Source of the DNA: Ascochyta rabiei
Lineage: Eukaryota; Ascomycota; Dothideomycetes; Pleosporales; Didymellaceae
DNA length: 64,000 bases
Assembly (NCBI RefSeq): GCF_004011695.2
Contig: NC_082423.1
Location: forward strand, 310,001 to 374,000
Direction of reading: 5' to 3'
The notes under the pieces are model-generated. The model had not been told where the DNA came from. It did not search any database and worked only from the letters and a program-made list of their open reading frames with translations. Shown here one piece after another: positions 1-64,000 of the stretch (its first letter is position 1; every line of letters starts with the position of its first letter). A program made the position numbers and the translations under genes.

Positions 1-1
1 A

Positions 2-637
2 GCTGCTCTCGAGAACTGGGGCTTGCTCGCAACCGACATCGAGGACCTAGAGGAAGTGACAGAAACAGCAATCGAAGCCTTTGTAGATCAGCTCGAGAGT
101 TCTGATGCTGGTGTGCAAATCGCTGCGGGAGAGAACATTGCATTGCTGTATGAAAAATCGTACACGGCACAAGAAGATGACGAGGATATTGAGGGAGAGG
201 CCGAAGACGAGGATCATCCGGAGTACCAGAAAGGTGGTGAGAAGCTGGTGAAGCGTTACCAAGTCTATCGCAACCAACCCAAGCTGCTGCACACTCTTGG
301 TGAGCTTGCCAAGGTGTCTACCCGAAGAATCTCGAAAAAGGATCGCAAGACACTGCACTCTTCATTCACGGATATTCGCAACTCAGTCGAGAAGCCATCA
401 CGCGGACCAGGATACTCGACGGCCATAGATCAAGAGAGTGGCCGGGCGTACGGAGCTGGCAGAATGAAGGTTCGCATCAACCGCAACCTTGAGGTTAGGA
501 TCGACAAGTGGTGGAAGTTGATCAGGATGAATGCCCTCCGGAGAACGCTCCAAGGAGGTTTTGCATACCACTACGACCAGAACGAGGTGGTCTCCTCCGC
601 TTTACCGTTCTCGATGGGCCGCGGCAAGAGCTGGTGA
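2..637 (+). CDS. Interferon-related developmental regulator (IFRD) family protein, 3' part
   Basis: The frame is open from the left edge and stops with TGA at 635-637, so only the last 211 residues are seen and the start lies outside the window. The first part (about residues 1-110) is helical and HEAT/ARM-like, with an acidic stretch rich in E and D (about residues 58-75). The last 60 residues carry the hallmark of the IFRD C-terminal domain: a YG.GRM.VRI segment, then RIDKWWKLIRMNALRRTLQGG and a short HYDQNEVV tail. IFRD proteins are conserved in eukaryotes and have been linked to transcriptional co-regulation and, for mammalian IFRD1/2, to ribosomes; the fungal role is little known. No intron is evident in this part. 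The family call is firm, the function is not. Confidence 0.85.
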   Translation, partial: AALENWGLLATDIEDLEEVTETAIEAFVDQLESSDAGVQIAAGENIALLYEKSYTAQEDDEDIEGEAEDEDHPEYQKGGEKLVKRYQVYRNQPKLLHTLGELAKVSTRRISKKDRKTLHSSFTDIRNSVEKPSRGPGYSTAIDQESGRAYGAGRMKVRINRNLEVRIDKWWKLIRMNALRRTLQGGFAYHYDQNEVVSSALPFSMGRGKSW

Positions 638-1205
638 GCGACGTTTATCTGTTTCTCTAAACACGGCACTCCTGTTCGGCCCGTACATGCATCAATCACT
701 AGTTTGCAATGGCATTCGGATTACCCCCATTATTGTTTGTTGTCATGGGTAGGCGTACGCAGAATAGTAGAAGTGGTTCTTCCTCTCTGATGACTGCACA
801 TGACGACAGTGCCATCCTGGTGACAGGCGATATGCGCACGGTGCGCAGGACCACGCCCCACATTGCCCCTCACATAGCTTGTTCATTGGCTCTGTTGTCT
901 AGACGACCAATCCCGAAATCGACAATGCTTGCTTTCACTCTGCAAAAGCCCCTGGCATACTACTGGAACATGTCGCTCACCGCCTTCGTTAGATCGTGCT
1001 GGAGAGTCGTACCTGCTGCAAGGTAGCTTGGTGGGGCAGAGTGAACAACGTCGAGAAACTTCTGGCGGCTTCACCGGAGCCCTTCTTCTCCCCCGTTCCA
1101 TTCCTCAAGTCTTGCTTAACACTGCACCGACTCACTATTGCACTCACTACCTCACACTGAAATACGGAAACTTCGCACTATCTTGACAGGGTAAATTGAG
1201 TAACC
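638..1205 (+). other. Intergenic: IFRD 3' end and CPR6 promoter
   Basis: This is non-repetitive DNA of ordinary base composition. Short open frames on both strands have no recognisable protein signature. The right part should hold the promoter of the downstream cyclophilin gene. Confidence 0.6.
1055..1174 (+). promoter_or_regulatory. Two heat-shock-element-like GAAACTTC sites upstream of CPR6
   Basis: The octamer GAAACTTC, which is the GAAnnTTC dimer of a heat shock element, occurs at 1055-1062 and again at 1167-1174, the second 31 bases before the ATG. CPR6/Cyp40 is an Hsf1 target in budding yeast, so the pair is plausible. Neither site has a clear third GAA unit, so this is inference from motif plus gene identity. 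Confidence 0.35.
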
Positions 1206-2527
1206 ATGGCTGACAGTAAGCTCGCTCTCATGGATAGGCAGACGCGCAGTTGCTGACGATACATAGAGCGCACTCGTTGCTTCTTCGACATCGCCATTGG
1301 TGGTGTGAAGACTGGTCGGATCGCCTTTGAACTCGTCCGTTTACCACCAGCCTCGACCGCATAACAGTCTGCTGATACCCACATAGTACAATGACATCGT
1401 CCCCAAGACAGCTGAAAACTTTCGCGCACTATGCACCGGCGAGAAGGGTGTCGGCAAGGCCGGCAAGCCTCTCCACTACAAGGGCTCGAGCTTCCACCGC
1501 GTTATCAAGGGCTTCATGATCCAAGGCGGAGATTTTACGGAAGGCAATGGCACCGGAGGTGAGAGCATCTACGGCGAAAAGTTCGAAGACGAGAACTTTG
1601 AGAAGATCCACGACAAGCCGTTCTTGCTGAGCATGGCAAACGCTGGACCAGGTGAGTTGGGCAATCAAGGAGTGTGCGACTGTTGCCAATAGACATCAGG
1701 CACCAACGGCTCTCAATTCTTCGTCACCACCGTTCCTACACCACATCTGGACAAGAAGCACGTTGTGTACGGCGAGGTCATCAACGGCAAGAGCATTGTT
1801 CGACAAATTGAGAACTTGAAGACACAGAGCGGCGACAAGCCATGGCAGGACGCTACCATTATCGGTAAGAGAATGACACACATTACTTAGCAGGTTTGAA
1901 AGCTGACACCGCTTAGACTGCGGTGAGCTCACAGGCGATGATTACACCAAGGCAGTCGAGAAGACACCTGACGTTACCGGCGATCCATACGAGGACTTCC
2001 CGGAGGACCAGAAGTCGAGCGAGGAAGAGTGGGAAGGCGCACAGATCCTGAAGATCGCAACCGAGCTGAAGGACATGGGCAATACGGCGTTCAAGAGGCA
2101 GGACCTCAACCTGGGCATCAAGAAGTACCAGAAGTCGCTCCGCTACTTACACGAGTACCCTGCGCCAGCAGACAACGACCCTCCTGAGCTCTGGAAAAAC
2201 CTCCAGGCCTTGAAGATCACCGTTTACCTCAACCTCGCCCTCCTTCAGAACAAGACCAGCCAGTACACCGAGGCCGCTGACAGTGCGACCAAAGCGCTAG
2301 ACATTGAGGGTATCACAGAGAAGGACCTTGCGAAGGCATACTTCAGAAGGGCGCAAGCAAAGGCCGGCAAGAAGAGCGAAGAAGACGCGCTGACAGATCT
2401 GACCGAGGCCATCAAATATGCGCCAGGGGACGCAGCGATTGTCAAGGAACTCGATATTGTGAAGAAGAGGGTGCAGAGTAGGAAGGAGAAGGAGAAGAAG
2501 GCGTACGCAAACGCATTCAACTTCTAG
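1206..2527 (+). CDS. CPR6: Cyclophilin 40 (CPR6-type peptidyl-prolyl isomerase, Hsp90 co-chaperone)
   Basis: Five exons join in frame: 1206-1215, 1267-1334, 1387-1651, 1700-1864 and 1917-2527, giving 372 residues, the usual Cyp40 length. Introns are 48-52 nt with GT..AG ends; intron 2 has the donor GTCCGT. The cyclophilin domain (about residues 4-170) shows [16 protein letters not shown] and NGSQFFVTT. The position equal to Trp121 of human CypA is His (TPHLDKKHV), as in other Cyp40 proteins, which usually bind cyclosporin weakly. Three TPR units follow (about residues 215-350), with carboxylate-clamp residues recognisable in KDMGN, YLNLAL and KAYFRRAQA; these would bind the EEVD tail of Hsp90. 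The protein should act in cytosolic folding of Hsp90 clients. The first exon is only 10 nt, so automated calls may miss the true start. Confidence 0.93.
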
Positions 2528-3028
2528 AAGTAAGCCTCGAAGGCGATGAGAAAGAGGGAGACATGGTAGCACGCCGGTGCGACTGAGGGAGATGTAATGG
2601 AAAGACGGTTTGGTAAAGGTGCTATGAGTCGTTCTGATGGTTGGGTCAGCTTTCGTTGCGCGCGACTAAGCCTCATGTAACTCTAGCGATCCCAAATATA
2701 CAGCATCGCCGAGGCGAAGGATCAGAAAGCACGAGAGCCCCACTTTACCATTCTGCTTACATGAATTCTCACTCGGCAGGGCTGGACGCCTCAATCATGT
2801 CACACTCTCGGAGCTTTTATGCATCGGATACGAGCCTTTGAAAGCTGCACATGCTTCTCTTTATACATTTCAACACCCCCCCACCCACCTTTGGACCACT
2901 TCAAAACGATTGCAACATCTTGATCATCTTGGCTGTCTGAGCCAAGAGCCGACGCCATCAACGACATCCACGCTCCTGCAAGCCTGGTCACCAATCAGAT
3001 CCGTGCTCCACCAACTCAACGCAAAAAC
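2528..3028 (+). other. Intergenic, nothing recognised
   Basis: This is ordinary-composition DNA after the CPR6 stop. It holds short frames with no family signature. The right end would be the 5' leader of the small candidate gene at 3029. Confidence 0.5.
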
Positions 3029-3403
3029 ATGGCGACGCAATACGCACCCGTCAGGCAAGATACCTCGTACCCCGCACAGCAATGTATGCCCCTCCCCTCC
3101 GGCCTCAAGCCTCCTGACGCTACATGCCACACGCCACACGCCACAGGCCACACGGGGCCTCTTGTTGTGTTGGAGGAATCTATCATGTTGACCTTGTGCG
3201 CAGCGCCAATGCAAATGTCTCCCAACGCGAACGCAGACTGGCACGCGCAGATTGCCGAGACGGACGAGGAAGTGCGCCGTGAGCGTGATCCGTTCAACTG
3301 CGGCTACTGTTCCGTACCCTCGTGTAGTCGTCGCGACGGCAAGTTTGATTGCTTTGATTCGTGGCTTGATTTCGTTCATCGCTGGACGCGGTGTTGTTAT
3401 TAG
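3029..3403 (+). CDS. Small Cys-rich protein of unknown function, probably one intron
   Basis: An ATG in good context (AAAAACATGG) opens a frame that ends with TAG at 3401-3403. Read through it is 124 residues. A likely intron at 3084-3203 (donor GTATGC, acceptor GCGCAG, a TTGAC branch-like site) is exactly 120 nt, so both forms stay in frame; the spliced form is 84 residues. That form has an acidic helix-prone middle (QIAETDEEVRRERDP) and a Cys/Trp-rich tail with six cysteines, ending in RCCY. The tail resembles neither a CHCH pair nor a CYSTM module closely enough to name. There is no signal peptide. I do not recognise the family; a lineage-specific protein or a chance frame are both possible. 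Confidence 0.4.
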   Translation: MATQYAPVRQDTSYPAQQCMPLPSGLKPPDATCHTPHATGHTGPLVVLEESIMLTLCAAPMQMSPNANADWHAQIAETDEEVRRERDPFNCGYCSVPSCSRRDGKFDCFDSWLDFVHRWTRCCY

Positions 3404-4132
3404 GCGGTGTTGTGGATGGTGTTGGTGAGTGTGTGCGCACGAGAGTGGGAATGGGAATGAGGACGACAGGAATCATGGGTGAGTTGAGGGGTTGTTGTTT
3501 GTAGCTTTGGAGGTCTCATAGGTGTATATGAGATGTAAAGACAGTACCATGTACCGCCCCCGGCGGCATCCACGGTATAGAAGTCGTCGAGGAATACTTT
3601 AGCTTCTTGTTCTATCGTATGTTTCGTTGAAGCGGCGAAGCGCTCGTCTTGAAAGGTATCTACATCCGTTGTAGTCTGCTCCGTGCTTTCACAGGGCGGC
3701 AGTTTTGTACAAGGCTGAAATAGGCGAGACGCCTTGTTGCCGATACCGAATACAAACATGCAATCGCCGTGTGTGTATCGGAGGTGGTTCAAGCAGACTT
3801 GATCGAGTACTGTACGCACATGAGGGGACAAAAGAAGAGCACAAGGTATTTCGCCTGTGTTGGCCCTCGCCTTTGCTCACATCAGCAAGGTCAGCCTGCT
3901 GAGGGGAAGGCTCCTGTTGTGTCTTTGGAGGTTGGGAAAGGGCAAGCGCTGACGAGCAACGTCTCGGGTGCGCAGTGTTCAGGTTTGTAGTCAAGCATGT
4001 CGACGTAGTCCAGCAAGATGGCGTTGAACAAACGGGAGGCTTTTTTAGTCCACCGTTTTCCCTTGGCAGGTGGTTGCTGCGGCACGTAAACGTGATAAGC
4101 GGCGGGTGTTTATCGACCGGTACTTGAAACAT
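3404..4132 (-). other. Possible minus-strand gene fragments, unproven
   Basis: Two open stretches on the minus strand could be exons: one at about 4085-3891, basic at its start and containing LFNAILLDYVDMLDY, and one at about 3831-3480, containing FVFGIGNKASRLF and EQEAKVFLDDFYTVD. Candidate splice sites exist between them, but no single splice model is compelling and I recognise no family. The run may be a lineage-specific gene or noncoding DNA. Confidence 0.2.
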
Positions 4133-4280
4133 GGCTCATAACGGCAGCCGCTGATGGACAGCAGCTGGCTGTACAAGACTACAAGTAGAGGAATGCAAGC
4201 GGCTTTTGCGGAACGCGTCATGCGACTACCCGAAAAGAGGAAGGTTGGTGCAGTGTGCGTGGGTTTTGAGCGATCGACAG

Positions 4281-4312
4281 AGAGGGACGAGAGGGACGAG
4301 AGGGACGAGAGG
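4281..4312 (+). repeat. Tandem repeat, 9-bp unit AGAGGGACG, about 3.5 copies
   Basis: Three exact AGAGGGACG units are followed by a partial AGAGG. It is a short intergenic minisatellite. Confidence 0.85.
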
Positions 4313-4729
4313 CGACGTCATTGGTGTTGGACGGCACGTGGACGCAAGTTGAAATAATCGAGTGGGGCAGCTTGCAGGCAACGCTTTTGTTGCAGCCTCT
4401 GTGTTGGCGCGAGCTTAGGCAATGCGTGGTGGGCGATGCGGGATGCGGGATGCAGGATGTGGAATGGACGTGTGAAGGCCCGTCTGCGTCTGCCTGCTGG
4501 TGTCTGAAGCCGGCGGGGTGGTGTGGGAGCGTTGCCATGTCAAGTGCGCGCGTCCAGTTTCCAGTTTCCAGGGTCCAAACGTCGACGGTCGAACCCACTT
4601 GGGCAACATCCTTGGAAGCGCATCGGCCTGTGAGATGAATGCGACCGCGGTGACGGCATGGATGGCGGCGCACAACAGCACTCGCAGCTCCGCCGTTGCT
4701 CTGCCCCACCGCCTTGTCTCCTTCTGCTG

Positions 4730-4830
4730 TCTGCCTGCCATTTTACCGTCTGCCTGCCATTTTACCGTCTGCCGTCTGCCGTCTGCCGTCTGCCGTCTGC
4801 CGTCTGCCGTCTGCCGTCTGCCATCTGCCG
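4730..4830 (+). repeat. Compound minisatellite: 19-bp unit x2, then TCTGCCG x9
   Basis: Two exact 19-bp units (TCTGCCTGCCATTTTACCG) at 4730-4748 and 4749-4767 are followed by nine 7-bp TCTGCCG units at 4768-4830, one with CCA in place of CCG. Degenerate TCT/CTG-rich DNA continues to about 4910. The 7-bp array probably grew from the start of the 19-bp unit, which has the same TCTGCC head. Confidence 0.9.
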
Positions 4831-5035
4831 TCTCTTGCCTGTTGTCTCTTGCCTGCTGGCTCTTGTCTGCTGTCTCTTGTCTCGACTGCCTTGTCTCGAC
4901 CGCCGCACTGCCTGACACGACTGCCTAGAAGAGAGGCGCCGACTCGACCTGCTGCTCCGTGTTCCAGCACCAGCACCAGCACCGCTTTCCACCCCAGATC
5001 CATACCCTCACACTCGCATTTCCCACTCGCCTCTT

Positions 5036-5120
5036 CCCACCGGCCTCGCCCACCGGCCTCTCCCACCAGCATCGCCCACCGGCCTCTCCCACCAGCATCG
5101 CCCACCCGCATTTCCCACCC
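5036..5120 (+). repeat. Minisatellite of 12-13 bp CCCACC-headed units in the 5132 leader
   Basis: Units of the form CCCACCGGCCTC and CCCACCAGCATCG alternate; the pair (25-26 bp) appears twice in a row. The array ends just before the ATG at 5132, so it is probably transcribed as 5' leader. Confidence 0.8.
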
Positions 5121-5131
5121 ACGGCCGCACA

Positions 5132-6295
5132 ATGTCCCCGCAGCAGCCCGCCCCGCATGCCCCAGGCGTGCCCCTGGCCAGGCTGGCCGACGACATGAGC
5201 ACAACCGACGGCACCGGCATCCTGGCCAAGGGGAAGAAGCTGCTGGGGCTGGGCGGCGGTGGCCAGCACGAAGGCATTGGGCAGGCCGAGCAGGACGCCT
5301 TTGCAAAGGCAGAAGAGGTCGCGCCCACACGCACCCTCTCGCCCAGCACGACATGGCCGGCGCCCCCGCCCGCGCCTGCGTCTACGTCTGCGCCTACGTC
5401 TGCGCCAACGTCTGCGCCGCCGCTCCTCCCCTCTCCCTCTCTGACCGCTGCGCCCTTTGACCGTCGCGCGTCGCCCCGCGGCAGCCCGCGCGTGGCCCCC
5501 ATTGGCATAGGCGCCTCGCCCACGCGCCGCATCCACCGCTCCCCGTCGCCGGGCCTGCACTCGCCCGCCTCGTCGCAGATCTTCGAGCGCAACGTGCAGG
5601 AGCCCGAGCTCTCGCCCGCCATCCCCAACCACGTCAAGACCGAGGACATGATCCCGCCTGCCCTTGACGCCTCTGCTCTCGCCATCACCGACGACCACCT
5701 CAACCCGGAAAAGGTCGAGATCGTGACGCACTCGGCACACCAGGCCGCTGCTGCCACCGTCTCCGCCAGCATGGCCGACTCGGTCTACTCGCCCTCGCTA
5801 GCGCCCGACGACTTGGTGACGTCTGCGCACGCCGAGAGCACCGACCCCACGCCCAACTACGGATCGCTCGACACGGACGACGTCAAGCGCCTGAGCTTCA
5901 TCTCCTTTGCCGACGTGGTCCAGGCAGAGCACGTGGAGAACGACAGGGAATCCTTTGGGCCAACCGACGGTATACAGTTCATGAGCTTAAACTCGACGTC
6001 TGCCAACCGCTCGCCCTCGCCTGTACGATCTCCACTGTCGTCACAGGGCCGCACGACTTCCCCACCCACAAGCGGCGCTCCCTCGGAGAAGGGCGTCGAG
6101 CACGAGCGCACCCGTTCGCCCAGCAGCCCCTCGACCTCACACGTAGCGCACAACGCTCCGCTGAGCGAGGAGCTGCCACTCCAGGTCGAGACGATGCGCC
6201 AGGCTATCCGCAAGACGGGCACTTCGGGCGAAACCCCGCCGCACTCGCAGCCCCTCAGCCCTGTGAGCATCGAGGGCGAGCGCCCGTTTCGATGA
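5132..6295 (+). CDS. Disordered Ser/Pro-rich protein, function unknown
   Basis: A single-exon frame of 387 residues runs from ATG 5132 to TGA 6293-6295. A second ATG at codon 22 (MSTTDGTGILAKGKKLLG) is a possible alternative start. Most of the protein is low complexity: an Ala/Pro/Thr tract (about residues 75-100), many SP and SPS motifs (RSPSP, SPSPVRSP) that suit proline-directed kinases, and no membrane segment or signal peptide. The best-ordered-looking part is about residues 230-265, with PNYGSLDTDDVKRLSFISF followed by ADVVQAEHV; RRLS/KRLSF-like sequences resemble basophilic kinase sites. I believe this core recurs in other filamentous fungi but cannot name a family. Codon use and base composition match the neighbouring genes. 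Confidence 0.75.
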   Translation: MSPQQPAPHAPGVPLARLADDMSTTDGTGILAKGKKLLGLGGGGQHEGIGQAEQDAFAKAEEVAPTRTLSPSTTWPAPPPAPASTSAPTSAPTSAPPLLPSPSLTAAPFDRRASPRGSPRVAPIGIGASPTRRIHRSPSPGLHSPASSQIFERNVQEPELSPAIPNHVKTEDMIPPALDASALAITDDHLNPEKVEIVTHSAHQAAAATVSASMADSVYSPSLAPDDLVTSAHAESTDPTPNYGSLDTDDVKRLSFISFADVVQAEHVENDRESFGPTDGIQFMSLNSTSANRSPSPVRSPLSSQGRTTSPPTSGAPSEKGVEHERTRSPSSPSTSHVAHNAPLSEELPLQVETMRQAIRKTGTSGETPPHSQPLSPVSIEGERPFR

Positions 6296-6380
6296 AGTCA
6301 CGTCTAGTTTTTCATCATTGATTCCAGTGCCGATTGCACAAGTTTTTTCCTTCAATTCTTTTTCTTTTTTTTGGATAGTG

Positions 6381-6507
6381 GGTTTTGATGCAGGAAGCGG
6401 TTTACGTGTTCGTTCTTTCCATTTCATTTACGGTAGCGGGTTGATCGTGGGTGTTTATACAGGAAGCAGTTTACTTGTTTGTTCCTTCCATCTCATTTAC
6501 GGTAGCG
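6381..6507 (+). repeat. 58-bp direct duplication
   Basis: Copies at 6381-6438 and 6450-6507 share GCAGGAAGC-like and TTTACGGTAGCG-like blocks, 69 bp apart. Several differences are transitions, for example GCGG versus GCAG and TTCG versus TTTG, the second copy being the more A/T-rich. Confidence 0.75.
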
Positions 6508-6759
6508 TACAGCGGACAACGGACAGCGGACAGCGAAATTGATGGTGCAGATGCACATGGATCATGGGTCGAGAGAGTACAGGGCACTAGCCAGGGCATT
6601 CGAGCCATCGAGTAGGTAGAAATGCAGGCGAGCAGGGTACCATGATCCATGGAACTCTCCAGTCTTGTTCTGACACGAATGTCTTGAAGGTCTTGGGCAC
6701 TATCCAAGTTCAGATGGGTAAACAGAGGTGTAGTCGTGGTAACACGGCTTAGCATTTCC

Positions 6760-6857
6760 TACTCGTACCAAGCTCTGCTCGTGCCAAGCTCAGCTCGTGC
6801 CGTGCTCCACTCGTGCCAAGCTCTACTCGTGCCAAGCTCTACTCGTGCCATCTTCTA
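6760..6857 (+). repeat. Minisatellite, about 16-bp unit CTCGTGCCAAGCTCTA
   Basis: Five to six imperfect copies of a CTCGTGCCAAGCTCTA-like unit lie head to tail; the last two full copies are nearly identical. Confidence 0.8.
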
Positions 6858-6975
6858 CCTAGCAGTGCGTCCGCGGTGTTTGCGTTTGGTGTACTGTCTT
6901 ACCGCCAGGTACAGGCATCTTGGTGCTGGCTGGGGGCTGGGGGCAGGGAGCCGGGGAGCATTTGTGTTTTAGCTA

Positions 6976-9104
6976 CCGTGTCCGTGCGCGCAACAACCAG
7001 AGTCGCGCAACGACCGAAAACCACCTCAACGCTCAAAATTAGATAAGGCTATAGAGCCACCCACAACAGCTATTATTTTATAATTTTGTAGTGTAGTACT
7101 AATTAATTACTTGCAAAAAAGATATACTATTTAAATTTGGCTAGTAACTTAACGTTGCAGCTACGTGATGTGATTTTAAGTAGGGAAGCTAGAGACAGCA
7201 ATAGGGGACTATAACCACTAACATTATCCCTAGAACTATATTTTTAACGCTTTTTTAGCTAAGTTACTTATAAAGCTTTTCTTTTACTCTTTTAAGGTAA
7301 TTATATAGCTTTTATAGCATTAAGCTCTTATTATTAATACTGCTTTTTAGCCTCCTGTTTAGCCTTCTAATTTGCTGTATTAGCCTTCTCCTTCTTACGT
7401 ACTACCTTAGCTGCCTCTTATACTACACACCTCTCCTCCTTCTTCTTCTCCTTAACCAGCTTCTTAGCAGCTGCTACTTCCTTACTAGTAGCTTTTCTAA
7501 GCCTCTCCTCCTTCTTCTTACGTTGTCTGACTTGCTTACAGAAGCGTGCTTTGTTAACCTTTCTAGGTAACTAGAACACTGCACTACTATAGTACTCCTG
7601 CTGTTGCTACAAGTCTAAGGTTTTACTCTTCTTTTTATACTTCTTTTACGTCTTTAGAGTCTTTTTAAGGCTATCTATCTTATACTAAAGGAGTAAGGTT
7701 TTAACTAAGATATAGTAGATTAATTGTCTTATCTTTTTAACATTACTCTTACTCTAGTTTTTAACTACACACTATAACAACATCTCTATTTTAAGCTAAT
7801 CCTTATTACTATAAATAGACAATAAGGACCTATCTAAATCTAAGCTCTCTAGTGTTTTAACAAAGTAGTAGAGGATAATGTTAGGATTAAGTAGATAGAT
7901 ACCTATTGCCTTAAAGGACTTAAGTATTAGCTTTTTAGTAAAGCTACACATCTACGCTGGCTAGAATAGGTAGAAGAAGTCTACTCTAGTAATAGGTGTG
8001 TTATTTTAAGCCTTATAGATGTATGTTATAACTACTTTTAAGTATACTGTTAATAGAGGCTTAAACAGCACTATATTAAGTAGCTAGAGCGTTTAGGTTA
8101 AGTAAGGGGAAAGGACAGCTAGGAGGATCTTATAGTTATTACAGTACTTAATAAAGTCTATTATTATATAGGATCTGTAGCTATCTAGTATTAAAAGCCT
8201 CTACTTTCTTTATGCTTTCTCCTTAGTGTAGTAATTAAACACCTACTTAAGCTAGGTAAGGCCTATATCCCTATTTGTCCACTCTAAGGAAGATATTATA
8301 ACTATTATAGAGTGTTTTTCTAGCTTAATTTTAGCTACCTAGTCTAATTTAATACTAGCGTTAGCTAACTTATAGATAATGCCTAGTAGTAGTACTATCC
8401 TATTACTACACACACACGCTATAAGCGTCTACTAAGCTTAGTTACCATCCTAGATAGATGCTTTAATCTCTCCCTTTATCTACATACGCTTGCTAAACAT
8501 ATGTTTTATTCTACCTATAATACTAATTATAAAGCCCTTCTTATCTATATTATATGTGTAGTAACCCTTAATAGAGTATTTAGAGATTTTGTGCTGTAGT
8601 AGGTTAAAGTAGAGCGTATATTTATTGTAGGAATTAGCGTTATAATATAGTTAATCTATCCTAGTAGAGTAATATAAGATAAGATAGATAGAGTACTTAT
8701 TAATAAAGCAGGTAACCTAGCTCTTACTAACTAGATTTTAAGCTACTAGTAATGCGAAATTCTAGATTATCTCTCTAGTAGGTAGTAAGTAATAAGTACT
8801 AAGTGACTCTATATACTTTATAAGCTCTATCTCCTATTATAGTATTAAATGTTGCTAGTTAATGTCCTTAGTCTCCCAGAAGTCCTAAACGTGCTTGTGT
8901 CTCTAAGCTAGAGTTACGCAGTTAACGCTGAACCTGGTAGCAAAATGCTAATACACAAGTTTTTTACCTAGTTTTAGCACATTAATTGCTGCAAGCGCTT
9001 TGTTAATAGCTGCTATAGTTGTTAAGTTACAACGCGTCAAAGTATGGTGTAGTTGTGATGATTCGGTCGTTGCGCGACTCCGGTCGTTGCGCGCACGGAC
9101 ACGG
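6976..9104 (-). mobile_element. Fot1/pogo-type (Tc1/mariner) DNA transposon, RIP-damaged
   Basis: The element is 2129 bp and flanked by TA at 6974-6975 and 9105-9106, the expected target duplication. Its 43-bp terminal inverted repeats (6976-7018 and 9062-9104) start CCGTGTCCGTGCGCGCAAC and differ at two positions, both transitions. Each TIR contains the motif GCGCAACRACC twice, probably two transposase sites. The interior is A/T-rich and full of stops, while the flanks are ordinary DNA. The element should no longer be able to make its own transposase. Confidence 0.92.
7320..9010 (-). pseudogene. Fot1-type DDE transposase relic
   Basis: Read on the minus strand and ignoring stops, the order is that of Fot1/pogo transposases. 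An N-terminal HTH region (about 9000-8700) includes a VTLA-RRHKHV-like segment. A DDE core follows with an EWTNRDIGLT block (about 8290) and an RLLILDSYRSYI block (about 8190), which corresponds to the LDGHGSH catalytic block with key residues changed. A Lys/Arg/Glu-rich C-terminus lies at about 7560-7330. Stops are mostly TAG and TAA at former CAG, CAA and TGG codons, as expected from RIP. The family is clear; the gene is dead. Confidence 0.88.
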
Positions 9105-9443
9105 TAGGCGCTAGAGCTGCAGGTAGACGAGCTGTCTCGTATGTCTCCGAGAAGATGGGACCAAGCCGCTCTCCGTGCTCGCACCAGGAATCAACCACAT
9201 GTGCAGAGCGCCAGGCCAGCGATTCTACACAGTATACAGCGACGAGGGGCTGTTGCAGGTGGTTGTCACTGCACTGGCAGCACTGGCAGGCGTTGATGAC
9301 CTCGTCCGCACTAGTCTCCTTGCAGAGGTAGGCGGCGTCTGCTCTCGTGCTATCGTGCTATCAGTCTATCGTGCGTGGTGAGGATCGCGGTAAATGCGCA
9401 CGGCAGGCAGGGGACGTGTGTGGTTGAGGGAAGGTGCAGGAGA

Positions 9444-9475
9444 AGACAGTACAAAGACAGTACAAAGACAGTACA
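9444..9475 (+). repeat. Tandem repeat, 11-bp unit AGACAGTACAA, about 3 copies
   Basis: Two exact units and a third nearly complete one lie in the upstream region of the RasGAP gene. Confidence 0.85.
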
Positions 9476-9745
9476 TGGAGAGAAAGCTTACCATCATGTC
9501 GTGTCACGTGGCGGGCGGCGAGCGGCGGGCAGCCTCAGCGCTGTTGCCGGCCACTGGCGCTATTGTCCCGCACGCTGGCTGGGATGCGCCTCGAAGCTGG
9601 AACGTTGTCGCACCCGTTTTCACGACTGCGACAGAGACTCAGCGCGTGCGTGCGTGTGTCTGCCTCTGTCTTTGCTTGTGCTTGTGCCCGTCCCTGCCAC
9701 GCCCCTCGCCTGCCCGACGTCAATGAGCGTCCATCGCCGCCGGCC

Positions 9746-9752
9746 TTATAAG
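9746..9752 (+). promoter_or_regulatory. TATA-like TTATAAG just before the RasGAP ATG
   Basis: TTATAAG ends 7 bases before ATG 9760. If it were a working TATA box, transcription would start inside the frame and translation at a later ATG, for example Met101. It may equally be chance sequence in the leader. Confidence 0.25.
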
Positions 9753-9759
9753 GGCAACT

Positions 9760-12700
9760 ATGGACCCACGACACAGCAATGGACGGCGCAATAGGAGCCA
9801 GACGACGGCCGACAACGCCGACTACCAGTTCACGACGACGGTGAGCACCACGCACAGCTCGACCAGCAGCACCACGATACGCGCCGTGACGCCCGACCCG
9901 CCTGCCCAACAAGCTGGTGGTGGTGGTGGTGGTGGTGGTGGTGCTGCTGCTGCTGCTGCTGCTGCTGCTGTGTCCGTTGCGGCGCCCGTTGTGGTGCCTG
10001 CGGTGCCTGCGGTGCCTGCGGTGCCTGCGGTGCCCGTCCCCGTCCCCGTCGCTGCGCCCATGCGCGCCAACAGCAGCGATACCTACACGCGCAGCAAGGA
10101 GAGCAGCCGCCCACGCACCCGCACCCTCGAGGAAAGGAGCACGTGCGACCGTTCGCCCTCGGACCTGTACCTGACGGGTTCCCGTCACCGCATCGCCTCC
10201 GTCCACGGCAACAGCAGCCCCAGCACCAGCACCGGCACCAGCAGCGCCGCGAACGCAGCCTTCCAGAGCCTCGAAGGAGGGCTGGTCTCGAGCATTGGGC
10301 ACATCACGACCATCCCGGCGCCTTTGCACGCCGTCGCCAGCACCAGCACCCGCACCAGCACCAGCACCGGCACCGGCACCAGCAGCAATCGCCGCCAGCA
10401 ACAAGTCGTGCCCCCACTGCCTCCACCGCCCCCGCCCCCGCCGCCCTCGTCGCAGCAGCCGCAGCACTATGCCCCGTCGTCGAACCACACGCAGCCCGAG
10501 TCGTGGGTCTCGCCGGTGCCCGCGTCCGACGTGCGCAAGCTGAAGACGCTCATGCGCACGACATGCGGCAAGATGCAGGGCCTGCTGGCCTTCCGCCGCG
10601 GCGAGGCCAACGCCTGGGCCCTGTCCTACTGCTTCATCAACGAAGAGGCCGGCAGCCTGCTCTACGAGCCCAAGACGGACAACGCCCACGCCCACGCCCA
10701 CGCCCACCCCCGCACCCTGGTCCCCGACCTGCGCGGCTGCCACGTCAGGAGCGCCTACGACGGCGAGGCCTTCACCGCCTACCTGCACGTCACCGTCCAC
10801 AACGCCAAGCTCGAGGTCCACCTGCGCCCGCCGACGCAGGACGAGTTCGACTCGTGGTTTGCTGCCCTGCTGTGCTGGCAGCCCATGCGCCCCAAGGGCA
10901 TCCAGAACAGAATGGCCAAACCGCAGACCCCCGTCGTCATGGAGCGCAGGCTGGCAGACAGCAGGCGCCATTCTGAAGTCTCCCTGCTCAAGGAGTCGCC
11001 CAAGAAGGAAGCGCCCATCATCAAGGTCGGCAAGATGATCTATTGGGACACGAGCGTCACCTACAGCAACACAGGCACACCCAAGTCGGCCGCTGGGAGA
11101 CCGCAGGCTTACCGCCTCCAGAGCCACGGCTCTCGCAGGTGGAGACGCGTCTCGTGCACGCTGCGCGAGAACGGCGAGCTCAAGCTCTACTCGGACACGG
11201 ACGTCACCCTTGTGTCCACCGTCCAGCTCTCGCAGCTCTCCCGCTGCGCCGTGCAGCGCCTGGATCCCTCCGTCCTGGACAACGACTTTTGCATCGCCGT
11301 ATACCCGCAGTACACTGCATCCTCTTCCTCGATACCCCTGCTACGCCCCATCTTCCTGTCACTCGAGTCGCGAGTCTTGTACGAGGTATGGATAGTCTTG
11401 CTGCGTGCTTTCACCGTTCCGCAGCTGTATGGCCCCAAGTCGGACTCCCTCAACGACGAGGGCACCTTGTCGCCATCGTTCGAGACCCAAGACATGTTCC
11501 GCATGGAGAAGTCCCTGTTCGTCAAGGTCATCGAAGCCCGTGTCGTGCCCCCTGTCAGCCCAAAGGTGGCTCCCGGCGAGGGTGCAACGCCCATACGACC
11601 GCCTTCCTCGGCTACCACCAACCCAGGAGGATACCTCATCGAAGTACTGCTGGATGGAGAAACACGCGCCCGCACTTCCGTCAAGAACGAAGGCAACACT
11701 CCGTTTTGGAGAGAAGAGTTCGAGTTCTTGGATCTACCAGCCCTGCACACGGCCTCACTGTTGCTGAAAAAACGACCGCCAAGCTACAACCGCAATGAGA
11801 AGAGCTCGTACGAGAATCCAACCGGTTCCGATGCATACGCGTCGGAAGGTGGTTACGCTGGCATCTCGTTTGATCAGACGCTAGGCAAGACCGACATCTA
11901 CCTTGACGACCTCGGTCCAAACCAGGAGCTGGAGAAGTGGTGGCCGCTGGTAAATATGTATGGCAACAGTGTTGGCGAAGTGCTCGTCCGAGTCAGCAGC
12001 GAAGAGTGTGCGATTCTGATGGCCCGCGATTACTACCCATTGTCCGAGCTACTGCACCGCTTCTCGAACAGCCTGACGCTGCAGATCGCCCACATGGTGC
12101 CCAATGAGCTCAGAAAGCTGTCTGAATATCTATTGAACATCTTCCAGGTTTCAGGCGCAGCTGCAGATTGGTTGTGCGCACTTGTCGAGGAAGAAATCGA
12201 TGGAACGCTAAAGGACTCACCCGCCAGCAGGCTCCGTTTCAGCAAGAGACTTGGATCAAGTGAGTCGAACGAGTCGTCTCTTGGCACCTTTGGCTCTGCA
12301 AGCGACCGAGAGCTGTTTGTCCGAGACATGGGTGTCAACGCCAAGCTGGAAGCGAATCTGCTGTTCCGCGGCAACACTCTCCTGACCAAGTCATTGGACC
12401 TTCACATGAAGAGGCTGGGCAAGGAGTACCTTGAAGAGACACTCTGCGACAAGCTTCGGGAGATCAACGACAAGGATCCGGATTGCGAAGTCGATCCGAA
12501 CAAAGTCTCGTCTCAGCACGAGCTGGACCGCAATTGGAGGCGCCTCATCAACTGCACGGAAGAGGTCTGGCGAGCGATTTACAACTCCGTGTCAAGGTGC
12601 CCGCAAGAGCTGAGGGTGATTTTCAGGCACATCAAAGCTTGTGCTGAGGATCGCTACGGCGACTTTCTTCGCACGGTCAAGTACAGCAGTGTATCTGGTT

Positions 12701-14205
12701 TCTTGTTTCTTCGCTTCTTCGTTCCCGCCGTGCTGAACCCGAAGCTGTTTGGCTTGCTAAAAGGTCTGTCAATGTCGTTCCTCTATGCCACCACGTATTA
12801 ACGTTTCGCAGATCACCCCAAGACAAAAGCGCGAAGGACCTTCACGCTCATTGCAAAGTCTCTACAAGGACTGGCCAATATGTCTTCCTTTGGCACAAAA
12901 GAAGCATGGATGGAACCGATGAACGCTTTCCTTACTTCTCACCGTCTGGAATTCAAAAAACACCTTGACGACATCTGCTCGATATCGACAGCAAACTCGC
13001 CAGCACCACCAATTCCGCCTTCGTACAGTACGCCCATTGCCATTCTGCATCGCCTTCCTCCCACGTTCAAGGAGGGTTTCCCATCCCTCCCATATCTGAT
13101 AGATCATTCGCGCAACTTTGCAATGCTGATCAATCTTTGGCTCGAGAACACTACCAAGACGGCACACGAGATTCAAGCAGGCGATGGTGATCTACTTCGC
13201 TTTCACAACATCTGTGTATCACTTAGCGAGCGCACGAAAGACTGTCTGAACCGCGCGGAACCCGCTGAGCGCCCTTCTTCATCGCTGAGCGTTAAATGGG
13301 AGGAGCTAATCGAACAACTACAAGGCGTGAATCTTGATTCTGGACGGGGGGCAATGACCAGGAGCCGAGGAGCAATCAAGGAAGAAGAATTGGATGATGT
13401 ACCGACGTCGCCAGGCGCTGCAAACGGGGACGACTACTCGTCGTCATCAGCCGCGACCACGCCAATAACCATGAAGCCACCGACCAAAACAAGGCATCAA
13501 CAGAGACCGAGCATATCGGCATCTCAAAGCTCGCTCAAGAGCAATAACTCTCAACAGATTTCGTACATTAACCCTTTCGCCATTCGCGGCGGGCACGCGC
13601 CATCAGGAAACGAGTCCATGACCACTTCACAATCCGCATCGGCCTCGGCAAGTGCATCAGCATCAGCTGGCGAGGAAACACCACCGGGCTCCAGCGATGG
13701 TCTACATATGGCTCCTGCACCATCCTATCCTCAAACACACACCAACCCTTCCAACTCTACTGGCTCGTTTCAACGCAGCAACCCCGCTGCACCCATCAAT
13801 ACCTCCCGTCCTGAACTCATGTCACCCGATTCGCAAACTCGCACCGTCCGCCTCAACACCGAAGGCAATCCAATAGAGACGTCTGAAAACGGTTTCATGC
13901 ACGAAGAGGAGTACACCACCGCTCTGCCAGCCTTCTCCACACAAGCGCCTAAAGAATTGAAGGAGAAGGAGCGAAAAGAGCGTGGTTTGCGTGGCGTGTT
14001 ACCATTTCAACGGAAGAAGAAGAAGGACAAGGACAAAGATCGTGACAGCCACAAAGGCGACAAGAACAAAAATATGGAAAAGGAGAAAGATAAGGGTATG
14101 CTTGATCTACTTGAGAAGGAGCGTCGCGGAGACTACTCCATAGGCAGTATGAGAGGCAGGTCAGAGAAAGACAAGAAGAGGGAGGAACGGGACGAAGAGT
14201 TCTGA
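9760..14205 (+). CDS. Ras GTPase-activating protein with PH-like and C2 domains (BUD2-like)
   Basis: Two exons (9760-12763 and 12812-14205) are split by a 48-nt intron (donor GTCTGT, acceptor CGCAG) and give 1465 residues. The N-terminus (1-250) is disordered, with Gly9-Ala9, VPA repeats and Ser/Thr and Pro runs. PH-like folds lie at about 256-370 and 449-557, and a C2 domain at about 581-730. The RasGAP domain (about 756-1055) has the arginine finger in NLLFRGNTLLTKS (Arg870) and the conserved block FLFLRFFVPAVLNPKLFG split from DHPKTKARR by the intron. The C-terminal tail is disordered, with an (SA)n run near residue 1277 and a very Lys/Glu-rich end (about 1380-1465). The PH-C2-RasGAP order matches fungal Bud2-like proteins, which turn off Rsr1/Ras-type GTPases in polarity; which GTPase it serves here is inference. 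Starts downstream of the Gly/Ala run are possible. Confidence 0.9.
9916..9969 (+). repeat. In-frame trinucleotide repeats (GGT)9(GCT)9
   Basis: Nine GGT codons (Gly53-61) are directly followed by nine GCT codons (Ala62-70). The runs of identical codons point to recent slippage and a length-variable locus. A GTGCCTGCG array (VPA units) follows at about 9995-10034. Confidence 0.95.
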
Positions 14206-15717
14206 CTACATGGTTGGTTCACGGGAGAAAGGCCGAAGCAGGGAGACAAGCAAGAAGTCAAGAGGCGGAAGAGCGAAGGAGAGCTACTGAGCAGTACTGC
14301 AAAGGGTACTTGAGCGATGACTCCACAGCACCAAGGCGCACTTCTTGTACATGCACACACAAACACACACAATATACTATACGACACAGGTTTAGACGGC
14401 GGTCATCTGCTACAAGGAGCACACGATTGGCGGCGTCAAGTGCCCCACGTAAAAGCATACGGCATGGACTCGTGTACCATTGTGTGTATCATATTGGTCG
14501 TGCTAGGGTGGAGTGGTTGTCTGGATACCATGATTGTTTTGTTGCTTTTGTTTTAGACTTTGCCGCGCAACGGCTGGTGAGGGTTTGTTGCATTTCGCCG
14601 CGGGTTTTGAGCGGCGGTCCCGAGACGTAGCGCAGCATAGCATAGCCTATCTTATGATTATCCTATCAGCCGCTCGAGCCTGGCGAGCGCGTGAGATACC
14701 CCGTGCTTGTCCGTATCCATGAGCAACTGCTTCTTTGAGCTTGTTGTATTTATACCAGAAGCGTTGGCTTGATGCTTGGTTAAAGTCGACACTCTGCCCC
14801 TTGGCTCCAACGTCTTGTGTGTCCTCAACTCGGCATCTCCGGGACGAACATAGCATAGCACTTTGCCATGGATGCTGCGACATCATGGCCAAGATCTCGA
14901 GGCTTGCCGATGGGAATTGGTTTGAGACGATGGATTTCTGATATTGAGAACTCTGGCCGTTCATCGCAGCTAACGATACCTCGGAGTCTTTGAGACGTAA
15001 ATATGCCAGGTATCGTCCCCGAGCTGAGTGCAAGCCGTCACGTTCGTCCTTGTGATGTGACTTGACAACGGACCGCTCAAGGGCAGAAGACATGGGCTCT
15101 GCTACAAGACTACACAGGATCGAAAGAAATCATCAGGCATCCTACGCTGTGGGCTATTTGGTGTGTTCGTTCCTCCTTAGAAACACAGGGCGTTGGTAAT
15201 ACAGGCTGGGGGTTTGGGTCCGAGTAGACTGCAGGTTAACTTGATGGGAAGAGGTTTGGACGCAGAACGAGTGGGCCGAGACAAGACTCGCATTCCTACC
15301 AAAGTGGATTGGACGGTGCAATGTCTCGGGCCCTATTACTGCTTCAGCCTCATAGCTGGGATGTAGGATTTTGGGCCACCACGGTGCTGCGGGACTTGGT
15401 GATCACGACCTGCGTTTCGTTGTTGTTTGGTACCCTGCTCGCGCTGATTGCTTTTCTGGGCTCTGTTTGACAGAGCGTTGGTAGTTAGAGATATGAATAG
15501 TAGCTTTAAAGCCCTCAGCTTTTGTTTCTAGATCATGATTACCAAGATTCCAAGCCAAGCTCAGTATCAGTGTAGGTGTCTGTAGTGGTGTAACGGGTCC
15601 TTCGTTCAAGAACGAGCAAGCTTGGTTGTCGGTACATTATAAATCAGATAATGTTTCACGCAAGGCACAAGATATGACGTCCCCACAATCTTTCGCTAGT
15701 CCGCTGTACGTGCCATC
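14206..15717 (+). other. Intergenic between RasGAP and MFS gene
   Basis: These 1.5 kb of ordinary-composition DNA separate two genes that converge. A minus-strand frame at 14647-15093 (148 codons) shows no family signature and I do not call it. No tRNA, repeat or transposon was recognised. Confidence 0.5.
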
Positions 15718-17364
15718 CTACAATGTGTACCTGAAAAACGGACTCTTGTCTCCCAGCATCAGCAGGTCTTCGTCGGTGTATCTGGCTCTGATCGCCTCCT
15801 CGCCATGCTCTTGGATGAGCTGGTCCCTCTTCATGTTCTCTTTGCCGTACGCCCAGCGCAAGACGAATGTCATAGCAACTGCTGCGATGCACATGGCCAA
15901 GCTCGCCGCAAACCCTGTGGTGTACTTGGGCTTCTCTCGTGCAAGGTAGATGTTACTTCCCATGATACCACCCATGTTTCCTACCGAAATAAGCAGCGCC
16001 ATTCCGACTGCGCGCTTTGAACTAGGAGCCAGCGAATTGGCAACCCACGAAACAAGGCAAGTGAAGGGGCAGTACAAGCCAGCAGCAACTGGGAAAAGGA
16101 AACCATATGTGACACCGGGGTATGCCGGGTGTGGGATTGCTAGTTGCGCGATGAACCCAACGATCGCAATGCAGTAGCCGCCGATGATCCATGGTGAGCG
16201 CATTTGGGTCAGATCCGAACCCCAGGCCCATATGACAGTGACAATGGCCGCGAAAACATATATAGGGATCGTAAGCAGCTGCGCGTTTGCACTGGAGTAG
16301 CCAAGGCCGTTGATGACAGTAGGGACTGTGGCGGTGAAACTGGTCATGTCAGTCAAAGTCACCGCATTCGCCCGAAAACATGGTACATACCCGTAAACAC
16401 CAACAGTGTTGCCCCAGAAGATCACGACAGCCGCCCAGACCTTCCAGTCGGAAAGACCCGCAATAACATGCTGCTTGCCCATTTTATCATTGTTCGTAGC
16501 TTTTCCTTGCCCACTACCAGAATCATCTTGAAGTCGGCGAATCAGCAGATCCCTCTCTGGCTGGGTTAGGAAGCTCGCCGTCTCAGGACTGTTGGGCAAG
16601 ATCTTCCAGATGATCAGAGCAAGAGCGACTGGGATGAGTCCCTCGATCAGGAAAATCCACTGCCAGCCCGCCAGACCAGATCGTCCATCTAGTTTCTCGA
16701 TACCATAGGCGAGCAGGCCAGAGAAAGCGCCAGCTAGTGATGCAGCGACATAGAACACCGCCATGCGTCGCTGCAGCTCAAATCGCCGGTACCACAATGT
16801 AAGAAGAAACGTTGCAGCAGGAAAGAAGCCTGACTCGGTCACACCAAGAAAAAAGCGGCCGGCAAGCAGTCCGCCATAACTCGAAACGAGACCCATGAGT
16901 GTCATGACGAGACCCCACGAAAACATCAGGATCGCCATCCAGTGAGACGGCTTCATGATCTTGAGGATAATGTTGGACGGAATTTCGAGCAGCGTGTACG
17001 GTACGAAGAACAGGGTGACGGCGGTGTTGTATTGCAGACCTCGCATGTTCAGGTCGCCTTCCATGCCCGCAATTTTGGCGTTGCCGACTGTGACGAGTCA
17101 GTATGTGTAGAAATGCCAGAACTTGAACTGAAGATGCCTACTGTTCGATCTGTCGATGAAGGCGACAAGATAGAGCAATGAGAGCATTGGAACGAGCCGG
17201 TAGTCAACCTTGCGTAACACACGGTTTGCTTCCGCTTCGTCAAGCTCAACGTGTTGCGCTTCCAGCTCGCCCGAGGAAGTCGAGGCCTTCTCTGCATGGA
17301 TGTTCTCGGTGCGCAGCTCTTTGTGAATAGAAGCATCGTGCTTCTCATTCACATGCGACGTCAT
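15718..17364 (-). CDS. MFS transporter, anion:cation symporter (ACS, Dal5/Tna1-like) family
   Basis: Three exons on the minus strand (17364-17142, 17087-16391, 16339-15718) give 513 residues. Introns are 54 nt (joining FIDRSN to IGNAKIAGM) and 51 nt (joining VGVYG to FTATVP); the second is a multiple of three with no stop, so it is easily missed. The start ATG 17364 follows ACAAAA; an upstream in-frame extension to 17460 looks like leader. A polar N-terminus of about 60 residues precedes 12 predicted membrane segments. ACS features include GRFFLGVTESGFFPAATF, then LWYRR, and the loop after TM6 with LPNSPETASFLT. Relatives import small organic anions such as allantoate, nicotinate, pantothenate or tartrate; the substrate here is not predictable. 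It lies at the plasma membrane by family knowledge. Confidence 0.9.
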
Positions 17365-18231
17365 TTTTGTCTGTTTGCTTTGCGAACGATGGAGAAGAGA
17401 TAACCAGAGGCCAGCGACCTCATTCTTAAAGCACCTTCGGTTTCCGAACTGCACAAGCACGGCTTACCACGTCCGGCATATTCAGCTCTACCTTACTTCT
17501 CAACATGGCTGGCAGCAACGAGTAAGGAATTGTAGTGAGTGGGTCCTTGCACGATCATCTGACGGTACCAAGCGCTTTGGCGTGCGGAGTGCGGGGTAAA
17601 TGTGGACAAGATTCGCGTGCAGATCGGCATGACGTCTGTTTCACTGGCTGTCTGAATTGGTGGGCGTTGTGCTCTGGTGGGTTCCGACAGAGTTCAATTA
17701 CCGACGAAACGCCTACAAGGGGCAAGCCATGCGAGCGTAACGGAGACGGCGAGACGGTGCCAAAGTCGCTGGCGGAGCGAGCTGCTTGGCTCATTACTGA
17801 AGCGCATCTATAGGAACACCGGCATGCACCGCCGTCACCAATACATTGTTTTTTATCGCGGGATCACTAACAGTGCACCATTTATTCGCGAGGCAGGACC
17901 AGGAGTTGTGTTCACGGTGTTGTCGTGGTCATGCAGATGGTTATCGTGCGCGGTGGGTCAGCAGCAACGATTGGCACGACCGCAAGAACCACGCGGGAGC
18001 ATGGATTGAGCTACGAAGACGAACAAGCTTATGTGAATAAGTGACCACTGGTCAGGCATTGGGTATTAATTTTGCTATGAAATTACAGTTCGTTGCTTCT
18101 CATGAGAGAAGCACAACATGAAGTCATTATGTGAACGAGCGATCTCAGAACCTACACTAGTCCTAGATGGGATATCAAGTCACACCGTTTGCAGCAATTG
18201 CCGGTGTGGAGCAGAAAACGGGCGCAGATGC
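17365..18231 (-). other. Intergenic: MFS promoter and PTR2 3' flank
   Basis: The left part should hold the MFS promoter and the right part the 3' end of the peptide transporter. Short frames have no recognisable signature. No repeats or RNA genes were seen. Confidence 0.5.
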
Positions 18232-20201
18232 TTAGTAGCTTTGAGCCTTTTTCTCATCCTCAACGGGCGCGACGCTCAAACGTCTCTCGATGTCTTGTGC
18301 CTGAGCCGCGGTTCCAAGATGTCCGGTGGGCAGCATGTTGAGTTGGTCTTCTTCCTTGTCCATCTTGCGGTACGCGATCCAGAAAAGAACACCAGTGACG
18401 AAAGAGATGATGGCCACAGCACCGTAGTTCCATACGACGAGAGGATCGAGCGTCAACGGGGTGAAAGCCTGAGCCAGGGCGGCGGAAAAGGCAGTGGTGA
18501 AGAGCTGGACGGCCATGACAAGAGACCTCATGTTCTTGGGTGCCTTGGTGAAAGCGTACTCGAGTGTTGTTACAGAGGCGAAGATCTCAGAAATAGCGAT
18601 GAGGATGTAGACGCCAATGACAGCCCATACGTTGATGGGCGATTTGTAGTTCTCTTGGCTTGGGTCATCGTAGTATCCGGATGTCTTGTAGACGTAGTAC
18701 TGGAGAACGGAGGCCCACACCATGGAGAACGAGGCGATGATGAAACCAGCGCAAATCTTCTTGAGAGGTGTGAACCTGATGCCCCTCTTGCGAAGGAACG
18801 GGTAGACAACAGTGTCCATGACTAGTGGAAACGTTAGTGCTAGTAATTGCGCATCCGTGAGAATCAGACTTACTTGGCACAATGATGATAATAGCGATCG
18901 GATCGAAATTCGACAGGAGATCGTTAGGAATGCCGTGCAGAGACATGGTGGAACACATCTGGGTCAAGTTGGAGTCCATCTGCCTGTAAGCGAGCCAGAA
19001 GATGGGAACCCAGAAGAAGACACCGCAAGCACGGAAACCACGGGCAACTTCGTCGACCCATGCATCGTCGAAGTTGTACCACGATGGCTTGTTGGCACCG
19101 AGAGCAGAAGGCCTGATAGATTCCCACATCTTGCCATCGTTCCAGTTCTTGAAGTTCCTCGTGCCGATAGCCTTGGCCAGGAGCTTGAAGGCAGGGCCCA
19201 TAACGCTGCCACTCGGGGGGCGCAAGACGTAGTGCTTCTTGCAGACAATCAGGACTGGCAGGGCAAGCAGGAAGAAGACAGTGGGGATCAGGTACGATAG
19301 GTAGAATCCGACGTAGCGTTCGGCGTACACCATGCCGAGCTGACCAGCCAGGGCACCGATGTTGATGAACAGGTAGAAATAATTGTAGACACGGGTGACA
19401 GTAATGGCGGGGTCGATGATGACGCGCTCGCCTTTTCTCTCGACAACCTGCAGTCTGTCCGTCTCGAGCTGTTCCACGATGAGGGGCGAGATGTTAGGTT
19501 TGAATGTGCCCGTTCCGAGTCCCATTACGAGCAACCCGATGATGAAGCAAGCAAGCGCACCCTTTTCGTTGTCGAGAACCGCAGGGATTGCAGAGACGAC
19601 GAGAATAATGTGTCCGATTTCAGCGACGATGACCGAGTAAAGGATAGTCTTGTAGCGCCCAAGGTATGTGTCGGCGATCCAAGCTCCAAGAAGGGGACAG
19701 CAGTAGACCCAGAAAGCATTGAATGTGGTCAGGGAGAAAGCAATCTGCTTACCCATGCCAAGCGCACCAGGTTGAGCATCAGCATTGTGAGGGTCCACCG
19801 CCATTCCAGTTGGAGTCAGCCTAGGCTTGGCGATGAAGTTGGAGTAGACCTGAACACATCCATAGTAGGACATGCGCTCGACGAGTTCGACAAAGGCGAT
19901 GGTGTAGATCTTCCAGGGGATGGCGGCACCGACGCGAGGAAGCGTCTCAAGCTCCTCCTCGGTGGGAATATCATCGTTTTCACTCAGATAGCTCTCCTGG
20001 AGAGTGGCCTTGCCCTCGGAAAACAGGAACGGAGGGGGTGCGTCAGTGTGAAGCTTGGGATCCTTGCGCTGTGGATCACCAGAGGCGTCGAGAAGAGCCG
20101 GGTCCAAGCCCACGGCTTGCTGCAAGTGTGTGAGGACAAGCACGTGGCGGCGGATAAGGCACTGCGTGACTTACAACTACATCGTTGTCACCCATAGGCA
20201 T
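18232..20201 (-). CDS. PTR2: Proton-coupled oligopeptide transporter (POT/PTR2 family)
   Basis: Three exons on the minus strand (20201-20175, 20119-18874, 18821-18232) give 620 residues, a normal length for fungal PTR2. The first exon is only nine codons (MPMGDNDVV) and its 55-nt intron has a perfect GTAAGT donor; a second ATG lies two codons further on. The second intron is 52 nt. Diagnostic sites are the ExxER-type motif in VELVERMSYYG, the PTR2 signatures GAWIADTYLGRYKTI and YLFINIGALAGQ, FKPNISPL, and a late VYPFLRKRG loop. Twelve membrane segments are expected. The protein should import di- and tripeptides with protons at the plasma membrane. The neighbouring ACS transporter on the same strand may be a coincidence. 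Confidence 0.95.
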
Positions 20202-22170
20202 GGTGATGGTCGTGCTACTGGGTAGACTTGGTAGGTTGGGGTGGTGTAGAGGAGCGACAACGAAAGAAACACGTCTGGGGGGAACCCGGATTTATGGGTA
20301 TTGGAAGCAAAAGCACGCAAAGCGTAGTCGCAGTGTCGTGTGCCCGGACTGGCCGCCTGAGGCTGGCGGATCAGGAAGGAGGTCGTAATAGCAACAGATA
20401 AACGCCGTAACCTAGCTTTGATGCGGCAGGTCTACGTTGTTAATCGCCTTGCCACCGCCATTCATTTTCCCCAATCTACCCATGCGCGTGCGCGATAGCT
20501 GGTGCAACCTCGTCGGTGCGCGCCAATCATCGCCCAGAGGCGACGTCGCGCACAAGCCTCGGTAAGATATGCTAAGGATGCCGACAAGACAGCCTTAGCA
20601 GCGGACGATGAGGTCTTGGAAAGCTTTGCACCGCCAAGAGGGTACGGTGGTGGATGTCGAGGTTGCGCGCAGCTCTCCAAGCTCTTCTCCCACCTGCAAC
20701 CCATTGTGCACTCCATTCCAGCGACGAAGACCGACTGCAAACGGGCATCAACGCCCACCGCCATCACTGTGTCACAACCCTGAAGGATGCGCAACAGTCC
20801 TCTTGGCGTTATTACGCTCCGCCCGTGTTCCCTTGCTCCTTCCTATTGCGGGGCGCGTGGCGCCTGGCTAGAAGCTTACTCGGAGCTGCTAACCAGATCG
20901 GGCTAAGCGCTGGAACACACTTCTTCCATGTGGATTTGGCCATCGCCAAAGCGTGCACACCCCGCTCTCGCTGGTCAACACCATGTTTCGTCGTCTATCG
21001 GTACGGCCTGGCACGACTGCTACTAATTCCGAAGGATGGAACGTCTCTTTGGTAGCATCGTTGGTCGCGCAGGATGCATACGAGCCACTGGTACCGGCGT
21101 CATCTTCCATTACGTTTCTACGATAAGTCCTGCGCCTGTCTCAGTCGTGGAGAGGGCGACCAGCATGCAGCACCCGTCCCAGATACTCGGGATCTTTGCG
21201 CGTTGCATGCAGCAAAGCGCTTATGAGCGGTTGACCAGCGCGCCACTATCTTCGAGGGTACGGGCCAAGTGCTCGTGCTTCGTCGTTTTCGGATGCCAAC
21301 ACGTTGAGGGCGCGGGCGGAAGTCGTGATATCGTTCGATTTGACTTCCTCTGGTCATGATTGGACGCACAAGGACCAGGACGTGGGTTACCTGGCCACAT
21401 GCTCGGTTCGCCCGATCCGGAGGCGTAGCACAAGCTTCAAAAGCAATTGGGCATACGCGCTTGTGTTAGTCTGGGTGAGTGGCTTGCACAGGCACACGTC
21501 CACCGCCAGCCGCGTTGTTACACTTGTGTCGCTGATCCTGTCAGTCCGAAAGCCCTCGGAACATGCTGACTGCCGTCGCTGTTATCAGTAAGCTAGGGTG
21601 ATGCACTCTCCTCTCTTGGTATCAATCAGGCATGCCACTGCATGGCCGCCCTCGGTAGGTGCTAATCAATTGCTGAACCCCTTTGAACTTTTTACTTGAA
21701 TAGCAGCCTGCGATGCTGATTCTCCTATCGCTCGATCAAATTAAGACCTCACTGTGCTCTTGTTTACAAGATCGTCCTGCAGTTGCCTTCCGGCAGGGCA
21801 CCTTAACTTTCGCCTAGTCGAACGGCAATCGATTCGTTGCGGCACAACCTTCCTAGAAGGATTGTTGAGACTTGGATCTGATTTAGACTTGTTTCGCTCA
21901 GAGAATTGCACGATATTGACCCGTGCTATCAATACCGCCACCACGTCTTGAATTTTTTTTTACGGTCCTTAACTTGGCGGGCTAATCGCAATCCGCATCT
22001 CGCACCTCTTTCTCATCTTCATCCCTGCCGCCGCGAGAAAAAGCCACAACGCGCGACACGCCTTACGACCACGCCAATAGGATCAAAGGTTGAATCTACA
22101 AGCCGCAAAGAATGCCAATACAAAAGATCTGATCGGTTTGGCCTGATCGAGTATGGTCCTATGCCTTTGC
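20202..22170 (+). other. Gene-poor region between PTR2 and the OYE pseudogene
   Basis: The left end should hold the PTR2 promoter. Frames at 20462-21110 on both strands overlap each other and carry no family signature. The DNA is not RIP-damaged: TCA, CCA, TGA and TGG are common. I see no transposon, RNA gene or tandem array. Confidence 0.5.
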
Positions 22171-23215
22171 TTATTTTAGGATATAGAACACTACACGATC
22201 ATGCCTAGTCAATGTTACCCGTTTCCGTACTCAAAACACAACTTCCAGGTTGGCAACAAAATACCTCCAAAATACAACCATGACGTTTAAGTTGTTGTGA
22301 GTATCATTAATCGTAAGATTTACCGTTTGAGGGTCAAAGCCGTGTGCCAGCACCACAGAGCTAACATTGTCCCCCAGCTTGACCATCCACTCTACGCTCC
22401 TGCCCACCACAGTTGGCATCGTCGTTGCCATTTGATGCGAGCCTCGATTGAACGGGGGTGCAATCAACAGAATGTATCCAATCGAGTTCCAACGTATTCG
22501 AATGTAGGCTCAGGTTGATCCATGAGCATGCCGTCAAAGTCACTGAAGGGACCGAGGCGCACTGCCGTCCTCTCTGCGCCAACAGCAGCAAAAACCACTG
22601 CGGTGACTCCAAGGTGGCACCGTGCTCGCTTTTCGATACTACCCCAAAGTCATCCAGCCGCTCGTCGCAGGTTGTCTGCAAAAGCCGATCCGGCAGGTAT
22701 CCGTTAGAGCCGCAAATTCCGACAACGTAAAATCCTGCAGCTACAGCACTCTTCGCCGCCGCTTCGTAGTCTTCCACGACCTCTAAGATTTCGTCCTCGG
22801 TCATAGCTTCTGGAACTTGATCCGGAGGAGAGACAGGAACAGCACTTGCGGATAATAGTCTAAACCCTTGTAACTCAAGAACGTTGGCGTCAGCAGCTCG
22901 CCCTTGATGTCAGAGCTGGCAGTAAACCAACAGCCTCTGGCGAAGAATGCTGTTGTAACTACACCCCAGGCAGCAATTTGAGATTCCAAACAAATCCCAG
23001 AGGCCTTGTAGCAGCAAGCGGCATTTCTGGCAATTATTGTCGCTTCGCTCACGATGAGTGCACTCGATATACACGCTTTTCGCTCGTAGTATTCTGCGGT
23101 ACATGTCAATACCACACATCTGCAGAAATGTACCCAGCACTCGCTGCCTGCATCAACTTGCACCTATTCAGTGCGGTTGCACTCCTTTCCGTCCATTCGG
23201 TGTGTGGTCGATTCT
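22171..23215 (-). pseudogene. Old Yellow Enzyme (NADH:flavin oxidoreductase) pseudogene
   Basis: On the minus strand, pieces of an FMN-dependent Old Yellow Enzyme occur in the right order but in shifting frames. They are EYYERKACISSALIVSEATII and ESQIAAWGVVT (about 23090-22960), a GLDYYPQ segment, MTEDEILEVVEDYEAAAKSA with SNGYLPDRLLQTT (about 22804-22660), DWIHSVD (about 22470), then HGFDPQTVN, MVVFWRYFVANLEVVF and HDRVVFYILK ending in TAA at 22171. The ICGSNGY stretch replaces the family's usual IHGANGY, losing the conserved His. An in-frame TGA follows EVVF, and several indels break the frame. The damage is not of RIP type. The 5' end fades near 23215, just before the LINE insertion. Confidence 0.85.
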
Positions 23216-25537
23216 GCCTTCAATAAACGATGGTTCGGCAATATGTTCGCAACCGACGGTCGCCTACAGGGCTATAATAAACGCACAAACACATCCAGAA
23301 TGCTAGACAACCTAAGGATTCTACAAGTAAATCTAAACAAGAGCGCACAAGCTACAGAGAGCGCCTTGCAACTTGCAGTAGAACTAGCTATAGACCTTGT
23401 CTTAGTACAAGAACTGTAGCTCACCCCTACTTAATAACCACCTTTAGACTACTTAGACACACGCTCTGTAAACTACCCTTCCTTTACACAAATCCTACCC
23501 CTACTACAGGACTACAGCATAAGGCTATGCGTTCTAGCCTATGTCCTACACTTAACAACAGTATAAATCACCCTAGCTGCAGATTTAAGCCCTAACCTAG
23601 ACTTCCTAGCTATTACAGTCTAGTAGTCTAGGTTAAACTTTATAATCTATAATATCTATAACTAAACAAACATATAAGGAACAACAATAGTAGAAAGAAA
23701 GCTCCTAAATAGCTGCACTCTGCCTAACTTAATCCTACTAGGTAACTTTAACACCTACTACCCTTAGTAAAACCCTACTATAACTACTAAAACACTAAAA
23801 GCTAGTAGTTTTATTACCTAGATAGAAGAATAAAACCTAGAGCTATTAAACAACCCTAGTATAGGCACCTTCTACAGGCTAAACATAAGTAGGGAAAGTG
23901 TTCTAGACCTTACCTTTACTACATATAGGCTTAGAAACTAGATAGAAGACTAGTAAACCCTAGTAGGTATAGGCTTAGACTACCTAGGCATCCTGTTTAT
24001 AATAACAACGCCTAGAACACAGCTCCTAGATAAACCTACTTCTTAGTTTAACACAAAGAAGGCAGACTAGGACCTATTTTAGAAGGAGCTAGCAAAGAAG
24101 TTAGTAAAAAGCCCTGCTCTTAGTACTACCTGCCTAAGCCACTCTACTAGCAAAACCCTACTCCTTATCTAAGGAGAGGACAGAGATCTAGAGGAGCAGC
24201 TAGAAGTAATAGGGAAGGAGCTAACAACAGCAATAATAAATGCAGCTAAAGCTGCAATCCTATAAAGCTCTACTAGTGCTAGAAGGAAACCTTAGTAAAA
24301 CCTAGACCTAAAAACACTTAGGACAAACATGCTAAGCAAATAACGCTACCGATAGAGAGAACTAGTAACTAGCCCTATAAACACCTATATATAGAAAAGG
24401 GACTACCTAATTATTAGAAACAGCTATCTATAAGTAGTAAAAGTAGTAAAGTATAACTACTAGAATTAATTCCTAGAAAAGGAGAAATAAAAATTAATCT
24501 TTAAAGTAGTGTTTTATACTAGGTCTGTAAGCAGCTAAAGCATACCTGCTATATAAGGCCCTAGAGGAATAGAGAACTCCTTTTAAGGCAAATGCTTAGC
24601 GCTAAGAGATACTCTCTTCCCTAGCTAACCTACCTCTTAACCTATAGAGTAGAGCACCTAATAGGAAGGTAGCTAGAAATAGCCACCTCTTACTAAAGAA
24701 GAGCTAGAACACGCCTGCTCTTTACAAATCTAAAGTAGCTTCCTAGGACTAGATACTATAAACTAGGAGATTATTACTATAGTATATAAAGTAGAAATAG
24801 ACATATTTTTCTATACGTTCTCTACCCTATTTAACTATAGGTACTATCCTTAAATCTAGAAAAGAGCAATAGGAATTATCTAAAAAAAGCTAAATATACT
24901 AGACTACTTAGCCCCTAAAGCCAATAGGGTAATTGCCCTTCTAAGCTACCTAGGCAAGGTAGCAGAAAGGCTAGTAGCTAAATAGCTTAGCCTACTAGCT
25001 AAAATAACTACCCTACTTTACCCTTTATAACTAGGTAGAAGAGTATAAAAATTAGCTATAGACACTTTTATACTGCTACTAAACTAAGTATAAGAATAGA
25101 GGAAACTAAAGTGTACAATAATTATAGTGTTCTTAGACATTAAAGGAGCCTTTAACCATGTCTTACTAGGCTAACTACTTACTATCCTATAAAAACTAAA
25201 GCTACTATACAGCCTAATAGCCTAGATCTAATTATTCCTCTCTAGACGCTAACTATAACTATCCTTTAATAGAGAAACAGAAGAATTTAGCAATATAAAC
25301 GCTAGAATCCTATAAGGAAGCCCTATCTTACCTATTCTATTCCTAATATATATTAGACCTTTATTTTAGTTAATTACAAACTACTTACTATCCTACCTAA
25401 ACAACCTAGCTATTACAGTATTGTCTACCAGCCTAAAGAAAAACATCTGCCTACTAGAAAGGGATATAGCCAGCCTATTTAAAAAAGGGTCTAGCTACGC
25501 AATTTAGTTTAATGCGTTAAAAACTAAACTTAACGTA

Positions 25538-27391
25538 CCCTACGGGCGAGCCGCTCAACAGGCGAGCCGCTTACTTTTGCCAAGCCCCTACCAAACTTCT
25601 CCTCCTACACTAATGTCTTCTTAACAACACCATTTAGACGCGTTAAAGGAAGCTTAGATACAGCTTGCGCTCTAGGCTCTTAAACAAGACGCGAATCTCT
25701 CTTAGTAACGCGCTGCAGCTATCTACAGGGTCCCTTAAAAGACACTAAGTAACTAATATATAGGATAACCTTTACGCGCAGATTCTATAGCTAACTTACA
25801 GAAGCTAGATAATAATAAGAAGGAGGTAATTATTAAGCATGTTCTTAAGCTAGATGTATAAGGATTTTCCCCTTAGCTCTTAGATATAGCTACTATAGCT
25901 AATTCTTTGCGCGCTAAGCGCAATCTAGGCCCTATTAGCGTAAACTAGCCTAGTACGTTTGTTAAGCAACACCTAGAGCTTAAAGTTAAGTTTAATTGCA
26001 AGTACGACTACAAGAGAGCCCTCTGTAAGGATTCTAAGGTTCTATAGGGCTAGTTTAGCCTAGTAGCTAATATTAAAGCTAAGTATAGCATCTAGGATAA
26101 AGACATGTACAACTTTAACAAGACAGGCTTTATAATAGGCTAGATCTCCCTAGGAGCAGTTGTTACAGCTTTAGAACGACAGGGTCGGCTAAAGGCTATC
26201 TAGCTAGGTAACTAAGAGTGGGCTACGGCTATAGTAAGCATTAATGCTAAAGGATAGGCTATTCTAGCCTTCCTTATCTTTAAAGTCTACTACTACCTCT
26301 CTGCCTAGTACAAAGAAGAGGATCTGCCTTACAACTAGGTTATTAGAGTCTCTAATAACGGCTGGACTACTAATAAGCTTAGTCTTAACTAGTTAAAGCA
26401 CTTTAACAGGCATATAAAGGAGCGTACTATTAGCACCTACTATTTACTTATTATTAATAGTTATAAGAGCTATAACTCTCTTAAATTCTAGCAATACTAT
26501 AAGGATAATAAGATTATTGCTCTCTGTTTGCCTCTTTACTTATTACACCTTACACAGCCCCTTAATATAGGTTGTTTTACTGCTTTAAAGAAGGCGTATA
26601 GGCGCTAAGCTAAAATACTTATATATAACTAGATTAACTATATTATAAAGACAGAGTTTCTGCTATACTTTATACGCGCCTATAATACTATAATTACTTC
26701 TAAGAATATCTAGGGAGGGTTCTAAGGTGCTAGATTAGTTCTATTTAACCTAGACCGGGTTATAATAGCCCTTAATATAAAGTTGCACACTCTATTACTA
26801 CTACTACCTGTTAATAACAAGCTCTAGCAGTTGTAAACCCTAAGCAACACCCTTAAACTTAGGTTGTAATTAACGCTTATAAAGACAAGAATTTAGAGGT
26901 ATATAGATAGTTCGCCTACCTCTATAGTTAAGGCGTTTAAGAAGGTAGTAAAAGGGGCAGTAATAATTGCGTATAAGCTAGTATTAGCGTAACAGGAGAT
27001 TACTTAGCTTTAAGCTGCTAATAAGGTAGCTATATAACAAAAATTACATAAAAGAAAGTAAGTTTAGGTAGAAGGGACCCTAACAGTTAAGGATAGCCTG
27101 CAATTAATAACTCTAAAGGAGTTTAGGGCGCGTAGTAATAGGAAGAAGGCAAAGAAGTAGGTGCGCGCTAAAGGAGGTAAGCCCTCCTAAAGACGCTGTA
27201 GATAGTGCAATCAGACAGGACACAACGCGCGAACGTGTTAGAAAGAGGTAGAAGTAGTTTCTAAATAGTATTACAGGCCATACTGCACTTTATAGCACTA
27301 AACTAGGTTATTTTAGGCTATAATAGGGTGGAGTTTAGTAGGGGCTTAGTAAAAGTAAGCGGCTTGCTTGTTAAGCGGCTTACCTGTAGGG
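25538..27391 (+). mobile_element. Second Fot1/pogo-type transposon, nested in LINE copy 1
   Basis: The element is 1854 bp and bounded by TA (25536-25537 and 27392-27393). TIRs of about 50 bp begin CCCTACGGGCGAGCCGCT on the left; the right one, read inward, begins CCCTACAGGTAAGCCGCT. Each TIR holds the motif GGCGAGCCGCT twice (damaged on the right). The left TIR is less mutated than the right. It interrupts the LINE reverse transcriptase, so it came later. TIRs and interior differ from the 6976-9104 element, so it is a separate family. Confidence 0.92.
25610..27290 (+). pseudogene. Pogo-type transposase relic with C-terminal zinc knuckle
   Basis: Ignoring stops, the plus strand reads as an HTH region (about 25620-25990, ending with SVN-PSTFVKQHLELK), then the DDE core: DKDMYNFNKTGF (about 26100), SNNGWTTNKLSLN (about 26350), LLIINSYKSYNSL (about 26445) and LLHLTQPLNIGCFTALKKAY (about 26540). 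Catalytic Asp positions in NFNKTGF and IINSY have become Asn. Near the end is a CX2CX4HX4C knuckle (CNQTGHNARTC, about 27205-27240), as in many fungal pogo transposases. The stops are RIP-type. Confidence 0.88.
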
Positions 27392-29283
27392 TACGTTATC
27401 TACTTTACTATAAGCTAAAAAGTAGAAAACTATACTATTACCCTACTAGACATGTCTATAATAACTCTAAAAGAGACTGTTAAATAGCTAGAAATCTACT
27501 TTAATAACAGACTCTTATTTAAAAAGCACGAGGCTATAAGGATTAGCTAGGTAAGGAACTCCTTTTATAGAATATGTAGACTAGCAAACAGTAGTAAAGG
27601 CCTTATACCTACTACCCTTATACAAATATACCTAGCCTATATTACTAGTATAGCAGACTATAGATACTAGGTCTTCTAGAAGTAATAAGCTAGAATAGTA
27701 AAACAACTACAAGGACTGCAGAACCTAGCAATTAGGAAAATCTTAGGCAGCTTCTAAACCTTATTTATAATACCCTAAGAGGTAGAGACAGATCTAGCCA
27801 CTCCTACTATAAGACTAAATTCTGCAATAAGAAAGTACGCCTTTAGAGTTAGGAAGCTACTAAAGAACTACCCTATCTACACTGCTATAACACAACTAAA
27901 GTCTACCCTATAAAACACAGACCTAGACTCTAGCACAGAGTAAAGAGAGGTTAACTGTAATAGGCTAAGAATAGGACTTTCTATATAGCTTATGCAAATT
28001 ACACAGTCTATAGAGAAGGCTATACCTAGCATAAGAGAAGAAAAACTAAAAGACTTCTACTTCTACCCCTAGAACAAGGCTACGGCATACTAGACTAAAA
28101 TCTTAAGACTACTAAAAGAAGATAAAGTAAAAGCATATAAGATATAGATGCTATAAAAAGTAGGAAGTAATATGCTAGCTATCTACATAGACGCTTCTTC
28201 TGTAGGTAAAGGCCTAGGCATAGAAGTAGGAATTACAGTCCTAGACTACAAACAATAGCCTAAGGAAATCTACGCTATAAACTATAATCTTAGTAAAGGC
28301 TAAATTATACATAATAGAGAACTAGAAGGTATAATATAAGGCTTTAAAATTACAGCTACTATAGCTACTACAGTATAAGGCATCTAAATCTTTACAGATA
28401 ACTAGGCAGCAATCCTAAGACTAAAAACTTCTTTAAATAAACCTAGATAGGCCTAGTAAATACGCTGTATAAAGGTAGCTAAAACTATTAAAGATAAAGG
28501 AGCTACAATCAGCCTTAAATAGGCCCCTAGCTACTAGGACATTACAGGGAACAAGAAAGCAGACTCTCTAGTAAAAGAAGCAACAGAAAAGAGGCCTACC
28601 TATAAGTTAACAAGCATTACTATAACTAGAATTTAAGTGAAAGCTATTATAATAAATAAGTAGAAATATAAACTAGACACCTACACAGATAAAGTAATCC
28701 TAAGGAAAATATACACTTACGCAGTAAAATGCAATCTAGAACTAATAAATAAGATAAAACTACTAAAAAACACTAAAAGAGAGGTAGCTAGCGCCTATTA
28801 CTAACTAAAACTAGGATATAGATATAACAAAGTATACCTACATAATATATAGAAAGTAGATAATAATAGATATATCTGTAGCTACGTATAAATAACACAA
28901 CACCTTCTACTTAGCTATAGAGAATATAGAAACGCATAAAAAACAATACAAAACAGCCTATAAGGATAAAGGCTTTTAATAAGACTACTACTACACACAA
29001 CCTAAGGAATTCTAGCTACCCTAGCTTTTATTTTAGAGACAAGAGTAGGCATATGTAAGTAGTACCTATAATAAACAACAGACACCTAAAAACCTCTGTT
29101 AAACTTCTTAGAGCATAGGCTCTTACCACAGGACTTTAACTACACATTTTCTATCCCCTCTTACAAACACGCTCCTTAAATTACTAAAGTGGCTTAACTG
29201 CTCTCGTCTTATATAGTCTTAGACTCACACAGGACGTTAAACTTATCAATTAATTAATTAATTAGTTAAGCAACCGACGGTCG

Positions 29284-29815
29284 AGGCTAGTGGACTTACT
29301 GTGGTTGCCGGCGATTGTATTGTAGGTGGAGACCAGCGACAAGGGTTAAGGCCGAGATCATAAAGCGTATCGCTTGCAATACTCACTAGTTAGATTGGCT
29401 CTACAAGCTGGCTGCGCATTTATCTATCAATCCTAAAATTGTTAAGGTTGCGTTGCGATGATCAGACTGTCAACTACACCGAGACCCACCTAGAGTACTT
29501 CCGCCGGCAACCACAGTAGGGTTGATAGCAACCGCTAGAGTCTGGGTGGAAATGGTAGTTAGCGAGGTCAACTCGGCGTCTCAAGAGATTAAAAAACTCG
29601 GCACTGTACATACGCGGCTCACCCTGCTACTTTAGTGTCACCTTAACGCTACCCTGCCTTTTAGGGTATTATAAAGTCCAGTAACAAAGTGTGCACTCTA
29701 CTTGGTAGCTGGCATAAGTAGTGTAGGTGGGCCTAGGATAAGCTAGATGTTGCGGAATAGCTCTATCAACTAAATTACATTAGACCCTTACTATCTTTGT
29801 ATATAATACCATGCC
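29284..29815. other. Undamaged island between LINE and gypsy elements
   Basis: This 530-bp stretch keeps frequent TGG, TGA, CCA and TCA and so has escaped RIP, in contrast to both sides. It should be the original host sequence to the right of the LINE target. No gene was recognised; it contains a small MITE. Confidence 0.7.
29299..29516. mobile_element. 218-bp MITE with TA duplication
   Basis: A perfect 15-bp inverted repeat, CTGTGGTTGCCGGCG, bounds the stretch and is flanked by TA (29297-29298 and 29517-29518). Similarity between the ends continues imperfectly for another 20 bases or so (GTAGGTGGAGACC versus CTAGGTGGGTCTC). The TA duplication points to the Tc1/mariner/pogo superfamily. It has no coding capacity and no RIP damage. 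Its TIR differs from both Fot1 elements in this window. Confidence 0.8.
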
Positions 29816-30004
29816 TGTTAGGCGCTAGGCCTAGAGGTACCTCTGCCGCTCTTAGCGAGCTATTATAGGGCTAGCCAGCCTAGACTATACAAGGGTGTTA
29901 AAGGTTATTACTAATTTACTAGCAATTAGTCTTATTACTACATACTACGTACTATAATACACCTACTACCCTCTTTAACCCTATCTTTCCTTATAATTAC
30001 CTTA
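29816..30004 (+). mobile_element. Truncated LTR of the gypsy-1 family
   Basis: The sequence TGTTAGGCGCTAGGCCTAG and the next 180 bases match the gypsy-1 LTRs, but similarity ends after TTATAATTAC, about 13 bases before the normal LTR end. No internal sequence follows; a fold-back element remnant begins at 30051. It is best read as a solo or broken LTR older than gypsy 1. Confidence 0.85.
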
Positions 30005-30050
30005 TTGTTGCGTAAGTAAGCGTGTAGACCTATATATAGAGGCTCGTATA

Positions 30051-30232
30051 TACAGTAGCAAAAGGGTAGAGGTAGAGTAGGGTAGGGGTACATCACGTGA
30101 TGTACCCTACCCCTACCTAACCCCTACCCACGCTAATTCCTTACTAAGAGGGTAGGGGTTAGGTAGGGTCTACATAGGGTAGGGGTAGAGGTAGGGTAGA
30201 GTCTATATAGGGTAGGGGTACAGGTAGGGTAC
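30051..30232. mobile_element. Fold-back element remnant (copy D), split by gypsy 1
   Basis: It begins TACAGTAGCAAAAGGG, the same end as fold-back copies B and C after C-to-T change, and continues with GGGTAG-type repeats. A 20-bp perfect palindrome (GGTACATCACGTGATGTACC) lies at 30087-30106. The element is cut at 30232 by gypsy 1; the sequence beyond its 3' LTR (38360-38370, ATTACGTAAC) looks like the half palindrome from the other end, so D was already a short deletion derivative. Confidence 0.7.
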
Positions 30233-30434
30233 TGTTAGGCGCTAGGCCTAGGGGTACCTCTACTAGTCTCAGCGAGCTACTATAGGGCTAGCCAGCCTAG
30301 ACTATATAAAGGTGTTAGAGGTTATTACTAATACTCTAGTAATTAGTCTTGTTACTACACACTACGTACCTTTATACACCTACTGTCCTCTTTAACCCTA
30401 TCCTCCCTTATAATTACTTTATACACTCTTTACA
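30233..30434 (+). repeat. Gypsy 1, 5' LTR
   Basis: A 202-bp LTR with TG...CA ends, matching the 3' LTR in length and most positions; the differences are mainly C/T and G/A. Confidence 0.92.
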
Positions 30435-30559
30435 TTCTAATTACTCCTATATTATAATTAAAGATAGACCTAAGCTACTATAAGTCTTAAACTAAATTAT
30501 CTAGGCTTACTGTCTTTAGAGAGGGACTAAGACAACCTACCTATAGGAGAGCTAGTAGA

Positions 30560-33500
30560 GCGTAAGGTAACACCTCCCTCTGCAGATAAGAAGATACCTT
30601 AATAGACACTAAGTGTCTATAGTGCCTTAAGAGGATCTGTAGGTCCTCTAGGTAGTATACCTTACCCTAGAATTTATATCTATAGGGCAGCTTTAGCTAG
30701 AAAGGGCTAAAATAGCCTAGAAGTAGGTAATTAATATAAGGAGTTAGAAAACTTACACAAATAGTTGCAAGAAACAAAAGACTAAGAGGAACTTTCTTCT
30801 TTTTATAAACTTAGACGCAAATATTATAAAAGAGATCTAGTAATAATCCTATCCTTCTAAAAAGTACTAAAAGAGGTAGAGAAACTACAATCTTTTCTAT
30901 CTATAAATCTTCTATAACCTAAACCCCTATAGAAGTACGTAAAGCGCAACTACGCTAAATATAACTATTAGAAGAGAGATTATAAGAGATACTTCCTTTA
31001 ATCTCTAGTTAATTTCCTTATAGAGGAATAAAAGATTAACTTTAGTATAAGGTACCTTATAGAGAACCTAAAGACGTTATAGTAGGCCTACTGCACAACT
31101 AACTGCTGTAATTAGCTAACCTAGGAACTAATATAGTAAGAGCTAAAAAGAATTATACTAAACACTCTAGAAATACTAGCTAAATATAAGTAAGTAGTTC
31201 ATAAATCCTAAAAGTAATATAAGTAGCAGAAATCTTAGTCCCCTACAGATCTGTTAGACTTTATGCGTCTACTATAGGAGAAACTAGGTAACCTACATAC
31301 GCTAGAGCTTTAAGTTCTAGAATATGTTGATGTACTACTCCCTAGCATATAAAAGGACTTATTTCTTATCTTCTACAAATAAAGGGACATAATCCTAAAG
31401 GTAGAGGAATAAGCTAACATTATTAACTAGAGAATAGGTTATTATAGCTAACAGCTACCTAAGAAGACTTTAGCTAAGGGTAAGATAACTAATAAAGGAC
31501 TACAACAGTACTAATTTAGTAACTCTAGGTTAGAGGGGTACATAAAAACCCTAAAAAAGTTATTTAAGTCTAAGAAGTTCTGTAAGGAGCTAGTAAAGCG
31601 TAAAAAGGGCTAGGATAGGCTATATAAGGGCTAAAACGCATACCTTAAGTATAGAAAAACTAGTTACTACTGCCCTAACTACCTAAAGCTAAAGTTAAAC
31701 TAGAAAGACCCTACTCTAGATAAGTTAGGAAAAGACAAGAGGCCTAAGACCTAATTTCCTCTCTTATAGCTTATATTAAATTATCTAAGAAGAAGAAGAA
31801 GAATATCTCTCTTTATAAGGCAGTGTACCTAGAATATATATACCTACTTAAAGTTAAAGCATTTATAGGCAACGCAGAGAACGTAGAAGCCTTAATAGAT
31901 AGAGGGTTACAACTAAACTTAATTTTAGTTCTCCTAGCAAAGGAGCAGGATCTAGAGGTTATACTATTAAATAAAATAGTAGCTAAAGGTGTAGGCAGAG
32001 TAGAATTACCTATCTATAGAGTAACTACAGTAGAAGTATCTATTATTAACTCCTATAGAAGACAGAAGGTCTAACAGATACCTTTTATAGTTATAGACCT
32101 ATAAAGTTATAAGATATACCTTAGATTACTCTAGATTAACTAGACAAACCCTAAGCTAAGCTATTTAAGCTAGCGTATACTCTTCTAAAGGAAGAAGTAT
32201 AGAGACTCTTCTAAACTAGAGAAAACAGTGTTAGAAGATGCTAAAGAGTTTAAACGCACTATAAGAAGTCCCTTAGTAGACGTTTATATATGTATAGTAA
32301 ACTTAGTAGGTATATATAACCTAATATCTACTAAAAAGGGCCTAATTCTAGAAGTATATTGCGATTATGCGTACTTAGGATTAGAGGATAATGCTTAGGT
32401 CCTACTAGAGCATAGAGAGCACAACCTAGCAATTAATATTATAGAAGGAGCTACTTCCTTCTACTAATTGTTATACAGGCTATCTGTAATAGAATTAGAG
32501 ATAATTAGGAAGTATCTAGCAGAATATCTATAACGTAGCTAGATATAACACTTAAGGTCGCTAGTAGAAGCGCCTATTCTCTTTTTAAAGAAGAAAGACA
32601 GTAACCTATAACTGTGTGTAGACTTTAGAGGTTTAAACAAGATAATAGTTAAAAACTGCTATCTATTACTACTAATTATAGAGTTACTAAAATAACTAGC
32701 GCAAGCTAAGTTCTATACTAAACTAGATGTACATAAGGCGTATTACTATATCTAAATTAAGGAAGGGGATAATTAGAAGACAGCTTTTTAAACTAGGTAT
32801 AGACATTTTAAGTATATAGTAATGCTGTTTAGACTTATAAATACTCTTAACTAATTTTAGGCCTATATAAATAAGGCACTAATAGGATTAGTTAATGTAA
32901 CTTGTATTATGTATCTAGACAACATATTAGTATACTCTAAGACAGAGGAAGACTATATTAGACATATTAAGAAGGTCTTAGAGAGGCTTTGTAAAGCAAA
33001 CCTCTATATGCGCCTAGATAAGTGTAAATAGAACTATTAACGTATAGAGTACCTTAGGTACATAGGCTTACCTAAAGGGGTAAGTATTAACCTAGATAGG
33101 GTTAAAATACTCTAAGAATAGCTAAGCCTGCGTATAGTTTATAATATCTAAGTATTTATAGGCTTTATAAACTACTATTAGAGGTTTATTATAGGGTTTT
33201 CTAAATTAGCCTTGCTATTAACCTAATTAACCCAGAAAGGGCTAAATTTGGCTAAATCTAGTCAAGTAATAAGGAAGGAGGAGAGTTAGCCTCTTAAGCT
33301 AAGTAAAGAATCCCTATAAGCTTTCTAGAATATAAAGGACTTATTTATTAACGTACCTATCTTAGTTTATTTTGTACCTAGGAAACAGACTAGAATAGAA
33401 GTAGATGCCTCTAGAGGCGCTATCTTAGGAATCCTTAGTTAACTAGTCCCTAGGGAGGGGAAGCTAGCCTAATAGAGGCCTGTAGACTTCTATTTAAAGA

Positions 33501-35370
33501 AGTTAATCTAAGCTAAGTATAACTATAATACTTATAACTAGGAACTTCTTATAATTGTCTAGAGCCTACAGTATTAGCAAAGATACTTAGACAGTACCTT
33601 CTTTAAGATCTTAATAGATTACTAAAACCTAAAATAGTTTATAGAAACAGAGGTTCTTAGCTATTAGTAAGTAAGGGCATACTTAGTGTTATCTAAGTTT
33701 AACTTTATAATTACTTATTACCTAAGGTCTATAAACCCTATAAATAGACCCTTATAGTATCCTAATTATATAAGAGAGGTATAAGACCACTTATAAAAGT
33801 ATAATAAGGCTTTTATATAACTACTTTAGGAGATCCTAACTAGGAGGAACTCTAATACTCCTCTAGTAGCAGCTATAACCCTTTGTTTGTCTGTAAAAGA
33901 AAGAAAGGACATAAGGGATCTTAAAAGAGAAGAATTAAGAGAGAATAGTTACATAGAGCTAATAATAGACCTAGACAACATACACAAACTCTCTAGCACT
34001 AAAAAAGGGTTAAGCAACGTTAAAATAGGATAAAATAACCTAGAAAAAGATAATATAGCTAAGAAGAAGTGTCTCTTGCTTATAAGGCTAGAAGATAAGG
34101 TGTAAGTAATTAAAGAATGTCACATTAACCTAATATTAGGACACTTTGGAGCACGAAGGACCTTAGAGAAGATGTAGCGCAGATATACCTAGAAGGGTAT
34201 TACTAAGAATATATCTAACTACTGCTATAACTACTTAGTGTGTAGGAGATTAACTGCTGCCTAACATAAACTATATAGGTTATTACAACCTTTACTAGTG
34301 CTAAGCTAACTATAGGAGGACGTAACAATAGATTTTATTACAGAATTACCTCCTAGTAAGGTGGCTAGGTTAGTGTACAACTCTATACTAGTAGTAGTAT
34401 GTAAATTAATTAAAATGTTAAATTATATACTAACCCGGGCTAATTAGTATAGAAAAGATCTAGCACACCCCTAGATTAGAGAAATTATCTGTTTACACAG
34501 CGCGCCAGCACAAATTATCTTAGATTAGGGGCTGCTAATAAACTTAAAGACGTAGGAAACCTTTAACTAATATTTAAACTTAAGATAAGTCTTAATGTTA
34601 GCCTATTATCCCTAGACAGATAGCTAAACAGAAAGGTAAAATTAGACTTTTAAATAGTGCTTACGTTGCTACTATACTCTAGAATAAGATAATTAGGCCC
34701 TATAGATTTTAATTACAGAATTTACATATAATAATAGCATTTACGTATCTATAAATATAACACCCTTCTAAGCCTGTAACAGTATAGATCTAAGAGGCAC
34801 AGATTAGCCTACTTTAGCATTAAAAGGCAGAGAATCTCTCCTTGCAAAGGATTTAGCTGCTAGAGTTATTTCCTTACAGGCTACCTGTAAAGCAAATATA
34901 GAAAAGTTAAATAAGTATTAAAAGAAACGCTTAGATAAGAAACAACTACTAGCACCCTTTAAAGTAGGCGACAAAGTACTAGTCTCTAGTAAGAACATTA
35001 GGACAGTACGCCTAAAAAAGAAGCTAGACTAGAAATACCTAGGACCTAGGACTATTATAGCCTAGATTAGCCCTAGTGTATATAGAGTAGACCTACTAGA
35101 AACAAAAGAGATCTACCTAGTATTCTATGCGTTGCTGCTAGACCTATATATACTAAGAAGTTAACTTCTAACTATATAGAAATAAATACAAGAACCTATA
35201 GTTAAGGGGGAAGAGAAGGTGTAGGATGTAGAAAAAGTCCTTAACAGAAAGCAATTAGCTAACAGATAGTAGGAATACCTTATTAAGTGGGACAGATTCC
35301 TAGACTTAGAAAATTCCTAGGAGATTAGCACAAATCTTTCTAAAGAAGCGCTAAAATAATACTAGAAAAT
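30560..35370 (+). pseudogene. Gypsy 1 gag-pol relic with chromodomain
   Basis: Ignoring stops, the order is gag (about 30560-31740), aspartic protease (about 31829-32074, open for 83 codons; the expected DSG/DTG is read as DRG), reverse transcriptase (about 32560-33230, with LCVDFRGLNK and the YLDNILVYSK form of the YxDD box, in which the second Asp is now Asn), RNase H (about 33350-33700) and integrase (about 34130-35100, with HFGARRT at its zinc-finger start, then VTIDFITELPPSK). A chromodomain (about 35230-35370; EYLIKWDRFLDLENS) closes the frame. Pol order with integrase last and a chromodomain defines a chromovirus. Stops are TAG and TAA at RIP positions. Confidence 0.88.
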
Positions 35371-35399
35371 AATAAAGTAACTGCTTAGACTGCGTAATA

Positions 35400-36847
35400 A
35401 GACATTAAGGTTAAAGTCTAAAAAAGAGGGGGACTAAAAAGGCTAATTACCCTTACTTAATTAAGATTTTTCCCTACAGGGGTTTTTTAATTAATAAGTT
35501 TTTAATAGTATATGCTAAGGGAAAATATAACCCTACCTTACCCTAAGGAATACAGACTAGCTAAAGCAGACATCCTTTCGCCTATTATAGCTATTTCTAA
35601 CATAAGAAGATAAAGAAAGTTACTAGCTATATTATAAGGTTATAATTATAAGAAAAATAGAAGAATTAGTATAGAAGAACACCTTTCTAGTATTATTTAG
35701 ACTATCTAAGAGTATAATGCACCTAATTGCTATATTAGCCTAAACCTATCTACTAACTACAAACTTAGGTATTATTAATCTAAACCTTCTATTATAAGGA
35801 ATATATACTAACTATAACTACTACTATAGGTATAAGTAGCAGCCTTACAACTATAAGGCTTCTTAGCAGCAGCAGCAGCAGCAGCAGCGTCGGCGGCGGC
35901 CTGCTTAGCAGCCTCCTGTTCCTCCTGCTCCTCCTAGAGCTAGCTAAGGGTCTTTCTAGTACCTGTAATCTGGTACTTTAACTATAAAAGAAGTTAGATA
36001 TTATTAAAATAGGTTAAAACGTGCTATAAAACCTTCTTACAGGGGGTAATAGGCACATCTAAATTAGACTCGCCACTGCTCTCCTCTAACATCTTCTTTT
36101 ACTTTATCTCAGCCTTAACAGCGCTAGCCTTAGATTAATCTTGCTTTTTAACGTAGATGCTAGATAAGGTTAACTTACATGCGCAAGTGTTGCTATTATA
36201 GAGCGTAAGTAGGTCTTCCTATAGCAAATAGTTCCTATAAAGCTTAGATTATACTATAATAAGCTAAAAAGAGATAGAACATACTCTTAAATTATACCTA
36301 GCAACAAGCTAGCCTAGTTAACAATAGACTTACCTATTACAGTGTTCTTATTAATAAACTTAGGCGTAGTATTAGCAGGTGTTATAGGGGTAGTCTTAAC
36401 GCTAGCTGCATTAATAATAGTAGAATAAGCAGTAGTAACTACATAATAACTAGAATAAAGGCGCGCTATGTTGCTAGAAAGCCTTAAATAGCTGTTAGTG
36501 TACTTATTAGGGCCCTAAATGTGTTAAAAGATATTAAAATAAGCTAAAAGAAGACAAAACACGTACTAATAGGCAATTCTTGTTGCTATTATAACACTCT
36601 CTGTAGTAGTAGGCCTAGGCGTTCCTATAGCGTAGGCTACCCTATAAAGCTAGGTTAGTAGAGAAATAACAGTCCCTATAAACATTACTATTAGTAATAT
36701 AGTAGAGACAGAGCATACAGCACTACTTAGCAGTCCTACTATTCTTATTAATATTAATCTTCTAGTAAGCAGGTATAGACATAACAGCTATAGCAAATAG
36801 TAGTTAGTAATAGTTAGTAACAGCTAGTAGTAGGCAGTAGCGGTTAG
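35400..36847 (-). other. Gypsy 1 3' region with possible antisense frame and a GCA run
   Basis: Between the chromodomain and fold-back copy A no plus-strand protein is recognisable. On the minus strand a Glu/Ala-rich stretch (EEQEEQEAAKQAAA, then Ala8) lies at about 35940-35860, and an Ala/Thr/Pro-rich reading lies at about 36340-36460. A (GCA)n run at 35872-35889 is undamaged. This may be a relic of an antisense gene as in gypsy 2 and 3, but the sequence is not visibly related to theirs. Confidence 0.35.
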
Positions 36848-37669
36848 TACGGTACGTGATGTACCCCTACCCTACCCTACCCCTACCCACGCTAATTCCA
36901 TGCTAAGAGGGTAGTGGTAGGGTAGGGTCCACATGGGGTACGGGTAGGGGTAGGGTAGGGTCTACATAGGGTACGGGTAGGGGTAGGGTAGGGTCTACAT
37001 GGGGTAGGGGTAGGGGTAGGGTAGGGTCTACATGGGGTATGGGTAGGGGTTAGGTAGGGGTTGGGTAGGGGTTAGGTAGGGTAGGTGTCGGCGTGTAACT
37101 CTTTAACTAAAGCAGGTATTGCAACACCTTGTACTACAGAAATGTAGGGCAAGACAAGCGCTTTCAAACGGTCTATATACCGTGAGATTCCAATCAAAAC
37201 TGGTAGAGTTACAGCAGTTGTTGTGTAAGTCCTAGGTTGTCACAATGTAGGCCTACGTAACAACTGCTCTAGCTCCACCAGTTTTGATTGGAATCTTACG
37301 GTATATAGACCGTTTGAAAGCGCTTGTCTTACTCTACATTTCTGTAGTACAAGGTTTTGCAATACCTGCTTTAGTTAAAGAGTTACACGCCGACACCTAC
37401 GGGCCCTACTTAGGCCTACCTCTTCCCTACAGACCCTACCCCAAACCCTACCCCACCCTACCCCTACCCCTGGTCTGTGCGGACCGTACCCTACCCCTAC
37501 CCCACGCTAGAGGTACCCCTACCCTACCTCTACCCAACGTCCGTGCGGACCCTACCCTACCCCTACCCCATGTAGACCCTACCCCTACTCTACCCCTACC
37601 CCTAGTCTGTGCGGACCGTACCTAACCCCTACCCAACCCCAGGGTACCCCCTACCCTTTTGCCAGCGTA
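36848..37669 (-). mobile_element. Fold-back element copy A (hAT-like ends), nested in gypsy 1
   Basis: The 8-bp duplication GCGGTTAG (36840-36847 and 37670-37677) brackets 822 bp. The right end is CCCTTTTGCCAGCGTA; the left end, TACGGTACGTGATG, has lost about 35 bases just inside the terminus compared with copies B and C. The outer parts are GGGTAG/GGGGTAG repeats (36890-37080) and their complement (37405-37655). The centre (about 37082-37402) is an inverted repeat with arms of about 150 bp around a short loop. It lies in the opposite orientation to copies B and C. Open frames inside are products of the tandem repeats. It is the least RIP-damaged copy. Confidence 0.88.
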
Positions 37670-38152
37670 GCGGTTAGGAACAGTCTAAAAAGGTTACTGG
37701 GGCGTATTGTGTAGTGCTATCTGCTAAAACGTGTTTAAACGTGCTAGAAAGACCTAGAAAATCCCTTAGCTATCCTTACAAAAGTGCTAGACAGAATAGG
37801 TTAGTACTTACTAAAATCAAGTAGGATATAGTAGTAATTAATAAAACTAGGGGTATAGATAGCTTATATACTGCTAGCCTCCTAGTTAGAGCTTTAGCCT
37901 GCGCAAATAGCTGCCTAGACCCTAGAGGTAAAGTAAGAGGTAAGAGAGGATTTCTGTTTAACTTTTACTAGTTAAAGGCAGAATTAGTATTAAGCCTTAT
38001 CTAACCTTACAAGGCGTTATAAATGCCTAAACCTAGTTAGAATTAGCTATAACAGGACAGACAGAGTAAAAACGTCTAAAGTTAGGCAAAAATAATACAG
38101 TATTACTAATTATACCATTGTTCGAGCTAAACAATCTAGAGAAGGGAGGCAT

Positions 38153-38354
38153 TGTTAGGCGCTAGGCCTAGGGGTACCTCTGCTAGTCTTAGCAAGCTAC
38201 TATAGGGCTAGCTAGCCCAGACTATATAAAGGTGTTAGAGGTTATTACTAATACTCTAGTAATTAGTCTTGTTACTATACACTACGTACCTCAATACACC
38301 TACTGTCCTCTTTAACCCTATCCTCCCTCGTAATCGCTTTGTACACTCTTTACA
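38153..38354 (+). repeat. Gypsy 1, 3' LTR
   Basis: A 202-bp LTR preceded by a purine tract and followed by the GGTAC target duplication. Confidence 0.92.
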
Positions 38355-39087
38355 GGTACATTACGTAACTATACATTTGTCCTATTAAAGCCTCTTTCTA
38401 TAAATCTTTTAGTTATTAAGCTTTAAATATAATTACAGATAATTATTATAAGTAGGTGTGTTTATTTATTAGTAGCTTATATTGTACAAACATTCTGTAA
38501 AACCCTAGTTCTCTCTTTTTCTACTCTTATAATATCTAATTATTTAGTAGAGGTTACTTATAAGCTTTTCGTAGTATTACTTTATAAGACCTATATCCTT
38601 TAGCTAAATAGTAACTTATTTTATATAGAAAGTGTTTATATTAATATCTTTAAATATTAGTTTTATGTGTTTCTATAAGAAACTTACATATACCTTTAAA
38701 GACACTAATAAGAAAAAATTTAGCAGACTCCTACAAAGCTTCTAGAGCGCTAGCCTAGAATTAAAGATAATTTCTTAGTTAAAGAGTAACTTCCTATTCT
38801 ATATATAAGAGTTGTATCTTAGGTATTAATAATTTAGTTAACCTCTAGTATAAACAGATATTATCCAGTGTAACTACTACCTTAGTATTAGTTATTAAAT
38901 ATAATAATAGAATATAATAATATACTGCTAGCCTTATAATAGTACCTATGCTTAGGTAGTAGAGTAGGCGCGTTCTAGGAAGACTTAGCTGCTAAAGGCT
39001 TTCTTACCAGCGTGCCGCAAGTTACAGCTAATCCTAAGCTTAGGACAGCCTTATTCCTGTAACCTCTAGCTATATTAGTAATTAGGT

Positions 39088-39230
39088 AGTAGGCTGTAGT
39101 ATTAGGCTGTAATATTAGGCTGTTATAGTAGGCTGTAGTAGTAGGCTGTAAAACTAAGTGTAATAGCAGGTATAATAGCTAGCAGGCTGTAATAGCTGTA
39201 ATAGTAGGCTGTAATATTGTAGTAAACCTA
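39088..39230 (+). repeat. Degenerate tandem repeat of TAGGCTGTARTAT-like units
   Basis: About eight imperfect copies of a 12-18 base unit with the core AGGCTGTA occur in a row. Confidence 0.65.
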
Positions 39231-39359
39231 GGTTACGCAGTAGAATTATAGTAGTGTAGCTGTTATAATAGTGTGTTAGTGTAGTGTAGAAGGTAACAGT
39301 AGAGCTTATTAATAGGTTAGTGTAATAACGCGTGTAGAGGTCTATGCGCTACTAAAGTT

Positions 39360-39850
39360 TAGGCTTCTACCTAATATAAGAAAATTAGAATCTAAAGCTA
39401 GTAGAAAGTTATTATAATTAATATGTACCAGCGTAACTATAATAAAAACCTGTAATAACTTACAGATAGTGTAAATACGCTAAGCATATTCTTTTAACCT
39501 AGGCTGCATCTAATTCTCTTTTAATTTAATATTGTTAGACGCGTTGCAAATGCTTCTTAATGCTTTGGCGCTAGTGTTTGTTATTTAGGCGCTAGTAGAG
39601 GCAAGGCTACTGCCTATCGCAAGAAAACCAGAATTTATTGTAAGTAGGGGATTATTACAATTATTGTGCGTAGATAGTTATATAATACTAAACTATTATA
39701 ACTTATAGATTATGTATATACGCTAAACGCATTCTCTTAAAATAGGTTACACCTAGCTCTAAGCTGTTTTTATATTAGTAGAAGGGGTAATAATATTTTT
39801 TATTGCAACAGTGCTAGCATTTATTACTTTCGCGCTAGTAAAATAGGGAA
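39360..39850 (+). repeat. Two diverged tandem copies of an approximately 280-bp unit
   Basis: Blocks such as TACGCTAAGCATATTCTTTT / TACGCTAAACGCATTCTCTT and TTTGGCGCTAGTGTTTG / TTTCGCGCTAGTAAAAT recur about 240-280 bases apart, with many C/T and G/A differences. Confidence 0.5.
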
Positions 39851-41049
39851 AGGTTAAGTACAGACTAGCTGCTAAAAATCTTACTACTACCCTACACTTC
39901 TATAACACCTTCTATATCTATAACAACTTCTGTATCTAAAACACCTTCTGTTTCTATAATACTACACGTTATTACTGCCTCCTATTACAGTTAGCATAAT
40001 TAATACTAACGCTAATTATATTAAGAAGGAGGAGGAGGAGAAGGATAATATGCTAACCTTTGCTAATACTACAGGTACTAGTATACTAGCTAGCTTTACT
40101 ATAAAGAAGTAGGATTAACTACATAAGGTAGTTATTACAGCTAGTTATAACAGTTAGTGCTAATAATTCTAGGGTTTCTATTTAAGAGACTATAAGATTA
40201 ATTACGTCCCTAATTCTTATAGTTAGATTAGGGCTGTAGGCTAAAAGACTAGTACAAAATTTTTACTTAATAGAGAGCTTAGCAACAGTATCTGCGCAGT
40301 TTAAAAAAGAAATTAAGCAGCCTTACGTAGTAAAGAGGAGGAAATTATCAATAAGGTAAAGACTGCTAATTATAAAGAAAAATACAAGGCTAGGCTAAAG
40401 TAAGGTTAAGACTAGTCTTATACTTTAGAAGAACTTAAAATTTAAGCTATAATAGTAGCCTAGACTAAAGGAAATATAGATTAGTAACGCTTTAGGGTAT
40501 CTGCTAGTAGTTAGTTATTACAGCTTCTTATAAAAGACAATTACAGACTAAGAATAGCTAAGTAGCTTTAAAACAAGCTTAAGACTATTTATAAGAAGTA
40601 GGATAATCTTAAGTATAAAATAGATCTTTACGCACACTAACAGGCCCTTAGAAAGTAAGCAGAAATTACTTAAGACAGTTCTACTGCTAGTTAGAGTACT
40701 ATAGGCTAAGGTAACAAACAGATCTTTTCTAACCGCAGCGTTAATAAGAAACTGCTCTGCTAATAGTATTAGTAAGGTCTTTAAAAACTTAAAGATAACA
40801 TCTTTAAGAATAAGAAGGAGAGAGAAGAGTATAAGGCCTTCTGTAATAATATGTTACCTTAAAGCATAGTAGTTACAACTAATAATACCTAGCTGTAAGT
40901 TGTTATATTATATTATTATATGTACTTACTAATTATAGTAGTTAAACTAAACCTCTATCTCTCTTAAACAAGGTTAGTTAGGATACTAAGCGTGTTAGCT
41001 ACTGCCTATTTATTCTAGCACATAATAAAAATAAGTATAAGGAGGAGAT

Positions 41050-41533
41050 TGTTACAATCCTGTGCTAGGGTACGGCACAAACATAAGTACCAGCCAACTA
41101 AGACCCCTAACTCCGCCCTAAAGGAACGAACAGTGGAGAAGGACAGGACAGAAAGGGTTGTTACGTAACCGCTTGTTAACAAGCATAACATACATAACTA
41201 CTTATTAATAAGTATAGTATAATATGCCTGTCTATAAGCACCCTTATATATTTTATTAGACTAACTCTAGTTACTTTTTAATAAGTATTATATCTCCTTA
41301 GTATATAGTTAGTAGGAATATAACCCTTATAGTTTGTATTTAACCTTATTAATTAAGTTTGTCTTTAGAATCTTAACCTGCGCTTAAACTAGACAGTCTC
41401 CTCTGTACTATTTAGTGCACCCTATCTTTACAAGCTTTGCTTAGTTAATAACCCTAACTAATCTACTAGTACTTATCCCTAAGAACTAATAGAATTAGTG
41501 CTTACAGTCTTTAACTAAAGTACAACTTTAACA
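41050..41533 (+). repeat. Gypsy 2, 5' LTR
   Basis: A 484-bp LTR preceded by GAGAT. It is clearly less mutated than the 3' LTR in its first 200 bases (for example it keeps CCAGCCAACT). Confidence 0.92.
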
Positions 41534-41599
41534 TTTTAAACACCCCTAAGATAAGTACTATTAGATCCTGTGCTACCTCTAGTAACTCTACGTCTTGCA

Positions 41600-44500
41600 A
41601 CATTAACATAGATGTAACTGTTACTACTAGCACTATAAATGTTAACAAGCCTAACCTTTACTATAGAGATTATAGTAAGCTTAATAACTAGCTTATAGAG
41701 TAGGACCTCTTCTTTACCTTCTAAGGTAAGAAGGTTCCTAAGGCTAAATAAGTAGTCCTTGTAGCTAGCTACATGCGTAGTAAAGTGTTTACCTAGATTA
41801 AGCCCTTTATACAGCAGTACTAAGCTAGTAAGGCCCTAAACAACGTAGATAAATAGATAAAAGACTTTAACCTATTTAAAGAAAAGATTAAGCTAATCTT
41901 TAGAGTCTCTAACAAACCACATATTGCTTGACGCAACATTTAGAAGATTAGACAGGATAAGTTAGCTACTAACTACGCTGCAGAGTTTTAGCAGCTTACT
42001 GCTAATATTTACTAGGATAATACTGCCCTAAATACTATGGTTTAATAAGGATTAAAGCCTAAGGTTAAGAAAGAACTTATGCGCACTAGCGCAAGCACAG
42101 AAACCCTTAACAAGCTTATTAATACTACTACTAACATTAACATACAACTCTACAAACTTTAGCAGGAACTTTAAGATAACCTTAGAGCATGTACTACTGT
42201 TATTGCTACTAACAGACTACTACTAAGGAACTAGTAGTGTAATAACTTAAATTAAGGACAGTAAGGAGGCTGTAATTAGCTAAACACTAGTCGTCGCATC
42301 TACAGCAACACTTAGAGTAGATGCTACAGGCCTAAAGCAATAGACCTCTTAAACCTTAATAAGGAACCACTAAAGCAATAGAATAAGAAGCCTAAGGGGG
42401 GTAACTAACACAGAGGCAGCATGGACTGCTACAACTGTAGCAAACTAGGCTACTTTACTAGGGACTGCTAGATAAACAAGGTTTACTACTAGTTAAATGT
42501 ACTTACCTGTACTTATAATAATATAGATGCTAGTAAATAGGAAATTCTTACTAATAATATAGGACAACTGCTAGAAGACCTAGAGTCTAGTCTAGAGGAT
42601 AATAACAACTGTATTGTACCTCTAATTTGTGTAGCAACACCCTCCTAGAACGCCCAGACAGGCAAAGAAACAGAGTGCTACTCTAACAACAACCAGCAAA
42701 AGATAGACAACCTACTAGACACCTTAGGATAAGAGTTTAACTAAATTAGCGCTCTACTAACACGTAAACAAGAACGCATAGCTTAACAACGCTAGAAGCG
42801 TAACAATAAAGAAGCCCATTACTAAATATATTAAGAACTTGTTAGTCCTATAGGAGTACCTAAAATTACAGGAATAATACTAGAACTCTAGCAGCTTATT
42901 TACTAGTTTAGAAAAGAAATTAACAATAGCAAACAGTTTACTAATAACCTAGAAGAAGCTAAAGACTAGCTTTAGTATATCTAAGAAACATAGCTTAGCC
43001 TAGAACGTATGCAGAAGCAGAAAGAAGCACTACTAATAATTAGCCTATAACTACAGTACATCCTAGACTACTAAAACCTAAAATATAGAAACCTTACGTA
43101 GACAGTATACACTAAGGATAAATACATAATCTACTATAATAAGAAGCTTAGTGCAGGATAGTTCCTAGCACAATAAAGCCTCTGTTGTAGTTAATAGTAC
43201 TAGTGTTATAATAACCTATGTAAACTTCATCTTATTAACAAACACTAGAAAGTATACTTTCCTAGAACAGATAACCTACAGGCTACAATACAAATGTAGC
43301 TAGTAGTTAACAGAAGTTGCTATAATATACACTAATAGAACTGCCTTAATATAGATTATAAGAAGCACTACAGTATAAAGGAGTTTAAAGGGTTTAGTAA
43401 AGAGGGGACTTTTTTAGGCTAGCGCCTAAGAGCCCTAGGGATCAATCTATTAATAACATTAGGAACAATCACCTTATTAAGCTACCTATTAAACTAAATA
43501 GGGTAGCCTTAACAGCACCCTTAGACTTAGGAGTATAAGTAGGTTATATATCTTAAACAGCAATATAGCAAGCTAGACTTAGATTATATTATAAGAGAAC
43601 TATTACTTACTTTAAGTAGCTAATAGAGAATTAATGCTAGATAAACTGCTAATTATATTTAAAGTGATAGTAGCACCCCTACAGATACAGAGGCACTATA
43701 AGGAAATAAACCTAGACGTCTTTATAAAGGCCACGCACAACGTTATATTAGAACTTCCCTATTTACAAAAGCACAACCTAAAGATAGACTAGGCATAAGT
43801 AAGACTTTTATTAGAAGGATGTAAATACAGCACTAATACATCTACGCCTACGCAGCGCACAGAGTAGCTAGTAGATAAGAAAGAGATTAATAATGTCTCT
43901 TTAATATATAAGATGTACTAAGATAGAGCAGTTAACTCTATAGATGCTAAACGCCCTACAGATTATAAAGCAAGAGTTAAGGAGGAAAGGAGTGTACCTC
44001 CTGCTATCCCTAACGTGTATAGACAGTACGCAGAGATATTTAGAAAAGAGCTTATAGTAAAAGCCCTGCCTAAGCATAAACCCTAGGATTATACAATTAA
44101 GCTCTAGGAAGGAAAGATACTAACTTTTAGGCTATTATATTAGTTATTAGAAAAGGAACTTAAAGTACTTTGCAAGTATATTAAGGGGAACCTTAAGAAG
44201 GGATTTATTAGAAGACTAGAATTACCTGCAGGGTACCTATTTATGTTTGTTCCTAAGAGGGATAGTAAGCTATAACCTTATATCAACTTTAGGAAGCTTA
44301 ATAAAATTACTATTAAAAGCAGCTACCTGCTCCTAAACATTATAGAGTTGCAGGACTAGCTAGGAGGAGCTTAGTACTTTACAGCGTTAGACCTATAAGG
44401 CGCGTACAACCTTATATGCATAAAGAAAGAAGAAGAATAGAAAATAGCATTTAGGACGCAATATAGACTCTATAAGTACCTAGTTATACTGTTTAGTCTA

Positions 44501-46770
44501 ACAAACGCACTACTAATATGCTAGAAGTTAATTAATAACGTCCTAAGAGCACACCTTAACAGAACTATAGTAGCGTACCTAGATAATATCCTAGTGTACT
44601 TAAAGACACTAGAAGAGCACAAATAACACGTTATAGAAGTGCTAGAATGCCTAAGGTAGGCTAACCTATAACTTAAACCTAAGAAGTGCAAATAGAATAA
44701 GGAGGAAGTTAAATTCCTAGGGTATATTGTAGGACAACATAGAGTTAAGATTAGTCTAACAAAGGTAGAAGTAGTTAAGACTTAGCAGATGCTAAAAATA
44801 GTTAAACAGATCTAGGAATTCTTAGGATTTGTTAACTTTAACTAACGCTTTATTAAGGACTACTCTAAGATTACAATCCTGCTAACAAAGCTTACGCAGA
44901 AGGATACACTATTTAAGTAGGGATAAGAACAGAATAATATATATTTAAGGCACTTAAGCAAGCCTATATTACACCTCCTATATTAATTATGTTTTGTAGT
45001 AGCAAACTAATGCGCATAGAGACTAACGCCTTAGATCTTGTATTAGGCGCATTTATTACATAAGAAAAGGATAAACTATAGTATTCTATTACTTACTACT
45101 TACGTAGGTTCTTAGGACCTAAAGAACGCTATAATATGCATAACAAAGAATTACTTATAATTATATTAGCTCTAGAACATTAGCAACTATACGTAGAAAG
45201 CTACTTAGAACTTACTATCTACACTAACTATAAGAACCTAGTATACTTTACTACTAATAAGGTCTTAAATTAATAATAAGTATATTAGTCTAAGATACTT
45301 AGGTAATATAAATTTAAGATATTGTATACGCTAGGTAAAGACAATAGTAAAGCTAACGTGCTTAGCAGACAACACAACCTTACTAGAGAAAAGACAATAA
45401 ACTAGTTCGCAGTACTAGGAATTAACAACAATAGGTTACTTAGACTATTACAGTAACTAAATAATATAATACAAATTAAAAACAAACAGCGTATTACATT
45501 AGACGTACTAGAGGAACTTTAGGACAAAATGATAGCTAATTACTCTAATAACCTGCTTTATAGACACCCTAGAATTACACGTATAATAGAACTTATTAAG
45601 TAATACTATAAGTTTAGTAATATAAAGGATAAGGTTAATAAATATATTAAGAACTATATTAACTATTAGCAAAACAAACAGAGTACAGACGTGAAATACT
45701 GAGAAATATAGGTAAAAGAGCTACCTACAGCACTATAGACAAATATTACAATAGACTTTATTATATAGCTGCCTATCTTAAGAGACCCTATAACTAGATA
45801 CAACTTTAACTTAATCTTTGTTGTAGTTAACAGATTTACTAAGTACGCTAAGATAATACCTTTTTAATATAGCTATACTGCAGAGTAGCTTATATAAGTG
45901 TTTCTAGATTAGCACAGAAGGTATTATAGCATACTAGAATTAATTATTAGTAATTAAGACAAGCTCTTTATATTAAATTATTAGACTACGCTCTTAGCAG
46001 CTATAGGTACTAAGAAGAAGCTTTTAACAGCCTATTATGTACAGACAGACAGATAGACTAAAAGAACAAATTAGACTATAGAAATATAACTACAGATATA
46101 CAGCAACTAGTAGTAAGATAACTAGGTTTTACTGTTACCTATAGCACAAATCGCATAAAACACTAAATTGTTAGAAGTAACAGAAGAATTACTGTTCTTT
46201 CTAAATCACAGGATGCACCTAAATCTCTTTACTAGAAGTCTATATATGCTAATTTAGACTAAATTAGTAATATCCTTAGTAGTAAGAATAAAAGAAGTAC
46301 ATAAGAAAGTGCTAGAAAATATTAGTAATGCTTAAGAATAAGTAATCTTATATGTTAACTAGAAAAGAAAAACAGCACCTTAGCTAAAAGAGGGGGATAA
46401 AGTCAATCTCCTTATAAAAATCCTTTGCACACAAAGACTAATAAAAAAACTAGACTACGTTAAAGTTAGACCATTTGTTATTTTAAAGCAGATAAGCCTA
46501 GTTAACTATAGACTTAATCTGCTAAAGGATGTAAAGATCTATCTAGTGTTCTACATATTGCTATTAGAACTAGCTAACACTAGAACGCCTATCTAGAAGA
46601 ACTTCTATTTTTAAGTTAATAGTTAAGATAAATAGGAAGTTAAAAAAATAGTAATATATAGGGGAAATAGCAACTAATAAAGGTACCTAGTTAAATAGTT
46701 AGGATACCTAGACTTAGAAAATATATAGGAACTACCTGCGTACCTTATAAGCTGCTGCTAATTATTACAT
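41600..46770 (+). pseudogene. Gypsy 2 gag-pol relic with zinc knuckle and chromodomain
   Basis: Read through stops: gag (about 41620-42480) ending in a knuckle CYNCSKLGYFTRDC, where the usual His is Tyr; a protease region (about 43460-43800); reverse transcriptase (about 44130-44870, with YINFRKLNK, TALDL-GAYNL, AYLDNILVYLK); RNase H (about 45000-45290, with YNMHNKELL); integrase (about 45540-46330, with TIDFII near its core start); and a chromodomain (about 46670-46760; RYLVKQLGYLDLENI). It is clearly the same family branch as gypsy 3. Not translatable. Confidence 0.87.
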
Positions 46771-46849
46771 AAGTACTATAATTTGCTACAGACTCTTTAA
46801 TTAAACTAAGAGTAATCTAGGTAGCTAGTAAGACATATATGCTAATTGA

Positions 46850-47230
46850 CGCTACAGGATAGTTAGGATTAACTTCCTTAGCTAGGTCTAACTTACTAGC
46901 TTTAACTATCCTATTTGCTAAATACAGCGCCTTTTGCCGCGTACAGTTATTTACCTGTTTTAGGATTTTCTTATTATGTAATAATTGCGCAATTATAGTT
47001 ATAAGCAGTAACTTATCTACTTCTACCTTTTTCTTATACTCCTTATACGGTTTATCTAATAACGCCTAAGACATGTTTATATATAGCCTACTAGCCTTTA
47101 TACACTTAGCATACTTTAGACCTTTTAGACTACCTAATATTATATAGCACTTATAGCTACTAAAGAAATAATAATTGTAAGGGACTTTAGTAGGTATATT
47201 AACTTAATAGATGTCTAGTATAAGATAGAT
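46850..47230 (-). pseudogene. Antisense frame of unknown function in gypsy 2
   Basis: On the minus strand, downstream of the chromodomain, a reading runs through YYFFSSYKCYI, then LKYAKCIKASRLYINMS, KKKVEVDKLL and QKALYLANRIVKASK. The same protein is readable in gypsy 3 at the same place, with conserved spacing. It has paired Cys and many Lys/Glu, so a small nucleic-acid-binding protein is possible, but I do not recognise a family. Its expression direction is opposite to gag-pol. One base is inserted relative to the gypsy 3 copy near the Cys start. Confidence 0.6.
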
Positions 47231-47350
47231 TTGTAGGCATATAAGGACATCTTAACTTACAGGTTACTAGATATAGAAATTGCAGATTATATAAAACTCT
47301 AATAGACAATTACATAGTTTAAGGACAAACTAAAGAAGAAGAGGGGATAG

Positions 47351-47862
47351 TGTTATAATTTTGTGTTAGGGCACAGTACAAACATAAGTACTAGCTAACT
47401 AAGACCCCTAACTTAGCCCTAAAGGAATAAACAGTAGAGAAGGATAGAATAGAAAGTGTTATTATATAACTGCTTATTAATAAGTATATATATATAACTG
47501 CTTATTAATAAGCATAATATATATAACTACTTATTAATAAGTATAGTATAATATACTTATCTACAAGCACCCTTATACATTTTATTAGACTAACTCTAGT
47601 TACTTATTAATAAGTATTGTATCTCCTTAGTATATAGTTAGTAGAAACATAACCCTTATAGTTTATGTTTAACCTTATTAATTAAGTTTGTCTTTCGAAT
47701 CTTAACCTGCGCTTAAACTAGACAGTCTACTCTGTACTATTTAGTGCACCTTATCTTTACAAGCTTTGCTTAGTTAATAACCCTAACTAATCCACCAGTA
47801 CTTATCCCTAAGAACTAATAGAATCAGTGCTTACGGTCTTTAACTAAAGTACGACTTTAACA
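47351..47862 (+). repeat. Gypsy 2, 3' LTR
   Basis: A 512-bp LTR followed by GAGAT. It is longer than the 5' LTR because of an expanded AT-rich repeat at about 47465-47545. Confidence 0.92.
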
Positions 47863-47901
47863 GAGATTAAAAAGTCTAATTCTAAGCTAGAGGAGTACTA
47901 T

Positions 47902-48673
47902 TACGCTGGTAAAAGGGTAGGGGGTACCCTAGGGTTAGGTAGGGGTTAGGTACGGTCCGCACAGACGTTAGGTAGGGGTAGGGTAGAGATAGGGTCCACA
48001 TAGGGTAGGGGTAGAGTAGAGTCTACATAGACGTTAGGTAGAGGTAGGGTAGAGGTACCTCTAGTATAGGGTAGGGGTAGGGTACAGTCCGCACAGACCA
48101 GGGGTAGAGGTAGGGTAGGGTAGGGTTTAGGGTAGGGTCTGTAGGGAAGAGGTAGGCCTAAGTAGGGCCTATAGGTGTCAGCGTGTAACTCTTTAACTAA
48201 AGCAGTTATTGCAAAGCTTTGTGCTACTAAAATGTAGAACAAAACAAGCGCTTTTTAACAGTCCATATACTGTAAGATTCTAATTAGAACTAGTAGAGTA
48301 AGAGTAGTTGTTACGTAGGCCTATATTGTAACAACCTAGAATTTACACAACAACTGCTATAACTTAACTAGGTTTAACTAGAAACTCACAGTATATAAAC
48401 TGTTCAAAAGCCCTTGTTTTAGTCTACATTTTAGTACTACAAAGTTTTGCAATAACTGCTTTAGTTAAAGAGTTGGACGCTGACACCTACCCTACCCAAC
48501 CCCTACCCAACCCCTACCCAACCCCTACCTAACCCCTACCCGTACCCCATGTGGACCCTACCCTACCCCTACCCTCTTGGCATGGAATTAGCGTGGGTAG
48601 GGGTAGGGTAGGGTAGGGGTACATCACGTAATGTACCCTACCCCTACCTAACCCCTACCCTTTTACTACTGTA
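47902..48673 (+). mobile_element. Fold-back element copy B (hAT-like ends)
   Basis: The 8-bp duplication AGTACTAT (47894-47901 and 48674-48681) brackets 772 bp. The ends are TACGCTGGTAAAAGGG and CCCTTTTACTACTGTA. Repeats of GGGTAG/GGGGTAG type fill the left arm (to about 48160) and their complement the right arm (from 48485). A central inverted repeat spans about 48175-48485. A palindromic TACATCACGTAATGTA lies near the right end. Moderately RIP-damaged. Confidence 0.9.
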
Positions 48674-48681
48674 AGTACTAT

Positions 48682-48959
48682 TAGTCTATACTAAATGTGT
48701 ATAAGACTATTAAGTAATTTTATAAGTTAATAGCTAAAAAAAGGTGTTAAGATATTAGACTTTAAAGAATCTAATAACAGTAATAAGATAGATCTAGAAT
48801 AGATATAGAGCTAATGTTTTAGCTTAAAATAACAGCTAATAAACATATACACAGCCTGTTTTGTAAATACTACTAATTTCTGTTTAATTTTTATTTTGTA
48901 TCTCTACGTAATTAGAAACTTACTTAAGATAACTAAGCTAAACCTAAAAAATTAAAAAG
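48682..48959 (+). other. RIP-damaged lead-in to the hAT transposase
   Basis: This A/T-rich stretch lies between the fold-back copy B duplication and the first recognisable transposase-like reading. No motif is seen. Confidence 0.4.
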
Positions 48960-50890
48960 GTATCTAGTTCCTCGCACTAAATATAACATTCTTGCTGTTA
49001 GGGTTTAGGCTTGCCCTAGGCAGTTTGTTAAAAAGTCTTTCTAATATCCTATTACCTTAGTATTAAATACTTAAATTTATTACGTTAATATATAACATAT
49101 ATGTTATTATTACTAGTAGATATACCTTCTACTGTACCTATACTCCTTCTATCTCTTACTTTCTTTACTATACAATTGTTAAAGGGGCTTTTCTAAAATA
49201 ATTATATCTTATTAAACAGCTAGTTTCCCTAGACTCTAATACTAACGAAAGTAAGGTACCTGTTATAGCATAGGATTGGTAGTAGACAACTATATTATAG
49301 AAAAGCAATCCTACATCTAAAACGCTATATTAGGATGCACTAACTTACTTAGGCTAGATCTAGAGTAGATATAGCAAACCCTCTTAGGTATAAGAAAGCT
49401 ATCTATATGTATACTGTTATAACTATAGTTTATTCTTTAGAACCTAGTTATAGAAGGCTATAGGACTAAGCATCTTATCTAAAAACTTAGTTTATAAGCT
49501 TGTAGACAAATTAGAAATCCTACTTATACTTTATTAAACCTCCTATTATATCTATATACTGCGTGCTAGTAAAATAAAAATTAGTTCTCTTCCACCCTAG
49601 CATACTCTACTTTAGCCTTAAAAATAGAGCTTATGTAATTAGTCATTAACAACAACTTCCTATTTTGAATAATTAAACAGTTATTATTTTAACAAACTCT
49701 CCACTTCCTAAGGCTAGAAGCTGTAATAACTACCCGTTATAATTTAGCTAGATGTTCTAGAGCTAGCTTAATGCTGCTAAACACGCTCTTCTTTAGGATC
49801 TTAGATTAAGTACTAAATTGTCTATTGTATTAGATGCCTAGACTACAAGTAATTACCTTAGCTTCCTAGCTTTACAAGGTTACTATATAAACAAGAGTTA
49901 TAAATTATAAGAAGTCCTTTTAGACTTTATTCCTATACACAGAAAATATATAGGATCCTCTATAGCATAGTAAGTTCTTTAACCTCCTAAGGAAACTAAA
50001 ACTGTAAAGTAGCTGCTTGCTATTACTTACAATAATGCTAGTAGTAACAGTGCTTTATTACAGACCTTAGAGAGGTTACAACAGCAGAACAATATCACTT
50101 AGGATAGAAGAGAGAATACTGTTCCTTATCTTACATATATAATTAACCTTATTATAAAGGATATTATTTAGTATCTCTAACTTAAGGTATTACTAGAACT
50201 AGAGCATGCAGAAAGACTGCAAGAACGGTATATTAGAGGTATTAAAAACAGCATGTCTATTCTAAACTCTCTCTAGAAGGTAGATGTTATTTATTACATG
50301 GTTTTATTACATAATCTATTACATACTAAGTATTATACAGATTTAAGCTATCTATATGGCAATAGATCTATTACTACAACAATTTAAGAGGGTTCTTACA
50401 CTATAGAGTAATATTCTGGTAATTTATTAACTTTTAGTTAAATAAAATGTTAGGGCTAGGTAGAACTCTACCTATAATATGTGTAAGCGTGCATAAAGAC
50501 TTTAGGTCTATATTAATAATTAGTTAGAGTAAGAAATTACACTAAAGGTATTAAGCTGTTAAGAAGGTGCTTCTATATATTAAAAGGTAGCAGAAGCTAA
50601 TTTTAAAAATCTTAAGAAACTTAACTAGTAGTCACTAAGTAGCAGCACCTGCGGGCTGTTATAATAAAGCTACAGTAATTTAAAAATATATCTAGTACCC
50701 TTAGCAGGACTTATAAGCCTCTTATGTAGCACATCTAGCTAATATATAACCAGCTATTTAACTTCTTAAATTAGATAACTAAAGAGCTTAGCGACAACCT
50801 AGGTCACGCTAATAACTTAGAATAGCTAGAAGTTGTAAAAGCAGCAGTATGAAAGGGTTATGTTGTAGGTAATAGTATTACTTAATGTAA
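48960..50890 (+). pseudogene. hAT-superfamily transposase relic
   Basis: Read through stops on the plus strand, a hAT transposase is visible. A possible BED-like N-terminus lies near 48970-49050 (RPRQFVKKSF-type reading). The core shows KLSIVLDA with SNYLSFLALQGYYIN (about 49820-49890) and VLLDFIPIH (about 49910), then NNASSNSALLQTLERLQQQN (about 50025-50085) and a TVPYLTYIINLIIKD block (about 50120-50160), corresponding to the conserved hAT CxxH-INL region. The C-terminal third has LRAVIIKLQ and IYNQLFNFL blocks (about 50655-50770). The stops are RIP-type. I could not find its terminal repeats, so the element borders are open. Confidence 0.8.
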
Positions 50891-50939
50891 GAAGGTGGTT
50901 GTATTAGAGACCGAGCCCTAAGGGCTTACTGAGATTATC

Positions 50940-51485
50940 TGATATACCCTCCCAAAAATCACGTGCCTCTAATCCCCAATGTCCCTTTAAGCCCTCGCCA
51001 CTTAACTCCCCTAATAATCACGTGCACCTAACCCCTAATAGCTCTCTAAGCCCTTATTACTTAACCCTATACTTTGCTCTACCACATATCTCCTCTACCC
51101 TAAGAGCTTAGCCCTATTAAGCTTACGTCTAGTATCTATATCTGTTCCTTTGCTCCCTGCAACTTTATTATCTGTTCTAACAGGTGCCCCCTACTATTGT
51201 TTGCCCCTAAGCCTCTTCACTTTAAGCAATCTCCTAGAGCTACCTAGCAGTTTATTAGGCTGTTACTTAATAATCTGCCTTTATCTAACCGCGTTTAATC
51301 TAGTCCTAGGCATCTAAGCCTGCTATAACTATTCTCTAGAGCCCTATTAGTCTAGGTCTAAGAGACTAGATCCTAAACCCTATATGTAACCTAAATTTGT
51401 TTGTTATAGCAGCTAAGGTAAGCCTAAGTGCTTACTGTTTGTTTGTCTTGTAAATCTCTAGCTTGTTTGTTTTCTGCCTATGTTA
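50940..51485 (+). other. Region after the hAT relic, with a direct repeat
   Basis: Two similar stretches, AATCACGTGCCTCTAATCCC (about 50958) and AATCACGTGCACCTAACCCC (about 51017), lie about 59 bases apart. The first part is less RIP-damaged. No coding motif is seen; it may be the 3' end of the hAT element. Confidence 0.4.
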
Positions 51486-51492
51486 TTAGATT

Positions 51493-53717
51493 TATTAATT
51501 AATTAATAAATTAATTAGTTTAACGTCCTGTGTGAGTCTAAGACTTAATAAGACAAGAGTAGTTAAGCTACTCTAGTAATTTAAGGAGCGTGTTTATGTA
51601 AGGGGATAGTAAATGCGTGTTTATATTCCTATAGTGAGAGCCTATGCTCTAAGAAGTAATTAGAGGATTTTAGGTGTCTGTTTTTTGTTAAAGGTACCAC
51701 TTACGTGTGCCTACTTTAGTCTCTAAAATAAAAGCTTAAGTAGCTAGAATTCCTTAGTTTGTGTGTAGTAGTAGGGTTATTAAAAGCCTCTAACCTTATA
51801 GGCTATCCTGCATTGTTTTCTCTACATCTCTGTATTCTCTACAGTATAGTAGAAGGTGTTGTAGTGTTTATATATAGCTGCAGATATATCTATTATTATA
51901 TATCTTCTGTATATTATATAGGTATACTTTGCTATATCTATATTCTAGTTTTAGTTAGTAGTAGGCACTAGCTGTCTCTGTCTTAGTATCATTTAGTAGT
52001 TTTATGTTGTTTATTAGTTCTAGCTAGTATTTTGTTGCGTAGGTGTTTGTTTTTCTTAGGATCACTATAGCTTTGTAGGTGTCTATCTTAAGTTTCCACT
52101 CTTTTATTGTAATAGCTTCAATCTTAATGCTAGTTTTGCTAATGCTTGTTAATTTATAAATAGGCCTCTTTTTAGTTGCTTCTTCCGCTAGGGAATCTGC
52201 TTTCTTGTTTCCTGCAATGTCCTGGTGTCTAGGGGCCTAAGTAAGGCTAAATGTAGCTCCTTTATTTTTAACAGTTTTAGCTACCTTTATACCGCGTATT
52301 TACTAGGCCTGTCTAGGTTTATTTAAAGGAGTTTTTAGTCTTAGGATTGCAGCCTAGTTATCTGTAAAGACTTAGATGTCCTATACTGCAGTAGCTATAG
52401 TAGCTATAATTTTAAAGCCTCTTATTTTACCTTCTAGTCCTCTATTATATATAATTTAGCCTTTGCTAATATTATAGCTTATAGAGTAGATTTCCTTAGG
52501 CTGTTATTTATAGTCTAGGACTGTAATTCCTACTTCTATACCTTAGCCTTTTGTTATAAAGAAAGCGTTTTTGTAGATAGCTAGTACATTACTTTCTACT
52601 TTTTATAGCATCTGTGTTTTATGTGCTTTTACTTCTTCTTCTTTTAGTAGTCTTAGGATCTCTGCCTAGTATGCTATACCCTTATTCTAGGGGCAGAAGT
52701 AGTAGTCTTTTAGTTTTTCTTTTCTTATACTAGGCGTAGCCTTTTCTATAGACTTTGTAAATCGCATAAGCTGTGTAGGAGGTTCTATTTTAGCCTAGTA
52801 TAGTTAACCTCTCCTTGCTCTACGCTAGAGTCTAGGCTACGCTAGCAAAAGGGTAGGGGGTACCCTAGGGTTAGGTAGGGGTTGGGTATGGTCTGCACGG
52901 ACGTTAGGTAGAGGTAGGGTAGGGGTAGGGTCCACATAGGGTAGGGGTAGGGTAGAGGTTCCTCTAGCGTAGGGTAGGGGTAGGGTACAATCCGCACAGA
53001 CTAGGGGTAGGGGCAGGGTAGGGTAGGGTTTAGGGTAGGTTCTGTAGGGAAGAGGTAGGCCTAAGTAGGGCCTATAGGTGTTAGCGTGTAACTCTTTAAC
53101 TAAAGCAGTTATTATAAAACTTTGTATTTCTAAGGTATAGAACAAGAGGAGCGCTTTTAAAAAGTTTATATACCGTAAGATTCTAAGTAAAACTAGTAGA
53201 GTTACAGCAGTTGCTACGTAGGCCTACATTATAACAACCTAGGATTTACACAACAACTGCTGTAACTCTACCAGTATTGCTTAGAATCTCACGGTTTATA
53301 GACCGTTTAAAAGCGCTCCTTTTACTCTACATTTCTGCTGTACAAGGCTTTACAATACCTGCTTTAGTTAAAGAGTTGGACGCTGACACCTACCCTACCC
53401 AACCCCTACCTAACCCCTACCTCTACCCTATATAGACCCTACCTAACCCCTACCTGTACCCCATATAGACCCTACCCTACCCCTACCTATACCCTATGTA
53501 GACTCTACTCTACCCGTACCCTCTTAGCATGGAATTAGCGTAGGTAGGGGTAGGGTAGGGTAGGGGTACATCACGTAATGTACCCTACCCCTACCTAACC
53601 CCTACCCTTTTGCCACCGTAGTCTAGGCCTATGGTTTGTAGAGTAGACTTTAGCTGTGTTGTAGCAATATAGATAGAGTAGTTATTAAGTAGCTTCCTAG
53701 CTTAAAAGGCGTACTTT
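51493..53717 (-). mobile_element. LINE copy 2, minus strand, 5'-truncated, with nested fold-back copy C
   Basis: The reverse complement matches the last part of LINE copy 1: the TTAATTAA tail (about 51493-51520), the GACTCACACAGGACG 3' end, the RNase H domain (about 52580-52180) and upstream coding to the block equal to LINE-1 27838-27930. Similarity stops at about 53717, where a copia LTR begins. A possible duplication TTAGATT (51486-51492 and 53720-53726) is weak because the right copy lies inside the copia LTR end. Damage is RIP-type. Confidence 0.82.
52838..53620 (+). mobile_element. Fold-back element copy C (hAT-like ends), nested in LINE copy 2
   Basis: The 8-bp duplication GTCTAGGC (52830-52837 and 53621-53628) brackets 783 bp. 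The ends are TACGCTAGCAAAAGGG and CCCTTTTGCCACCGTA. The layout equals copy B: GGGTAG-type left arm, central inverted repeat (about 53085-53385), C-rich right arm, and palindrome TACATCACGTAATGTA near the right end. The LINE reading resumes after it, so the insertion is clean. Confidence 0.92.
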
Positions 53718-53885
53718 TGTTAGATTGGATGGTAATAGTAAAGAGTTAATAATAATGTATTAATGTTGTGTTTTTGTTCTATATAAGGGTGATTTTTGTC
53801 TTATCTAGGTTCTAGTTAGGGCCCCTACACGGTTTCTTAGTAGGTATATCGCCTAACCTATTTCTCTAATACCTTTTAATTAACA
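53718..53885 (-). repeat. Copia 3' LTR
   Basis: TG...CA ends on the minus strand and a polypurine tract just upstream define it. No second copy was found in the window, so the borders rest on these two signs only. Confidence 0.6.
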
Positions 53886-55590
53886 CACCCCCTTAGCTTA
53901 GAATCCTATTGCAAGCTGTGTAAACTAGTTAATTAACTCTTTAACATAAGGTCCTCTAGTTGCTCTTGCATCTTCTAAAGCAGGATATCCCTTAATATAC
54001 CCTTCTAGCCCTTAACAAGTCCTAACTAATATAAAAAAGCTAGCCTATTTGCTTATTAGTAATAACTTTGTAAATCTATTAGTAATTATATTATTAGATA
54101 GGGTATATTCTACTTTAAGTATCTTATAGTTAACTTCTTATTATAACTAGTAGTTGTATATATTAATATACTAAAGCTTAGTTTATATCTTAGTAATATA
54201 TATAGTAACTAGATATATTGTCTATATATTATTACATGTAATTGTTATTATTAGATTACTTAGGGTTACCTAAAGCTTATTTAATAGTTAAGAGGTAAAT
54301 ATTGCTTCCTTAGCTACTTAAGACTGTGCTAGGAGCTTAGCCTTAGTGGTTAACGTTGTAACAGTATCTTATTTATTCGCTCTCTAGGCAATAAGTCCTC
54401 TAAATAGCTTAATAGCGTATCCTTAGGAACCCTTTTAGTCTACAGTATTGTTAGCAAATAATATATTACTTGTAACTTTAAGTCCTTTACTCTATCTAAA
54501 GTTAAAAAACAGATTTCTTGTCTTCTATAGGTATAGGGGCACTTAGTTAGCAGTGTCTTAGTGTTTATTACTTAGGTTAACTAGAAAGCGTATAAGTTGC
54601 TACGTAGTAGATACTATATTAGGTTAAGTAGTTACTACTATAAATAACAGGGATCTAATCTTTTACTAATATTAATTAATCTCTAGTAGTTTAGCTAGAC
54701 TATTTCTAGGCTTAAGTTTAATTCTAGATATTAGCGTATTATAACTTACTTCCTGTCTAGTTACTAATTAACCAATCTTATTAACGTATGCAGCTTATAA
54801 CAATTAAATTATCTATTACTATCTATTATATTAGACTTCTACACTAAGGAACTATAAAAGGTTATCTCCTCTAGTGTATAGGTATTGTTCCTATATCTAT
54901 TAGATATTATTATCTGCCTCTTGTTTGTGCTTTAGGTGGTAGGCAATTATAATATTGTCTACATAGAAGAAAAAAATTATTCTATTCTTAATTATACAGC
55001 ATAGCTCTTATAGTACTTATTTAAATCTAAATCTAGCTAATATTACTGTAAATTCCTTCTACTATAGTAGAGGGGAGATGCAGAGTCTATATAAGGCTTT
55101 CTATACCTTTAGTAAGGTGCCTAGCTTCTAGTATTCTCTTAGTATCCTTATATATATTTTGCAGTTAATAGCTGTATAGATAATAGCATTTATAATATCC
55201 TATTATTTTAGTTTAAGATTATACTTTGTAGTAATTGCTATTAGTATTCTAAGTAATTAGCCTGTAAGTGTAGCTGTATATATGTCTTATAACGTAATAT
55301 TATATTATTAGTGTCCTCTAACTATAAGCCTTACTTTATACTTATTAAGGTAGTAGTGTGTATTAAACTTATATATATAGACCTACATATAGTTAAGTAT
55401 TTATTATCTAGACTTCTAAACTAGAGCTTCTAGAACTTTAGTCTATAACTCTATTTGTTTATAGCTTAATAGGTTTTTATTTTCTACTTATTTAAACATC
55501 TTCTAGAGAGAGTGCTCCTCTAGCTTTAAGTATACTGTAGGTAATAGCAGGAGTTTATTCTAATGTAGTTTAATTCCCTTTACCGTTATG
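53718..55590 (-). mobile_element. Ty1/copia retrotransposon relic, 3' part, minus strand
   Basis: A 168-bp LTR candidate (53718-53885; on the minus strand TGTTAATTAAAAGG...CAATCTAACA) is preceded on that strand by a purine tract (AAGGGGGTG). Upstream, the minus strand reads as copia pol. The reverse transcriptase (about 55500-54800) holds FNTHYYLNKYK, then NLKLK, ALYRLCISPLL and the YVDNIII box, in which the second Asp has become Asn. RNase H lies at about 54400-53990, with VEYTLSNNIITNRFTK. The 5' half and 5' LTR are absent; homology fades near 55590. Confidence 0.85.
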
Positions 55591-55851
55591 GGCTTAGACC
55601 TTGTCTAAGCCTTAAGCGAGACAGGACGGTTACGTAACCTATAGACATATTAGAAGGACATGCAACGTGTTACCTCCTTAAGAGATATAATACTATATTA
55701 ACCCTTATTATATCCTACCCTAAGGCTAGTCTATAATATTTATATCTCTTCTTCTAGAAGAACAGCTAGCACTTATACTATGTTAGCTAGTTCCTAGAAT
55801 AACTTTCTAGATAAATCTGTCCTCTTAACCCTTTAGGAACTTATAGCCTAG
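55591..55851 (+). other. Left part of an element split by gypsy 3
   Basis: The stretch includes the palindromic GGCTTAGACCTTGTCTAAGCC-like motif at about 55600 and keeps some undamaged GC-rich sequence. Because gypsy 3 is a clean insertion here, this stretch joins directly to 62884 and is probably the LTR or leader of the element whose gag is seen at the right end. Confidence 0.4.
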
Positions 55852-56345
55852 TGTTACAATCCTGTGTAGAAGGAGCGGCACAGCAATAAGTATTATCTAA
55901 CTAAACCCTTAACTTCCTCCTAGAGAAACAACAAGTTAAGAAAGACAGAACACCTAGGGTTGTTACGTAACTGCTCGTTAACAAGCATAACACACGTAAC
56001 TGCTTGTTAACAAGCATGGTATGATATGCTTGTCTACAAGCACCCTTATGTATTTTATTAGACTAACTCTAGTTACTTGTTAATAAGTATTATATCTCCT
56101 TAGTATATAGATTACAGGAACACAACCCTTATAGTTTGTGTTTAACTTTGTTAATTAACTTTATTATTAGAATATCTTAACCCTGCTTGTAAAACAGATA
56201 GTCTACTCTATACTCTTCCTTGCAACCCTAGTTACTACAGTCTTTAACTAGATAACTACCTCTTTAAGAACCCCTACACGTACTTATCCCTAAGACCTAA
56301 TTAAATAATTACTTACAGACTTTGTCTAAAGTGTAAAACTTAATA
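55852..56345 (+). repeat. Gypsy 3, 5' LTR
   Basis: A 494-bp LTR with CCTAG before it. The expected terminal CA is TA, a RIP-like C-to-T change, compared with the 3' LTR. Confidence 0.92.
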
Positions 56346-56439
56346 TTTTAAACACCCCTAAGATAAGTACTTTAGGATCTTGCGCTACCCCTAGCAGCAC
56401 TTACTCTAGCAATGCAGACATAGATACTCCTGTTACAAA

Positions 56440-59400
56440 CAGCACTATAAACGTAGCTAAACTAGACACCTACAATAGAGACTGCAACAAGCTTAACAAC
56501 TAGCTCCTCTAGTTTAACTTGTTCTTTAAATTCTAAGGAAGTAAGATCCCTAACAACAAACGTGTTATGCTAGCTGCTAGCTACATGCGTAGAAACGCTT
56601 TTAAATAGATTAAGCTATTTCTCTAAAAGGCTATGTTAGACAAATGTCTAGACAATATCTCTAAATAGTTTAATAACTTTAACAACTTTAAAAAAATAAT
56701 TAAGCTAATCTTTAGAGTCTTAAATAAACTAGCTATTGTACGTTGCAACATCTAACGCATTAAGTAATCCTAATCTACAGCTAACTATGCTGCTAAGTTC
56801 TAGCAACTCGCTACTAATACAGAATAGGATAATACTGCGTTAATAAGTATGTACAAACAAGGATTAAAACCTAAGGTTAAAGAAGAACTAATGCGCACTG
56901 GCGCCAGCACTAAGACCTTAGACGAACTTATTAACAAGTCTATATCTATTAACGTTAAGCTTTATAAACTATAACTAGAACTATAAGAAGATCTACAGGC
57001 ACAGGTTGTAGTTATTAGAAATAACTGCCTGCCTCTACGTAACCTGTAGCGCAATAACTTAAACTAAGGATAATAAGGAGGATGTTACTAGCCTAACACT
57101 AGCTAACGTATCTACAATAACACACAGAGTAGTTACTTTAGACTAGAGGCTATAGACCTCTTAAACCTTAACAAAGGACCGCTACTAGGATAATAGAATA
57201 AGAAGAAGGGTAGAGGAGGACACTACTCCTATAAGGACAGCAGTAAGGACTGCTACAACTATAGCAAATTAGGCTACTTTACAAGAGACTGTAAAATAAA
57301 GAACAAGGTTCTTTAACAGCTTAATGTTCTTACCCGCAAAGTTAATACTATAGATACTAGTAACTAGGAAGTAGTTACTAATAATATAGGACGGCTTATA
57401 GAAGACCTAGAGTCTAGTCCTAAGGACAATGCTAAATGCATTAAACCTCTAATTTGTGCAGCAACCCCTTACTGCAACACTACAGAGGGCAAAGGAGTAC
57501 TATTTACTAACAGCAACTAATAATATTACGCAGTAGAATGCTGTGTAGAAGGAAAGAGCCTTAAGGTTAGTAAGAAACACAAAGGCCTATTCTAATAACA
57601 GGGAACAAGCTACTTTAGTCTTAAAGGTAAGGAACTTCTAGTTATTAAACGCAAACTAGAAGAGGTTACTAAGGAGCAAGCTATACTTAGTAATATTAGT
57701 AAACCCTATAAAGAGATAAAGGACTACTAACGTAAGATAGACAACCTTCTAAATACTTCTAGATAAACACTTCTAGAAATTAGACAGGATACTACGTGTT
57801 ACTAATACTAACGCTAGCAGTATAAGCGCTGTGCTAAGGAAGAAGCGTACGCACAGATGTGTTAAGAGCTTATCTAACCTATAGAAGGACCTAAAGAAGA
57901 GTCTACTTTGGAATTTAACTAGCTTATTTAGCAGGTTAAGCAAGAAACTAATAACTGCTAACAAGCACTAAACAACCTAGAAAAAGCTAAAGACTAACAT
58001 TAGGTTAAAGTTAAGATATAGCGTAGTTTGCGACGTATAAGGGAGTAACAACCCTTACTAATATTACTTCTACTACTACTTAGCCCACAACCCTAGTACA
58101 AACTAGATGTTAGGAATCCTAGACATAGAGAATTGTTATAGACAGCCTGTAGAGATAACTAATATAGCATACACTAAGAATCTAAGCTAAACTATAGATA
58201 GTTTCCTCTAGGTTACTATTCTTAATGTGTTTAGTAGTTTAACTATTAGAATAACTTATGTAAAAAACACCTTATTAACAAACATAGCTGTGCCTGCTTC
58301 CCTAGGACAGACAATCCGCAAGTAATTATTTAGATGTAGTTAGTAGTTAATAGACAGTGCTACAACGCGCACTAGCAGAACTGCCTAAACCCTAATTGTA
58401 AGGTTTACTAAGGACATAAGGAACATAACAGATTCACTAATAAGACTTTTTTAAGACAGCGCCTAAGAGCGCTAGGGATCGATCTATTAATTCCATTAGG
58501 ACTGATTGCCTTATTAAGCTCACTATTACACTAAATAGAGTAGAGCTATTAGCATTGTTAGACCTAGGAGCCTAGGGAAATTATATATCCTAAAAGGTAG
58601 TAGAAGAAGCTAGACTTTAACTATAGTACAAAGAAGAACCATACCCACTACAAGTAGCTAACAGAGAGCTAATGCTAGGGGAAGAAAGAATTACGCTTAA
58701 AGTTTAAGGTGCCCCTCTAAGGATATACAACTATAAAGAGAAGTTAGACCTTAATATTCTTAGGACAGCTGCCTATAATGTTATAATAGGGCTACTATAG
58801 TTATAAGAGTACAATCTACAAATTAATTAGAAGAAGTAATAAATCTTATTTAACAGATATAAGCACTGTATAGCTGCACTAATACCTACGTAATACACAC
58901 CGCAGTTAGTAGATAAGAAAGAGATTAACAATTTCTCTTTAACACATAAGACGCGCTAAGATAGAGCAGTTGGCTAGCTACTAACTACTAAGACAGTAGG
59001 AGATAGGAAAGGCGCAGCTAAGGAGAAGGACAGTGCACCTCCTAATATCCTAGATAAATATAAGAGTTATATAGAACTCTTCTAGTATAAGAAGACTATA
59101 AAAGCATTACTACAGCACAAACTATAGGACTGCGATATTAAGCTCTAGGAAGGAAAGGAACTGCCCTTTAGACCTATATACAGACTCTTAGAAAAAGAAC
59201 TTTAGGTAATACGTAAGTATATTAAAGAAAACCTTAAGAAAGGATTTATTAGAGAATTAGAATCCCTAGCAGGATTTCCTATTACCTTTGCAGCTAAGAA
59301 AGACAGCTTGCTACGCCTATATATTAACTACTAAAAGCTTAATAACATTATAATTAAGAATTAATACCTGCTACTAAACATTAAGGAGTTATAAGACAGA

Positions 59401-61790
59401 CTTAGCAGAGCATAGTACTTTACTACACTTAATTTACGTAGAGCGTACAACCTTATATACATAAAGAAAGGTAAGGAATAGAAGACAGCGTTTAGGACCT
59501 GTTACAGTTATTATAAGTACCTAGTTATACTATTTAGGCTAACTAATGCACTAGCTACGTGCTAGGCTCTAATTAACAACGTGTTAAGAGCGTACCTAGA
59601 CTAAATAACAGTAGTATACCTTAATAATATCCTAGTGTACAGTAAGACACTAAAAGAACACATAATCTACGTTAAGGAAGTGTTAGACTGCCTAGGAAGA
59701 GCAGTCCTCTGCCTAAAGCTGGAGAAGTGCAAATAGCATAAGGAAGAAGTAGAATTCCTTAGCTATATTGTAGGAAGACACAGAGTAAAAATAAGCCTAA
59801 AAAAGATTTAGGTCGTAAAGGATTAGCTAACGCCAAAAATAGTTAAGGGAATCCAGGAATTCCTCAGCTTTGTTAACTTTAACTAACACTTTATTAAGGA
59901 CTACTCTACAAAAGCGCTACTGCTTACTAAGCTAACACAGAAGGACGTTCTATTTAAATAGGAATAAGCACAGGAGGACTCCTTCTAGTTGCTTAAACAA
60001 GTATGCGTAGAACCACCTATAATAATTATATTTTAGAGTAGAAAGCCACTTTAGATTAAAACTAATGCCTTAGATCTAGCATTAGGAGCTTGTGTAATAT
60101 AAGAACGAGATAGCCTATAGCACCTAATTGCCTACTATTTACAGAAGTTTACAGGACTAGAAGAAAACTACAATATGCATAATAAGGAGCTTATAGCAAT
60201 TATATTAGCTCTAGAATATTAGAGTATCTATATAGAAAGTTGCTTAGACCTTACTATATACACAGACTACAAGAACCTAGTTTATTTTATAACAACTAAG
60301 GTTCTTAACTAAAGACAAGTTAGATAGTTAGAACTATTAGGAAGATATAAGTTTAAGATACTGTATACTCTAGGAAAAGACAATAGTAGAGCTAATATAC
60401 TTAGTTAACAACACAACCTTACAGGAACAAAAACAATTAATAAGCACGCTATACTTAGAATTAATAAGAATAGATCTCTAGGACTATTGCAGCAGCTTAA
60501 CAACATAATGTAAGTTTAGCAGAAACAGCGTATCCCATTACAAGTACTAGAGGAACTTTAAGAAGAAATTATAGCTAGTTATTATAACAACCTACTATAC
60601 AGACACCCTAGAATTACGCGCACAATAGAGCTTATTAAAAGACATTACAAGTTTAAAAACATAAAGGATAAGGTTACTAAATATATTAAGAACTATATTA
60701 ATTATTAACAAAATAAGCATAGTACGCACATAAAATACAGAGAAATACAGGTAATAGAGCTGCTAACAGCACTATAGACGAACATTACTATAGACTTTGT
60801 CACGCAGTTACCTGTCTTTAAGGACCCTGTTACAGGATACGCTTACAACTTAATATTTGTTGTAGTAGATAGATTTACTAAGCACGCTAGGATAATACCG
60901 TTTTGTTACAATTATACTACTAAGCAACTAGCTTAAGTATTCTTAGATTAAGTAATTAGGTACTACGGCATACTAGAATCTATTATTAGCAATTAAGATA
61001 AGCTCTTTATATTAAACTATTAGACTACGCTGTTAGCAGCTATAGGTACTAAGAAGAAGCTGTTAACTACATATTATCTGTAAACGGATAGATAAACTAA
61101 AAGAATAAATTAGACTATAGAAACATACCTATAGATATATAGCAACTAGCAGCAGAATAACTAGGTTTTACTATTACCTATAGCACAGATTGCATACAAC
61201 AACAAATTATTAAAAGTAATAGGTACAACACTATTCTTTGCAAATTATAGAAGACATCTAAATCTCTTTATAAGAAGCCTTAATATAACTGTTTAGACAG
61301 AATTAGCAATCTCCTTAGTAATTAAACTAAAGGAAGTACACTAGAAATCACTAGAAAACATTAGTAAGGCTTAAGAACAAGCAATCTCTTATGTTAACTA
61401 GAAAAGAAAAACAGCACCTTAGCTAAAAGAGGGGGATAAAGTCTATCTCCTTACAAAAAACCTTCAAACACAAAGACTAACAAAAAAACTAGACCACGTT
61501 AAAATTAGACCCTTTTTTATTTCTAAGTAGATAAGCCTAGTTAACTATAGACTTATTCTGCTAAAGGATGCAAAGATCTACCTAGTGTTCTACGTCTCCT
61601 TATTAGAACCAGCTAACTCTAGAACGCCTATCTAGAAGAACTTCTATTACTAAGCCAACAGTAAAGATGAATAGGAAGTTGAGAAAATAGTAAAACATAA
61701 AGGGAATAGCAACTAACAGAGATACCTAGTTAAATAGTTAGAATACCCTAGTTTAGAAAATATATAGGAACTAGTTATATACCTAATAAG
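56440..61790 (+). pseudogene. Gypsy 3 gag-pol relic with chromodomain
   Basis: Read through stops: gag (about 56440-57310) with a damaged knuckle CYNYSKLGYFTRDC; protease region (about 58490-58850); reverse transcriptase (about 59150-59900; LNNIIIKN, AYNLIYIKK, VYLNNILVYSK, where the first Asp of the box is also read as Asn); RNase H (about 60040-60330; ENYNMHNKEL); integrase (about 60560-61330; NITIDFVTQLPV); chromodomain (about 61720-61790; RYLVK then a short acidic end). The best-preserved stretch of gag shows KEELMRTGASTKTLDEL. Not translatable. Confidence 0.87.
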
Positions 61791-61869
61791 TTGCTGCTAA
61801 CTAGTATATAAGTACTATAGTTTACTATAGACTCTTTAATTAAGCTAAGGGTACTCTAGGTAGTAGGCG

Positions 61870-62290
61870 AAGCGTATATGCCAATCAACGCTATAGGATA
61901 ATTAACCTCCTTAGCTAAATTAAGTTTACCTAACTTAGCTATTTTATTTGCTAGATACAGTGCCTTTTGCCACACGCGTTTATTTACCTGTTTTAAGATC
62001 CTCTTGTTCTATAGCAACTGTGTGATTACAGTAGCTAGGAGAGTTTTATTATCTTCTACCTTTTTCTTATACTCCTTATAAGTCTTATCTAATAACGTCT
62101 AAGACATGTTTACATATAGCTTGCTAGCCTTAGTGCACTTAGCACACTTTAGATAACTTAAACTACCTAGCATAATGTAGCACTTGTGTCCTTTAAAGAA
62201 ACAATAATTGCAGGGAACTTTAGAGGGCGTGTTAGCTTAACAGATTTTAGATGTAAGGCGAAGGTTGTAGGTATGTAAAGACATCTTAAC
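61870..62290 (-). pseudogene. Antisense cysteine-containing frame in gypsy 3
   Basis: On the minus strand a long reading with few stops starts with PCNYCFFKGHKCYIMLGS (about 62220-62165), then LKCAKCTKASKLYVNMS, YKEYKKKVEDNKTLLATVI, LKQVNKRVWQKALYLAN and KLNLAKEVN, to about 61870. The CxxC...C and CxxC pairs suggest a zinc-binding module. Gypsy 2 has the same reading at the same place. It keeps Cys codons although RIP has wrecked gag-pol, because TGC and TGT are not YCA targets. I do not recognise the family. Confidence 0.62.
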
Positions 62291-62384
62291 TTACAGGTTA
62301 CTAGATATAGAGATTATAGATTATATAAATCTCTAAAATATAATTACGTAGTTTAAGGACAAACTAAAGAGGAAGGGGGGATAG

Positions 62385-62878
62385 TGTTATAATTCTGTGC
62401 AGAAGGAGCAGTACAGTAATAAGTATTATCTAACTAAACCCTTAACTTCCTCCTAGAGGAACAACAAGTAGAGAAAGACAGAACACCTAGGGTTGTTACG
62501 TAACTGCTTGTTAACGAGCATAACATACGTAACTGCTTATTAATAAGCATAGTATAATATACTTATCTACAAGCACCCTTATTTATTTTATTAGACTAAC
62601 TCTAGTTGCTTATTAATAAGTATTAAATCTCCTTAGTATATAGATTATAGGAACACAACCCTTATAGTTTGTGTCTAACTTTATTAATTAACTTTATTAT
62701 TAGAATATCTTAACCCTGCTTACAAAACAGATAGTCTACTATATACTCTTCCTTAAAACCCTAGTTACTACAGTCTTAAACTAGATAAGTACCCCTTCGA
62801 GAACCCCTGCACGTACTTATCCCTAAGACCTAATCGAAAGATTACTTACGGACTTTGTCTAAAGTGTAAAACTTAACA
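62385..62878 (+). repeat. Gypsy 3, 3' LTR
   Basis: A 494-bp LTR with intact CA end, preceded by a purine tract (GAGGAAGGGGGGA) and followed by CCTAG. Confidence 0.92.
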
Positions 62879-62883
62879 CCTAG

Positions 62884-64000
62884 ATATTATAGTTTATAAC
62901 AAACTTATAGTAAGCCTTAACTACTACTAATAAGTATATAGTATTACTTAAATGTAATAACTCTAAAATGTGCGTGTTTGTAGAGTCTCTAGTATAAACA
63001 GCTAACGCCTATACTAGACCTGCGTCTACAGTCCTATTATCCTCCTTAGAAGTAACGCTGTACCTATTAACGTCTACTCTAGCCCCTAACCTGCCTTATA
63101 AAGCGCTGTTTTTAGCGTCTACCCTAGGCCTATATGCCTCTATGCAGACGTCTATAGCCTATAGAAAACTTCTTCCTATAGGTAAGGCCTTTACTAGAGA
63201 CAAATTCTTATTTAAGGTGTAGTAGGTTATAATAGAATATAAGCTGCAGGTAGACGTGTTCTTTACTAGTAGGCTATAGGACATATTTACCTTTATATAG
63301 TTCTAGCTTAGTACGTCTGTAAAATAAGATATAGCTCTGTTCTATAAGAATAGGAGTACCTAAGAGGTGTAGAGCCTAAAGGACTTCCTAGTATACCTAG
63401 AATTCTGCTACAGCAATAACTACAGCTAGGAACAGGCCTAGGCAAAACTAGAGAGCGTCTATTAGGGCTCTAACAAGTTATTCTTAGACTTCTTTATCTA
63501 GTTTAAACAGCTCCTAGTGCAAAGTAGTAGCCTCTACTAGGACAGAGAATAGTGCCTATTAAAGCTCTATTAGGCCCTAAACGTAAATATCTGTAATATA
63601 GTAATAAACTAAGGAGTAACTTATATAGACTATAACGCGGCTATTATAGAGTATAAGTCTATTACTATAGATATTAAGACTATAGCTATAGAGAACTAGC
63701 TACACTATAGCTCTACCTAGGTACTACCTAAGCGTAACAGAGATAGTAATACTAAGATAACAGTTATGTCTGCAGTAAGCACTAGCAGCAGCGCTAAGCG
63801 TAGAGATTAGAAGTAGTCTGCCTCTAACTAGGCTACGTAGGTTCCTAATAAGGTATTCTAGTAACACTAGAAGGCTAACCTATGTACCTGTTGCAGTAAA
63901 GGAGGACATATTTACTTGGATTATGCTAACACAGTAGTAACTAGAGTATAGGTAGTAATAATTTTAGGTAAGAAAGAGGCTAGTTTATATAGGGGAAACT
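62884..64000 (+). pseudogene. gag-like relic with zinc knuckle, runs off the window
   Basis: Read through stops, a gag-type protein is visible from about 63130: KAFTRDKFLFKV, LKDFLVYLEFCYSNNYS, ALNVNICNIVIN and ITVMSAVSTSSSAKRRD, followed by a CX2CX4HX4C-type knuckle LCTCCSKGGHIYLDYA (about 63895-63930) in which the last Cys is Tyr. It belongs to a retroelement whose left part lies at 55591-55851 and whose pol would lie beyond 64000. Copia, gypsy or LINE ORF1 cannot be decided from what is visible. Confidence 0.6.

Follow-up and report, generated by a model that had tools for sequence, protein, structure and literature searches.

The window analysed here, a stretch of 64,000 nucleotides of contig NC_082423.1 from the fungus Ascochyta rabiei, contains three similar elements that fold back on themselves. 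They raise the question of what kind of element they are, where their parts come from and what could have moved them. A sequence-only reading had proposed a non-autonomous hAT fold-back family whose telomere-like GGGTAG arms were built from G-rich minisatellite.

Three fold-back elements with exact 8-bp duplications

Direct reading of the sequence placed the three copies, to the base, where they had been drawn before, and the exact 8-bp duplications said to bracket them were confirmed. The copies run between two types of end, a C-type (TACGCTGG) and a G-type (TACGGTGG), and their parts lie as follows (all positions refer to the window):

36848..37669, plus strand: copy 1, G-type end left (damaged), C-type end right, one hairpin unit
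36840..36847 and 37670..37677: 8-bp target duplication of copy 1, GCGGTTAG, read directly
36909..37085, plus strand: G-end subterminal array of copy 1, 11-bp/33-bp units of GGGGTAGGGTA, from Tandem Repeats Finder
37081..37400: central hairpin of copy 1, arms 37081-37227 and 37254-37400, 94% complementary
37429..37669, plus strand: C-end array and terminus of copy 1, 92% identity to the end of the larger element L062 (L062 1-241)
47902..48673, minus strand: copy 2, C-type end left, G-type end right, one hairpin unit
47894..47901 and 48674..48681: 8-bp target duplication of copy 2, AGTACTAT, read directly
48172..48489: central hairpin of copy 2, arms 84% complementary
52838..53620, minus strand: copy 3, C-type end left, G-type end right, one hairpin unit
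52830..52837 and 53621..53628: 8-bp target duplication of copy 3, GTCTAGGC, read directly
53075..53392: central hairpin of copy 3, arms 80% complementary

The common end motif attributed to all three copies was recovered at five of the six ends, with 0, 1, 3, 1 and 0 mismatches over 19 bp, and was not found at the left end of copy 1 at up to five mismatches. This end retains TACGG and then jumps into the adjoining palindrome, with most of the motif lost, which we read as an internal deletion; positions 36856-37020 show 92% identity with the end of L062. The central hairpins, previously given arms of about 150 bp, have arms of 146-147 bp with 26 bp between them in all three copies. The description of the copies as almost wholly self-complementary fits copy 1 best, where the match to the reverse strand extends over positions 62-721 of 822 bp (81.6%), because the longest self-matches span only 319 bp in copy 2 (81.5%) and 321 bp in copy 3 (77.9%). 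Folded as DNA, copy 1, the one copy subjected to folding, reached -311.5 kcal/mol, compared to -132.2 +/- 5.5 kcal/mol in 20 shuffles.

A dispersed family with empty sites

Across the genome, the end motif matched at 250 places with up to two mismatches, compared to 23 for a reversed-pattern control. The terminal inverted repeats comprise 19 bp, TACGSTGGCAAAAGGGTAG, at both ends, position 5 being specific to the end type. Pair and duplication counts derive from 80 loci fetched, which hold 44 adjacent inward-facing end pairs; 43 of these combine a C-type with a G-type end, and the flanking duplication agreed at 8 of 8 positions in 31 pairs and at 7 of 8 in five. Against the expectation that genomic copies carry the duplication, eight of the 44 pairs lack a good one; the remaining pairs have it. 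Selection for a duplication of at least 7 of 8 yielded 39 elements, 34 of them exact, on 16 contigs and with 38 distinct duplications. The short elements number 32 (531-1538 bp; two nested in other members) and were judged transposase-free by their size and their hairpin and array make-up. Paralogous empty sites, in which the 8 bp occur just once, were found for 21 of 40 elements and number 106 in total; two elements lying inside other members of the family account for 53 of them. Moving the join by +8, +4, -4, -8 or +16 bp left empty sites for 2, 1, 0, 0 and 0 of the 40 elements; in the loci covered, the strict test returned none for 19 of the 40. By their distinct duplications, contigs and empty sites, the copies do not exist solely as tandem arrays or segmental duplications.

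The target shows a preference for G at position 1, T at 3, A at 6 and C at 8, and when 35 duplications were symmetrised, T occupied position 2 in 23 of 70 cases and position 3 in 37 of 70. Typical hAT consensus sequences are nTnnnnAn for the target and YARNG for the ends, neither being universal. The observed target preference differs from the former, and the ends, reading TACGS, do not have R as the third base.

The hosts of the window copies had been given as a gypsy element, a hAT-bearing region and a LINE. For copy 1, a gypsy-type retrotransposon was confirmed, with five paralogous empty sites, the best of them 93.0% identical over 400 bp without gaps. Copy 2 proved to be inserted in a decayed copy of the family's own parent hAT element; its site is uninterrupted in five parents (L061-L065), the left-hand part of the alignment spanning 39 bp. 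A LINE as host of copy 3 is weakly supported: the host sequence, 50900-52836, gave no Pfam family in six frames, and a second copy of this repeat at 27832-29264 is located downstream of a match to reverse transcriptase, separated from it by about 2 kb that include a further transposon. Copy 3 has three empty sites; this second copy of the host repeat is one of them, and the two flanks align to it with an 8-bp overlap.

Larger hAT elements with the same ends

The five parents, 6,590-8,665 bp in size, have ends in common with the mini-elements. They too carry G-rich arrays and a target duplication (four exact, one 7 of 8), their long interior matches show 91-94% identity, and their end stretches are 84-95% identical to those of the three mini-elements compared; L062 has four empty sites of its own. 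In the three plus-strand frames of L061, PF05699, the hAT dimerisation domain (E 1.1e-6), was the sole Pfam family to pass E <= 0.001. Among 44 matches to PF05699 in the genome, at least 14 have an exact C-type end 608-734 bp downstream. The ends listed for this mapping are the first 100 exact ones (70 C-type, 30 G-type); among them, 30 of the 44 matches have no exact end nearby, and no G-type end faces any PF05699 match within 1.2 kb.

The parents are heavily degraded. Matches to PF05699 near a C-type end contain 4-6 stops each, the parent read-through meets about one stop per ten codons, and the TpA/ApT ratio, a signature of repeat-induced point mutation (RIP), is 1.93-1.98 in the five parents versus 0.64 in the genic part of the window. 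A query of 1,001 bp from the parent interior found 43 matches, 27 of them nearly full length, the query included. The sole part of the transposase recognised is the dimerisation domain: neither the catalytic domain nor a BED finger was seen because the X-masked read-through, minus the dimerisation domain, found no relative among 7,991 candidates scored and matched no solved structure. Since TGA is rare in all six frames of the parent, TGA-free runs are uninformative, and the original reading frames were not recognisable from them. In the window itself, the decayed parent is represented by the following stretches:

30051..30231, plus strand: G-type end, 2 mismatches, 84.7% identity to L062 1-181
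38354..41050, plus strand: interior (L062 210-3128), 84.7 and 86.0% in two overlapping matches
48674..50864, plus strand: interior continued (L062 3154-5336), 87.7% over 2202 bp

This decayed element was split by a later LTR retrotransposon, and no trace of its 3' part, to which the hAT domain belongs, was found within the window, where no PF05699 match is listed.

Subterminal G-rich arrays

The arrays described earlier as GGGTAG repeats are G-rich as claimed, and their unit is the 11-bp GGGGTAGGGTA, nested in 33-bp and 66-bp repeats with GTCYACAT spacers, not a 6-bp telomere repeat. The host telomere, found at contig ends, is TTAGGG; a telomere origin of the arrays was rejected on this comparison, and the likeness of the arms to telomeres is compositional only. 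Nor were the arrays made in the mini-element, because they are common to the larger element. Many G-end arrays differ in length by multiples of 11 bp, and most C-end arrays measure 185, 218 or 251 bp. In copies 1-3 and parent L061, the outer ~60 bp of the G-end lie on the opposite strand and form a small hairpin of their own.

We consider it doubtful that the subterminal arrays are RIP-proof putative transposase-binding sites. The core unit lacks CpA, TpG and CpG, the RIP sites, and in the 32 short elements 711 instances of GGGTAG stand beside a single GGGTGG; the adjoining steps, where GGTTGG and GGTTAG are told apart by a TpG, show polymorphism (78 versus 118), and the GC content is 55-59% in the arrays versus 34% in parent interiors. 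Against this hypothesis stand the CpA and TpG in the array spacers (767 of 14,107 dinucleotides) and the RIP sensitivity of the terminal motif itself, and the array unit could be a product of past RIP instead of an adaptation. If the hypothesis were true, RIP would kill the transposase genes yet leave ends that can be mobilised, and gene-less hairpin derivatives would be favoured as the surviving form of the family.

Central hairpin

The central palindrome of ~320 bp occurs as one, two or three tandem units, with tandem units in 7 of the 32 short elements. In 25 one-unit elements the two arms of an element agree at 0.858, close to the values between elements (0.856 and 0.841 for same-side arms, 0.844 for opposite arms), and homogenisation of the arms by gene conversion is therefore not supported. 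We read the arm identities as independent decay from a near-perfect palindrome. In the multi-unit forms, units 1 and 2 agree at 0.819 within elements (n=14), and between elements the same unit agrees at 0.820 (n=84) and different units at 0.800 (n=84); these means do not decide the origin of the multi-unit forms. A single origin is argued by the junction common to them, as the ten unit junctions listed, nine of them distinct (one appears twice via nesting), have an identical 32-bp spacer barring point changes.

Alternative explanations

Length variation of the arrays in 11-bp steps, or among 185, 218 and 251 bp at the C-end, and the tandem hairpin units might be expected of dispersed minisatellite pieces or segmental duplications with incidental 8-bp matches. 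The empty-site test refutes this reading, to which we give practically no credence: the 8 bp are single-copy at the empty sites of 21 of 40 elements versus 0-2 for shifted joins, and the 38 distinct duplications spread across 16 contigs. Duplications of 7-8 bp are also typical of the P superfamily, including Galileo. Nevertheless, it is highly improbable that these elements belong to a different superfamily whose long arms are repetitive, the foremost candidate being the P superfamily and its Galileo-type fold-back ends. The internally repetitive long arms do resemble those of Galileo, whose THAP domain, according to its description, binds tandem repeats in its long ends (PMC3688188), but in at least 14 of the 44 genome matches PF05699 lies at an almost constant distance from one of the family's ends, and the three plus-strand frames of the degraded L061 gave this family alone at the threshold used, with no THAP domain found. 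We regard it as very unlikely that the G-rich arms come from telomere repeats or serve the element as quadruplexes. Although 24 of the 30 quadruplex-type motifs in the window lie inside the three copies, where 500 mononucleotide shuffles gave means of 0.002-0.034 per copy, the 11-bp unit and its spacers differ from the host TTAGGG, the motif count drops to one per strand in some complete copies, and putative binding sites suffice without quadruplexes because the arrays are common to the parent. The fold-back structure and the quadruplexes are predictions of structural potential, with any part in transposition hypothetical.

The central hairpin might be an independent palindromic element inserted in an internally deleted hAT element, instead of an internal rearrangement. 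The five parents gave no match to the hairpin arm, a 23-base piece of the arm matched the genome at 200 places with up to three mismatches versus 0 in a control, and some of the first 100 places listed have no family end near them among the ends listed. Yet inspection of the hairpin edges by eye revealed no flanking duplication, and no arm copy was established outside the family among the matches listed. We consider an independent origin rather unlikely.

Classification and proposed mobilisation

Dispersal, 8-bp duplications, empty sites and the larger PF05699-bearing element support the non-autonomous hAT fold-back family that had been proposed. Very probably, the elements constitute a family of non-autonomous hAT transposons that are MITEs in some respects and fold-back elements in others, and their host is a filamentous fungus with RIP. 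They combine the 8-bp target duplication and short terminal inverted repeats of hAT elements with a dimerisation-domain transposase in a same-ended element (L061; at least 14 of the 44 genome matches). As in MITEs, they are short, lack a transposase, have ends in common with a coding element and occur in many copies, and the window copies have the long inverted arms with internal tandem repeats of FB-like elements. The host telomere unit that would mark the arrays as telomere-derived is missing from them.

Each element retains about 160-250 bp from either terminus of a 6.6-kb hAT element, made up of the short terminal motif and the adjoining array of G-rich 11-bp units, and has the ~320-bp palindrome in place of the interior. 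In the mechanism that we propose, transposase from copies of the larger element, later destroyed by RIP, is the probable source of mobility. It may have bound both the terminal motif and the units of the arrays, the arrays thereby providing multiple putative binding sites, and would have excised the element and reinserted it with an 8-bp stagger.

Relation to known elements

Pyrenophora tritici-repentis is a fungus of the Pleosporales. Its hAT element with a histone H3-like gene likewise comes in a long version of 5.6 kb and a shortened one of 2.3 kb, both ends enclosing cargo; there the cargo is a gene, and the terms '8-bp' and 'palindrom' are absent from the main text (PMC3538342). According to excerpts of the respective papers, Hermes, a hAT element, has the same 8-bp duplications, subterminal repeats beyond short inverted ends and asymmetric ends, but its repeats are short and interspersed (PMC10368747), whereas here long 11-bp/33-bp G-rich arrays occupy both ends, and a BED finger was not seen; the C-terminal dimerisation domain of the parent is that of the hAT superfamily. 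Galileo, of the P superfamily in Drosophila, also has fold-back-like long arms with tandem repeats, within which its transposase-binding sites are placed; it differs in its THAP-domain P-type transposase, and the binding role of the arrays described here is putative (PMC3688188). Tetris/DAIBAM of Drosophila virilis is similarly non-autonomous, with end tips common to another element and tandem repeats within the arms, whereas here the large repeated unit is the central palindrome and a hAT parent is identified (PMC4079207).

MITEs have been annotated in the same host species, A. rabiei ArME14 (7 sequences, 4,193 nt), and in its sister A. lentis Al4 (6 sequences, 3,736 nt) (PMC7341154, PMC8022934). 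The term 'hAT' is absent from the main texts of both papers and the available passages do not describe the hairpin family, copies of which may lie within the TIR class of these annotations. A literature search covering few subscription journals returned no such family in any title or start of an abstract. The kind of element is already known; its anatomy is unusual in that a hairpin replaces the gene and the G-rich ends are kept.

These results tie a palindromic repeat of a chickpea-pathogen genome to its parent transposon, and proper annotation of such repeats is therefore possible. The 11-bp and 33-bp length steps and the whole hairpin units are possible markers of activity or recombination within the element. 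The family provides a clean case in which to ask how the ends of a DNA transposon survive a genome defence, RIP, that destroys the genes between them.

Fold-back copies in the window and their dispersal in the genome

The sequence-only reading had placed three fold-back elements (copies 1, 2 and 3) at 36848–37669, 47902–48673 and 52838–53620 in the window, and direct reading bore out these coordinates together with the exact 8-bp duplication bracketing each copy. Its claim that the ends are shared holds for five of the six ends, which carry 0–3 mismatches over 19 bp, but not for the left end of copy 1, where most of the motif has been lost. The arms of the central hairpin, estimated there at about 150 bp, measured 146–147 bp and are separated by 26 bp. 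The G-rich subterminal arrays of the three copies consist of 11-bp units within 33- and 66-bp repeats. For ~60 bp beside the G-type end (one of two differing terminal motifs, the other being C-type), strand composition flips, giving a small second hairpin that is also present in the larger, parent hAT element L061. The predicted fold of copy 1 lies 33 standard deviations below 20 shuffles, and 24 of the 30 quadruplex-type motifs in the window fall in copies 1–3, with one in a parent end and five elsewhere.

The window occupies bases 310001–374000 of contig C19. Searching the full assembly (40,901,820 bp, 23 contigs) revealed 250 occurrences of the 16-bp end with at most two mismatches, as compared to 23 for the reversed pattern, and 200 occurrences of a 23-base hairpin-arm piece with at most three mismatches, as compared to 0 in the control. 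For a detailed set of 80 loci, comprising the 30 best matches to copy 3, the 30 first exact ends by contig order and 20 hand-picked stretches, we examined adjacent, inward-facing ends with at most four mismatches. Among 44 such pairs, the 8-bp flanks were identical in 31 and one base off in five, while in eight they agreed at just 0–6 of 8 bases; the calculated chance of agreement at 7 or 8 bases is ~0.0004 per pair (25/65536). All pairs but one, which was C-C, combined a C-type with a G-type end (43/44). Selecting for a duplication of at least 7/8 yielded 39 elements, 34 of them with an exact duplication, spread over 16 contigs; the duplications comprise 38 distinct sequences, and 38 of the 39 elements have flanks of at most 45% GC (mean 35%).

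Empty insertion sites

Decisive evidence for transposition comes from empty sites. For the 39 selected elements and copy 1 (n=40), the expected empty site was built by splicing the two flanks together around a single 8-bp copy and was then sought in all available loci, except in the 6 kb around the element itself. A match counted if it covered at least 60 bp on each side of the join and was free of gaps up to 12 bp from it. At least one empty site was found for 21 of the 40 elements, 106 sites altogether, 53 of which were supplied by two elements that lie inside other members of the family. In controls that displaced the join by +8, +4, -4, -8 and +16 bp, the numbers fell to 2, 1, 0, 0 and 0 of 40 elements. 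Copy 1 has empty gypsy copies, the best being 93.0% identical over 400 bp, and an empty site for copy 3 lies inside the window itself (27832–29264). Copy 2 misses the 60-bp threshold, as 39 bp separate it from an LTR element on its left; its uninterrupted site is present in all five parent elements (L061–L065).

Nested transposons around the copies

The transposons hosting copies 1 and 2 are nested as follows, listed by position.

30051: start of a decayed parent hAT, G-type end
30228–38354: gypsy-type LTR retrotransposon, inserted in the decayed parent hAT
38354–41050, then 48674–50864: decayed parent hAT, continued
about 41051–47862: a second element, LTR-like and also within this parent hAT, separated from copy 2 by 39 bp

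Copy 1 is inserted in the first LTR element and therefore moved after that retrotransposon copy existed; copy 2 is inserted in the parent hAT. The LTRs of the gypsy-type element (30228–30434 and 38148–38354) are 93% alike, and its interior matches reverse transcriptase, RNase H and integrase, with a weak chromodomain match below the cut-off. Parent coordinates flanking the second LTR-like element overlap by ~6 bases.

At ~23000 in the window, gene-bearing DNA of 50–70% GC, which has one AT-rich island at 7–9 kb, gives way to AT-rich nested transposons. A transporter-like open frame in the window has as its best hit an Ascochyta rabiei protein, 96% identical over the whole length, and may include a retained intron. 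A stretch at 25516–27399 with a DDE_1 transposase match, which we take to be pogo/Fot1-like, has a 92% copy within L064 and, within L065, a relative at 76%; a copia-type reverse transcriptase (RVT_2) lies beside copy 3 (53622–56621, minus strand).

Parent hAT elements

The family has inserted with an 8-bp duplication and has a parent that bears a hAT domain and shares its ends and arrays. Each of the five parents, 6,590–8,665 bp long, has the two ends and is flanked by a duplication, which is exact for four of them and 7/8 for L061; L061 carries the hAT dimerisation domain PF05699 (E 1.1e-6). Long interior matches among the parents are 91–94% identical, and their end stretches match the mini-elements L066a, L074 and L075 at 84–95% and match copies 1–3 to a similar degree. 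The hairpin arm found no match in the five parents.

Genome-wide, PF05699 matches 44 places. Among the first 100 exact ends listed, a C-type end lies 608–734 bp downstream of at least 14 of them, and no G-type end faces any within 1.2 kb. The 30 places without a nearby end among those listed may belong to other hAT families. All 14 end-linked places carry 4–6 stop codons in the ~80-codon domain, and no intact hAT domain was seen among them. Five places elsewhere are stop-free, one (C1:1389237–1389476) within a 655-codon open frame; these are possibly intact or domesticated hATs of another lineage. A 1,001-bp piece of parent interior gave 43 matches, 27 nearly full length (40 of 44 candidates scored), which are 84–95% identical, the query itself excepted. 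Indices of repeat-induced point mutation (RIP) are strong in the five parents (TpA/ApT 1.93–1.98; (CpA+TpG)/(ApC+GpT) 0.62–0.68), as compared to 0.64 and 1.24, respectively, in a genic stretch of the window.

Hairpin units and arrays

Among the 40 elements, the hairpin unit is present once in 25, twice in six and three times in one; the remainder are three composite or nested elements and the five parents, which lack it. Ten unit junctions (nine distinct) share one common 32-bp spacer, point changes aside. In three elements (C21:178105–179325, C6:106962–108202 and C3:1466777–1469237), the spacer is inverted relative to the ends, which suggests flips of the palindromic core. We infer a single unit duplication, after which the multi-unit form transposed, and attribute the flips to recombination between the inverted arms.

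In three one-unit elements (C11:65363–65893, C11:202144–202892 and C15:1244173–1244953), the sequence right of the hairpin approximates the complement of the left side, so that the palindrome extends further out than in others. Nesting is seen at L071 (a member at 1202–2051 inside another at 622–2689) and L070 (4506–5726 inside 3697–5818), each member having its own duplication.

Length differences between many of the G-end arrays are multiples of 11 bp, and most C-end arrays measure 185, 218 or 251 bp. Arm comparison gave no sign of strong homogenisation. C-to-T changes in the arms are more frequent before G (0.179) and A (0.175) than before T (0.079) and C (0.087), and G-to-A changes peak after T (0.164), a pattern that fits RIP in part. 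A-to-G and T-to-C changes, counted relative to the majority base, are even more numerous (304 and 251 vs 225 and 185), as expected where that base is itself already mutated.

Mechanism and relation to known elements

By analogy with the hAT and fold-back biology described in accounts of Hermes (PMC10368747) and Galileo (PMC3688188), the array units may serve as repeated transposase contacts. Both hAT MITEs and fold-back elements whose arms contain repeats are already known kinds; in the literature searched, we did not find the combination of a fungal hAT, G-rich arrays whose core unit is devoid of RIP targets, and a tandem central palindrome. For A. rabiei ArME14, the published figures give 7 MITE sequences with a total of 4,193 nt (PMC7341154), a total exceeded by the 32 short elements described here, each of 531–1538 bp.
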